Assembly (NCBI GenBank): GCA_947172415.1
Contig: OX359198.1
Coordinates: 2,573,401-2,637,400, forward strand
Length of the DNA stretch: 64,000 nt
Direction of reading: 5' to 3'
From: Chondrosia reniformis
Lineage: Eukaryota > Porifera > Demospongiae > Chondrillida > Chondrillidae
How positions within the stretch are numbered: position 1 is the first letter of the stretch; each line of letters begins with the position of its first letter. The translations under genes and the position numbers were made by a program. The notes under the pieces were generated by a model that saw only the letters and a program-made list of their open reading frames with translations, did no database searches and had not been told where the DNA came from. Below are positions 1 through 64,000 of this stretch, piece by piece.

Positions 1-149
1 ACTGCATCTGAATATTTTACATACACTCATCAATGTGTTGTATATATATATAAACATGTTCCCAGAAATACGTCTACTGTTCCACTGAGATTATACTTAA
101 TTACATGCTGCTAGCTACCATTTGATATGTAGGTTGGAATATAACTGAC

Positions 150-814
150 CTTATCAGTGTAATCCAAGATGATAAAAGAAACGATTCTGCTATCCTCTTT
201 CTTTGTATGCTTGCAAAGTATACTCAGAATCACAGTGTTCTAATTAAAAGAGAAAAAGATATTGGAAACTGGACTAAAAAAAGGTTCTACAGTATGTTCT
301 CAGTTACTATATAAAACTCTTCACTTTTGATTAACTACTGAGGTATTTTAACATAATTAGATATCTAATATACGTTCATTTAACTGATATAAACAAATTT
401 AATAATGGATTAGGGATCAGAGTGGTAGAAAGGGATTCACAAGAAGGATCCAAGTACAGGTTTTCCTTGATATACTATCTGTTACTATAACCTCTGTATA
501 ACAGTTTAGTTGTAACATTACTGTATATCCATACTTTATCACTGTAACTAGTCCACGGCTTATACTAACTATAGTGTACAATCACACATTGACTGACCTT
601 CTCAGAAACTGCTACATCTAATGGTGTCCTTCCTGATGAATCCTTCTTATCTACATCAGCACCAACTTTAAGGAGATACTCTACAATACTGACTTGATCA
701 TGCTCAACAGCAACATGAAGTGGAGTAGTAGTAGTAGAGTATCTATATCTAACTCCGTATTTATCTCCAGTCTTTAATTCTCTGTTGACATTCTCACTAT
801 TTATCAGCTCAGTA
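150..814 (-). pseudogene. Ankyrin-repeat exons, downstream or second copy, possibly defective
   Basis: Two minus-strand exons are visible. The first, about 598-814, encodes an ankyrin repeat (TPLHVAVEHD, VEYLLKVGADVD, GRTPLDVAVSEK). The second, 150-239, is a 30-codon exon starting NTVILSILCKH and ending LDYTDK before a GTCAGT donor. The related exons at 6261-6491 and 7791-7994 start after an AG in phase 0. Here the AG sits one base inside the expected start, and the in-phase junction ends in AA. Using the available AG would shift the frame, and no in-frame upstream acceptor was found. Either this copy is decaying or splicing differs. It could be the 3' part of the ankyrin gene at 5939-9454 or a separate duplicate that has lost exon 1. 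The gene continues past the left edge. Confidence 0.5.
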
Positions 815-2325
815 ACTTACACAGATTTAAACACATCATCTTCAGCTATCATTTAAAAATATAATGTAATGGTTAAATTTACAAATACGTATATGGCGCT
901 GCAAACATTTTAACACTGATCTGGAATATTCTCTGATAAACAAATACTGTATATTAGTCTAGCTTGGAATTTGAACAACTTAAACCATTTTTACATTCAT
1001 GCTTTATAAACGCCATATAATGCCACGAATGCACAAAGCAGTGAAATGATAATTTCTATATCCTGTATATCCCAACCTCACTTTTCTTTCAATGTACACC
1101 CTGAAAACAAGAAATTCAGGTGACATTATAGTCTTGTTATGAAGCAGATCATATTTTATTAAAATTACCAACATTTGAAATAACACTACTTGTTTTAAGG
1201 TATGTACATATATACCATACAACATACAGAATAACAAATAGACCACTTTATGATGATATACATTATACAATTACGGCTGCCAACAAAGTATCCACTTGCA
1301 GAACTGTAAATCTGTGTTCATTATATATTCATACACAATGATTATAGAATTTTAATTACATGTATTTGCAAAGGGCAGTGTTCAGGAAGCTTGAACTAAA
1401 TAGAATTTGTCTCCTTTATTCTACTAGTCAAATTTTAAAGATACTTAAGGATCCAGAACCATTAAGATTACAGCTATATATAAGCACAGTTTTTTAAATT
1501 AAAGAACTTGTCTAATACAGAATCTCAAAAATACTTTTACTTATGATGAATACAACCTTTGAATTATTATTAAAAGATTAGATACTGCATTATACAACCT
1601 TTGCTATTAATATAGTAATATAATCAAGGAAATGAGGTAATCTGATTACTAAAAAGTACATGCCACTAGACACTTTCCCACACTCTAAACAACTTCATGG
1701 TTACTTCCCCCAAATATCAGAAGCCCCATCCTTGTTGTACAAACAATCAACTGCTACTTAAGAGAGTAATGTGTCATGTGTTGCAAATAAAGGAAAAAGA
1801 AAATACAACTTTTCTGTCTTCATCTAGAAACACTAAACAATGATCACACACACTGCCACCCACCATTATACACAAAATAATTGTTTGGCCCAGGTGATCT
1901 CATCTGTTTATGTATCAATTCCATCAATTTACAATATGCAAAAAAAAAATACTAACCAGTTAAGGCAACAGTTTTCAGTGAATTGCCACCAGAAAACCGC
2001 TTACCAATAACATTACCAGAAATCAGGTAAAATTAATGCAATCACAGTCTTCTAGTTAAAAATGTGCAAGGTGCTGGAAGTGCATAACATTCAACTTGAT
2101 AGTACAGTTCAACATACAACAACTATCCTGACCTACATGGTAAACATGTTCTCAGAAATATGTCTATTGTATCATTCAGATACAATAGACAGTAATTACA
2201 TGTACTTACAAGTCAAGGTCACTACACTAAAAGAAGACAATGATTCAGGCCTTTAAAGCACACATCTAAAAACATCCTGTTCCTACAGAGTTGAAAAACT
2301 AGGGGCTTAATGCATTGATGTCTTC

Positions 2326-2445
2326 GTCATTCAACTCATAATTTTACTCCACCCACTCATGTCTCCTAACTTCCTTTGTAAGACATACTGACTCATTGCA
2401 CTCCTCAGGAGACATGAATGAGTGAGATAAAATTCAGAGTTCAAT
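2326..2445. mobile_element. Fold-back MITE-like element, short copy
   Basis: A left arm starting CATTCAACTCATAATTTTAC and a right arm that is its near reverse complement (AAAATTCAGAGTTCAAT) enclose a short spacer. It occupies the same place in block A as the longer element at 8946-9140 in block B, so it predates the duplication. The central hammerhead-like part seen in the longer copy is missing here. Confidence 0.55.
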
Positions 2446-2730
2446 TAAGACTTTTAGAGAGTTGTTAAAATTCGAGCATCGTGAACAAAAACTATTAGCC
2501 TAGGCTGCACCACTTAATGCTTCTTATGGGCCTCCTCTGCAGTATACATGTATAAGGTTTAAAAGATCATGTTACAAAATTTGTATATAACAGAATTAAG
2601 AAATCTAAACCTATCAGCAGAACGTAAAAGTTGGAAGGCCATTACACCTTTAGTCAGTTCATTCGACACAATACAACCTGTAAGATAGCTTAGCAGCAGA
2701 GAAGTATGTATAAGGATATTATATATCAGA

Positions 2731-3395
2731 CAGTTCCTCACCCCCTTAGGTATCCGCACCTGCTTCCGCCCTTGCCAGACTCTAAAATAGATCCTTGTAC
2801 ACCTGAAGGACCGCATCCCTCCTAAACAACGCCCTGGTGTGGTTTACAGTATCCCTTGTAGAACATGTACAAAGATATACATTGGCCAGACAGGCCATAC
2901 TTTGGAAACCCAGTTGGAGGAGCACAGAAGGGCGCTGGTTTCAGGAGAGATCACTCTGTCTGCAGTGGCTCAGCATGCAGTGGATGAGGGGCACGACATA
3001 GACTGGATGGAAGCTACAGTGGTAGATGGCCACCCCCATTTCCACCAGAGATGTGCTTTGGAGGCCTGGCACATCCGTGCTCAAGACAATACAATGAACA
3101 GAGATGCGAGGCCTTTGCCCTCGGTGTATATCCCTCTTATTCACTGGGGACAAAAGTGAATTGACAATTATGACAATTGCTTTTTCTAATTTACTATACT
3201 ATTGCGTCACCTATTGTTATGGATATGCCCTCATATACTTTTATTGATATTTGCCCCAAATTGCAGTATATAAGCCACCTCGCAATTTGGTTGTATTTTT
3301 ATCACTGATGAGGACCTCTGGATTAAGGTGGAAACGTTTGATTTGAATTTTTTCAGTGTTCGGCTAGAGTTTTTTCAGAAAAAGCGAAGTTATAT
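2731..3395 (+). mobile_element. Penelope-like element, 5'-truncated (GIY-YIG endonuclease end)
   Basis: The plus strand reads as the C-terminal part of a Penelope-like retroelement protein. It has the linker before the nuclease (LGIRTCFRPC, LKDRIPPKQRPG), then a GIY-YIG endonuclease domain from about 2839 to 3159 with VYSIPCRTCTKIYIGQTG, followed by LEEHRRAL. The reverse transcriptase is absent, so this is a 5'-truncated copy. Downstream, a hammerhead-like motif at 3304-3334 fits the terminal repeats known in this family. The left junction falls where block A should carry exon 1 of the duplicated ankyrin gene. The nuclease frame is open over about 106 codons, which suggests moderate age. Confidence 0.75.
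3304..3334 (+). ncRNA. Hammerhead ribozyme-like motif of the Penelope type
   Basis: CTGATGA is followed by a possible short stem II (ACC with GGT, 12-nt loop) and then GGAAACGTTT, which keeps GAAA and the minimal ACGT stem III with T at the cleavage position. Penelope-like elements are known to carry such minimal hammerheads. Stem II is weaker than usual, so activity is doubtful. Confidence 0.45.
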
Positions 3396-3509
3396 ATAAG
3401 CATATAAATATCACCACAAGTTTTTAAACTCAAATTAATTGTCTCATTTAGAAGCTCGATACAACACAAACAATCAACACTTGTAATGATCAACCATATA
3501 CATACGTAC

Positions 3510-3797
3510 GGTACACACGGAAATTATCTTGACATTCGAAGTTTGAACTTCGCAGTGTACTTCGCGCTACTTCGAAACTACTTCGAAATACTTCGGAAAA
3601 CTTCACGTAAACGTGTTGTTGAATGTTGTTAATTTGAGGGTATATGTATGAACTTCGATTAAACACTTAGAAACGAAATTGATCCGAACTTCGACAGCTT
3701 CGAACGAGCTTCGACAACTTTGAACGAACTTCGCCGTACTTCGAGCGAGCTTCACAAAGTTTGAACTTCTAATGTCAAGAAAATTTCCATGCGTACC
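3510..3797. mobile_element. MITE-like element with terminal inverted repeats of 40 bp or more
   Basis: The left end GGTACACACGGAAATTATCT and the reverse complement of the right end, GGTACGCATGGAAATTTTCT, match for over 40 bp. The interior is rich in variants of ACTTCGAA and GAACTTCG. It has no coding capacity. The GGTAC ends resemble those of the element at 5189-5713, which suggests a related transposase source. The flanks share TAC/GTAC, but a target-site duplication is not clear. Confidence 0.7.
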
Positions 3798-3865
3798 GTA
3801 CGTACTTTGCCCAAAATTAATTGTAAAACAGTGCATCTGCCATCAGTTCAGTGCCATGAACATTC

Positions 3866-5180
3866 AGTATTGAGTAGAAACCTTTGCTATTAATATAGTA
3901 ATAGGATCAAGGAAATGAGATATCTGCATGCCACTCCCCACTATCACACACAAAATACTTGGCCCAGGTGATCTCAGCTGTTTATGTATCAGTTCCATCA
4001 ATATCCAATATGCAACATGAAAAGGTAATATTAACCAGCTAAGGCAACAGTTTAAAGTGTATTGCCAACAGAAAACTATTAACCAATAACTTCGGGTAAA
4101 ATTAATGGTTATCAGTTTTCAGTAACTATTCTGGGTGAGAGTTACTAGGATAGGTTGGCTAAGGATCTTCATGTCAGCAATCCAATGTTGCCATGTCAAC
4201 AAAAGAGGCCAGACGATACACAAGAAGATGGCATGGGAGAAGATATCCCAAAAACAGTCAGAGAATTATATCAATAAATCTGTTCCCAAACAACTCATCC
4301 AATCATCAGTGGCAATAGGGCAAGGTCTGACCAGCCAGCAACTGATCGAATCATCAGTGGAATAGGGCAAGGTCTGACCAGCCAGCAACTCATCTAATCA
4401 TCAAATCACAACTAATATGTTCAACTCATCTAATCATCAGTGGCAATAGGGCAAGGTCTGACCAGCCAGCAACTCATCTAATCATCAGTGGCAATAGGGC
4501 AAGGTCTGACCAGCCAGCAACTCATCTAATCATCAGTGGAATAGGGCAAGGTCTGACCAGCCAGCAACTCATCTAATCATCAATGACAATAGGGCAAGGT
4601 CTGACCAGTCAGCAACTCATCTAATCATCAATGACAATAGGGCAAGGTCTGACCACCAGAAACTCATCTAATCATCAATGACAATAGGGCAAGGTCTGAC
4701 CAGCCAGCAACTCATCTAATCATCAATGACAATAGGGCAAGGTCTGACCAGCCAGAAACTCATCTAATCATCAATGACAATAGGGCAAGGTCTGACCAGC
4801 CAGCAACTCATCTAATCATCAATGACAATAGGGCAAGGTCTGACCAGCCAGCAACTCATCTAATCATCAAATCATAACTAAGCAAACAACAACATAACAA
4901 AGAAAATAGGGTCTGACCAGCAAGAGTACTGTTGTAATCAAAACTAAGCATATGATGAAGAACAATTATAGAAGACTTAGTCGGTTAATTAATAAGGATA
5001 GTTACAAATTTAAGTGACTTTAAGAATCTTAAAGCTTCATAATTTAACTACATAACCCACTCAAACAGTTACAAAAGTTAGGGGACTTTATAAGAATCTT
5101 AAAGCTTCATCATTCAACTATGGCTTTTACACCACCCACTCAAATTGTCTCTAAAGTGTAATTCAACGTACATATTAACG
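3866..5180. repeat. Third copy of the ankyrin-gene intron 1 region (block C)
   Basis: The sequence from about 3870 to 4285 matches 8050-8585, and 4915-5160 matches 8680-8990, in the same order. Shared stretches include GCAATCCAATGTTGCCATGT and TTAATTAATAAGGATAG-type sequence. Between them this copy carries an expanded 48-bp minisatellite, where block B has only one or two degenerate units. Confidence 0.65.
4291..4880. repeat. 48-bp minisatellite
   Basis: About 12 tandem units contain ACTCATCTAATCATCAATGA, then CAATAGGGCAAGGTCTGACC, then AGCCAGCA. Units vary at a few positions, and several lack one or more bases. The equivalent place in block B (8585-8670) has only remnants, so the expansion followed the duplication. 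Open frames through it are by-products of repetition. Confidence 0.9.
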
Positions 5181-5188
5181 CATTATAC

Positions 5189-5713
5189 GGTACAAGACAG
5201 AAAAAAGTTGACGTATTACGCCCATAGATAAACCTGTAATAGGATACGTAGCAAAAGCGTATACGTTTTTATCTACGCCCATAGATAAGGCGTAGACATA
5301 AACGTATGTAATATAACCGCTTACTGTAGATTGAATAAGCACTTTACGCGCTAACTATTTATTGGCTTTAGCGAATCCTTTTGAGGCTCACACTATCTTC
5401 TATGGACCAGTATACGAGTGCATAGACCTCCTGCTGTGTCATCGTGGCTTTCAGCGTTCTGCGTAAACTCATTCTTAGACGTTTTCGACGAGATCTATTC
5501 CTTGATTCTGACTAATATCGCACCTAGGAAAAGTATGTTAACACGTCTTTCATTATTTAAACTTGTCGATTAATACAACTTTAGTATGCCCGTAGCGATA
5601 ACCGTAGGAAAGGCATAGCAAATTTATTCTACGCCCATAGTTAAACCATAGGAAGACACATAGGCGCATACGTAATACACACGTACTCTGTCAACTTTTT
5701 TCTGTCTTGTACC
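5189..5713. mobile_element. MITE-like element, about 525 bp
   Basis: The left end GGTACAAGACAGAAAAAAGT and the reverse complement of the right end are identical over about 24 bp (GGTACAAGACAGAAAAAAGTTGAC). The interior holds repeated CTACGCCCATAG-like motifs in both orientations and no recognisable protein. A lone copy of the same end lies at 7276. Confidence 0.75.
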
Positions 5714-5938
5714 GTAGGTGTGTAGGGAGACGATATATCATTACAAACCTAAGAATCAACTTGAAGTGCAATAAACAAATGAATTTCGCTGAAATTAGCA
5801 CCTTCAACATTTACTTGTTTTACTCAAACCAAAAATTGTAGTACACAGTACTAGACAGATGAATACAATTAGTCTATGGAACAAACCCTTGTAACAGTAA
5901 TGCATTAAATAAAACAGTAATTATAACACCACACTCAC

Positions 5939-8900
5939 TTGAGCAATGTGTCCTTCTCTGATAAGAAATGAGATCCCTGCACTATTGTTTGCAGTGTGGG
6001 CACACAGTAACATGATGATAGGAGGATTCTACAATAAAAAGGTTACGATACTTAATATACTTTCATAAATATTATACTTAAAGAGCAACACATTCAATAT
6101 GTCAATATACCCTTTATCATATCAATTGCACAGACAAGGAATTTCACCTCCCAATAATCACAATCCAGTAAGGTGAGCCATATAAACTCAAAATGGAAAA
6201 AACATACTTTCAATGTTTCTGTGGCTCTACATTACACTACTACGTACAGTATGTACTGACCTTTTCAGAAACTGCTACATCTAATGGTGTCCTCCTTGAT
6301 GAATCCTTCTTATCTACATCAGCACCAACTTTAAGGAGATACTCTACAATACTGACATGATCATGCTCAACAGCAACATGAAGTGGAGTAGTAGTAGTAG
6401 TAGAGAAACCATATCTGTCTCTAAAGCTATCATATCTCTCTTCAGTCTCCAATTCTCTGTTGACATTCTCACTATTTATCAGCTTAGAAACCTACGTATG
6501 TACGTATATTTAAATATTGTTGAATGATCAATACACAAGCTCAAGTGAAAATGTTATATACAATATAAGTACATACATGTTGCTCCATGTTCAGTTCAAC
6601 ATACAACAACTATCCTAACCTACATGACACACTGCATCTGAATATTTTACATACACACATCTACATACATATACACCCATCATTTTCTTGTATCTAAATA
6701 TTGTCTCAGAAATATGTCTACTGTATCATTGAGATTATATGTAATTGTATGCTACTAGCTACCATTTGCTAGGTTGGAGTATAACTGACCTTATCAGTGT
6801 ATCCCATGATGATGAAAGTAACAATTCTGCTATCCTCTTTCTTTGTATGCTTGCAAAGTAAATCCACAATCAAAGTGTTCTAATTAAAAGAGAAAAAGAT
6901 CTTCGAAATTGGACTGAAAAGGTTCTACATTCCTAGTTACTATACAAGGCTCTGTACTTTGATAAGGTTAGCATTTTAATACAAGCTTGTCATGTCAACA
7001 TTTAGAAATATAGGAATAACACAACTTTAGCTTTCTTTTTAATTCATGAATCTGGATTTACTCTAGTGGTCAAAATAACGTCCGGTCATCGGTCAATTTC
7101 CGAATGTTCTTTTTAATTGACCGCGCATTATTCCATTTGGTCAGTAAGTGTGACCGATTCACAGCTCTATTCACAAAGGAACCCTAGAAGAAAGCCTTGT
7201 TCCAGTGTTCCTTGTTTGTGAGTTCAGCTGTTTTATCTGTTTCTCGTATTGAGTGGTAGCTTTACGTATTGCTACGGTACAAGACAGAAAAAAACTGAAC
7301 GTTCTACGCACGTTTCCATACATTTCCTTACCCGTTTGTCTTTCAGTTTATTTCGAACGAAAACACATACTTAAGAGGTGTTTCGCGATGAGTTGACCCA
7401 TTCCTTAAAACCATAACCCATCCTACTGTTTTCGCTTCCCTTAGCTATAATGTAACAAAATGACGTGGAAGTGATTAAGTGTCTTATTAAGTTACCATTT
7501 GCAACAAAAAGTGTCACATTTAGCGACACTTTACGACGTGCAAGACCGACCAAAATTCAATATGACTGAACAAACTTAGGAGTGCTTGGACATTTGACCG
7601 AGAAACCAACATAAAAGAAACATAAATGATCTTAAAGTAAATAGAAAGCATCCCTTTAGAATAGCTCTGTTACTAGAACCTCTGTATAGCCATACAGTTC
7701 AGTTGTAACATTACTGTATATCCATACTTCATCATTGTAACTAGTCCATAGCTTACACTAACTATAGTGTACAATCACACATAAACTGACCTCCTTAGAA
7801 ACTGCTACATCTAATGGTGTCCTCCCTGATGAATCCTCCTTATCTACATCAGCACCAACTTTAAGGAGATGCTCTACAATTCTGACATGATCATGCTCAA
7901 CAGCAACATGAAGTGGAGTTGTAGTAGTAGAGCCATATCTCAGTCGAATCCTAAATTCTCTGTTGACATTCTCATTGTTAATCAGTTCAGAAACCTAAAC
8001 AGATTTAAACAAATTGCCAACTAATGCTAATTACTAAAAACTAGTCACCTTCCCACACTCTAAATAACTTCATGGTTACTTCCCCCAAATATCAGAAGCC
8101 CCGTCCTTGTTGTACAAACAATCAACTGCTACTTAAGAGAGTAATGTGTGTAATGTGTTGCAAATAAAGGATAAAGAAAGTACAACTTTTCTGTCTTCAT
8201 CTAGATACACTAAACAGTGACCACACACACTGCCACCCACCATCACACACATGAATTACTTGGCCCAGGTGATCTCAAATGTTTATATGTATCAATTCCA
8301 TCAATTTACAATATGCAAAATAAAAATACTAACCAGTTAAGGCAACAGTTTTCAGTGAATTGCCACCAGAAAACTGCTTACCAATAACATTACCAGAAAT
8401 CAGGTAAAATTAATGGTTATCAGTTTTCAGTAACTGTTCTTGGGGAGAGTTACTAAGATGGCTAAGGATCTCCATGTCAGCAATCCAATGTTGCCATGTC
8501 AACAAAAGAGGCCAGAAGATACACAAGAAGATGGCATAGGAGAAGATATCCCAAAAACAGTCAAAGAATTATATCAATAAATCTGATATACTCATCAATA
8601 ACAATAGGGCAAGGTCTAACCAGTAAGTTAATACCAATAAATCTGTTTTCAAGTAAGCATCAATGACAATAAGGTCTAACCAGACAGGGTACTGTTGCAA
8701 TCAAAACTAAGCACAGGATGAAGAGGTTAAGGTCACTACATACTTCTACAAGAAGACATTGATTCAGGCCACATCTAAAAGCAGCCTGTTGTGATCTCCC
8801 TCTGTAACTGATTCCTGTCCTATCATCTAATCTACAACTCTTGAAAAGGCTTAGTCTGTTAATTAATAAAGATAGCTACAGAGTTGAAAACATAGGGGAC

Positions 8901-9454
8901 TTTAAAGATCTGAATCTGATATTAAAACTTTGATTGATATTTTAATCATTCAACTCTCGATTTTACACCACCCACTCATGTCTCCTGACTTCCATCATAT
9001 GCCAAACTGATGAGTCCTTATAAGGACCATCTCTCTAAGTGGCTAAGGGGGAGACTCTGGTTCCTATCAAGTGAGCTTTGCTTCCACCCTATACTCATTG
9101 CACTCCTCAAGAGGGTAGGGTAAAATCCAAAGTTGAATGAAGACTGTTAGAGAGTTGTTTAATTTCGAGCGTAGTGAGCAAAAACTATTAGCCTAGGCCG
9201 CACCACTTAATGCTTCCTACGGGCAGTATACATACAGGTTTAAAAGATTACAAAGATAACATGCACTTGTAACAGAATTAAGGAATCTAAAACATGTTAG
9301 CAGAAAGTAAAGGCTGGAATAGTACAGAAATCTTGGCAGCAGAGAGGTATAAGTATATTATTACCTTGTCAAGTTCCCCACGTTGAATAATTGACGCTAG
9401 AGGAACAAGATTAGGCGACGTAGGCATCGACAAATATTTAGCCATCTTGGCCAT
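5939..9454 (-). CDS. Ankyrin-repeat protein gene, 5' part
   Basis: Five minus-strand exons join in phase 0: 9365-9454, 7791-7994, 6790-6879, 6261-6491 and 5939-6028. Exon 1 begins with a methionine at 9454 (MAKMAKYLSMPTSPNLVPLA) and ends ELDK before GTAATA. The 68- and 77-codon exons each hold an N-terminal helix-like stretch (VSELINNENVN or VSKLINSENVN), then an ankyrin repeat (TPLHVAVEHDHV, EYLLKVGADVD, RTPLDVAVS). The 30-codon exons (NTLIVDLLCKH..., NPPIIMLLCAH...) lie between them. All introns use GT-AG. Ankyrin repeats mediate protein binding; the partner and role here are unknown. The gene may continue to 150-814 and beyond the left edge, through a 5-kb interval full of insertions. The family name is not recognised. 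Confidence 0.7.
7276..7330. mobile_element. Single terminal repeat of the GGTAC MITE family
   Basis: GGTACAAGACAGAAAAAAAC repeats the terminus of the 5189-5713 element. No matching second end was found nearby, so this is a truncated copy or one end of a diverged element. Confidence 0.55.
8946..9140. mobile_element. Fold-back MITE-like element with hammerhead-like core
   Basis: About 195 bp with imperfect inverted arms: left TCATTCAACTCTCGATTTTA, right (reverse complement) TCATTCAACTTTGGATTTTA. The arms continue through CACCCACTCATGTCTCCTGA-type sequence. The centre holds GCCAAACTGATGAGTCC, TTATAA, then GGAC at 9001-9027, an intact 5' half and stem II of a hammerhead. The GAAA box is degraded here (CATC follows GGAC). 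A sister element lies at 57619-57906. Confidence 0.65.
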
Positions 9455-9724
9455 ATCACGTGAGTCATTTATTACGTAATGGTGCTGTACACGTAAGTAC
9501 TTTTCTGCTCCGCGGCTCCCATCTTTGATTTTAGATTTATACCTACCTATCCAGATTCCTATATATCTGCATACTCCTTGATCAAACACATGATCCTATT
9601 TTATAGCTACTTAAGGAATCACATTAAACATTATATTAAGTAGAAGTGCATGCTTTGTTAGATTAATTAAATGACACATAGATCCAAATATCAACCATCA
9701 TCTGATGCCTTGTTGTCTTCCCTT

Positions 9725-10486
9725 TGTCAGCATGTGAGGTAGGGTTTGCACTGTGCCCTCTTTAATGTCAGCATGTGAGGTAGAGTTGTCTCTGTGCCCT
9801 CTTTAATGTCAGCATGTGAGGTAGAGTTGTCTGTGCCCTCTTTAATGTCAGCATGTGAGGTAGGGTTGTATCTGTGCTCTCTTTAATGTCAGCATGTGAG
9901 GTAGGGTTGTATCTGTACCCTCTTTAATGTCAGTATGTGAGGTAGAGTTGTCTCTGTGCTCTCTTTAATGTCAGCATGTGAGGTAGGGTTGTATCTGTAC
10001 CCTCTTTAATGTCAGCATGTGAGGTAGGGTTGTCTCTGTGCCCTCTTTAATGTCAGCATGTGAGGTAGGGTTGTCTCTGTGCCCTCTTTAATGTCAGCAT
10101 GTGAGGTAGGGTTGTATCTGTGCATCTCTTTAATGTCAGTATGTGAGGTAGAGTTGTCTCTGTGCTCTCTTTAATGTCAGCATGTGAGGTAGGGTTGTAT
10201 CTGTACCCTCTTTAATGTCAGCATGTGAGGTAGAGTTGTCTCTGTGCTCTCTTTAATGTCAGCATGTGAGGTAGGGTTGTCTCTGTGCCCTCTTTAGTGT
10301 CAGCATGTGAGGTAGGGTTGTCTCTGTGCCCTCTTTAATGTCAGCATGTGAGGTAGGGTTGTATCTGTGCCCTCTTTAATGTCAGCATGTGAGGTAGGGT
10401 TGTCTCTGTGCCCTCTTTAATGTCAGCATGTGAGGTAGGGTTGTATCTGTGCATCTCTTGCTGCTGTGCTATCTCTTTAATGTCAG
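9725..10486. repeat. 41-bp minisatellite
   Basis: About 18 tandem units contain TGTCAGCATGTGAGGTAGGG followed by TTGTCTCTGTGCCCTCTTTA. Variants alternate between GTCTCTGTGCCC and GTATCTGTACCC, so higher-order duplication of unit pairs is visible. It lies upstream of exon 1 of the ankyrin gene and downstream of the Sema-like gene. Confidence 0.92.
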
Positions 10487-11004
10487 TTTTACTTAACACA
10501 AAATGTAGAATTGGGCCTATATAGGAAAATTCTTTAACACACCTTAGAATAATTAGTGTGTGGGAAGCTTGATTTTATACTCCCCCTCTAGGAGGGAAAC
10601 AATTTACATTAATCCAAAGGAAAGACAGAAAATGTCAGGTAACAATTGCAACATTTAATCTATTGCTCCCTAGCTCAGTGTGTGTCTTAATGATCTACAT
10701 GCATATAAACCCAGTAGTAATACATGATATTGTTTGCCCGCAAAAGTTGAATTGAATATAAAGCATAACAATATGTTGATGTCTAAAGTCAGCAAGGACA
10801 CACTATATATATAATATATCTTTAGTTCTATTATATTATGTATATAGTTGTTTGGTTTATATTTACAATTTATTATAATATTAAGCTTTAAAATTTGATT
10901 AGGTGAATAGATTACACTTTATAATAAAATAAAAGTGGTAATGAATAGGATTATAAAGCTTTAATATTATAAAATATTGAAATAACACAATGTCAGCTTG
11001 CTCA

Positions 11005-14000
11005 TTAACAAGATGCCAGGATACAGGTTTCAACATTACAAAGTTCACAATACGAACAAAGAAACAGTCTTTCAGCACACTCAGTACAAGCATTGTAGCT
11101 CTCATCCAACAAAGGAGCTATATTCACTGCCCAATATTTAGCTTGTTTTGTCACCTTCCTTGGGACTGGTATGTCAAGTGACTCCATGTACAAGCACAGA
11201 GCCAGTGCTGAGTTTAAAGGTGAATCTAGATCTTCATAAGTGATCTCATTCCAGTCAACTTTAAATCTTTTATGGATTTTTTTAACTTTAACTATAAATG
11301 TTGGTGATTTAGAAATTTGCTTGACTTTCTCAAACATTCTTACTGACACATTCCAAATACCACCTGTGTGTTGTGTCTTTGCTAGTGTGAGTCCATCTTT
11401 AGTATGAAGGTATGCCATTTTGCGTAGGATCTGGTGACTCCTTGAGAATGATCGGAATTTTCTAAGTTTCCTTGCCACAGCTCTCACAACACTAACTCCA
11501 GATTGAAATGCTTGTCTAATAAGATATCTGGTCGGAGGTTGACTGGTAGATGTGTTGGAGGTTTGACCAACACTTTGAATTCGTGATGACAGAGGCAACA
11601 CTGTGATTGCAAATGGCTATACACCGAAAAGATATAAAGGAAACACTCTAAAATATCTGCTATATATATACCATCATATATCAGATCACCTACATATCAC
11701 TTATGAACATGTATAAGTATCTTTTAAAAGGATCATCTTTTGACTTTTAGAGCGTCTTTAGATCCTTTCAAAAGATAAGTTCGACGCAGTTAGAAGGAAT
11801 TATGTGTAAGTATTAAGATTAAAATGTAAAGTGATGTACAGCTGGACAACACTTACTTCGTGATGAACAACCAGAAGACTGTCTTTGTTTGCATTATATT
11901 TGATGAAGGTTACATCTTCACTCTCTGGATACCATTTATGAATCTGAACCAACTCATTTTGATTGATAGCATACTATACATATACAATACAGATATAGCT
12001 GAAATACGCATTTATAACATATACATACATATTAATAAACATTTATAAATAATAAACTTGACTGTTTGCTAAAGCCAATGGACTACTATAAAATTTGCGA
12101 ATATGTGTGTCTACATTAACAATAGAAGCCACAAAGTATGCAAACATCCACTTATATATATATGTATATGTATCTCATACATATGTAGTGCATAGAATGG
12201 TTATAAGATGGTCCCTCCCACTGAAATGGGTTGGATAAGTGCCAACTAGTTTGATTTTAATTGAAACACTCGATTATAAGTGGATACAAATAAGTGTGGT
12301 AGTTAATTTAAGAGGGATACAACATTAATGACATCACTATGACAATAACAGTTCAGTGGCAGAACACACTAGTGGATATATAAAATAAAAACAGCTGCCC
12401 TGAGTTCAAATACCAGTGACTATATTATTTCACTTTGACATTTGATTTTGAGTAAATTGCTTCAAATATTTGAAAATATGTAATATTGGTTATTCTGTAA
12501 AGCATACATGCAAGGAGATGATCTCTATATGGTAGTTTACTATGCTCACTTCATAAATGGCCTGTTCTTGTCTAGGTAACACAAAAAGGGAGTCTCTTCC
12601 TTCATATCTTGTTGCTATGGAGAAGGCGCCAGAACCAATCTGTGCTATTTCATCATCATTAAGAGGTAAAACCTTTCCAGTGCTTTTTAATGAATTTGAA
12701 GAAGCTAAAAGTCCTGGTCCGTAATCGCCGTTGAACATATTTCTAGCCTTTAATTGACACTTGGAGAGGTTCTGCATATAGAGAATAATGACCTTAATGT
12801 GGATCCTATACCAATATGCAGCACTTTACATATACATGCCAAAGGTGTGAATCATACTCATGTTTGCTTAATAAGGTTTCAGAAGCCAATTTAGTAAATA
12901 TATGTAAAGTACATTAACTGTTTAGATTATGACTACATAATTGCCAAAAGTATAAACAAATAATATTGCACATCACCCAGTCAGTCACACTGAGAGTATG
13001 TATGTATATACATAGAGAATAAATATGTACACATAAGAATGTGACTATAAATGAAGTACGTAAATGTAATATTTTACTTCAACTCACCTCAGTGTAAGTG
13101 CAGCTTCCGCTCTCTGTCCACTCAACATTCTGGGTAGTGTGCTCCAAAAGGCAATCATCAAATGCAGTATCCATATTGTCATCGATTTCTTTCATTGAGA
13201 AGTTACACATGCACAGTTCCCTCTCTGAAGGTGATTCATTAAACTGATGATATAGACTCTCATTCAGTATAATAGCAAGTCTTGGGGTACTCTGCTTAAG
13301 AGTGGCTTCAAGTTGACCAGCATATGCAATACTTTGTAATCTGTGTGGTTTCTGAATATTTCCCTGGCATTCCAGCTTAGTCTCATACCAGCTGTTAAAG
13401 TGACCATTCCTCAGATCATAGTCACAGAATCTCAAGATGCGCACATCCATCTGGTTAATTGCAGGGGAATCTTCTGTAATAATATATGAAAACCCATTAT
13501 AGTTTAAACCATATTTAAAGTTGCGCATGAAACTCCGCTGTGGGTTGTCATAAGATTCTTTAACAGTGCTTCTCAATAATGAACCATTTGTGAGTGAATG
13601 CTGTGTGATTGTTATACGGAATTTTTCATCACCGTGTCCGGAAATTGCTAAATAAACGGTGCGTTTTCCTCCGTATTCTTCTCCTAAAAATAGTAATTGT
13701 GAATAGATACGTCCGTACGAGGAGTCTGCTCTTTTCAGAGTTTGCATTTCCCTAAGCGTCTCGGAGCTGTAGGTCTTACAGGTACCGTTAGACCATACCA
13801 CAATCAGGAGAGCTTCATCATCCGAAAGGACCATGTCGACAGGTACTCCCTCTAAATCATCCTTTGGAATCTGGATTACAGATTGATCTTGCAAGCCGAT
13901 GACTCGTCGTCGTATTCCAGAATCGGTTAGCAAAAATACTACTGCACCACTGCTATGTGTTACAACTTTATTTACCACCGTTGAGTCTTCTGCAACATCC

Positions 14001-14125
14001 TTTATTGCATTAACTGGAGCTAAGGGTTGACTTGTGAGTAACTCGACGTGCAAGCAAATCTGCAGCATCATAATTACCATCGACTGTGAGGCGAACCTAG
14101 TAGCGCTGTTTAACGCAGGATACAT
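11005..14125 (-). CDS. Secreted Sema-type beta-propeller protein with unusual C-terminal domain
   Basis: Four minus-strand exons join in phase 0: 13088-14125, 12550-12771, 11857-11973 and 11005-11616, giving about 662 residues. An N-terminal signal peptide is likely (MVIMMLQICLHVEL near residues 16-30). Residues about 35-460 resemble a Sema propeller as in plexins and semaphorins, including ELCMCNFSMKEIDDNMDTAF, paired cysteines (GSCTYTENLSKC) and late-blade sequence (ELVQIHKWYP, LLVVHHEPF). The last exon adds about 140 residues with GGIWNVSVRMF, VDWNEITYEDL and a cysteine-rich tail ending in the stop. From memory this resembles an uncharacterised metazoan domain with a GGIWQV motif, perhaps transglycosylase-like; that is inference. 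There is no transmembrane segment after the propeller, so the protein is predicted secreted rather than a plexin receptor. Confidence 0.65.
12349..12414 (+). other. Possible tRNA-derived SINE head or tRNA relic
   Basis: CAGTTCAGTGGCAGAACAC at 12349-12367 resembles a tRNA A box, and GAGTTCAAATACC at 12402-12414 resembles a B box. They are spaced about as in a tRNA (roughly 35 nt between). The flanks do not form an acceptor stem, so a functional tRNA is unlikely. Confidence 0.3.
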
Positions 14126-17100
14126 TATCTTCGATCACTTTTTAGCTATGTGACTCTAAATCAGTTCTCAATCGGCAATGGGAGTTCAGGCAGGAATGCA
14201 GCACACTTGTAGCATCTCCTAACCTCGGAAGTACATTTATAACCCACTAAAGCACCTATTACGTAATGATAATAAAATGATGTCACGCCAGAAACCGTTG
14301 AATTGTAACTAATGAATTGCAAGTTGAAATAGATTGTTCTTTCAAAATACGAGCCGCCTTCTTCAGTAGAGTCTCTTTTCATACCTGTAGAATAGGAGGT
14401 AAAATATATAGTTTTAGACATGATCATAATAATGTAATAATTTATGGTGGGTTCATTGAAGAGTAGCCTGTGTGGCTAATGGGTCCTATGGCTCCATTGA
14501 TTGATTTATTAAGCTATATTTTACATCCACAAATGTCAAATTGCATACAGCCAATCAATATTTTCAAACCAAAAACAAGAAAACAGTAGTAGATCCACAT
14601 TGTTACGAGCAGCAATTAATTAAGAGCCTGACCTAAATAGGCAAACTGTACAATGATTCAAGGTTATTGTGCAATGTATATGTAGTGAAAATGAAGTTCT
14701 GAAATAAGTGAAATGAGATACATGTGTCCCCAATTGGGACTAAACTTTGAAACGGATCACGTATGTCCGACGTACCACACTCATAATTACCCATACTAGT
14801 GAGACCTATACTTTAGGTATTACATACAACACTATGTAATTAATGAATACAAACAATGCTAGTCCACTGTATAAGGAGGTCTTAGTCGAACCCCCACACA
14901 GAGTTACATAACTCTAAAAACAATACAGTGGGCGGACATTCACGTGTCCAAATAGTGAAGGTGAACAAGAGATACCATAATGAAAATTCTAATAAAACTA
15001 CCTAGCAGACAATCAACGGATATACTGTAAAAGGATTCCTCAGAGAATATTCCATTACAGTGTATACATATAGACATTATAATTATTTCCTCTTCCTTAC
15101 AGACATTCTGACTATAACTATATGCATTCTGAGGAGTTTGCTATAAAATCCCTAATAATACATTAAAAATAGGATGTGGAATTTTATTGTGAAATACCTC
15201 CAAAAGTTATGGTAGTTACCATAATATTGGTGTCCATGGTAACCAAAAACACATGTACAGATATACATAGGTAGTTGTCAATAATAATAATAATACAGAA
15301 TGCTATAAATATTATATAATATCAGAGCTATCTAAGGAACTAAATAAATCATCCAAATCAAAAACATTGTTGCTTTGAATGTATACTTGAATTTGATTTA
15401 TGATGAGTCATTTATGAATACCCAGTAGTATTATCAAACTACATTACCTTAACAGAGAATATTGCTATAAAAGCCTTTCCTTGGCAAAATGCATAGGGAG
15501 AGGGAAATAGAGAAGATAGTATTTACATCTAAAGCTTTGTGTAGTTACATTATTCTTAGGCTAGTCATATAGCATATGAAAATGGAATCCTTTATAATTC
15601 ATACAATGTAGTTCATATTATTCTTGTCTCTGTGTACATCAAAGCCTTCAAATAGAATAAATATTTCCCTATATTATTAAACTATTTGCCACTCTTAAAT
15701 AAATGGCGTTTTAGTTTTTGAAATTATGTATGGTATGTATGGCATGTATACGTCCATGTAATGAGTATTTAAATCATATTATGACTATTTTAACCTGTAG
15801 TATATACAAATATTCTGCAAAGGGCAATCATAAATGATAAAGTAACTTTCCCAAATTAACAGTAAAGCTTCCTATTCATGTGCTATCCTTTTCCCTTTTG
15901 TGCCAAGTGGTACACAAGTTATTTTCAATGTACAGTAGTAGTAGACATACAAACTGATTAACACCTGCTGTTATTGAAAGTAAATGTGAATACTGAACAG
16001 TGATGGGTCAAACTGCTCAAGTGTACATGCCTCAAAGGACTCATGAAAGGTCTTACACTTGAACTGTAATTCCAACTTACAACACTACTTAAACGTATGA
16101 GACATGTGCGTAGCTCTACATTACAAAAGATTTGCAGGTAGATAAGTCAGTTTAGTTGTCAAACACGATATGGCAACGGCTTTCTACATCAGATCCAGTT
16201 GAAACACAAATATACACAAAATGCTGACAACAATACCAACACAAAAGGGAAAAGCTACAATTGTCACCAGCAGTCCTGCTATTCAGCACCTTGCAGTAAA
16301 ACCTGCCACGTGTGAAAAAAGCAGGTTATTAATACAGCTACACATGCCCCATCTCTATTTCTGCCCCCAGATTTCAATATTACTGGTTGCTTATGAAATT
16401 GGGAGCAAAGATTAACTTTAAGTATACATGAACAGATGATAGCTTCACATAGCTCCAGAAGCCCCCAAAGACCAACAACATCATGCCACTACTGCACATG
16501 TACATACACGTACAGTCGATTCCCAATATAACGAACCCCAAAATCCCAGCATATTTGTTCATTATAAAAGAAGTTCTTTATAACCAAATGTACTTTATTT
16601 ACATATAACGTATGTACAGTATAGAAGGAATAACATCAAAGCACAAGGAGCCAATCTGACAAGAAGCATTACCGATATCAGCACTCAGGCGGTACATACA
16701 AGGTACAATGCTACACTGTGTACCTGTAATAGGTGAAACATATTGCGCGACAAGTGTCCTTCAAAGAGTCTCATCCTATTAGTTCATGTTAGTACAATGA
16801 GCTACAACATAAATACAGGGCTATGACAAAGAGATGATTAAGATATAGGAAATTAAATACAAATTATATGAGTAGTTTTGCTAATAAGACAGTTACAATT
16901 GAACAGATATTAATTTCCAATTAACAACAATCAGAAGTACGAATACTTGTAATTCTTAAGTCTTAAGATGTACAAAAGTATGTACGCCAAGAAAAGTTTC
17001 AAATAACAGAGTGTACATATATAGACCTCACAGCAATGCATGGCATGTACGCATGTATGCAAAACATTTCATGTTGCTGATAGTTCAATAATGAGAACTA

Positions 17101-19940
17101 ACAAGATGTTCTTACATAAGCAGTTGGACAGTATATGTGATTAACCAGATGTTTATATGCAGTTTGACAGTATATGTGATTAACCAGATGTTTATATGCA
17201 GTTGGACAGTGTATGTGATTAAGAAGGCAAATTAGGTAGGTCTGTCCTATATATTATTGTGGATGTGTAAACACAAACACCAGTAATGTGTTAAAAGGAG
17301 ATTCCATTTTCTATCACTCGACTTTAAGCTTTATAATGCACACTGTCTTCTAGATTAATAGAAAACAGTAATAAAATGCACTGCTATCAATATATCTTAT
17401 ATACAGAGCTGTTGTAAAGATCTCTTCAGTAATACAATCAGACTTGTTCACTGCAGAATTATGATGTCAACAATATAATATTCACTGGCCAGGATTACAA
17501 AATAGTTCTCTAATGGAAAAGGTCAGAACAGGAAGCCACAATCCTGATAATATATACAACAGCTTCAGGAACCCATAAAAGGGTCTTTGGAATGCTCAAT
17601 TTGACTTTACAAACTCACTAATTAGGTTATACACAACTTGGGGGCTAGCATTGCAATGGTTTGCATAATTTCATGTCTGTCATTTGGTTGTATATACCAG
17701 GGGCAGTATGAGGTGACCAACATATGCCATATGCCCATTCTGTTAAATCAACTTGGCAACATGTCTATTACTTAGGAAATTCCTGAAGAAATAATATTTA
17801 TATATAATAATATAAAAAAAATTTCAGCTATAAAGTATGCTTGATGTTATTTTCAGGCAAGGCATTATGATTTAATAGACTATTCAACCTCTATGGGCTA
17901 ATACATCAGGCCATTCAGATTCCCGGCTTCAGGACAATCCAATCTGGCTTCAAGATATCTCTGCTTAAAATTTAAAAAGGAACAATCAAAAAAATACTAG
18001 ACAGGATTCTAATTAAAACCAAATCACGTTATTTAATCCTTATCTTGCATGACTAATTAGACTTCATATCACATATTATCCTTTGTTGAGACAAGTGATG
18101 TCAGGTGTACATTGGATTTCTTATGGTCACAGTCAGTACTAATCTAAATGTGATCCATACTGATGACATAAGGCCTTGCGTAGCCTGAACATTGGGATAG
18201 AAGCTTCTGCTAAATTGAAATACAATACAAACTGACAGTATTTTTGTGTAACTTCTATTTTACAAGGAAATGTCCTCTTCCTTTGATGAGAAAAGTTACA
18301 CATAAACTGGGCTGCATCCTAAGTCAGAAGAAGGTATCAGAGAGTTATAAGGCATCCATAGATCCGTGAGTACTCTTTAGTTTAACTGCAAGGTATCCAC
18401 CCCTGCAGTGTTTGCCATGATAACTATTAATGACTACAAATGTCTAGAGTACATGTATATGTACATTGTTTCTCTTGTATATTGATGCTCTATTAGGTTA
18501 TGTGTAGTCTAAAGCATACCACATATTCAAGGTCAACCATATAATGGATGACCTATAAGAACAAAGGAGAGAGTCTATATAACTACATAGCAACCAAGGC
18601 AGAGGCAAGGAGTAATCTGTCCCTAAAATTAGCTGACAGAGGGCTTGTTTCCCTCCACCATGTTCCTACCATGAGGACAGAAAGGGTTTAATTAACATTA
18701 ATGACTGAAAGGGGATTACTAACTTTATTAAAGAGTGGAATTAAGCACCTACACACTTTACATATTGAGTTTTATCTAATTTCCGAATGTCTTTATTGCG
18801 GTTGGCCTCTTTCTTTCACATTTCCACCATTTTTTCCTCTCTCCCCATTTTAAAAGCTTTGGCTGCCCCTGTAATGGATATATCATGTATCTAACTGTTT
18901 TGACTATTTTAGCTAATTTTACCCAATAACAGTGTTACACAACTACCAAGTATGTAATACCATTAACTAAGGCACTTATATACAAGAGTACTATTACAAA
19001 AACAGCTGCTAAACACACTAGGGTTTCTTTAAAACTTTCCAAATATGTTAACCAAATCCCTACAGATAGATTCCACACCTTACAACCAAGTAATAGATAG
19101 GTTTTATTTATAAGACTTACATCTACTTGCAACATACTATCAACCATATCAGCACTATCAATAACATTTTATATTCAAAATTAGACTGGGTTCTGTATGT
19201 CAAGGCCCTTTCAGGGATTTCTAGTTTCTCAGGGAGTCACTTAACTGAAGAAGGTGACAATGTGGTAGCCTAATAAAACACATCATACTAGACTTAGTTA
19301 TCAGATGATAGCACAGTTAACAACTTCTATTTGTTTCACTTGTGTTTTCTGACAAGATTGTCAGAGGTGAGGGATTACTGTAGAGAGGATTTTGACCATG
19401 ATTGAATAACATATCAGACAATCTCTCAGACTAAACAGGTTTTATGTAGAAGGCTCTCTGTAGTAGCACACTTTGGAATCACTGTTGACCTAATCACAGA
19501 GAAGACATGCCAAATACATCACTAATTTTTACTGCTAATTTTTAGGATATTGGAATGTGATCAACAGTCATATCTAATAGGTGAAAGGAATGGGATATGA
19601 TATGTATGTATTTGTGAAAACGACTCGTCTTCATATATGCTACCAATACAAAACTTCCACAAAGGTCATACGTATATCAGTTCTTGTATAGGGAATCAGC
19701 TGCTATCAAAGTAATGCTACTCTTTGTTAAACCTGATACAAACTGAATATGGCAGCTGGCAATACAGGACAATATTATAATTTATGTAAAAGTGAACTCA
19801 CTGATACATAAATGTACTTTATACTAATTAAAGATGTGGATTTTCGAAGGAGGGATTGATAAAGAATATAGCCAAGGGAAGCCATATAATAGAAGAGGCC
19901 TTGACAGAACACCATCATATTTATATTCCATTGGATGCAT
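14126..19940. other. Gene-poor interval
   Basis: About 5.8 kb with no exon series recognised on either strand. The short open frames here match no family I know. An inverted-repeat end of pogo/Tigger type (TACAGTCGATTCCCAATATA) starts near 16512 with no partner found. A 38-bp tandem repeat (CAGTTGGACAGTATATGTGA) is present about three times at 17117-17222. The final short exon of IMPDH should lie somewhere here but was not found. Confidence 0.5.
17117..17222. repeat. Short tandem repeat, about 38-bp unit, three copies
   Basis: The unit CAGTTGGACAGTATATGTGA followed by TTAACCAGATGTTTATATG occurs three times, the last partial. Confidence 0.75.
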
Positions 19941-19949
19941 AGGAATTAG

Positions 19950-20185
19950 TACAGAGAACCAAGGACTTACATAAGATCAAGAAGAAGACAAAGATTCCCT
20001 GTACCACCGATGAAGGATGGAATTCCCAGAAACAGCTGTCTGGCCCAGTGGAGAAGAAGAAAAGTAAAAGGAGAAACCTCTTGTATCATCATTCAAAGCT
20101 CTCCCTAGGTTTAGTTCCCTATATGCCTTTACTCTAAAGTAGATATATAGCATGCAAGAAAACTGGGGTATAGATTATTCATGCA
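19950..20185 (+). repeat. Dispersed repeat family copy with hammerhead-like 3' half
   Basis: The segment CCGATGAAGGATGGAATTCC, then CAGAAACAGCTGTCTGGCCC, then CTCTCCCTAGGTTTAGTTCC and a tail reading GATTATTCATGCAT recurs in part at 38470-38650 and 52540-52670, and in reverse at about 48590-48770. The family is about 200 bp with no coding capacity. AAACAGCTGTC fits a palindromic hammerhead stem III plus cleavage C, and CCA before the core pairs with TGG after it. A clean stem II is lacking. Confidence 0.65.
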
Positions 20186-20201
20186 TCTGTGTAGTACTTA
20201 C

Positions 20202-23200
20202 GAGTGCAGTGAATGGACACCACCTTCAGCAATAGCCGACTGGGTTCTCCTCTCAAACCTCACCTCTCCACTGTTAACCATATCACTATGACAATAAAAG
20301 AATGACAAGAACAACTACTGATATATACGCTTGCACATTTTATGAAATACGTATATACAAATTTGAATGTGGATAAATAGATGCCTAACAAGCTTCCCAA
20401 TGAAAGTGTGTCCTGCATGCTCACTATATAATATAACACCTACTGAGTTCTAATTTTGTACTTGTGTGAACTAGTAGTTCACAAAAGTTTACACAAGTTT
20501 ACGTAACAGTTTGTTTACACACATTGCCAAACGTTTACGTAAGTTAAGTGTTCTTTTACAAATCAATTCAATCAAGTCATATGCTAAAATTTTCAATTTC
20601 ATAAAGTAAGATATTGCCCAAATACGGAAACCATTTAAACTTTTAAATCTGGCTAAAAGCAGGTTCCTACACTTGTATGACACCCACACCTTGGCACATG
20701 CTTTCCAGAAATTTGAACCACGCCAATTGGATTACCTGAACAGTAATGTGTATGTACAAATAGTACAAAGGTATTGCGTATACATTTATATATTATTATT
20801 CCTGCAAAAGTCATAAAATTAGGATTCCTTCTAACTGCGTTGAACTTATCTTTTGGACGGCACATCCTTCAATTCTTTGAGTGTGACAGTCACAGATGAG
20901 GACCCTCAGGGTCGAAATGTTTGATCGAAAGATTTAAAACCATTTAGACACTCAAACAGTAGAAAGATGTACCATCTATATAAAAGACTATATGTATTTA
21001 TTTTATTCATACTTATCAGTTAGAATTATAATGATTGGTGTGGTAAATTCTTTGAAAAGAATTCTTGGTTTATGTACATCTCAAAAGTTCTATTCCATGA
21101 CACAAATATTGACAATACTGAGAACACTACATTCTCTAAGAACACAATGCAAAAATCAACACAACACTCAAATGGCTAAACAGAGACATAGGTATGTAAA
21201 CATCACATCCAATTTGTGTAATAAGGTCACAGGGAATACTGATATAGTGGGTTAGCATTAGTGAAGGATAAATCAGGAATTTAAACAAAAAGAGTTAGAT
21301 GGCTTTGAGGGTGACTGAGGCTCCAGGTAGACCAGTGTCATTTGAGATAATGAAATGATGAAGACAACTTAATGTGCCAGCCAATTTCACCACCTCTTTA
21401 GGACTAACTATAGGTAGATATCAAGTATATATGTACACTCAGTAAAATATACCCAACATAATGAGAATTTATACAGATAGTATGACATAGTACCTATAAC
21501 AATTCTAATGGGTGAAAGACTGAATATCATTATGTTTGTGTGTTTCATGTTAACCGACACCAGCTTATCATATCAGTGCAACTATCAAGTCACTTAAACC
21601 ATTGTAATAAAGGTATCATATGACTATGCAGGCTGGGACAAGGATGTGGACATTAGGAAAAGGAAACTCTAGCAGTGGCAGACAACTAGGCACTGACAGC
21701 CTTATTACATCACTAAATAAAAATAGTTCAAAAATATGTGTTCATATTGATATTTCATGGATCAAAGAAGCTATTCCATCAAATTTGCCTTGCGAGAGAC
21801 AAACAATAAAATTACTAGCAGTGAATATATATCCTCTTTTCATCTCCTGGTCATCTCACAGTTTACTCTTACTTAAGTAAACCAAGTCTGACCCTACAAA
21901 TGTAGAATAACAGGTGATGTGCACAGTGATATAAATGCAGACATGTTGAAGACGAATTAATCTCCAGCCTCTATCAAAGGTATAACATCATCCAGACCCA
22001 ATTATATGCTATTTCCATTACCATTCTGGAGTGCCATACATTATTAAGTGGAAAAATAAAATGATGGTACATGTAATGCTTACCTATAAGTATTTTTAGC
22101 GGTTACCTAGGCAATTGTGATATCAGATTAAATAGCATTCATGAAATCAGACAAGGCAATCAGAAACAAGAAAACTCAAAGTGTAACAACACATTTTACT
22201 AGTCAGAATATAACTTATGACTTCTAAGGGATCCAAGTGGTTACCATGGCAACAGAACGATTGCTAAGCATATATCTGAAATACCATAAACATGTCTACA
22301 TAAGACAGTTGCTATGACACTCTGAACATGAACATCTGATGAACATCTGATGAACATCTGATAAACATCTGATAAAGACTTACTAAACAAGTAAAAATCT
22401 TTGTCCTTACAAAAGACAAAAAAAGAACAGAATCAAAGCATTTAATAAATAACACAGACATTCGGTTGATATCTTGGAATATCACAGAGAAAATGGGGGC
22501 TCATACAAGTGTATCAGAGAGTACGGTAGATGACTAAAAACACCCTATTCAATGTAATATAAGTACATATAATTACATGGCTAGATGTATATTTTCTACA
22601 CATCAGCTCACAGGAAGCAACAAAAATGAACAGGTCTACTTTGAACAGGTCCAGTATACTGATACCAAATTGTTGCACTTACTGTAGCATTGTCATGCTT
22701 TTGATTCCAATGTCCTGACAGCTATGCTGGAGTCCTATACATACAAGTATGAAGTGATAAGGGGTTTTTGTTGCGTTCATAATGAGTATATTAATTTATT
22801 GAGACTCAGCAAAAATTGTATTTAAAAACAAATTGAACGTTTCAACCCGGAGGTCTTCATCAGCATCATCATCAATAAATTAGTATACTCACATACAAGT
22901 ATATACGTATATACAACTATTGGTATTCTTACATTATTTACAAATGAACAAAATGAATCATCAGAAATGCTTGTGCTTACAAAGTAGACCTAAATGTCTG
23001 ATGATATTATACAGTATACACAAGCTGCATCTCCCATCAAAGCCTTAACGCTATATTTTAATCTTAAATCTTGGCTACTGATGTAGTTACAGTACATAAG
23101 CATTCTTACCAGTGTAGAGATAGGCAAGGAACTGCAGAATGGATCCTTTATCGACAACAGAGCCTGACACGCCTTGAGCCACATTCACTTTCTTCTTGTT

Positions 23201-26200
23201 TGGCTTATTTGCTGCCCTGTAATGTAATGTACATGTACACGTATACATTCAGTCAAACCTCATCAAGTACAGTGAAATGGGTTAGGAAGCAAAGACCTGG
23301 TACACATTAGCTGCATTTAAAATAGACGCACATTTGTAATGTTTTAGGAAAGTATGTGTCGGGTGATGACAGCAGTGCATTTATTATATTTTAGTGTTTA
23401 AGGGTTCACTATAATAAGGTTAGATATATGAGCATTACAAGTAATCATACGTTTGTAGCTAATTTCTTAACAAAGGCCACATATAATATGTTGTCTGATG
23501 TGCAGTAGCTTGTCCTAGTGAAAGTACGTACATCATTTCCTAAAAACTTGTCATATATACTGTACAATACAAGACAACACAAAACAGAGCACAAGAGGAG
23601 GAAAAATATGTGACATAAAAATGTCTGATTTTGATCCAGAGAGCAATTATACAGTAAATATACATGTACATTGCAATAAAACTGTATACAGTCAGAGCTG
23701 TCTAAGTTACGGACACCTCCGTCTACCGGGCATTTGTTTTCCGTATGAGTGGCCAGTTTATCATGTGAATCGCTGTGAATCGCTGCGAATCGATGTAGCT
23801 TTTTTTAGTGCCAGATTTATTTTTAAGTTTCAATAAAGCAGAAGAATCTGGGATCTAATTCAAAGCAGTTTGGTAGAAAACGCATATTATTTATATATGT
23901 AGTCCAGCTTTGTGTACATATAGTACATGTAAGTTTGTTATATTCAGTATTATTTCTGAGATACGGGAAAATTAAGAGTACCACACTGCCCGGATAAGCA
24001 AGATTTTATTGTAGTTACATAAGTGAAATTGTGTGTCTTTTTGTATAAATACGTACATGTACCAAGATCCAACAAAACAAATACTTATTAACCCCATGTG
24101 AGCATACAACACTTAAATGTATATATAAATTTGTATACGTACATTATGCTCCATTGCCATGGCAACCAGCTGATAACAAGGCAGAGTTATCTACGTATAC
24201 AGTGCAAATTGCTGAATAGGGAGATGTACATATGAAAATGTAAATACAAGAGTAGTGAAGCAAATCGTCCCCCTTTGTTAAAGAGTTGCCCCACTTGAAT
24301 TTGAGTTGCCACTTAATCAAAGTATGACACTGCCCATGCAAATTTTAAATGTCAATTTTTGCCCCCACCCCCCCCCCCCCCCAACAAAAGTTTCTGGATG
24401 AAACCTTGAAATTGTTGTGCACCAGCAAACCAGGTTGTCTGCAAGTGTGGACACATAAGCAATGATAAGTAGAAATGCATGGTCCGGTTTAAATTCCAAT
24501 GCATAGGAATGCAGGCTATTGCTTACACAAAGTATCTGTTCTGTGATCCAATTTTCTCCATTGCCTGTAAAGAGCCCATACCTGCACATCAAAGAAGTTT
24601 TACTTAATACAATTGCAGATAAACGTGTGTCACATATTTCAACTGGATGTACTTGTCTAACTTAATTAATTAACATTGTTCTATTTAGTTTAATCAACAC
24701 ATTAACAAGATCCCTAGTCCCTGTAGCCCAGACTGCTACATATTTTACCTCCATACTTACTTCATGATGTCACACAGTCTGGTGAATAGCCCATAACCAC
24801 TTTGTTTTGAGGGAGTGTGATTAATTGTAGCAATATACATAATCACATTGTAAATAGTGGAAAGTAGGCACTTGGATAACTGATTAGCAAGTATGACATG
24901 GTAGATTCTGACAAACAATTAGAAAACATGTTAAACAATAAGTGTAACCTTTATGTTAAGGGCAATTCATTTCCTGACTTATTCTCCATTACAACCCGTT
25001 ATGAGGTGTGAATACAATTATAACCATGGTAACTGAATATTAATAAGCCACCAAGTTCTAGTGGCTCAGAATAAAAAATAAAAAGGTATAGGCTATTCAC
25101 CAGACCCTATTTTGTCAACCAGATCATGCAAGTGACATCATCAAATAAGTATGAAAGCAAAATAAGTGAGATTAGATGATCCCTCTATCACCAACACAGG
25201 ACTAGCATTTCAACCACCAGCAGCTCTAAAACTGAGCCACAGCCACAGCCACAGCCACAGCCACAAAGAGATTCTTCCACCTTTTTCCTCCTCATAATAA
25301 CATGTACATTAGGCAAGCAATAAAACACCTTAATGGGTGACAAGTCAGTTATAACCGAGTATGCCAGCTATCATTAGGACATCCCATTGAATACCACAAG
25401 ATGCTTAAAACATAATAATACACAATAGATAGGCATATTTTTAAGTAAATACATAAATGTTTTATCTATAAATGGCAGCTTAAGCTATTGATAAGTGATT
25501 CATCCTTATTCCTACTGGATGGTCAATCTATAGGAGAAATACTATATAGTGATGATCTGACTGATTCACACAGAATACACATACATACATGGATACATGT
25601 ACGTACTTAGTACCTACACAAAATAAAGATATGTACGTGTGTACACTGTTCACTATACAGAGATATTTAAGATACATACATCCTCCAAAACAGTCATGTG
25701 ACTTCATGTACTGTAGTATGTACTACAACAACACACACATCACAAAGCAGGAATGGCGCACACGTACTGTATGTACCTCTGTACTTTTTCAATCTGGTGC
25801 CATCATCAGCAAAGTAGTACTCTCCTGGGGACTCGGTAGTACCAGCCAACAGGGAACCCATCATTACTACAGTGGGTTGCCAAGGATATCAGGTACAGAG
25901 TAAAACGAGATACAATACCTAAATATCCATCTAAGATTAAAAGTTCCAGTTTGACTGCACAGCATAAAGTAATTATAAGATTTTCAAGTGACAGCCAAAA
26001 GTGCAGACAAGACAGTCAAAAGTAGTTGCTCTACATTCTACCCTCTAGAGGTATAATAAGAGGCTTCTCTCTCTGCCACCTGTACAGGCAGGGACAGTAG
26101 TATTTACCACACAGGGCTGGATCAGGCAATGTTAAGGTGACCTGGCCAATGGGCCTACATCTAATAGGTAGATTAGTAATGGTAGTATGTAGGCAACTAA

Positions 26201-29200
26201 TGAGATGGTCTGGATAACCAGACCTTACATACGTAATATATACAAGCAGGGTTTTATGAATGAGGATAACATATGTGTTTCAGTACTGACAGCAATAAAA
26301 TAGTAGTATGTGAATGTCAGCAACGGGAGAATAGTGTTTTGGAATAACACAAAGTACCTGTTGATGCTCCCAGTGACAGTGCCTTAGCAATGTGACCAAC
26401 TGTCTGGATCCCACCATCCGCTATCACTGGGACACCTAAAGCACACACATACACATATATACATACACAAGACTAGAGAATTCACATACATATTACATAC
26501 ATACATATATACACACCAATAAAATATTGTGTAAAATTCTAAATAATAATGTGATTATTGATAAAATGGACACACTTCAAATAATAGTTGCTAGGACAAA
26601 ATCACAAAAGGGAAGAAACTCAATATTAAACAATTTCCCTATGCAGTCATAATCTTTATGTGCGTACAGTATGTACATATAGGACAAACTAAAATTTTCT
26701 GTACGTGTACAAACGTATTTGTGGTTAATATACGAGAAGACTTTACATATATGTATATGTACGTACATACCATATTTTCGAGCATGTTGTGCAACTTTGT
26801 ATACTGCAGTTCCTTGTGAGCGCCCAACAGCCAGCACCTCCTGAGTGATGCAGATTGATCCTGATCCCATTCCAATCCTCAGTCCATCAACTCCACAATC
26901 TATTAAAGTTTTAGCTTGCTGGGCAGTTACAACTATGTACAAATAGAAATACTCTTAAAATCAAGTTTGTTTTTTAGAGAGAGAATGAGATAATTTCCTA
27001 TGCAAGACAAAACATGCTTATTAAAACATCCTGCTTGAAATTCAATGATTGACAATAACTAATTTTTGGCTGTTTCCCTACTTAGACCCCATTATAAAGT
27101 CAGACATTTAACTAATTAACAAGTGCTGACAAAGTAATGGAAACAAATAGGTAGATAATTAAAGGAAATTGAAAGCCAGCTGCCACAAAGCAACAGGTTT
27201 ACTTACCATTTCCTCCTATGACTTGCAAATTAGGATAGTTCTCTTTTATGTGTCGAATCATTTCAATTTGAAATACAGAGTTTCCTTGACTGGAATCCTA
27301 ATATGGAAAATTCAATCAAATTATAAATATACTGTACAAGATAAAGAGTATCAAAACATGCTTTGGAATTTAGAGATGTATATGTATGAAAACGACTGCA
27401 AACACTCAAATGCAACTGAAAATGGCATCGTTGTTGATTTATGAGTTGTTAATTGAAAGATAAAAACATTTAAAAAATGTAATTAGAAGTAGGGATGGCA
27501 GTTCTTCCAACAGTCACTAGTACATCTGGAAAAAGTAGCAAAACAAGAAAGGGATCATGTGACAAGGATAACCATACAGAATGGCATATACGTTTGCATA
27601 TACATTGCTGGGAGCTGGGCATGGTACCCTCATTGTGGAGGGAGAGGCTGAGGTGACAGGTCTCATAGCAAAAGAACAAGGTGGCTTTCGTAAGAGGAGG
27701 GGATGTAGGGACCAATTGCTGTCACTGGTGCTATTAGGACAAACAGAAATGGTGAGAAAACCTGCAGGCATGTTAGTGGCATTCATTGACTTTGCTAAAG
27801 CATATGATAAGGTGAACCGGGAGAAGTTGTGGTCTTGTCTACAGAGTGTGGGTGTGATCGGCAGGTTTCTCAGGTTTCTACAGGCTCTTTATGAAAGGAA
27901 CATGTGCAGGGTGAAAGTGAAGGGGCATATTAGTGAGGCGTTTGAGGTACACACAGGGCTACGGCAGGGATACGTCTTGTCCCCATTACTCTTCTCCCTA
28001 TATATTAACAGTGCTGTCAGGAGGCTGAAGGAGGAGAGGTGTGGTGTGAAGTGTGGGGATGAGATTGTCCCTGGCCTGCTATTTGCAGATGATACCTGCT
28101 TGGTAGCATCAGATGTGTCTGGCATAACTAGGAGTTTAGAGGTATTGGTGGAGTGGTGTGAAGAATAGGATGTGAAGATTAATGTGGCAAAGTCTGTCAT
28201 CATGCATATCCACAAGAAGAAAGCAGAACAATGTGAGGTAGTGTATGAGGTGGAGGGTGAGGAAATCCTGATGGTATCGTCCTATAAGTATTTAGGCTGC
28301 GTGGTCGATGAGTATCTAGAGCTGACAGAGATGGTGGGAGATAAGGCAGAGAGTGGGAGGAGAGCCCTAGGAGCTTGTCTCCAGAGATGTCGGGCAGGGA
28401 TTGGAGATGTTGGAGTTGGCGTTTTCCAGAAATTGATGGGATCTCTTGTGGAGTCAGGTATGATGTATGGGGTTGGTCTAGTCATTTGGAACCCATTGAA
28501 CGTGTTCAGTTACGTACTCTCCATCAGTTCTTTGGGGTGGGCATACTTCGCCCCAAGGTATCCTTGTTATTTGAAATGAGGGCCTTACCTGTTGTGTGGG
28601 AGGTGAAGATGCGTTGTGTGAGGTTCTGGTTGAAAGTTTTGGCAAGTGAGATGTACAAAGGAAGGTTGTTAAGGAAGATTGCAAGACAGGCAGTGGAGTG
28701 TGGCAAGGGAATATGGGTAAAGAATATGGCTAAGTGTTTTGTTGAGTTTGGGTGGCAAGGTATGGATGGAAATGCCATAAAGGGCCTTAGTGAGTCAGAG
28801 ATTAGAGATATGCTATCAAGTATTGCCTGGAGGGAGGTGAGATACAGGTGGCAGAAGGAGATGGAGGAGAGGCCAAAGCTAGGGATGCTGAATGAAATAG
28901 CAGCCCTTGAGGGTGAGTCAAGTTGTGCAGTTTTGGGAAGGAAGAGAGACAGGAATATGATGATGAAGTTAAGGGGAGGTACAGCGGCATTCCAGATAGA
29001 AGTGGGAAGGTGGAAAGGAGTGGTGAGGGAAGAGAGGCTATGCAAGGAATGCAATAGTGGAGAAGTGGAAGATGTCTGCCACTGGATGCTGCGTTGCCAT
29101 GCATGGGACATCGTGAGACGGCCCCTGATGGAGCAAGTCAGTCAGTATGATGGTTTCCGAGGACAGTGTCTTGAGAAGCAGACTGCATTTGTTCTATCTA

Positions 29201-32200
29201 TGGCATGCACCAACTATTCTATTTTAAACTATATCAGTGCAATGTGGTGTGCCAGATTTGGCCTGTGATGTGAACATATTATTATATATATTATTTATAT
29301 TTATTGTCATTTATTAGTGCTACATTGGACTTTTGTAATGTCCTAGCACCTGTTGGTGTGGTGCACTCTAATCATGATATTGATTGATTGATATATATTA
29401 AACTCAACAATGTGGCCAAGTAGTTTGGTGGGGGGAGGGGGGCAGCCCCACGAGTTTTTTAAACTCGAAATACTTGTTTCACTATCCTAGATAATACATG
29501 GAATAGGGCGGCCATGTCTTTCAGCTATCCTACTCAGAGAATACACTACATTACTTCAGTCACCTAACCCCTTCTATAAAAAACATTAGAAATCTTTTCT
29601 ATTAGTCTAGCACTATCTGGACATATCTGTCCACAATCACTAAACTAGCTTTAGTCTGCTAATCCACCATCATTCCAACTAATACAAACCAACCAACAGC
29701 CTCAGTTCAATTCATACATTAGGTTGCTTCTATACAAGACTGACTTACTAAAACCACAACATCAAGTCCAGCATCAACAAGCAGATTCAGCCTATGTCTG
29801 TCCTCTGGATGTGTGCTAATGGCTGCACCAACCAGCAGCTGCTTCTTGGAGTCAAATGAAGCTAAGGGGAATTCCCTGCTCTTGCGGATATCAGTACGAG
29901 CTATCAAAGCCACAAGTTCATCATTTTCATTAACAATTGGAAGCTTTCCTGTAGACAGGTTGGATGAGGGGACATTTTGGATGAGGGGACATGTTGGATG
30001 AGCGGACATGTTGGATGAGCGGACATGTTGGATGAGGTGACATGTTGGATGAGGGGACTTGTTGGATGAAGGGACATTTTGGATGAAGGGACATGTTGGA
30101 TGAGGGGACATGTTGGATGAGGGGACATGCTGGATGAGGGGACATGTTGGATGAGGGGACATGTTGGATGAGGGGACATGTTGGATGAGGGGACATGTTG
30201 GATGAGGGGACATGTTGGATGAGGGGACTTGTTGGATGAGGGGACATGTTGGACGAGGGGATATGTTGGATGAGGGGACATGTTGGATGAGGGGACATGT
30301 TGGATGAGGGGACATTTTGGATGAGGGGACATGTTGGATGAGGGGACATGTTGGATGAGGGGACATGTTGGATGAGGGGACTTGTTGGATGAAGGGACAT
30401 TTTGGATGAGGGGACATGCTGAACCAATACACCTACGTACGTACACTAGTCAGTACTACAAACTTCAATGCAACTGATAGGAGTACTCTAAAACCACTCT
30501 CACCTTTCTTGCTTGCTTGCAGCACCTCCTGTGACTCCCTTAAGGTACAGCCGTGTCGCACAACTACCAGTTTATTCCGAGGAGTCATAACCTAAGAACA
30601 GAAATAATTTAAAGATACAGTTTGTACTAATTGACAAAGTCAATCTTTATTGGCCTTACACAAGTTTAAACTTCCTTTAAACAGACATACGTACAATGTA
30701 TACTACTACGTATATTATGCACTGTGTGTACCTCGCGTGCACTGTGTGTACCTCGTGTACTGTATGTACCTCCCGTGCACTGTGTGTACCTCCCGTGTAT
30801 TGTGTGTACCTCCCGTGTATTGTGTGTACCTCCCGTGTATTGTGTGTACCTCCCGTGTATTGTGTGTACCTCCCGTGCACTGTGTGTACCTCCCGTGCAT
30901 TGTGTGTACCTCGTGCACTGTGTGTACCTCCCGTGCACTGTGTGTACCTCCCGTGCATTGTGTGTACCTCGTGCACTGTGTGTACCTCCCGTGCACTGTG
31001 TGTACCTCCCGTGCACTGTGTGTACCTCCCGTGCACTGTGTGTACCTCCCGTGCACTGTGTGTACCTTATGCAGTGATGTATTCCACTGGTCTTCGCTAA
31101 GGAAATCTATGTCCCTGGATGTAATCATTCCCATCAGCTTACTATTCAAATCTCCATCCTCTATACACAAGCACGTACACATACACAGTTGAAATAGTAA
31201 GAGGTACTTGTTGAGTTCACAATAGAAAATTGATTAATTTTGAGCATCAGCAACACTACTTAGATACAGATGTTGAATGTTTCAACCTGTAGGTCTTCAT
31301 CACCAGTGAATGAGGAGAGATATGTACAACCAGCCACCAGATACAACTAATTCATTGGTGATGAAGATCTACAGGTGGTTTTGGCATTATTGTGGCCAAG
31401 TAGCATTGTTGATACTCAAAGATAATCAGTTTTCTACAAAGATATGTTATGTTCATTCAATATAGTGTAGCAAGCTTGATACACAATTCAGTTACATGAC
31501 ACATCATATATAATAGAGATGTACATACAATAAAATCATACTGCTCCACTGCATGCTACTTTCTGACACACCTCAGATACACTTTAAACACTCAGCTAGT
31601 TGGGTAACAGCTCTAAGTGTCACAAAAGCCTATGGTATAACGGACTAAAGATTCAACCAACATTGAGATCTAACACACAGTCAGTATAGACACATGAATC
31701 TTGTGTAACTCTGGCTCTGAAACTGGATTAACTCTTTACAGTGGTGGATCCAGAGGGGGGGTTGGTGGGGCTGCAGCCCCCCTTTTGCTGTTATGAGAGA
31801 GTTATAACTAAGTATTAAGTCACCTTTTCAAAAAAGAACCTCTCAAATTGAAGTAAATCGTTAGAAAAATTAGAATAATGGGTAGGTTCATAGTCACAAT
31901 GTTGAACTCAAGTTTACAAATGATCTCACCTGACACCTTCGTGTGCTGGCTGTCAATGAATTAGCTCTATTGTGCTACACATTACATTGTGGCAAATGCA
32001 TATATAAAAACGTTGTGATGCAAAGCTCGAGTACAACCCCCCTTTCAAAACTTCCTGAATCCGCCCCTGCTTGAGCATATAAAATTTAGAGCTAATCACA
32101 AGCAAGCTACGTATAATTCCATAGTATTAATCGATGCAACATATCAGATAAGGTATAATCTAGTGTGCACACGTATGCATTTAGGCTTACAAAGGGAGAG

Positions 32201-35200
32201 TATTCAGGTCAGGACTAAAAGGAAACCTAAAATAGTCAAAACACATTTAAACATACTGTTAAGGTGCACATTAGAATAAAGCTTGTTTCATAGCCACAAA
32301 TAGATTACAACAATGAGACTACTTCCTGAGAGCAAAAGCCAAAAAAAGTTGAACAAATAGATAAAACAATGAGATCACTTCCTATGGCGGCCATATTGTT
32401 GATTGGATCAGTAATCGTAAGATCAGCCTTTTGGGATGGAGGAAACTATTTGTGGCCTTCGGAATTCATCTTATAAATATACAAACACGAAACTGCAGCC
32501 TACAATTAATTAATGAGGGTTCACTTCCGGCTCGCCCAATTAAAAGTAACAAAGGCAGGAGAAGAATTATGGCTAGTCAACACACTAGTTGTCTCCATTT
32601 TGCTGTGGAAGTTGGTTGCAATACCATTTGAGATACTGTAAGTGAATACCCGGCAAGAATGTGCCACATGGGATGAGGTGGAGGACAAACTTGTAGGTAA
32701 TCGCTCCGGCTTCAAACCTCGAAAGGTAGTTCGTTCAGTATTATAGAAATACGTAGTTCCTAGTGTTGAGTAGGTAACAGGCATGAAGCATTTCGAAGAT
32801 GCCTCCTGTGGCATTGTACTATGTGCTACCAAGGTGTAACTCAGCTGTCTAGTCTGCAGCACTGCTAACGATTTAACAATTATGGAAGGGATGCACAATA
32901 TGTGATACACAATGGGGTACTTCAAGTCAACTGTATGCATCACACTGTTGACTTGAAGTACCCCATGTAAAACATTGTACACATTATACTACTCCACCAA
33001 ATACCTGTAATTGGAATGCCAGAGAATCCATGCTTCTTCTTAACATCTAAAACCTCCATCACAGTCGCATCAGGTGACAGACACACCGGATCAATGATAA
33101 AGCCTTGCTTATATTTCTTGACCTTTCGGACCTCCTTTGCTTGAAAGTCTGGAGAACAGTTATGATGAATGATCCCAATGCCTCCCATCAACTGGAGTAG
33201 ACAAGGAGAAAGGAATGAGGCACCTCTACAAAGATGTCAGCAATCATAACAAAGATGTCAACAATCACAACATAGATGTCAACAATCACAACAAAGATGT
33301 CAACAATCATAACAAAGATGTCAACAATCATAACAAAGATGTCCACAATTGCAACAAAGATGTCAACAATTGCAACAAAGCAGCATTGCCATTGCCTACA
33401 TACATGCGCACAGGTATGTAAACATATAAATACATAAATCATCTACACAATAATCAATGCATAAAACATACATACCGAATGTTCTCTAAAATGTAGTGTT
33501 TTTAGCAATTAAGATAGTTACAAGGTCATTGTTAAGTAGTATGGCTACATTACCACTTCTTAAAGCTATATAGTCCATAACACAAACTAGGAACCAACTA
33601 AGGATAAGAGGAACCAACTAAAGATAAGAGGAACCAACTAAAGATAAGAGGAACCAACTAAAGATAAGAGGAACCAAACTAAAGATAAGAGGAACCAAAC
33701 TAAAGATAAGAGTAACCACAACTTTACTTACTGCCATGGAAATAGCCATTGCTGATTCTACAGTAAAAGAAGAGAAAATGAAGTAATCTTTAAACATACG
33801 CTAAACTACTCATGTACGTATGTAGGCAATATACATACAATAAATAAGGCGTGAAGGAAGGATTACTACATTCCTCTCTAAAACAAGCAATATTATAGAC
33901 AATAGTTTCATAAAATGAAGTGTGAAAGTTAATTGCATTTAGGCCTGTGCAAAGGCTAGACACATGCATGGCTTTTGGGTTACAGACCACCATCTTGTAA
34001 CTTGCACACAAATGGGATAATGATATACTAAGACTTCAGCTAGAAACACGAAGTCATGCCAAGCAGGTATGAGTCATCACTGGATGATAAAATACTGTAA
34101 ATCCCTTATTATTAGCGTGCTTTTAAATTTAGCTATATTAGCGATTTGACATTTACCGCTAAAATTAGAGTTCGCTAAATATAGTATTACTACTAAATAG
34201 AGTACTACTGTAATCATTTATTACTGTAATTAACTAACAAAACCTCCATGCATTTTGTAAGTCACTAATATTAAATTTCGCTATGTAGGGGTAAAATCGA
34301 GTTTCGCTAAATTTTGGTTCCGCTTAAATAAAGGGATTTACAGTAAGCAGTTAATTGACCAAAGTCTTATTTTGACTGGGGAACCAAAGTTTAAAGTAAA
34401 ATGGCAACCGGTGACCACCTCCCAGGCATCCAAGATGGAAAAATCTCTTGAAATGATTATAATAGTATCCCCATTGGTAATTTACTTCTTCTTCACAGCC
34501 TTTGCACAGGGTATGATATACAACTACATACATACATACATACGTACCACTATTTTACTACAATCAAGTACTACAGAGTGCAAGTTACAAAATGCTCTGA
34601 TTCCTGGGACATCTACAATCAAGTTAAATAATTTTATTAACTGCACAGTATTACGTAGGTGGACAATACGTATAACATACACTCCTGCTACCATCAAACC
34701 TGACATTGAGACATTGAGATCATCACACTTATGCATAAAGAGCAATAGTTTAGAGATTGCAAGCCAGACCATCTGGTCTATCAATTACAGTACATGCAGG
34801 CCATATGTGATACTTTAATTCCCAAAAGTGCCAGTCTTAAAGGGCCTCAGTTAACAACCACAGTGTACCTTGAGAGTGAGCTAAGATATTAACGTTTCAC
34901 TACATTCATACACATGCATGGCTTTTGGGTTACAGACCACCATCTTGTAACTTGCACACAACTGGGATAATGATATACTAAGACTTCAGCTAGAAACACA
35001 GAAGTCATGCCAAGCAAGTATGTACAAGTTACAAGATAGTCTGTAACCAAAGGCCAAGTCCATGTGTGTATACACATGGCCTTTGATAACATTGCGTGTA
35101 TAAACACCTTGCTGACTGACCTGTAACAGTGTCCATTGGAGAGCTGACAAATGGAGTGCAAAGTCGAATACCTCTGGTTAGCTTTGTCTCCAACATCTAA

Positions 35201-37139
35201 GGAGATACATATTAGAGATACAGGCAAGTAATTACAGAGCTACCACAGAGCTACCACAGATCAATCACATAGCAACCATATAGCAACCATATAGCAACCA
35301 CATAGCAACCACAACTGCATACGTAGCAACCACAACTACATACATAGCAACCATAACTACATAGCAACCACATAGTAACCACAACTACATAGCCCATATA
35401 GCAACCACAACAACATAGCAACCACATAGTAACCACAACTACATAGCAACCATATAGCAACCACAAATGGCAGTGGTTTGGTACCTAAACATTAGCATAA
35501 AGAGAGATTATGTACTGCTCACTTACCACATCTGTAACTTGAAAGTCAATGAACCCAGGAAGAATTAGAAAATCGCTAACCAAAAGAAGAGATGTTACAA
35601 TTCATGCTAAAGTAGTTCAACTCAACACTACTTACATTAAAAGCTCTACAAAGTGAATTCATTACTATAATAACAAATTTCCTCCTTTACTGTCTGACTA
35701 TTAGATTATATATAGTTTATATATCATAGGACTGTTTACTGTATAGTACTATGTTTACCATACCACTAAACCAGTACTTAAGTATTATCACCTATTGTAC
35801 CATTTGCAGCTAAGGATGATTGATTCTGTCAGTGTAGTTATCCGTTCAGTGGTCACTCGTGTTAGCGTTCTGTGAGCTATCTTGGCAAGGCGCAAGGATT
35901 AGCTTTGATATTGTAGATTTGAGCTTTCAAGTTAATTACTTAAAATTGATTTACTTAATCAAGGCTAGGGAGTCTGTCTGTATAGTATTTTAGTCTTTAG
36001 AGTACAAGCTCAAATACTCAAGGAAAAGTTGGTTAACTATTGTCTAGCCTTACACTTTTACTTTCAGATGCAAACGGTAAAAGGGGAAAAAATGACAAAG
36101 TTACACCATTTGTCACAATTCATTATTATTGACAACCAACTCAAATATAACTATGCTGAAGTTCATTACCTTTAAAAGAATTAAAGCTATGACTGTCTAA
36201 ATGGATGTGACATTTTCAATTTCAACCTCTGTGAATTACTAACTGCAAAAGGGTGCTCAACCATGATATCACACTTCTCTAAATGGGAAACTTGTACACA
36301 AGTTCATCCCAACTATGACACCAAACTTCTCTAAATGGAAAATTTTTACAAGTTCATTCCAACTACGACACCAAACTTCTCTAAATGGAAAATTTTTACA
36401 AGTTCATTCCAACTACGACACCAAACTTCTCTAAATAGAAAACTTGTACAAGTTCATTCCATCTATGACACCAAACTTCTCTAAATGGAAAACTTGTACA
36501 AGTTCATCCCAACTATGACACCAAACTTCTCTAAATGGAAAATTTGTACAAGTTCATTCCAACTATGACACCAAACTTCTCTAAATGGAAAACTTGTACA
36601 AGTTCATTCCAACTATGACACCAAACTTCTCTAAATGGAAAACTTGTACAAGTTCATTCCAACTATGACACCAAACTTCTCTAAATGGAAAACTTGTACA
36701 AGTTCATTCCTTATTTCAACCCCATATATTCTAGGAGAAAGATTATTGTAACAAATCGTAACTGTGTCAGGTTCCCATTACCTTGATCAAACTCAATTTC
36801 TTATTGAATCAAAAGTGGAAATTCAACCAACACGATTTATAGCTAGAGAAGCGCTTCTCTATGTCTGCGCATTGGTTCAACTGTATTCAAACATGTTTAT
36901 TTAATGCCTATAGTTATTTTATAATCTACATATGCCCTGATGCACCTACGGCTTGTAAAAATGTATTTTTTGGTTACATTTTCGCTGTTAGCAGTATGCA
37001 AATCTAACTTATACGTGAGTCCATCTCCACCCTCAATAAGTTCGTGAACCGTTAAGCCATCATCTTCAGCCCTCTCTGAAACCCTTCGTCTTCTCTTCCT
37101 GCTGGTCATCTCTTCATCGCCGTTATTCAAAAGCGCCAT
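20202..37139 (-). CDS. IMPDH: Inosine-5'-monophosphate dehydrogenase
   Basis: IMPDH oxidises IMP to XMP with NAD+, the rate-limiting step of guanine nucleotide synthesis in the cytosol. Exons (minus): 37009-37139, 35527-35575, 35121-35196, 33732-33757, 33005-33191, 31066-31160, 30504-30591, 29749-29948, 27207-27297, 26771-26932, 26358-26435, 25777-25866, 24527-24581, 23110-23216, 22683-22734 and 20202-20285. All phases agree, giving about 523 residues against 514 in human. Visible are DDGLT...[34 protein letters not shown], two CBS-type repeats (exons 5-8), [10 protein letters not shown] with the catalytic Cys near residue 342, [11 protein letters not shown], the flap SQNRYF and VAQGVSG, and EGGVHSLHS. 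The terminal exon (family ending YEKRLF) was not located. The flap holds a few extra residues ([10 protein letters not shown]). The exon 1 donor is GTTAGA. Introns hold a LINE, hammerhead fold-backs and six minisatellites. Confidence 0.93.
20859..20976 (+). repeat. Fold-back repeat with Penelope-type hammerhead core
   Basis: Inverted arms 20859-20888 (GCACATCCTTCAATTCTTTG) and 20946-20976 (reverse complement GATGGTACATCTTTCTACTG) flank CAGATGAGGACCCTCAGGGT then CGAAATG at 20893-20919. Stem II is perfect (GACCC with GGGTC, loop TCA). The core box reads CAGATGA instead of CTGATGA. It lies in the last resolved IMPDH intron and is the same family as 48428-48556. Confidence 0.6.
22784..22890 (-). 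repeat. Fold-back repeat with intact Penelope-type hammerhead core
   Basis: Arms GAGTATATTAATTTATTGA (22784-22802) and its near complement (22872-22890) surround, on the minus strand, CTGATGAAGACCTCCGGGTT then GAAACGTTC at 22835-22863. CTGATGA and GAAA are intact. Stem II is GACC/GGTT with loop TCCG, and stem III is the minimal ACGT. It lies in the intron between IMPDH exons 23110-23216 and 22683-22734. Confidence 0.65.
23687..24013. mobile_element. Possible pogo/Tigger-type MITE
   Basis: The ends TACAGTCAGAGCTGTCTAAG and, in reverse complement, TACAATAAAATCTTGCTTAT share TACA and downstream CGGACA/CGGGCA, with imperfect matching between. It lies in an IMPDH intron and has no coding content. 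Confidence 0.4.
25225..25264. repeat. Hexanucleotide tandem repeat (CCACAG)n
   Basis: Five to six copies of CCACAG in tandem within an IMPDH intron. Confidence 0.9.
27480..29400 (+). mobile_element. LINE (non-LTR retrotransposon), 5'-truncated, in an IMPDH intron
   Basis: The plus strand encodes a non-LTR reverse transcriptase from mid-fingers onward: [46 protein letters not shown] and the catalytic [11 protein letters not shown], at 27581-28168. A TAG at 28166-28168 interrupts the frame, which resumes directly ([16 protein letters not shown]). A frameshift near 28480-28560 leads to the C-terminal part ([20 protein letters not shown]) and a CCHC-like finger ([19 protein letters not shown]), ending with a stop at about 29268. 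The 3' end carries a TGAT-type tail at about 29380-29393. The endonuclease is missing. The insertion is antisense to the host gene, in the intron between exons 29749-29948 and 27207-27297. Fragments at 54700-55290 are from the same or a close family. Confidence 0.88.
29957..30421. repeat. 17-bp minisatellite abutting the IMPDH exon 8 acceptor
   Basis: About 27 units of GGATGAGGGGACATGTT. On the gene strand each unit reads AACATGTCCCCTCATCC. The last unit runs into the real acceptor CCTGTCTACAG of exon 29749-29948, which looks like a diverged unit (CCAACCTGTCTACAG). Long open frames rich in Pro, His and Ser arise in all three minus frames and are artefacts of repetition. Confidence 0.93.
30715..31065. 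repeat. 20-bp minisatellite that includes copies of the IMPDH exon 6 donor
   Basis: On the gene strand the unit is GAGGTACACACAGTGCACGG. The real donor of exon 31066-31160 (AAG, then GTACACACAG) is the terminal unit of the array. Seventeen further G-GTAC junctions, nearly all AG-GTAC, follow downstream in the intron. Units vary between CCCGTGCAC, CCCGTGTAT and shortened forms. Cysteine-, tyrosine- or threonine-rich open frames on both strands are by-products. Confidence 0.92.
31224..31436. repeat. Long fold-back with two opposed hammerhead-like cores
   Basis: Arms of about 38 bp (31224-31262 and, in reverse complement, 31398-31436) begin AGAAAATTGATTAATTTTGA and AGAAAACTGATTATCTTTGA. Inside, 31279-31304 on the minus strand reads GGTGATGAAGACCTACAGGT then TGAAAC, and 31353-31380 on the plus strand reads GGTGATGAAGATCTACAGGT. 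The first box is altered (GTGATGA), so both are probably dead. It lies in the IMPDH intron between exons 33005-33191 and 31066-31160. Confidence 0.6.
31739..32069. mobile_element. hAT-like MITE
   Basis: The ends are CAGTGGTGGATCCAG and, in reverse complement, CAGGGGCGGATTCAG, followed by G-runs on both sides. CAGNGGCGGATNCAG termini are typical of hAT-derived MITEs. A second copy begins at 63904, and a short fragment with the same end lies near 37950. An 8-bp target duplication is not clear. Confidence 0.6.
33221..33385. repeat. 21-bp minisatellite next to the IMPDH exon 5 acceptor
   Basis: About eight units of AACAAAGATGTCAACAATCA. On the gene strand the unit is T-rich (TTTGTTATGATTGTTGACAT). 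It ends about 30 nt upstream of the acceptor of exon 33005-33191. Confidence 0.88.
33590..33716. repeat. 20-bp minisatellite just after the IMPDH exon 4 donor
   Basis: Six units of GGAACCAACTAAAGATAAGA. On the gene strand each unit contains TTATCTTTAG, a good match to a 3' splice site. The array begins about 15 nt into the intron after the donor of the 26-nt exon 33732-33757. Confidence 0.9.
33961..35085. repeat. 110-bp direct repeat pair plus fold-back in an IMPDH intron
   Basis: Sequence starting CATGCATGGCTTTTGGGTTA occurs at about 33961-34070 and again at 34911-35020, nearly identical. Just after the second copy, 35024-35055 is the reverse complement of part of it (TTACAAGATAGTCTGTAACC), and a small hairpin (CCATGTGTGTATACACATGG) follows. 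The intervening 840 bp holds a pogo-type MITE and no exon. Confidence 0.65.
34093..34345. mobile_element. pogo/Tigger-type MITE
   Basis: The ends TACTGTAAATCCCTTATTAT and, in reverse complement, TACTGTAAATCCCTTTATTT form inverted repeats of about 25 bp next to TA, the target expected for Tc1/mariner-pogo elements. The interior repeats TTCGCTAAAT-like motifs and has no coding content. Confidence 0.75.
35231..35466. repeat. Complex minisatellite near the IMPDH exon 3 acceptor
   Basis: Units mix ACATAGCAACCACAACT and ATATAGCAACC in irregular order. On the gene strand they read AGTTGTGGTTGCTATGTAG, again with TAG ends like 3' splice sites. The array ends about 35-40 nt upstream of the acceptor of exon 35121-35196. 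Confidence 0.88.
36251..36715. repeat. 50-bp minisatellite in IMPDH intron 1
   Basis: About nine units of AACTATGACACCAAACTTCT followed by CTAAATGGAAAACTTGTACA and AGTTCATTCC. Unlike the other arrays it lies in mid-intron, about 300 nt from exon 1. Confidence 0.93.
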
Positions 37140-38202
37140 TTTTCGACACGTGGGTGTTCGCCGGGCCCAGGCGCCAAAACGCATCAGGATTTGTATGGCA
37201 CTGAATTTGGTGATCTGCACGCTGTGGCACTAGTTGGCCATGTTTTGTTGAAATTCAGAATGCACAAAACTTTGCTTCTGAAATGGCAGAAGATTGCAAA
37301 GTATATGCATATAGCTATATGGCCCATTCAATTCTTCTGGGCTATTTTAGTAACTGTAATGAAACAGAACTTTGATCTACAGACCATGAGCATTTTGATT
37401 TTTAATGAGATTGATAAAATTATCTTCACTCAATGAATTCACCTAAGTTAGATAGCTGTTTCTGGGTGTCACCCTGCATTAGTAACTCTAGAACTCGCCA
37501 CTATTGGCTCTTGCATTATTCATAGCCTATTTAGCCTGGGACTATGTATTAAGATATTTAAGGGAAGTTGGGAAGTACGTACCCTTCTGGGCGACCTTAA
37601 AATTTTATCACACTCACTTCTGTGTTTGGGTGTACCATCCCTACTTCAGCTATCCATGGTGTGCCCATGCAAACACAGAAGTGATGTATGGGTAATTATA
37701 ACTTAAGTTTCAGCATGCCAATTCTGTATGGTTAGTTGTACATATATCACTGTCCTGTGTTGATACTTTATCCAGATGTGCTATTCATTGTTGCAACACT
37801 GGCCATCCCTACTTACAACTTCATTTTTTAAATGTATTTTACTGGTATATTATACTTTCTGGGAGAACTTGTCCCTATATAATTTTTATATATATTTTCC
37901 GTCACACTCCTATGTAAATTAGCACCTCCTTACAAATTTCTAGATCCACCCCTATAGCCTACGGGTTTTCCACTTCCATCAAACTGCCAGCAAATATCAC
38001 CATTAGAATACTCTTGTATATGCAGTCCAATATTGCAGACATGAAAGCAATAGCTACTCTATTATATTACAATGTTTAACACAACAAAAAAGCATAGCAG
38101 TTACTATGTAAACTATTAAAAGAACAGTTACAGATATGAAAATAAACTAAAATTCAAAGTTAACTTTTCATTTTCATGCAAAATGTTTAGATTGTAAAGT
38201 TC
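37140..38202. other. Interval between IMPDH exon 1 and the Testin-like gene
   Basis: This holds the presumptive IMPDH promoter (GC-richer sequence with CACGTG at about 37146) and the 3' flank of the Testin-like gene. A small inverted repeat (CACTTCTGTGTTTGGG near 37615 and AAACACAGAAGTG near 37672) suggests another fold-back element; AAACACAGAAGTG also occurs near 61095. No further exon recognised. Confidence 0.4.
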
Positions 38203-41200
38203 TTAATGTAGATTGTGCTCTTCAGCCAAAAACCAGCCCTTCACTTTGGCTACTTTTGAACAGTCTTTGGAGCAGAGAAGAAGACCCTTTTTGGGAAGAA
38301 AGGATTTTCCCACAAGAGAAGCATGACAAACCGAACAGAAAAAACAAGCTTTTGTAGCATGCCAGTTCATGTCATTATGATTAATTCCTTTATCTTCTGG
38401 CTTTATGGCTTTTCCACAAGTCTAAATATCAAAAGGGATTAAGGGATGCTACAGTACATGGCACAAAAGATTAAGACCTAGGATCACTGATGAAGGATGG
38501 AATTCCCAGAATTGGTTGTCTGGCCCAGTGGAGCATAGAAGAAAGAGAAGACTCCTGTATCCTCATCCCAAGCTCTCACCAGGTTTAGTATAGGCTTTAA
38601 AATCTATTACAGAGTAGGCATAGCATATAGGAAAATAATTATTCATGGAAAACACCTAATCAGACCTAATCAGATCTAATACTTTGAAAAGTTTCATAAT
38701 AGATACACAAATGGAGTCCATAACGTGTTGAATGGTTTAAAGTCAACATCTTTTAGCCTGGTAAGAAAAAACATGATTAAAGAGTGCATCTAACATATTT
38801 ATCATATTGGTAACCACTTGTCAAAAGTATCATTTAACATATGACAAACTCATAATCATCTGTCTATAGATATTATTTATAGCCCCATCAGCCAATGGAT
38901 GATATACTGTAAATGGGGAACCATAATGCTTGATCTTTCTCTTAAATGTATCATATGATATGTGTACGTATGTATAGTACATATACAGGATAACACTGAG
39001 TCAACAGTCAACTTCCAATATACCAGGTCTTACCATGCAAACTGCTGTAAAGTACTTTTCATTACAAACGAGGCAATAATAGTTATCTCCATGAACAACA
39101 TATTTTTGTCCTCCCAAACTGGCATCACAATTTATACACTTAAAGTGATGAAGATGCCAATCCTTGCCCTCTGCTCTGGTATATTCCAAACAAAGAATGA
39201 GCTGTAGGGACAAGAGTAGCAAGAAGCTATATTAACAACTTTTTGGCTTTAAAATTACAGAACACTACATATAATTCATGTTTCAATTACAATAAAACAG
39301 GTACAGCATTGTAAGGGGACACGAACAATATTCTATTAAAGTTCCACTGTCAAAGGAGCACACAAATATGTTTTCATCATCTAAAAAAACAGTACAGTAC
39401 AGAATCTATTATAAGAAAAGCTAGCCTTTAAAGGGAGCAAAATGTCTTGGTACAACTTGTTGAATTATCAATAGTTGTGTTCGCCTTGTCCGCTGAAAAC
39501 AATTTTACAATAACTGGATGATTTCAGTGTGGACACAACCAATGAATTACTATTACGTCACAATATTGAATCTGAATTGCATGATTATATGTTTTATTGT
39601 TCAGTCACCCGTTTTACTATATTCTGCTACACTGTATTTTGTATTATATAATATACCTGTGCCTTGTCAGGCACATTTTTTATCATACCCTAAAAAACAT
39701 TTTCCCCCCATGGCCTAGTGTCATAATTTTTACAGAGGTAGTCCTAGATCTAGGCTCTTCCATATGACTGTGCATAAGAGTTTTAGGTAGATTCTTCTTA
39801 TTAGTCGTTCTCTTTATTTTCTGACTGTTATACAGCCAGTGATTGTAATACCACAATTTTTTGGTGAAGGATTCCTGCTAGGCCCAGGTCCTTCCATATT
39901 CACTGAGCATTGTAGGTTGACTGTTATACATGACATTATCAACAAATGCCTATTGAACTCCTAAGCTATGATTTGTAGCTCGTACTGTATACACTCTATA
40001 TGCAATATGATGATGCAACGTCTCAATCTCGCATGCACATGTTCAATGTCATGGTATAGCACATTTCTACATTGAATATACATATGTCACTAAACATACC
40101 CTGTACATACATATGTACATACATACATGTACGTAACCCAGCACTAAGTCTTGGCGCTTTGGTGTGGAGACAAAAATTGTATTGTATGCCTGTATGTATG
40201 TACATTTGATAACATTGTACAGTGGCCCATTAGCTAATAGTATATTGCTTTAAGGAATATACTGTTTATTTGAATATGGCTTATAATTACAGAATCATTT
40301 TGAATCGCAGACAATACAAATTTAATTGGTTCCTGTACCTCATCACATCCTGAGCACCTGGGCTTGATTATTTCAGCATGATGACGCCCACAATAGATTT
40401 TTCCTTCGTGGGTGAAGTATATTAAATCAATTAGCAGTTCTTCACACTGGTAGCAGGTGAAACAGGACACATGATAAGCTGCATCCACTCCCAGCACATC
40501 AGCAAAGACTGCCACATCTCCACTCTCAAACTGATTCTTACAGTTTAAGCAGCTCTACATTTGCAGTATAGAAACCTATTTCACCATAGTATTGTTAATA
40601 TTAATAAAATTGAATAACTACAAGAAAGGAATTTGGCATAAGCAAGTCTGCAATTGTGATTTAAAAAGTGCTATTCAGGCAGCCAACAATCATTTCATCA
40701 GAGGTTAATACATACGTACAATATAATATTCAAGGTTCTACTTATAGAGTATAAAAGACTAAAGTTTCAATAGATTTATAATTCTGTCTAACCAACTGCA
40801 TTGGATGATTTCTACATATATGGTGAGTAGAGAGGTATTGAATGTATGTGATAAACTGAGTGTGTCACTCATTCTATATCTCCACTGATAGGACAGTGAC
40901 AAATAGTGGCTACACAACATACCATAAAACAGGCCAGAAACATAAAGTCACAACAGAGGTTCAAGGTTCACTGAAGGTGATATATGTAGGTAGGTAGGTA
41001 TATGTATACATTTGACATCATCATTTAACAAAGCTTTGAACTAAATCTTCAAAGCAAGTGACACATATCTGAGATCAGACAATTAACTGGAGTTGTAATA
41101 GAACACACACTGTCTATACAACCTGACAGTTTACAGAGGTTCCCTGTTTGCTAGTGGTGCTCCAATAAGAATAACCAAAGTGAAACGTCTTACATATATT

Positions 41201-44200
41201 ATGCCGTACATATTACAATAATTACTTGAGCATCAGCAATATGAATTTGGTAATTTTGGATGTTTCAATCCAGGGATCTTCATCAGCAGTATAATGAGGG
41301 GTGGACTCATAATAAACGCAACAAATATCACTACGATAATTATCAATGCTATGAATACTGTGTGTAAATTAATATTGCTTTGCATGTACGTAAATACAAA
41401 GGAATGAAGCATACGTATATGAATATTAAGTTAGCACTGGATCACAAACATATTGTGTTCATGAGATGTAAAACAACAGAGTACCACACTATTGAAAAAG
41501 ATAATAATCCAATTGAAAAAGATAATAATCCAAATGGCTATACTACTTCTAATGTCCTAATTCATACCAGCTAATCAGGTACATTAGATAATGCAGACAC
41601 ATGTACTATTCTAATCATCTCCCTGTAAAGATACGTATGTATGTACAGTACATTGCTTATTACGTGTTTTGAGTATTGTAAAAATATGTAATACATATCT
41701 ATTTATTTAATTTAATTCTAATCATCTCAAGCTTACAAGTACATTGCTAAGTCATTAAACAGTATACAAATACTTTGACCTTATGAAACCTCTAAAACCT
41801 TCCTGATTCCATTAGTGTACTTAATTAAATAGTAAGGCAGTCAACATGGTTAATGTTACCCAGCATTACCTACAGTGTTCCTCTCTGCCATACACAAGGA
41901 AATATCACTGTAAGTAGATTACCTCAACCTAAGATAATATTTCCATATCAGTCATATTTTCCCACTCACTTCTATCTATCAACTAATTGATGCCATTTCT
42001 TACGTGTCCTTTTAATTACTTTAAAGGATTTACTAAGATCTAAGTCTCCCAGAATCACCGATGATATGTAGCTAAAGAATTGAACCAGATGATCGAATTG
42101 AGAGTGTAATGAAGAACAGTACCATCTTCCAAAGCCATCTAATCAGTGGCTACTCTAAGACACCATTTGTAGGCATAGGAAACTATAAAAATTATGCTTT
42201 GGACCCTTCTCTTACATCACATGACTACATATGAATTAATTGTAAGTTTTTGGTCACTTCATGATGTGATAAAAGCTTACAATTTTTATCACAGCCACAG
42301 AGAGCTATTGTATATACACAGGGCTGCATAATGCTCCCCCCTCCCCCCAGGATTGATTTTGCCCCCCCCCCCTAGACTTTTGGGAACCCCCTAAAGCCCT
42401 AAACTGTTTCGATACCCTCATACCATTGCCCCCCCCCCCTAAATTTTGAAAATTTTCATTTTGCCCCATCTGGCCCCAGGTTCTGCATACAGCCCTGATA
42501 GGTACATTAGGAATGTATGATTGTATGTGCATACATGATCTTAACACAATATTTGAAAGACCAAGGTAAAGACGAATACTAACCAATTCACTGGCAGTTG
42601 AATCTTCCAGTTCCTTCACATTTCCTCTTCCCAAAGCAGTTTCTCTTCTCATTTTCAGAAATAACTCCATCTGTTTCTCTTCCTCCACTGAAAGGTCATT
42701 GGTCATGTGACCAAGGTCAATGTCATAGGGAGCAAGTTGTCTGATCAGCTGATGGTTCCTATACCTCTCCCCAGGAGTGCCCTGGATTGGACACTTGTCC
42801 CTGGGAAGTGCTAACATGTACTTTTCAGCCTGTTCAATGATATACAGAGAGTACCATAATATAAGTGATGGAGAGCTGAGGAAGTAGGTGCAGTTCACAG
42901 CTATGTGAACAGATCGCTAGCCAATGAAAGTTATGTAAACAAAGCAAAGTACGTAAAACGACAATAAAATGAATATAACATTTACTTGTACAGTGGAACT
43001 TGTGTCAGCGGTCACCTGAGTTAGGCGGTCACCTAGTATAAGCCGGTCACTAGGGGAAGTCCCGAATGAATACATATAGATTTGTGTGTATTATTAACCT
43101 GTAGTAACCGTCACCCTCTATTACGTGAAATGGCCACTGCATCGAGTACAAACAAAATGATACACTTGTTAACAGCAGTCAGTAAAGTTCTTTGTTACGG
43201 CAAGAGGTTCTTGAGCCTCTCTATGTAGGCCAGGCGTCCATAAAATCAGTGCACGCACGGAATTTCCAGGGCAGTTAACCATCCCCCCCAGTCACTTCAC
43301 AGAAGCCAACACTCTCATCCTTCCTGAGGAAAAATGAAACTATTCGGTGTTGGAACAAGGAAGATCACCGACACTTTTAAATGTGGACAAACGCAGGTGC
43401 AGGCGATTATGAAGGCAAAGGAGTTGATCATCACCGACTTCGAAATTATACTGTTTCACCATATTATTATGTATTGTAATTATATTTGATGCAAACTCTA
43501 TAAGCAGGCCACCTCTGTATAACAGCCAGTTGGTCAGGTCCCAAGGGTGACTGTCTTATACAGGTTCCACTGTACCCTATACAGAGCTTCATGAATTAAA
43601 TTAGAGATTGATGCATATGGGACAAGGTAGTTCATTTACGTAGATCTACATCTGCCATCATTAAGTTCATACTCTGGCAAATGCTTGAATTTTACGCATC
43701 TAGTAAATTAAGCCATTCTCTACTGTATAGAAAACCAACTATATTTGGCTTCCTACTGTCTACACATATGCGTGTACCAGTTGGGGCTTCCAACCATTAT
43801 ATTACAGAGGAAGTTAGCACAGCATTACGAAAGTGAAAGTTGGTGAGCTTACCACATGTCTGTTAATATTCTTTGGGACCCATAGGTACTTCTTTTCTTT
43901 CTTTAAGAGCAGTGGGCTTTCAGATGAGTCAGGATTTATGGACAATCTTGTCTTGCTGCTTGTAAGGTTTAAAAATTGGAGAAAATCTTTTCATCACTAA
44001 ACCATCGACAATCTTATAACGTTTATTTATTCTTCAAACTATATGTATGTACGTACAGTAGAGGTTTTGTATAATCTGTTACTAGCAAAAGGTGGTTTTC
44101 TAATAGCTAGCCATTTATCAGCAGCAGAACATTAGGTCACATACTTACATATCTATACTCTATAGTGCAATAACAGGCACTGTCCTAACAATCAAATATT

Positions 44201-46526
44201 GTGCACTTTTACCCAGTCTATGAATAATACAGAGCAGAAACACCATCTCCATATTGAATACTTATGCATACACAATTACAAATAGAAATAAGCCTACAAT
44301 TGATAACTAAACCACAACTGTTTTATTTTAGCAATAACCAATATCTATATTACACTAATCCTTGTACCATACCTTCCTCTAGGCATTGCAGGCGAGTTGG
44401 AAGGACTACTGTTTCCAACTGCATCAGGAGCAAACAGAATCTTCCCTACTGAGACTCCACGAATGTTTTCATTGTCTTTGATATCATGCTGCTCTCTTGT
44501 GTGCAGGCAGTGGGCACACACCTTCCTAAAACATTTCACAGATATAAAGTAATACATTATACTGTTCCCTATCATAAGGAAAACCACAACTTCCTTCTTA
44601 AATGTTACTTAAATCCACTACTTGATTTATAAATTTATATGTGCACGTATCCCTTAAGATTACAAATACGTACGTACAAGGATAAAACCATTTTTATTAA
44701 TGAGGAGCATTGAAGTCATGTGAAACATATGCAATACTTGAAAGGTCACCCATAGGTTAAAGTAGGGAGAGCAGTACTGTTTTACCTTGTCTTTAGATAC
44801 TCACACATGTACAGCATTTAATGTAACATTTAAGAAAACACATAGAAACAATTAAGGCACAATAATCACAACACTGTTATGATAGAAAACTCAAAAACAA
44901 GCATAACTTTAAATAATCAATTCAATTTATTTGTTAGCATATTATAATTAATTAATCCCTTTCTATTCAAAATAACAAGCATTACACATCAGTAACATAA
45001 AAGGTAGTCACTCACACACCACAGGCAACCAGTGGTTGTTCTTAAATACTACAAATGTCGTAGAATAATCAATCTATAACACATTGTGTTTGCATATAGA
45101 AACCATTCACCGCCAAAAATGCAAGTCAAATCCAGGACATCCATCTTCACATATTAAGCAGTTACTTCCTTTATCAACCTCGTGGGTCAGCAATCCCTAA
45201 TTAAATATGAAAAAGTGAATAAGGCAAATTACAATTGGAGGCTTTCCGTTTTAGAACGTGTTTCAATTCAATACAGTGGTATATAAGGTAATGCATTGAT
45301 TAATTCAAACTATATACCAGTAGATAAACAAGGACACATCATACCATTTAAGGGGACCAATCAGGTGACACATTATTGGGGCAAAGATAAATGTGCTTTC
45401 AAAGGTCATACAATTAAGGAATTGACTTCTCAGTTCCAGTGTATAAACCCCAAAGTTATTACAGATAAATTACTTTACCAAATCTAAGCATACTTTACTC
45501 TGTTATTACTCCTGTATTGAAAACCTAGAAAAGGCTACCATTAGTACATTCCTAGAACATGCAGTGTTATGGAGTGACACAACACATACCAATAGATTAA
45601 CAAGCCTAGTACATTATATAACCTTAGACATGGAATATCTTCATGAAAATTGAAAGTCTCAATACAGTTGTCAACACTAATGATAAAGATGTACACACTA
45701 CTTGACAATAAGTGTTGCTAAACTTAGAAAAAGGTTGATATTTACAACACCACAATAAATTAATCTTTCCATATCAATGGGACTGATATAAGCACATGAA
45801 TATTGTTATCCCCTAGTTTGTCTGTCAACAACACCCTCCTTAGCCTTTAGATTAGATCATAAATACACCTACTAGACTGTGAATCTCATTAAACATATAA
45901 TGAATAAGATTAAGAAAGGTAGTTTGTGCATACAGGTGGCATTTAAGCATGTACTGTAAACAACTTCCTCACAGGGAAGGATAAAGGACATATACACAAT
46001 CAAACATTTTAAAAGTTAATAATGTCCATGAGAAAGGAATTTGCTAATAGGTCTCAGCTAGCTTCACATAATCAATTTTGATATAAGAAATAGCTATATA
46101 CAACAAACAAATTAAATACAGTGGAATAATCACTGAACCATGAATAAGAGTATAGTTTGACATCAACAGATTCCTCAAAAGGGAAACAGATATAAAAATA
46201 ACCTCAACTAGACTATTTAACTACAAAAATAACTGAACAATATTTCTCTCTCTCTCTCTCTGTTAACTAGGCTATAGACTAGATATTCCTTTAGCAATGA
46301 GTATTCTTCATTGAAGTTATTCAGTTATTAACCTTGCATTCCGCTACGTAAGTCAACATAGCGAAAGGCTGACATTTATCCTGGTAAATGTAGATAAACA
46401 GCAGAACGGAAACTGATTATATAAAACTTTTGTATACAGATATGCACATATTCTACTAACTCGCTTAATAGCAAGAGTTCTAACTGTTCCGTATCGACCT
46501 CTTTTTAAAGCACCGTTCGTGGACAT
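38203..46526 (-). CDS. TES: Testin-like PET plus triple-LIM protein
   Basis: Eight exons, all in phase: 46461-46526, 45111-45196, 44373-44525, 43853-43955, 42584-42829, 40339-40554, 39034-39201 and 38203-38421, giving 418 residues (human Testin 421). The start MSTNGALKRGRYG is followed by the cysteine-rich Testin N-terminus ([20 protein letters not shown]), then a PET domain at about residues 120-215 (YLWVPKNIN, LPRDKCPIQGTPGERYR, LGRGNVKEL). LIM1 (CLNCKNQF...CSGCDE), LIM2 (EGKDWHLHHFKCINC) and LIM3 (CGKAIKP...WHATKACFFC, SFLPKKG) follow. Testin and Prickle share PET-LIM order; the N-terminal motif and total length favour Testin, which acts at focal adhesions and actin. The exon 5 acceptor and a 3-nt choice at exon 4 are the least certain joins. 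Confidence 0.88.
38470..38650 (+). repeat. Dispersed repeat family copy (as at 19950-20185)
   Basis: CTGATGAAGGATGGAATTCC, TCTGGCCCAGTGGAG and CTCACCAGGTTTAGTATAGG follow in the same order as at 19950-20185. CTGATGA is intact at 38487, but the GAAAC box reads GAATT. It lies in the last intron of the Testin-like gene. Confidence 0.6.
41262..41286 (-). ncRNA. Hammerhead ribozyme-like motif, core boxes intact
   Basis: The minus strand reads CTGATGAAGATCCCTGGATT then GAAAC. CTGATGA and GAAA are both intact, and stem II pairs as GATC/GATT with loop CCTG. Stem III is imperfect (ACAT). It sits in a Testin-like intron beside ATAATGAGG sequence like other Penelope-type loci here. Confidence 0.5.
42320..42497. 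mobile_element. Small MITE-like element with C-runs
   Basis: The ends CAGGGCTGCATAATGC and, in reverse complement, CAGGGCTGTATGCAG form 13-16-bp inverted repeats around C-rich tracts (CCCCCCCCCCCCC). It has no coding content and lies in a Testin-like intron. Confidence 0.5.
42989..43574 (+). mobile_element. Tigger (pogo-type) DNA transposon, internally deleted
   Basis: The ends TACAGTGGAACTTGT and, in reverse complement, TACAGTGGAACCTGT match the CAGTGGAACCT termini of Tigger-type elements with a TA target. At 43334-43446 the plus strand encodes KLFGVGTRKITDTFKCGQTQ then VQAIMKAKELIITDFE, which resembles the N-terminal DNA-binding helices of pogo/CENP-B transposases. The catalytic domain is missing, so this is a deletion derivative. 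It lies in the intron between Testin-like exons 4 and 5. Confidence 0.75.
46239..46262. repeat. (TC)n microsatellite
   Basis: A run of TC dinucleotides within Testin-like intron 1. Confidence 0.9.
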
Positions 46527-47180
46527 TTTTGCCTCCTTGCGGAGTCCTCCTCCGAAACACAACGCACACGCCCCTGACCTCTGCCAAGTAGGCGTGGTTA
46601 TTCCTAATAAAATGGCCGCCTTGTGGTATTTGTATTCCATTACAATCAATCGGATTCTACCAGGAATATAGCAACGCTAACAAGCATCCGTGAATATCTA
46701 GATGTATTTGAGCAGTGGCTCAGCCTCGACGGAAAACAGTTTCTACAATAACTGTTTGGGATATCCACGGTTTGTTTAATAATAGAGCAATTCTTACATT
46801 GCCCACTATTGTTACTCCCATATCACACCGGCAACCCTCAGTTAGAAATCTTTCAGTCCTCTGCCACCTTATATCACCCGTGAATATATCAACAGGTACA
46901 TAGGATCGCGTGTTACACATTTTAGTTAAAATGTGTTGCACTCCACACTGTCTTCATAAAATTCACAACCGACTTAAAGCTCAAAGATAAATTTCCTTAT
47001 AATTCCAAATCAATGTCTTGAAATCAATAGTGCTAAATAAAAAAAATAATCTGAGCCACTAGGCTATTGGTCCAGTGTACATAACAGTTAAGAAACGGTG
47101 AAAAACGTGAACTATACAATACAACAAACAAAACCAGTCCAGATTCAAAATATCCAATTATCAGTCTGAAAGAGATTCAT

Positions 47181-47675
47181 TCAAGACGCCCGTACAGATA
47201 TCTCACTGTTAGCGTGTCTTGTACTCTTGTAGTAATGATTTAGTACATTTGTGTACTCTGGTAGATTGTAAACGTGGGAAACATGAGCAAGATTCGAGAA
47301 ACCTTGAGTTACTGTAACCTTCTTCTGATAAGAATCTAAAGGAAGCTGAGAGATAGAACCATCTTCTCCGAACCTGTATGAGACATCTTTGGGGTCTATC
47401 CACATAGTAAGTTCCTTAGGTAAATACTTCGCCACATCTGCCAAACCTGTAACCTTAGCCGCTTCAGTGATTAAAGGGTCCATCTGTTCGTTTATTCTAA
47501 TGCACCTGTAAGCGCTACCTTTAAGTGGCTTTTCCTGGTGCCAGTGACCTCTAAATCGCTGAACTAGTAACTGTTCTAATCGCTGTCTGAACGGTTCAAT
47601 AAATTGGAAAGGTAACTCGCTTGTCGTCATTAGTTGACTGAGGAATTCTACCGCACATCGGATTTCTGTTCTCAT
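47181..47675 (-). CDS. BTG: BTG/Tob family protein
   Basis: A single-exon gene of 164 residues; BTG1 and BTG2 are 158-171 in human. The whole BTG domain is present: MRTEIRCAVEFLSQLM, the FRQRLEQLLVQRF helix, Box A around residues 43-66 (GHWHQEKPLKGSAYRCIRIN, then MDPLI) and Box B around 86-107 (LPKELTMWIDPKDVSYRFGE). The tail is short and Tob-type extensions are absent. Family members bind the CAF1/CCR4 deadenylase through the boxes and restrain proliferation. It starts 1.1 kb upstream of the Testin-like gene on the same strand. Confidence 0.92.
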   Translation of the reverse strand: MRTEIRCAVEFLSQLMTTSELPFQFIEPFRQRLEQLLVQRFRGHWHQEKPLKGSAYRCIRINEQMDPLITEAAKVTGLADVAKYLPKELTMWIDPKDVSYRFGEDGSISQLPLDSYQKKVTVTQGFSNLAHVSHVYNLPEYTNVLNHYYKSTRHANSEISVRAS

Positions 47676-48427
47676 TGTCGGTGTTTCTAAAGTGATCTCT
47701 TGGCATACAATGATTCTGTTTCTTTGTACTTCGTAGTCACGAAGAGATTTTCTTAAGAGACTCTCTTACCACAGCACTATTTAGCACCCATAAACACTGC
47801 GGCCTTAGCAACTGTGTTTATAATAGTTATTATTACGTCACCTGTACCTAAGTTAAGAACATTCTATTCCAAATATGGTTTGGTCGAAGTCCATGATGTA
47901 ATGGGGAGCCGCACTTTCCCCTCCAAGTCTCCCTAAAAGGTGCAAGGTCATCAGAATGATGTAAGGTGGCCTGACTTGTAAGTTGTAGGTGTTGTCGTAT
48001 CAGTCGTCGAGTCATCAACTGTACGTATTTGTATGTTTACATGCCATTCCATTGCACTATATAGTGTATTTCAACTTTTGTCTAGTATACTCTTGAATTA
48101 TCTCCTTTTAATCTAAACTACTGATAGCCCATATTTACAGTTAACTATGCTGTATCCCATGTAACATAAGCTACTACTTAACTAATTGGATTAGTTGATT
48201 TCTCTCTCTGACAATGCGGCCCCTATAGACGTGACCAGCCACTTATGGGTTACAGGCTTTTGACTGAAATCCTTCAGGGTTAGACAATGCCTTTGTGTTT
48301 GTCATGGCCATGAATATCAAACACCATATAATACTCCTCTACATGCCTAAGACAACAAGCTAACTCCTACTTCATCAACTAATTTCAAATTAATAGAATA
48401 AGGATTCCTTATAACTGTTATCTTTGG

Positions 48428-48556
48428 TATGGTACATCCTTCGACTTTTGAGCATTTAAAACGCAGTTTGTTTTTATTTCTTTGTCAAGCATTTCGACCC
48501 TGGGGGTCTTTTTCAGTGATGCGTTTAAACGCTCAAAAGTCAAAGGATGTACCATC
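48428..48556 (-). repeat. Fold-back repeat with degraded Penelope-type hammerhead core
   Basis: Arms 48428-48464 (ATGGTACATCCTTCGACTTT) and 48521-48556 are near-perfect inverted copies. Between them the minus strand reads CTGAAAAAGACCCCCAGGGT then CGAAAT at 48491-48516: stem II is kept (GACCC/GGGTC), but CTGATGA has become CTGAAAA. The upstream GGATTCCTTATAACT also matches the flank of 20859-20976, so both are one family. Confidence 0.6.
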
Positions 48557-48589
48557 CTAAAGATAGTTTCAATTACTCATGTGCAGGCA

Positions 48590-48780
48590 GGAAGTATTAT
48601 CCACTCCTATGACTGTAGTATACTGCCCAGCTTTAGATGAGGATATAGTCTTGTTCACTTCATCTGTATCCTCTCTACTGGGCCAGACAGCTGTTTCTAG
48701 GAGTCCCACCCTCATCAGTAAACTTAGAACTCATTTCTCTTGGTCCTCTAAAAGTTCCATGGAGACATGTGCCATTGATT
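48590..48780 (-). repeat. Dispersed repeat copy with hammerhead-like core, reverse orientation
   Basis: The minus strand reads CTGATGAGGGTGGGACTCCT then AGAAACAGCTGTCTGGCCCA at 48679-48718, matching the family at 19950 and 38470. Both core boxes and the palindromic ACAGCTGT with C at the cleavage site are intact, but stem II does not close cleanly against GAAA. Confidence 0.55.
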
Positions 48781-48789
48781 GATTCACTG

Positions 48790-51700
48790 CACAGCTGGCA
48801 TGGTGGAGGTGTGACAGATGTGATACCTACTTTAGATAATTTTAATAATTTAACACTTGTTTGAGCCCGACTGTGAGTATTACAATGTTAATCTGGCTTC
48901 ATACCTATCAATCCTTTGACATGACCGCAACTGTTCATGCACTGTAACAAAGTAACAGCATTTCAGACTAGTAAACTAATCACTTTATTAATTGCATTAC
49001 AACTTAAAGACAAATTTGGTGGGAAAGAGATACAAGCCTTTATGCTGGAGACATACGAAGCCAGACCATATATAGTTCATACAATAATTCTGCTGATAAA
49101 GTGACACTCCTCTTTAATGAATTGTATGCCTTCATTATGTGTAAGTTGTACTGGTTGTCTTTGAATTCCCAACCTCTTTGTAATTGCTATCTTGAAATTC
49201 AAATGTTTCAACACATAGACACACAAGATCTTATTAAGGAATGGCATTTCTCTTGTTTTGAAGTCATAACTTGACAAGAAGTCCTACAATACAGTGTTAA
49301 GGGTCGAGTCGGGTTTCAGTGTGAGAGATATACACCTTTTGTATAATTCCTGTACTATGATTTTATACTCGTACAGTACAGTTAATATACAGTTAATAGT
49401 ATGGCCAAATAGTATAATGGAAATATAATACAGTTAGTAATGCCAAATCATAGCCATATAAGACAGTGTATCCTGGACTTTGTCTTCAACTTCCTGCATG
49501 ATTTCCTTCGTGTAATCTTCTTGTATCTTTTATCCAAGTGATCACTAATTGTGGTTTTTAATGGCATGTATGTAGACATTTTCTTAGGTCACTGTACACC
49601 CTCTCATTTACTTATACCACATTAAAATTGCACTCTTTGAACCATTTGTATTTTTGGGAAAACCTAAAGTAGTTCTTAATCTACCACACATTGTCTCCAA
49701 GCTCCTTCAGGAAAACCTGAGGTCAGTGTAGGCAAGCAAACTGTGTAATGTAGTCTGTGATTTCATCATGCCACAAGTCATATTGTTCTTGTTTTTTTTC
49801 TAGGACTGCTTAAGAGGAATACCCATTGTACCAAGACTTGTGTTTCTAGGAGTGTATTATCTGTGTACTTGTTACAACAGTCATTACCTGATAGTTGTTA
49901 GCATTAAAAGGATTACTTTTCGAGATATTTTGTATTTTCATTATTCATTTATTTCATTGCCACATTGTGCTTTTTGAAATTTTCCAACTAGGCATTTGGT
50001 AAGCAGTTTCCTTTTAGAACTAAGTGTTCTGTAAAGTATGTACAGATTGTACATACTTTTTTGATTTCTAAAGCCATGCTAATGAGTCTTATCTATACTC
50101 AGTAGGTGTTCTTAATCATCAGAAAAATTGACAGCTAATCCCTTTGTGATTTAAAGCATGAGAGTTGCTGATTTACAAGATTGAGATAGATCAGTGTAAT
50201 TTGTAGGAAACATATTCATGCAGCATGATTTCTCAGTACCCAAGTATGTATAGCAATGTACACAGAAGTTTCCTCTTGGGTATTATACAATTTCAGTAAC
50301 ACAAATTCATAAAGATGTGGTTAATGTGGCACATCCTTGTTATTCAGCTGTCATATTCTTGAGGGTGCTGTAGCACATATCGCAGGTGTTTGCCTTTGAT
50401 ATACAACAGCATTGCAGGAAAAACAAACTGATGTTTGTGGTCAATGGTCTATCTGCTGGGTGATTAGATATGTGTATTTGTACATGAGCCTATCTTGTAT
50501 AGGTATCCTTATACTGTTGTCATAATACATATTAGCTCTTGTGTATATGGAAAAATAGAGGACTTTTAAGTTTAAGATCTGAAGCTTATGTTAATGTGTT
50601 GCATTATTCACATATACGTGTATATCAGGTACATTTTAGGCTCATTTTTACCTCAATAGTACAAACTGAGACTCCTGATTCGTCTATACTCTTGTTCTGC
50701 AGCTGCAGAATATATACGTACGTATGTGTACACTGTTTCCTATTTTCAATATATAGAAAGGTTATATACCATGTATCATGATCATCCACTAGAATGGATG
50801 TGTACTGCAACAGAATATGTAATTTACTTCCTCTAAAGACAGCTTCCATTTGTGTAAAATGATTGTTACTGGGTTAATACATATTAGTTTCTGTAGGTTA
50901 AAGGTTTAGACCATTCCTACAAAGAGTATTTAGCAGATATATTTAGTCAACTTGTGTTTTCGTACAACATTATTACACTGTAACACAAATTCCAATAATG
51001 TATTGCTATCTTTGGTGTATATGCTAAGCACAGCCAAGAAGCTATGACACCTAGTTTTATTAATCAAGAGTCAAGAAAGGGATTGTGACCACAGAAATGT
51101 CAGCAATTAAGACTTATGGTCTAAGTGAGAAAGAACATACACTACTGCTGCACAACACATACCTTCCAACATAGGGAAAACCTCTGGAATTATGAAAAAA
51201 AATTGTGAAACATTCCCTTAGTTGGCTGTATTGTGCATATTGGTTAGTATAAATGTGATTTGGTTGATTAAAACACAATTGCGGCACTTTAAGAGCATTT
51301 AGACAAACCATAGTCAATGTACGTACTCCTTCAATATTATCTACAGTACTACATATATCTTTTAGTAAAGACTCTGTCCAACCTTTTGTATTGGACTTAG
51401 TTCACAAGTTCATCCCACTAGATCTTCATCAGCAGAATGATTCCAAAGTTTAAAGTTTAATCAACTGTGTCCCAGAGACATCTAAATATCAAACATGAAC
51501 CTTTGTTATTAATACAAGAGACAGGTTTATGCTCTGCTTTGCTAAATATTCCCTGTAACAAGTTGGAATCACATTGAGAGTGAACAGAATTTTCTATGTA
51601 TGATTTGAGTGTCTTCTGAGTGTAGCTTGCTAAACAGTGTGATGCAAATTTATACCACCTTCCCTCCCACCATATTGCATATAGACAACCAAAGACCAGC

Positions 51701-53530
51701 TAAGTAAACGTACAGTCATTGTTTACCTAAGAAACTTGTGATTTCTCTTATGACATCTTTGTTGATAGGATGATGTGATTGATCTCTTTTCCGCTGGCCC
51801 TTGAATTGACTAAATACACTTTGTGGTTAGCAGCTTCCCTTTGCCCGACATAGTTTACATAGTGAGAAACCACAACATTCCATTTTTGGATTTGAATTTT
51901 AAGAATATCAAAGGAAATCTAAAACTGTTAGTTCAAAATCAGATATATTATTCAATTCATGGTTCAAGTTTAGTCTAAATCAACTCTTATACTTTGCACC
52001 ATTTAGGTTACAATGAAATGTGCTCCAAGTTTAAAATCAAATGATTTTTGCCCTAAATTCTTTTTAGGAGTTGGTTGCTAGGTTGCAATAAGGATGTGTA
52101 CTTATATTTTCTGGCCTATATACTGAATGCAACCTGTACTACAAATAATCTCTATAGTCTTTATAGCCTTTGATGTTGCCCATTTTCTCCTGATCCTAGG
52201 CCTGTTCTCTCTCTATCAGTAGTTTTCTCAAGATATCCTGTCGTGTGGATAGAAATTAGAGGATGGATAAGACAGTGGTATACATTGATTTGTTAATAAT
52301 GTAATTAAAGGTTGTTCCTTTCAGTTAATTTCAGAACAGCAAATTGCAGCTAGCATTAATAAGTATGGATTCTTTAAGTGAATCATCTCATGCATACGTA
52401 GATCTCCAAAGTTATCTACAAAATCATTCCAATAATATTACTTAGTTGACACATTAGTATATAGCCATTGATGCACTTTAAATTAGATTTCCAGATGCTC
52501 AAACGATTAAAAAATTGATCCACCAAAAGATAAAGAAGCATAATAAATGTATCCTCATCCAAAACTCTCACTATAGGTTAAGTTCCCTATATAGGCCTTT
52601 CATTGTAGAAATTCAAAGTGTAGCATTTTGAAACTGGTGTCCTAGATTATTCATGCATGGTTTCTATTGGTTGATTAAATCAGACCACATAATTATAATT
52701 TCCTTTCTAGAGAACGAGTTGCATAATGAAGGGTCTAATTCAACTAGGCTGGTATAGTAGCAGGTATATTAAGTATACATGTGTACAAGTCTATAGTCCT
52801 AATTATACAATACTAATTTGATATTCGAATATATACTTGATGGAGCTGCATGAGACATGATGCTTAGCAAGTATCATAGGTAAGTGTTAATATTTGTGGG
52901 AGACAAGTGAAATTGACTATTTCACACCAAACAGTATTTGATCAAAAAAGTGAACAAGATGTATTAATATACAGATTTCTCATTATCATTGATTCAGAAT
53001 AGTAGTTTGTTTTTGGTGTAGTCTGATGAAGGCCACAGCGTGTGCACGTAGTTGAAGCATTAGTGATGATTTAATTGGTTGGAATAGAATGATTTTTCTG
53101 CAGTGTCCAACAGCCAATCGAGAATGTCAGGCAATTATGTCAACTCAAAGAACAAAAAAGAGACAATGATTTTGGTAAGGAATTTTGAGAGGAGTCTATA
53201 CAGTTAGCTAGATACATAACCATTTATTAATCTTCAACCTAGGATGTATAATAATTAGTACACTTTTCATTGACCATTTGTTTTGTTTTTCTCTGATGAA
53301 GGCCATAGCATGTACATTTACAGCATATAGACACTAAGTCAATAAGTGCATATAACATTTAACATTGAACAATTATACGATTGATAAGCAGAAGAATAAC
53401 TATTGCACAAATGAGATAAAGTTTGAATATACATATGTATATAATGCAATGATAGGATACGTAATTATAGCTTACATGGCATATGGGCAATTGAGATTTG
53501 AGTATGTCTCTTTCAATCTGTGTGCTTTAT
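48790..53530. other. Gene-poor interval with old repeats
   Basis: No intact gene recognised. Minus-strand stretches near 49450-49800 read like fragments of a decayed protein (QEDYTKEIMQEVEDKVQDTL, then EQYDLWHDEITDYITQF) with stops between, family unknown. Penelope-type core remnants occur near 51408 (minus), 53024 and 53293 (plus, CTGATGAAGGCCA). A copy of the 19950-type repeat tail lies at 52540-52670. Confidence 0.45.
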
Positions 53531-53539
53531 TAATCCTTC

Positions 53540-53721
53540 TTCATCTTCAATCAGCTGTTGAGGATGAAAGATTGTTATCAGGTTGGGTAGTGGAGGAGGG
53601 TATTCCTGGTAGTACGGTTGATAGTGGATTATCTGAAACTCTAAGAGACCAGCTTAAAGTTACAGCATGGAGTTGCAATGGAGTTCTGTTGGCAAACAAA
53701 TGTTTGAGTATCCAGCAATGA
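53540..53721 (+). mobile_element. Possible LINE fragment (start of endonuclease)
   Basis: The open reading LRDQLKVTAWSCNGVLLANK resembles the first strand of the apurinic endonuclease domain of LINEs (KVTAWSCNG against the usual TWNCNG). The rest is unrecognised. It lies about 1 kb upstream of reverse-transcriptase C-terminal fragments on the same strand. Confidence 0.3.
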
Positions 53722-54141
53722 CTTTAATATGTAAATCAGGTAAAACTACTGAATGACAAATGAGGACATGCTTGATGTATACAAGATGGAAAATGATATA
53801 GGGATAGGAAGGGCTACATGATGTTTCATTGACTAAGGGTTTGCAGGAAATGGCAGCAGCCTATACATGCCAGCTCTACTGGCTAGGAATGATAGACAGG
53901 GGGATGTTACCAAAGTCCCCAACCTTCCTCCGGCTTGTGATGTCTGCAAGTTTGTACCTTGCATTTAGAGGTTTGGAACTTGGAGTCCATGTGCCCTATT
54001 ATCTACTATCAACTATAGGAAATGCAATGTATTACAGGGGCGAGCCTTCACTTAAAGGTGTGCTGCATGGAATTTTTTCGGTTAATCGTTTTGAAACATA
54101 ACACTCAACACAAAAAGTAGTCCTGTTTGTATTAGTCGTGG

Positions 54142-54605
54142 GCGTAAGTTATGACGTCCTTGGGGGGTCCGTCTAACTGAAAGACGGACCAACGAAACGG
54201 ACCTAATCGGTAAAAAAATGTTTTTTTTGGAGACGTTAAACGTCGCCAGTTAACAATCACTTCTAGTCACTTAAAGCCTTTACAGTACTAGTTTCATTGT
54301 AGAAACGGTAACTAAATTGTTGACGTTCTTTACCTGTTCGCATTGGCTCATGTCGCGTCTGCTCTGTGTTAGCGGGGTGGCTACGTCAGACTACGGGGTG
54401 GTCGTATTTCTGGAGTGACGACTAAATAGGGTATTCCCTGTTAGATTAGAGAATACCTACATTATCAAACTGGTCGATTTTCTGGGGTTCGCTACTTTTC
54501 CACAACGGCATGCACATACATTATTCAGTCCGCCTTTTTTATTAATATACGGACCTGACCAGGATTTAGTGGATCCCGGTTTGTCCGGAAAATAGTCACG
54601 CCCGT
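54142..54605. mobile_element. Possible terminal-inverted-repeat element
   Basis: GGGCGTAAGTTATGACGTCC at the left and GGGCGTGACTATTTTCCGGA (reverse complement) at the right are alike, and the interior repeats GACGGACC/CGGACCT. It has higher GC than its surroundings and no coding content. Confidence 0.4.
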
Positions 54606-54699
54606 TTCTGCTACTGTATGCACAATTTACAAGGAGTGAAGGGGCTCAGAAAGCAGTTACCGTTAGGTCCCCGAGTACATCGTATAACAGCCAGCTTTT

Positions 54700-55290
54700 G
54701 TGTCTGTTTGGAGATGTATAAATGTGGAAAAGAGTGCGGTAATGCACATGAGGAAAAAAGGGGTCAATAAGTGTGCTGATCATTTCAGTATTGGTGAGAA
54801 GGAGCTCCCATGGGTGTCTACTTACAAGTACTTGGGCTGTATGGTGGATGACAGTTTGGGCTGCTCAAGTATGGTGGAGCATCGGGTGGAAATGGGGTCT
54901 CAGGCATTAGGTGTTTGGCTGCGGAGGTGTCGGGAGTCAGTTGGGGAGATGAACGGCAGGTCGTTTATACAGCTGATGCAGTAACTGGTGGAATCCGTGT
55001 TGTTGTATGGGGCAGAGATCTGGGGTTGCCATCAGAAGTTAGATGGGTTGAACCAGCTACAATTAAGGGCCCTGAGAATCTTCTTTGGGGTGGGTGTGCG
55101 CCACCCAAAGGTATCCCTGATGATGGAGGCTGACGCTTTCCCGGTGGTCTGGCTTCCAAGGGTGAGATGTGATACATTCTGGTTGAAGGTTATGACGAAT
55201 CCACTGTTTGAAGGAAGGATTTTGAGGGCAGCAGTGTTGGAGGCGGCTAAGAGCGGTGGGGGACCGCAAAGTCCAGACCTCTGGTCTATA
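54700..55290 (+). mobile_element. LINE fragment, reverse-transcriptase C-terminal region
   Basis: The plus strand encodes STYKYLGCMVDDS and, after one in-frame stop near 54982, GVGVRHPKVSLMMEADAFPV and CDTFWLKVM, homologous to the region after the catalytic site in the LINE at 27480-29400. It breaks off near 55268, where a different LINE sequence begins. Both ends are truncated. Confidence 0.75.
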
Positions 55291-55309
55291 TGCTATTCAC
55301 CTTAATTAA

Positions 55310-56420
55310 TAGCATTTAGGAGTTTTATCTGCTATCTTAATGAGTTTAAAGCTCTGTTGTCCATGTGATCCTGATGTTGTTGCTGTTTCTGAAACCTGGC
55401 TTGATGAATGCATTACTGATTTAGAAATTTAAATTTATGGATTTCAGATATTCAGACATGACCGTCATGGGAGTGGTGTTGCCATCTGTACATCCATAAC
55501 TGTTTCCTATCTAACCCTGTATCCTCTGAGCACTCCTCTGAGACCATTTTGGTTGAAATTAAGGATACTGTCCTTCCCTTTTCTTTGTTGCTGATATTGT
55601 CAGCCAATTATTCTGTCACCTTTGTTGATCATCTCCTGGCTAAAGTTCAGACCGCACTTTTATTTAGAAAACATGTGCTTATCTGTGGTGACCTTAACAT
55701 AAACCTTTCCAGTGGTATATACCCATCTTCATAAAGATAGGATTCTATCTTTTGTTCAATCACATTCTTTGTTGCAGCCTGTATATCTGCTCCTATACTC
55801 ATGTCACTGATAAATCTCGTCCCATTGTTGACATCTTTCTTGTCTCTGACCATGAGAATGTTGAGTCTGATGGTACTTTTGATATTTCTAAATTTTCCTC
55901 CAACTGTCATGGAAACGTCCCAAAGCTAATGCCACCTGTCTAAGGAAAAATGCTTCAAAAAACCTTTTTTTCCATGCTGACCTTGACACTATTCCCTGGT
56001 TTGTTCTTGAGGTCTTAGATTCCCCTGATGACAAGCTGTCTGCATTCTGCATCTTTTCACTTCCATTCTTAAATATTTCTCAAGTCTGTGAATCTTTTTT
56101 ATTCCTATAAATCATGTATGTTTATACCTCATCCAAGTACATCCTAGCTTATCCTTATTCTATATTTTTATATTTAGCTATTCAGCTATAGAGTGGCCTT
56201 CCCAATTAAAATAAGGAGGACAATCTTACAATAGCCCATATCTCTCCTGTGAACTTGTATTGCTATGTATATCACCTATCCTACTAGCTTTTAGTTTCCC
56301 AATTGTTTCACTTTGGAACTCCACACTTCTTCATTCAGCTGCACGAAGACCACATTTAAGGATTTGTGGGTTTTGAATTCAATTCAACTTCATTCAATTC
56401 CATTCAATTCAATTCAGTAA
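55310..56420 (+). mobile_element. LINE fragment with endonuclease relic and ATTCA tail
   Basis: Around 55345-55550 the plus strand reads DPDVVAVSETWLDECITDLE and FQIFRHDRHGSGVAI, typical of the apurinic endonuclease of CR1/L2-like LINEs. VLICGDLNINL follows at 55677. The reverse transcriptase is missing. The segment ends at about 56420 in an ATTCAATTC microsatellite, the usual kind of 3' tail. It is an internally deleted copy with several frame breaks. Confidence 0.65.
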
Positions 56421-56429
56421 GAGCTCAAG

Positions 56430-56860
56430 GAAGTGACGTAACAATCGTATTCACTTTTCGGGGGTGTTATTCGTTATATTTTGCCCGCTTTTCTCCGCTA
56501 GTCCTTAATTCAAATTTCGTAGGTATACACCGCCCCACAGCTTCATTCGCTAGCTATATCTATAGCTTGAGATCTCTTTCCTACAGCTACTGGCTCGCTC
56601 GTCCAGTAATGCACTTCCTTTTCTCCCCAGATGCTTAAGCAACGCCACATGACTTCGAACGTGCACCGACACCCAAAATAGGATTTAAACCCGCGAAACC
56701 GTCAATAAAATCCCCGCCAAATTTTTCGGCTATAGGCAGAGTCTAGTTTCTGACAGCCATACTACTAGAGTGTTGGTATCGATGGGGGCTGCTACCTCTA
56801 CAGTTAAATAATTCGATTTCTGGTGCTTCAGTTCAGTTACTCTTCACTGTACTATTAAAC
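56430..56860 (+). promoter_or_regulatory. Candidate promoter and untranslated first exon of the first fucosyltransferase
   Basis: GC-richer, CpG-containing sequence between repeats ends at a strong donor, GTAAGTGT at 56861. The coding exon of the gene at 58146 follows an acceptor (GATTACTGCAG, ending 58106), so a non-coding exon here would splice to it. This is inference only. Confidence 0.25.
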
Positions 56861-57618
56861 GTAAGTGTACTTCAATTCAGATCAAATCGAATGTATAGAA
56901 GTGTATTGAAGTAAATTGTGTCTGTATAAATGTATGTTAAGTGAAGCATTTAGCGACATCCCTAGTTGCCTAATACCTTGATAATCTATAAACAGAAAAT
57001 GGCAATTTCTTTAGTGACATGCACAGTTCCTATATAGTAATGTAGCTAAGTGCAGCAAAACTATATTATCAGCTGCTCATGGTAGAATCTTACATAGGCT
57101 TGGTTTGACTGTACTAAGTAAAACCTTACTTACTGCTAATTCTCTTGTGATCTAAGGGAGTTAATTGCACTGAACCTGTGCAAAGGCTAAGATGATACAA
57201 TAATTCTACTGTAATATTCATCTTTTAGTTATAAATATATAAATACCTTTTATTTGCTGCCCAATAGGTCAAAACTTTAATTTATGTGCAACATAAAATC
57301 AATTGGTCTCTTCATACCTAGATCTAGTCTTCCTATACTACCCATGGCATGCAAGCCATATTCCAGTAAAATGTGAAGAATTCCTATTACATAATTCTTT
57401 AATTTCATCATCAGTATAAGTAATTGTTAATTGAATACTCTACATGCCATCCTTTGTAGACCATAGTCATGCAATAGTACATAGCTAGTATGTCCATTCA
57501 GTATTTGGTAATGAACCCACGCAGCTCACGCATACTAAAAGGTTGTTCAGTAATCAAAAGGGAGAATTTGCATGTATAGCTAAGCCTATATAAGTAGAAT
57601 GTTGCAATTCTGGTATCA

Positions 57619-57906
57619 TTGTTTGACTTTGGATTTACCCCACCCACGCATGCCTCCTGAGTAGCACAATGAGTTAATATCAAAGTTATTTAACGGGAAC
57701 AGGAGCCTCCCTCAGATTTCCATCATATGTATGCCTTAATGATGAGTCCTAATAAGGACAAAACAGCTGTCTGTGGCTCAGCCATCTTTTTGAGTTAGAG
57801 AAAATATGGCTTCTTTTAAGTGAACTTCATTTCCACTCCCTCCATTATCTCGATTTACTCTTCAGAAAACATGAATGGGTGGCATAAAGTCCAAATTATG
57901 ACATCA
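57619..57906. mobile_element. Fold-back MITE-like element with near-complete hammerhead
   Basis: Arms 57619-57662 (TTGTTTGACTTTGGATTTAC) and 57861-57906 (reverse complement TTGATGTCATAATTTGGACT) are inverted and continue through CCACCCACGCATGCCTCCTG. Inside, 57733-57777 reads GCCTTAATGATGAGTCCTAA, then TAAGGACAAAACAGCTGTCT, then GTGGC. Stem II is perfect (GTCC/GGAC), stem III is the palindrome ACAGCTGT, the cleavage triplet is GTC, and GCC pairs with GGC for stem I. Changes from consensus are ATGATGA for CTGATGA and AAAA for GAAA. Confidence 0.7.
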
Positions 57907-58145
57907 AAGCTTTAGATTGGCTCTTGATCTTAAAATCCACTATTTTGTCGTTAATTCTTTTTGTATGTAAGGGGAGGATTCTAATAAATGTGCAAGCTGT
58001 ATAAAAATGCTTTCTAGGTTTTGAGGTTGAGTTGCCCAGTTATTTACATATCTATATATCTATGTTTATATATACAATGTATAATGTTTCCTTATGATTA
58101 CTGCAGGAACTTCTCAAGCATATACAGGCATGTAAAACAGAGATA

Positions 58146-59390
58146 ATGAGATTTTATCCAACGAGAACCTGGGTGTGGTTGCTATGTTTACTGCAACTAT
58201 TGCTAGCTATATTTTTATACAGTAAGAGAAAAGTATTAACTTATGAAACTCCCAATTTCAATACAGCATCTTCTTTGAAGAAAAATGAAGGATCAGAATA
58301 CAGGCTGCATCTGAATTCAAAGAGACGCATTGAGCTAAATCAAAGTACTGTATCTGTAAGTAGAACTACTGAAGGAACAATGATAATAAGCCGACCTCGT
58401 CAAAAAACTAGGGATTTCCACGCAGAAAAAGAACATGAGTCTACTACTAATGCTACCTTTGTGACTAATGTCTTAGTAAAGAAAACATTTAGTATTTACC
58501 TTGGTAATTACAACAGCTTGAATTCATTTTATGACCACTTTTTTGAAAAGCTTGAAAAGATAATGCAAGAATCTGAAAAAATCTGTAAAATGCCAGACAG
58601 TGTGAAATGCATCTATCAGCACAGCGACGCAGAAAATGCAGATATGCTGTTCTATTGGGTCTCACACTTCAGTGCTAGTCTAAAAAAGCAACCTCATCAA
58701 CTTACAGCTGTCTACAATACAGAGGCATGGGGAAGTAAGCAAAAGATGTTGAGTGCTGATATTCGTATGGACTTTAGAAGAGATGCTGAGGTTGTTGTAA
58801 GTCATGGTTGTGCAATCAAGCCGAGTAGGTATCCACAAAGTGCAAAAAGCAGATCAGGTATAGCTCTCTTTATGAGCAACTGTGGTGCTTCATGGAGAAG
58901 TAACTATATCAAAGAATTGATGAAGCATGTAAAAATTGACTCCTATGGATCTTGTTTCCACAATGTACCTCAATCGGCAAGCAGGTTTGCCCAGGGTTGG
59001 GAATCGTCTCTAATTAAAACTGCCAGTAGGTACCGCATGTTGCTTACATTTGAAAACAAAATCCAAGAAGATTACATCAGTGAAAAGATTTCAAATGCAT
59101 ACTTGTCAGGAGCTATTCCCGTATACTGGGGTCCACCAGATATTTATTCATGGGTTCCTGGTGATCACACTTTTATAGACCCAACCAAGTTCAATGGCGC
59201 AAAGGATCTGGCAGACTACTTGAATCGGGTGCTGACAGATGACAGTCTCTATGAATACCACACTAGCAACTATGAATGGAAGAAGAGTGATGACTATCAA
59301 AAGACCCGTTGTGCAAATTATGTTGAAGGTGCTCCATTCTGTGACCTCTGCAGGAAGGGTTATTTAAAACAAAAGGCAAAAAGCAGTTAA
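58146..59390 (+). CDS. Alpha-1,3-fucosyltransferase-like (GT10), copy 1
   Basis: A 414-residue type II membrane protein: a short cytosolic tail, a signal anchor at about residues 9-25 (VWLLCLLQLLLAIFLY), a stem with NQS and NAT glycosylation sites, then a GT10 catalytic domain. Diagnostic motifs are AVYNTEAW, LLTFENKIQEDYISEKISNA, GAIPVYWGPP and WVPGDHTFIDPTKFNGAKDL. A cysteine-rich end (CANYVEGAPFCDLCRKGY) follows. The family transfers fucose from GDP-fucose to GlcNAc in the Golgi; the acceptor here is unknown. The coding region is one exon after an acceptor at 58106, and an in-frame stop lies upstream of the ATG. The catalytic half is nearly identical to the gene at 62296, while the first about 85 codons differ much more. 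Confidence 0.9.
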   Translation: MRFYPTRTWVWLLCLLQLLLAIFLYSKRKVLTYETPNFNTASSLKKNEGSEYRLHLNSKRRIELNQSTVSVSRTTEGTMIISRPRQKTRDFHAEKEHESTTNATFVTNVLVKKTFSIYLGNYNSLNSFYDHFFEKLEKIMQESEKICKMPDSVKCIYQHSDAENADMLFYWVSHFSASLKKQPHQLTAVYNTEAWGSKQKMLSADIRMDFRRDAEVVVSHGCAIKPSRYPQSAKSRSGIALFMSNCGASWRSNYIKELMKHVKIDSYGSCFHNVPQSASRFAQGWESSLIKTASRYRMLLTFENKIQEDYISEKISNAYLSGAIPVYWGPPDIYSWVPGDHTFIDPTKFNGAKDLADYLNRVLTDDSLYEYHTSNYEWKKSDDYQKTRCANYVEGAPFCDLCRKGYLKQKAKSS

Positions 59391-59826
59391 TATCAGTTTT
59401 ATATTTGCATGTCTTTGCACTGATTCATGACTAACCTGTATATACGTATTGTGATTCATTTTGGATCAGCCCATCATATAGAGGTCATAAAGTACTTTAT
59501 TCCATGCTAATACTAGATTTATTTACATCTAATTTTTGTTCCTTTTTTATATATGCAGGGTACATGTACGTAGGTTTTTAAGTTAAATATTTACAATTGA
59601 TTTATCCTAGACTGACTTATACGTATACCAATTCATCCTTCTTTTTCTATAATTAAGTGAATTGAGTTATGGTTCACTAATTGTCATTCATTATTGCTTT
59701 AAGAGGTATATTAGCCATAGCTGAGCTGTGCCATATACCCTCCTTGACTTTAGTTCTGCATCTCCATTTTGTTTAATGATGAACCAAATATGAAATCACT
59801 GGAATATATTATGCCAAATAAGGTAA

Positions 59827-60088
59827 GTGACCAAGGTGTCATCTGGGCTGGAGACTGAAGTCCTGTTAAAAATGGTAGCCCATCCTTTGGGCTTATGAGT
59901 TGGTATTTGTGGTTGATTAATATTTGAGTTGAAGGATCATAAAAATTCCAGCCCTAAGGAGAGCTAAACAGCTGTCTGTGGTGAATGTTTTGATGTTCTT
60001 TTCCAACTTTGGATGACTGGAGGCAATCACTGGTTAGCAATACTTCAGTGCACATGCCCCAACCAATATATATGAGACCTTGGTCCCT
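59827..60088. mobile_element. MITE-like element with hammerhead-like remnant
   Basis: The ends GTGACCAAGGTGTCAT and, in reverse complement, GGGACCAAGGTCTCAT are inverted. In the middle, 59950-59981 reads AGCCCTAAGGAGAGCTAAAC then AGCTGTCTGTGG, which keeps the palindromic stem III, the GTC triplet and TGTGG of the 57619 element. The 5' box is lost. Confidence 0.5.
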
Positions 60089-62240
60089 TGGTTGGATTGA
60101 CATATTTATATACATTTTATGTGTACATTCCAGTATTCCAGTAATATAGCCCTTGCATATAATATAACCAATTAACTGCCATTTTAATGTACCTATTCAT
60201 GGTATGATGGTGACTAGTTGAGTCTGTCAGCCAGAAAAGACTACTTACGATAGATATGCATTTCTCAAACAGAAATATTTCAATTAATAACCCTGTGGTC
60301 TCATTGCCTGAGGTACAACTGCATGGAAGCCATTGATATAGTAGTTTGATGTATCCCCAGACCCCTCCCAGCCATTATACATAACCTAATGGGCAGGAGA
60401 AAAGCTACCAGACCCTATACCCCGTGAATAGCATAAGGCATATGCACTTATACTTATATTATACTTGCCAACGTTAACCAGTTTATATCAACTGATCATG
60501 ATTATGGAGGAGAGATTGAAGTCTGGTTACATGAGACTGGTGATTGTTTGTTTTATAGCAAAGAAAGCTTTTTTTAAATGTATAGAATATAACTTGAAAC
60601 AGTTCTGGAGTATACATATGACTTCATTATTATTATATATTATATATTTTTATTATTATAAATTTACCATATGCTCACCAGCACTAGGGCTAAACTGCCC
60701 TATGAGGCACAAAACAACAATAATAACAAATATATACACGTATATGCCAAATGAATTCGAAACAACAGTGACTTACTAATGTTTATGCCAAATGGAGCAG
60801 AAGTGGTTGCCTTTCACTGGAAAACTACGTATATAGCTTTGCACAGCTGCAGTATATATATATATATATATATAACTATCCTCATGCAAAACAGCCATTA
60901 TTGACTATTATACCACACCAGGTCCTATATACCACCAAGGAAAATGCTGTGCTGCTTTACAAATACATGCAGGTATTACAATCTATACTACCAATGTGCC
61001 CAGTGAGCCTTTTGTAATTAGAGAGTAATTAAAAGACCAGCTATATACAACAACAAGTTAAATAAAAACATTCAGCTCTCATGATGCATCCATCCAAACA
61101 CAGAAGTGATTTAATTTTGAAATATTTTACTTACACGGAAGCGCTATTAACTATATCCCTATAAAATTCACCTAGGCATGCACCTTAAACCGCAATGAAG
61201 GAAACGCAAAACACGTCACATATAACCTTTTCATGAACTGGAGCTCTCTATTTGTGAGAAACGTTAATAGACCAGTGAGTTGGTGTGTATATAGTTACCA
61301 TGACGGCGAGGACTTGTAGTTTCTGTGTAATCATAGGTGTAATTCATTCAAATTTTGGCTTCTTTACCAATCATTTCGCTCTGAAGAAGAAAATAGATGC
61401 ATCAGGAATACATTTATTCAATTTATAAACGACACTTAATTACTGTACCTTATAATGCTCAAATTCTACGCGTATATGGGGCGAAAGAGTATAAAAATTT
61501 CAGGAAGGTTCTAAAACTCCACAATGTATAGTTCTGTCTTTCGGATAGATAATAGCATAGCTAGATTAAAACTGAGAGATATTCAAAATTGAAAAGAGCA
61601 GCCAGGGCGGGCGCTATATAGCTATAAGTGATAAAGAAGCCAGAAGCCTAGTAGATAAACTGAGATGTGGGGCTAAAAGGTTGAAGGTAGATGGGTAGGT
61701 CTATAATGAGACTATGAGGGAAGAACGCATTTGTTTACATTGTAACAAATGATAATATGTATTTTCTTGTGAATTGTGAAAACCAGAAGAACACTTATTT
61801 TTAATTCTAGAATATGATTCTGTCTGAAACTTGTAGGAAATACTAATATATATGGTTTCTTTGAGAAGAAGTGTTAGTAGTAATACATTATGTATTAGAA
61901 ATTTATGTTCATTGCTGTATTACCCATTTTCGATTTAGTACCATCATATCATAGTCACCAAGCCCTTTCAACTCTTATACCTTTTAACTTTCTATTTTCG
62001 AATATATTGATAAACTATTTATACAATAACTGATTGTAGATTTGCTTGTAATATATATAAAAATAAACCATGCATATGATGGAACTAATATATACAAATG
62101 TATAGGGAAAACGAAACAACCGGTACCATCCATGCATAGAGAGTACTACCTTACTCTCTGATAGTGCAATCTGTATAACTACGTCTACTGTATATATAGT
62201 GAATTACATTAAAAGTGTTTCCTTTCCAACCATTTTCAAA
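60089..62240. other. Interval between the two fucosyltransferase genes
   Basis: No exon recognised. A LINE-like 3' tail is possible at 60665-60730 (CACCAGCACTAGGGCTAAAC, then CAACAATAATAACAA). A (TA)n run lies at 60853-60874. Promoter and untranslated exon of the second gene are expected here but cannot be placed. Confidence 0.4.
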
Positions 62241-62295
62241 TAGGAACTATTTCCATTCAGTCAATACATCACTTTTTGAACAGCATGCAGAGAAA

Positions 62296-63549
62296 ATGAG
62301 ATGTTATCCAAAGAGATCCTTTGTGTGGTTGCTGCTTTTAGCACAATTTTTGCTAGCTGTTTTTATTTACAGAAATAAGCATATATATTTCACTAGCAAG
62401 ACTCCTATGTTCAATGTAGTAACCTCTTTAGAGAGCAGTGAAGCCTCAGGAAAAACACTGCATCTGAATTTAACGAGACGCATTGAGCTAAATCAAAGTG
62501 CTGTATCTGTAAGTAGTACTACCGAAAGGACAATGACAATAAGCCAACCTCGTCAAAATAGTAGGGATTTCCATGCAGAAAAAGAACATGAGTCTACTAA
62601 TGCTACCTTAGTGACTAATGTCTTAGTAAAGAAAACATTTAGTATTTACCTTAGTAATTACAACGGCTTGAATTCATTTTATGACCACTTTTTTGAAAAG
62701 CTTGAAGAAATAATGCAAGAATCTGAAAAAATCTGTAAAATGCCAGACAGTGTGAAATGCATCTATCAGCACAGCGACGCAGAAAATGCAGATATGCTGT
62801 TCTCTTCGGTCTCACACTTCAGTGCTAGTCTAAAAAGGCAACCTCATCAACTTACAGCTGTCTACAATACAGAGGCATGGGGAAGTAAGCAAAAGATGTT
62901 GAGTGCTGATATTCGTATGGACTTTAGAAGAGATGCTGAGGTTGTTGTAAGTCATGGTTGTGCAATCAAGCCGAGTAGGTATCCACAAAGTGCAAAAAGC
63001 AGATCAGGTATAGCTCTCTTCATGAGCAACTGTGGTGCTACATGGAGAAGTGACTATATCAAAGAACTGATGAAGCATGTAAAAATTGACTCCTATGGAT
63101 CTTGTTTCCACAATGTACCTCAATCGGCAAGCAGGTTTGCCCAGGGTTGGGAATCGTCTCTAATTAAAACTGCCAGTAGGTACCGCATGTTGCTTACATT
63201 TGAAAACAAAATCCAAGAAGATTACATCAGTGAAAAGATTTCAAATGCATACTTGTCAGGAGCTATTCCCATATACTGGGGTCCACCAGATATTTATTCA
63301 TGGGTTCCTGGTGATCACACTTTCATAGACCCAACCAAGTTCAATGGCGCAAAGGATCTGGCAGACTACTTGAATCGGGTGCTGACAGATGACAGTCTCT
63401 ATGAATATCATACTAGCAACTATGAATGGAAGAAGTGTGATGACTATCAAAAGACCCGTTGTGCAAATTATGTTGAAGGTGCTCCATTCTGTGACCTCTG
63501 CAGGAAGGGTTATTTAAAACAAAAGGCAAATTCTGCCAAAGGCAATTAA
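62296..63549 (+). CDS. Alpha-1,3-fucosyltransferase-like (GT10), copy 2
   Basis: A 417-residue paralogue of the gene at 58146. The ATG at 62296 is chosen because it aligns with copy 1 (MRCYPKRSFVWLL against MRFYPTRTWVWLL). The open frame reaches upstream to 62215, but crosses a likely acceptor (TTTTCAAATAG, ending 62243) that matches the acceptor position of copy 1. Anchor, stem and GT10 motifs (NTEAW, ENKIQEDYISEK, IPIYWGPP, PGDHTFIDP) are all present, so it looks active. Differences in the catalytic half are few (for example SVSHF for WVSHF, CDD for SDD), and the C-terminus ends NSAKGN instead of KSS. The 3' flank stays similar for about 130 bp after the stop. Confidence 0.9.
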   Translation: MRCYPKRSFVWLLLLAQFLLAVFIYRNKHIYFTSKTPMFNVVTSLESSEASGKTLHLNLTRRIELNQSAVSVSSTTERTMTISQPRQNSRDFHAEKEHESTNATLVTNVLVKKTFSIYLSNYNGLNSFYDHFFEKLEEIMQESEKICKMPDSVKCIYQHSDAENADMLFSSVSHFSASLKRQPHQLTAVYNTEAWGSKQKMLSADIRMDFRRDAEVVVSHGCAIKPSRYPQSAKSRSGIALFMSNCGATWRSDYIKELMKHVKIDSYGSCFHNVPQSASRFAQGWESSLIKTASRYRMLLTFENKIQEDYISEKISNAYLSGAIPIYWGPPDIYSWVPGDHTFIDPTKFNGAKDLADYLNRVLTDDSLYEYHTSNYEWKKCDDYQKTRCANYVEGAPFCDLCRKGYLKQKANSAKGN

Positions 63550-63903
63550 TATCAGTTTTATATTTGCATGTCTTTGTGCTGTTTCATGACTAAAGTGTAT
63601 GTATTGTGATTCAATTTGCATTCCTGTTGGATCAGCCCATACAGAGGACTTAAATTACTTCACTGCATGCTAATACTATATCTATGGAAACAAGTATTTC
63701 GAGTTTAAATTAAGAACTTGCCCAAACTCGAACTACTTGCTGGTTCTTAGATATCCGGTCGTCGTATGAATGCCGTCAATTTCGAGACCATATCTTTTTT
63801 AATTTAATTATTTGAAATTACAACATTCAGTACAATGTTTTGCCGAAAAGTTCTATGTCTTTTCCTATCAGTTCATTCTAAAAATTAGATGGAGGGGACA
63901 CCA

Positions 63904-64000
63904 CAGTGGCGAATCCAGACGGGGGGTTGGTGGGGTTGCAACCCCCCCTTTACCGTTTTGACAGAATTATAACTAAGTTATTAATCACCTTTTCAAGACA
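63904..64000. mobile_element. hAT-like MITE, cut by the window edge
   Basis: CAGTGGCGAATCCAG, a G-run and TAACTAAGTTATTAATCACC repeat the start of the element at 31739-32069. The remainder lies outside the window. Confidence 0.6.

Follow-up and report, generated by a model that had tools for sequence, protein, structure and literature searches.

The closest described relatives of the element analysed here are the metazoan non-LTR retrozymes (Cervera and de la Pena, 2020; PMC7229834). The main text of that paper presents them as non-autonomous elements with a type I hammerhead in a unit of ~170-400 nt, found in tandem copies and with duplications of >4 bp. For the return of animal retrozymes to DNA the paper offers a hypothesis, in which PLEs figure as strong candidates for the mobilising machinery. 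Earlier work cited in the same main text found such repeats to be patchy in most metazoan phyla, so their presence in a sponge is perhaps no novelty; the words 'sponge', 'Porifera' and 'inverted' do not occur in that main text.

Frangieh et al. (2024; PMC11167929) report that the purified Poseidon PLE of Anolis cuts both strands and extends both. Its RT started at two internal sites, and the stretch between them makes up the genomic tail; the top and bottom strands were not seen to differ in start site. Mutating the ribozyme did not reduce insertion relative to wild type, and unprocessed RNA was used in vitro. For rotifer Penelope, Arkhipova et al. (2013; PMC3846280) describe TSDs of 8-10 bp and inverted pLTRs, one of which may bear a 31-bp tail; they prefer antisense-RNA self-priming as the origin of head-to-head PLEs.

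The element of the sponge Chondrosia reniformis resembles the metazoan retrozymes, as portrayed in their main-text description, in its type I hammerhead, unit size, tandem copies, duplications and lack of autonomy. However, the main text of PMC7229834 describes those retrozymes as direct tandem repeats, whereas head-to-head arms and two end sites are common in C. reniformis. With Poseidon the element shares a hammerhead, two internal sites (RT start sites in one case, end sites in the other) and, if our reading is correct, extension on both strands. With rotifer Penelope it shares head-to-head terminal parts, a one-end tail and TSDs (8-10 bp in the rotifer). PLE hammerheads are termed minimal in the main text of PMC7229834. 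The plant LTR retrozymes (PMC4918200) are also non-autonomous hammerhead elements with a circular RNA, which in C. reniformis is inferred; they differ in their type III hammerhead, LTRs with a primer site and 4-bp TSDs (PMC7229834, main text). Among the listed literature matches and in PMC7761336, we found no retrozyme reported to have a head-to-head, two-site anatomy and no sponge reported to contain a hammerhead element. The literature search returned nothing that paired a hammerhead with Porifera, or twin priming with a hammerhead.

The window, by which we mean the whole stretch of 64,000 nt that was analysed (C10:2573401-2637400), contains two decayed insertions, A and B, that stem from a small mobile RNA element bearing a self-cutting hammerhead. 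Better-kept sister copies suggest, at the level of sequence, that this element spreads as RNA, probably as a circle, and not as a DNA transposon. Its unit is 351 nt long, position 1 being the base that follows the cleavage site; the two preferred ends on it are called E1 (~U140, positions 133-149) and E2 (~U193, positions 183-205). The features of the window are:

57615-57949, plus strand: retrozyme insertion A, two head-to-head arms, left end E1-type and right end E2-type, aligned to the 351-nt consensus
57615-57710, minus strand: left arm of insertion A, unit 138 down to 73 aligned, continuing to ~30 by eye
57711-57949, plus strand: right, ribozyme-bearing arm of insertion A, unit 295-351 then 1-193 (blastn E 1e-27)
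57733-57777, plus strand: decayed type I hammerhead in A (RF00163, 27.0 bits, E 0.022)
57897-57949, plus strand: approximate tail of A, the E1-like to E2 stretch with the hairpin region (57895-57949 aligned to unit 138-194 of the L063 copy)
8886-9143, plus strand: retrozyme insertion B, the sister, left end E2-type and right end E1-type, ribozyme without its 3' half
2212-2636, unstranded: segment similar to the surroundings of insertion B, containing a third remnant at 2392-2445 (unit 78-132)
59950-60035, plus strand: decayed copy of a second ribozyme family (79.5% to the L129 copy over 88 columns, E 1e-14)
34405-34443, minus strand: fragment similar to the second family (85% over 40 columns, E 2e-6)

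An earlier note on this DNA had seen a nearly full hammerhead within an element at 57619-57906. The element is there, but its extent on the consensus is longer, its ends lie at U138 and U193, and its approximate tail falls mostly beyond those coordinates. The alignment of the left arm covers 57615-57678, the final 32 bp being placed by eye. Stem II (GTCC/GGAC), ACAGCTGT and the GTC triplet are retained as the note had described, but the core departs from the consensus at two positions (CTGATGA to ATGATGA and GAAA to AAAA). The second change may reflect CpG decay, because the consensus G at this position belongs to a CpG. The Rfam Hammerhead_1 model matches 57733-57777 over its full length, with a score below the 34-bit gathering score, and no Rfam match reached the gathering score anywhere within the 64,000-nt window. 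With 80% identity to the consensus in ungapped columns, A is the lowest of the 88 copies measured. Its best flanking duplication is AATTCT (score 6), which is within the null.

Insertion B consists of a minus-strand arm at 8886-8988 (unit 193-91) and a plus-strand arm at 8988-9143 (unit 300 on to 137). The note had given the sister as 8946-9140 and had said that it keeps CTGATGA. CTGATGA and stem II are indeed kept, but a 23-nt gap deletes GAAAC through the cleavage site. Both window copies thus appear damaged, and we rejected them as working ribozymes. A repeat search on the two insertions detected one 31-nt arm pair, in B, and did not detect the arms of A. Window segments 2212-2636 and 8726-9319, which surround the third remnant and insertion B, respectively, are similar. 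As 2212-2636 resembles the flanks of B, the two may derive from one insertion that was duplicated.

Several other features of the window were recorded. The second-family copy at 59950-60035 is located 2 kb from insertion A. Two similar ORFs at 58146-59390 and 62215-63549 look alpha-1,3-fucosyltransferase-like by eye, and a LINE-type RT ORF lies in pieces at 27581-29268, also by eye. Clean minisatellites are found at 4291-4870, 9725-10452, 29954-30418, 30718-31067 and 36258-36710.

The 351-nt unit was derived from 90 merged, non-redundant loci of the genome (117,379,552 bp, 15 contigs), leaving alignment pieces below 75% identity out of consensus building. The consensus has an intact hammerhead core and stem II. 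Copies are 80-99% identical to it, with a median of 95% in 88 of the 90 loci (two with <100 compared bases were left out). The unit is non-coding: the longest open stretch on the repeated unit is 56 codons, and no ORF for RT and GIY-YIG was found in it. PLEs, in contrast, encode both RT and GIY-YIG, so the unit is not a PLE although it inserts in a PLE-like manner. The predicted circular fold of the unit has an energy of -126.2 kcal/mol (z -6.4 against 100 shuffles). In this fold hammerhead stems I and II form, while the core CTG pairs with CAG and stem III is not left free. Thus, according to the folding model, the catalytic hammerhead fold is not the minimum-energy fold of the circular unit. 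An 11-bp hairpin is predicted at unit 151-179, between E1 and E2.

The exact core pattern of this first family occurs at 94 places in the genome, compared with 0 for the reversed-pattern control. A second family, with stem II GCCC/GGGC, occurs at 144 places (reversed control 0) when the pattern additionally permits CTGANGA. Counted across the genome, the second base pair of stem II reads T-A at 94 places, C-G at 144, C/A at 4 and T/G at 3; judged by these pairs, the second family is a sister family with a compensated stem II. The arm pattern, with up to 3 mismatches, was found at 743 places (control 0), and at least 65 Rfam hammerhead matches were obtained genome-wide, 51 of them above the cut-off (73 scored of 11,921 candidates). 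The copy in the window is weak by itself at 27.0 bits, which would suit a hammerhead likeness that arose by chance. However, we give that idea virtually no credence and rejected it, given the 94 and 144 exact places against none in the controls and the 51 Rfam matches above the cut-off.

Sequence was fetched for 82 of the 94 core places, and the remaining 12 contribute no sequence to the counts. The consensus was the note's own proposed check, and CTGATGA, GAAA and stem II are all present in it; 70 of the 90 loci hold the exact core, and most were chosen by the core, so core conservation is partly the result of selection. At ribozyme positions outside the search pattern, conservation is slightly higher than elsewhere (0.959 versus 0.937, P 0.05). 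An intact consensus with a palindromic stem III, as the note had foreseen, supports at the sequence level the conclusion that the hammerhead family is real.

Three second-family copies (L129, L130 and L013) each end in a small hairpin, AGCC/GGCT, with CTCCCC(C)TTTTC after it, which is comparable by eye to AAAGTTCCCCTATTTTTTCC of the first family. Beyond the ribozyme the bodies align only loosely. If an enzyme reads the tail, bodies that have diverged would be expected to keep the same tail motif, as these three copies may do.

We next consider the anatomy of the insertions. Where pieces are neighbours (70 cases across the 90 loci, excluding pieces that lie >100 bp off a locus's main chain), 60 are head-to-head, 1 is tail-to-tail and 9 are on the same strand. 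Among the core places, neighbours on opposite strands and no more than 1.2 kb apart are minus-plus in 7/7 cases for the first family and in 11/11 for the second (100 of the 144 places listed), and same-strand neighbours are spaced by 352-355 bp (5 pairs, first family) or 359-363 bp (8 pairs, second-family list). With the RNA 3' direction taken as outward, 149 of 180 ends face outward. E1 accounts for 69 of these and E2 for 55, together 124/149, in windows that cover 40 of the 351 unit positions. By end class, the 90 loci comprise E1+E2 (38), E1+inner (17), E1+other (12), inner+other (8), E2+inner (6), E2+other (5), E2+E2 (3) and E1+E1 (1). Thus 48 loci do not have both ends classed, and in 31 loci only one of the two ends faces outward.

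When both ends are classed, E1 is paired with E2 in 38 of 42 insertions (P 3e-8). The loci are partly interdependent through shared junctions. Once these were collapsed the pairing held in 25 of 29 (P 5e-5), collapsing being defined as an inner joint within 4 nt, which may merge distinct events or miss duplicates. Inner joints and arm lengths vary among loci, and the second arm often carries unit sequence that is missing from the first, for example the tail or the ribozyme.

Direct duplications flank many insertions. The mean match is 8.4, compared with 4.7 for the null and a maximum of 5.3 in 200 shuffles. Measured against a null of mismatched flanks, 34 of 59 two-ended insertions exceed the 95% level and 27 the 99% level; for insertions with one outward end the numbers are 10 and 6 of 31. 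Duplication length is ~8-14 bp by reading, and variable. The flanks are 70-71% AT, compared with 63% in the window. By eye, several insertions lie within TAGTTGTATGTAC-type repeats (loci around C7_3373700, C8_2499233, C9_2973900 and C14_3433200). Some loci in these repeats have shared junctions and look like later duplications.

MITEs are short and have inverted arms and duplications. The C. reniformis element is like them in all three respects, and the note had proposed a MITE, that is, a DNA transposon, that carries a hammerhead. Its observation of inverted arms was correct, but the tips differ, unlike terminal inverted repeats. We rejected matching terminal inverted repeats because 38 of the 42 classed insertions are tipped by E1 and E2, which are different sequences. 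Arm lengths, joints and duplication lengths also vary, and whole units occur head-to-tail in tandem, so we regard a MITE as exceedingly improbable. We instead read each arm as a reverse transcript of the same ribozyme unit, the two being placed head-to-head, because there are two start points, lengths and inner joints are variable, and many of the insertions lie within variable direct duplications. The note had left open spread through RNA, DNA or both. RNA spread explains the arms, and the DNA-transposon route is unneeded.

Snap-back self-priming of a single cDNA, which PMC3846280 proposes for rotifer Penelope, could also give head-to-head arms. Equal inner positions within 10 nt are found at 7 of 60 joints, some of them shared junctions, but the other 53 are unequal and the second arm often holds sequence that the first lacks. 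We therefore rejected simple snap-back and think the self-priming route very unlikely.

We consider it likely that the element is a non-autonomous animal retrozyme whose ribozyme-made RNA, probably a circle, is copied by Penelope-type machinery starting at the two sides of a staggered cut. The insertions have the inverted ends, one-end tail and TSDs of Penelope-like anatomy. They also have a canonical type I core, TSDs of >4 bp and non-coding head-to-tail units whose 351 nt fall within the 150-450 bp of metazoan retrozymes, as expected for this class.

Abundant GIY-YIG matches in the genome count as support for this machinery. There are at least 150 (150 of 382 candidates scored), and they are weak, with a best E of 4e-7 and most at ~1e-3. 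Many fall within open frames of 700-1010 codons. Neighbouring matches within 6 kb (18 pairs among the matches listed) are minus-plus, the head-to-head order, in 12 cases, plus-plus in 4, minus-minus in 1 and plus-minus in 1. In one partial ORF, at locus L131, a GIY-YIG match close to the beginning of the frame (Pfam E 1.5e-4, 22.4 bits, cut-off 22.6) is followed by a PLE-like RT recognised by eye; Pfam found no RT domain in this ORF, the 3' end of which is missing. PLEs with GIY-YIG before the RT have been described. Rfam found no hammerhead in L131, only one weak, unrelated match. None of the RVT_1 matches listed (150 of 1688 candidates scored) was tied to a GIY-YIG ORF. L131 also carries a short retrozyme insert (1671-1741, unit 116-191) upstream of a CHCH-domain-like exon (by eye) and of the GIY-YIG ORF. 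We rejected this stretch as the PLE's own tail, as by eye it is a separate short insert between two AAATGCAAT.

L1 twin priming yields inverted inserts with duplications. A retrozyme mobilised in this way by a LINE enzyme would therefore be compatible with the inverted inserts and duplications seen here, and RVT_1 ORFs are abundant in this genome (150 of 1688 candidates scored). However, inversion is a minority outcome for L1 and one end lies at the 3' tail, whereas the joints seen here are commonly head-to-head and the outward ends prefer two internal sites, as in PLEs. A LINE route thus seems unlikely to us.

Our preferred model, with Penelope-type machinery, can be set out in steps. Transcripts would self-cleave into 351-nt units, which, by analogy with published retrozymes, would be closed into circles. 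A putative Penelope-type enzyme with a GIY-YIG nuclease would cut the target with a stagger. The 3' end on one side of the cut would prime RNA copying at E1 and that on the opposite side at E2, these start sites lying ~50 nt apart across the small hairpin. Each cDNA would extend inward, at times for more than one turn, and the two would join head-to-head. The product would have inverted arms, two unlike tips and a duplication of ~8-14 bp. It would thus look like a MITE. Two published results count against parts of this model: the start sites of Poseidon were not seen to differ from one strand to the other, which speaks against one site per strand, and the insertion of its ribozyme mutants like wild type speaks against a need for cleavage. 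The preference for self-priming in the rotifer study is a further argument against it.

One-piece insertions bear on the form of the template. Seven of 28 are 351-371 nt long, one turn plus a little more, and six of these seven end at E1. The set of 28 is the 31 single-outward-end insertions minus one three-piece insertion and two second-family matches (46 and 51 nt); it retains the duplicated pair C7_1989400/C7_2003700 and C1_4616496, which has a short E2 arm by eye. As a variant of our model, the same machinery could copy a linear multimeric RNA instead of a circle. Tandem copies are present and Poseidon accepted unprocessed RNA in vitro (PMC11167929), but the clustering of one-arm inserts 5-20 nt beyond one turn (7/28) is not predicted by a linear multimer, and we find this variant rather doubtful. 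The one-turn inserts favour a circular template, without proving it.

Taken further, the genome may preserve, in fossil form, the integration step that has been missing for animal retrozymes; we judge the case for this proposal evenly balanced. A pair of Penelope-type enzymes would act on one ribozyme-made RNA circle, cDNAs would start at two fixed sites that flank a tail hairpin, one for each side of the staggered cut, and the rolling cDNAs would meet head-to-head. The two start sites, the E1-E2 pairing and the one-turn inserts make this a prediction that is testable with one purified enzyme and one 351-nt RNA. If it is true, some animal MITE-like repeats would be products of circular RNA, and some repeats now classed as MITEs may be RNA-derived.
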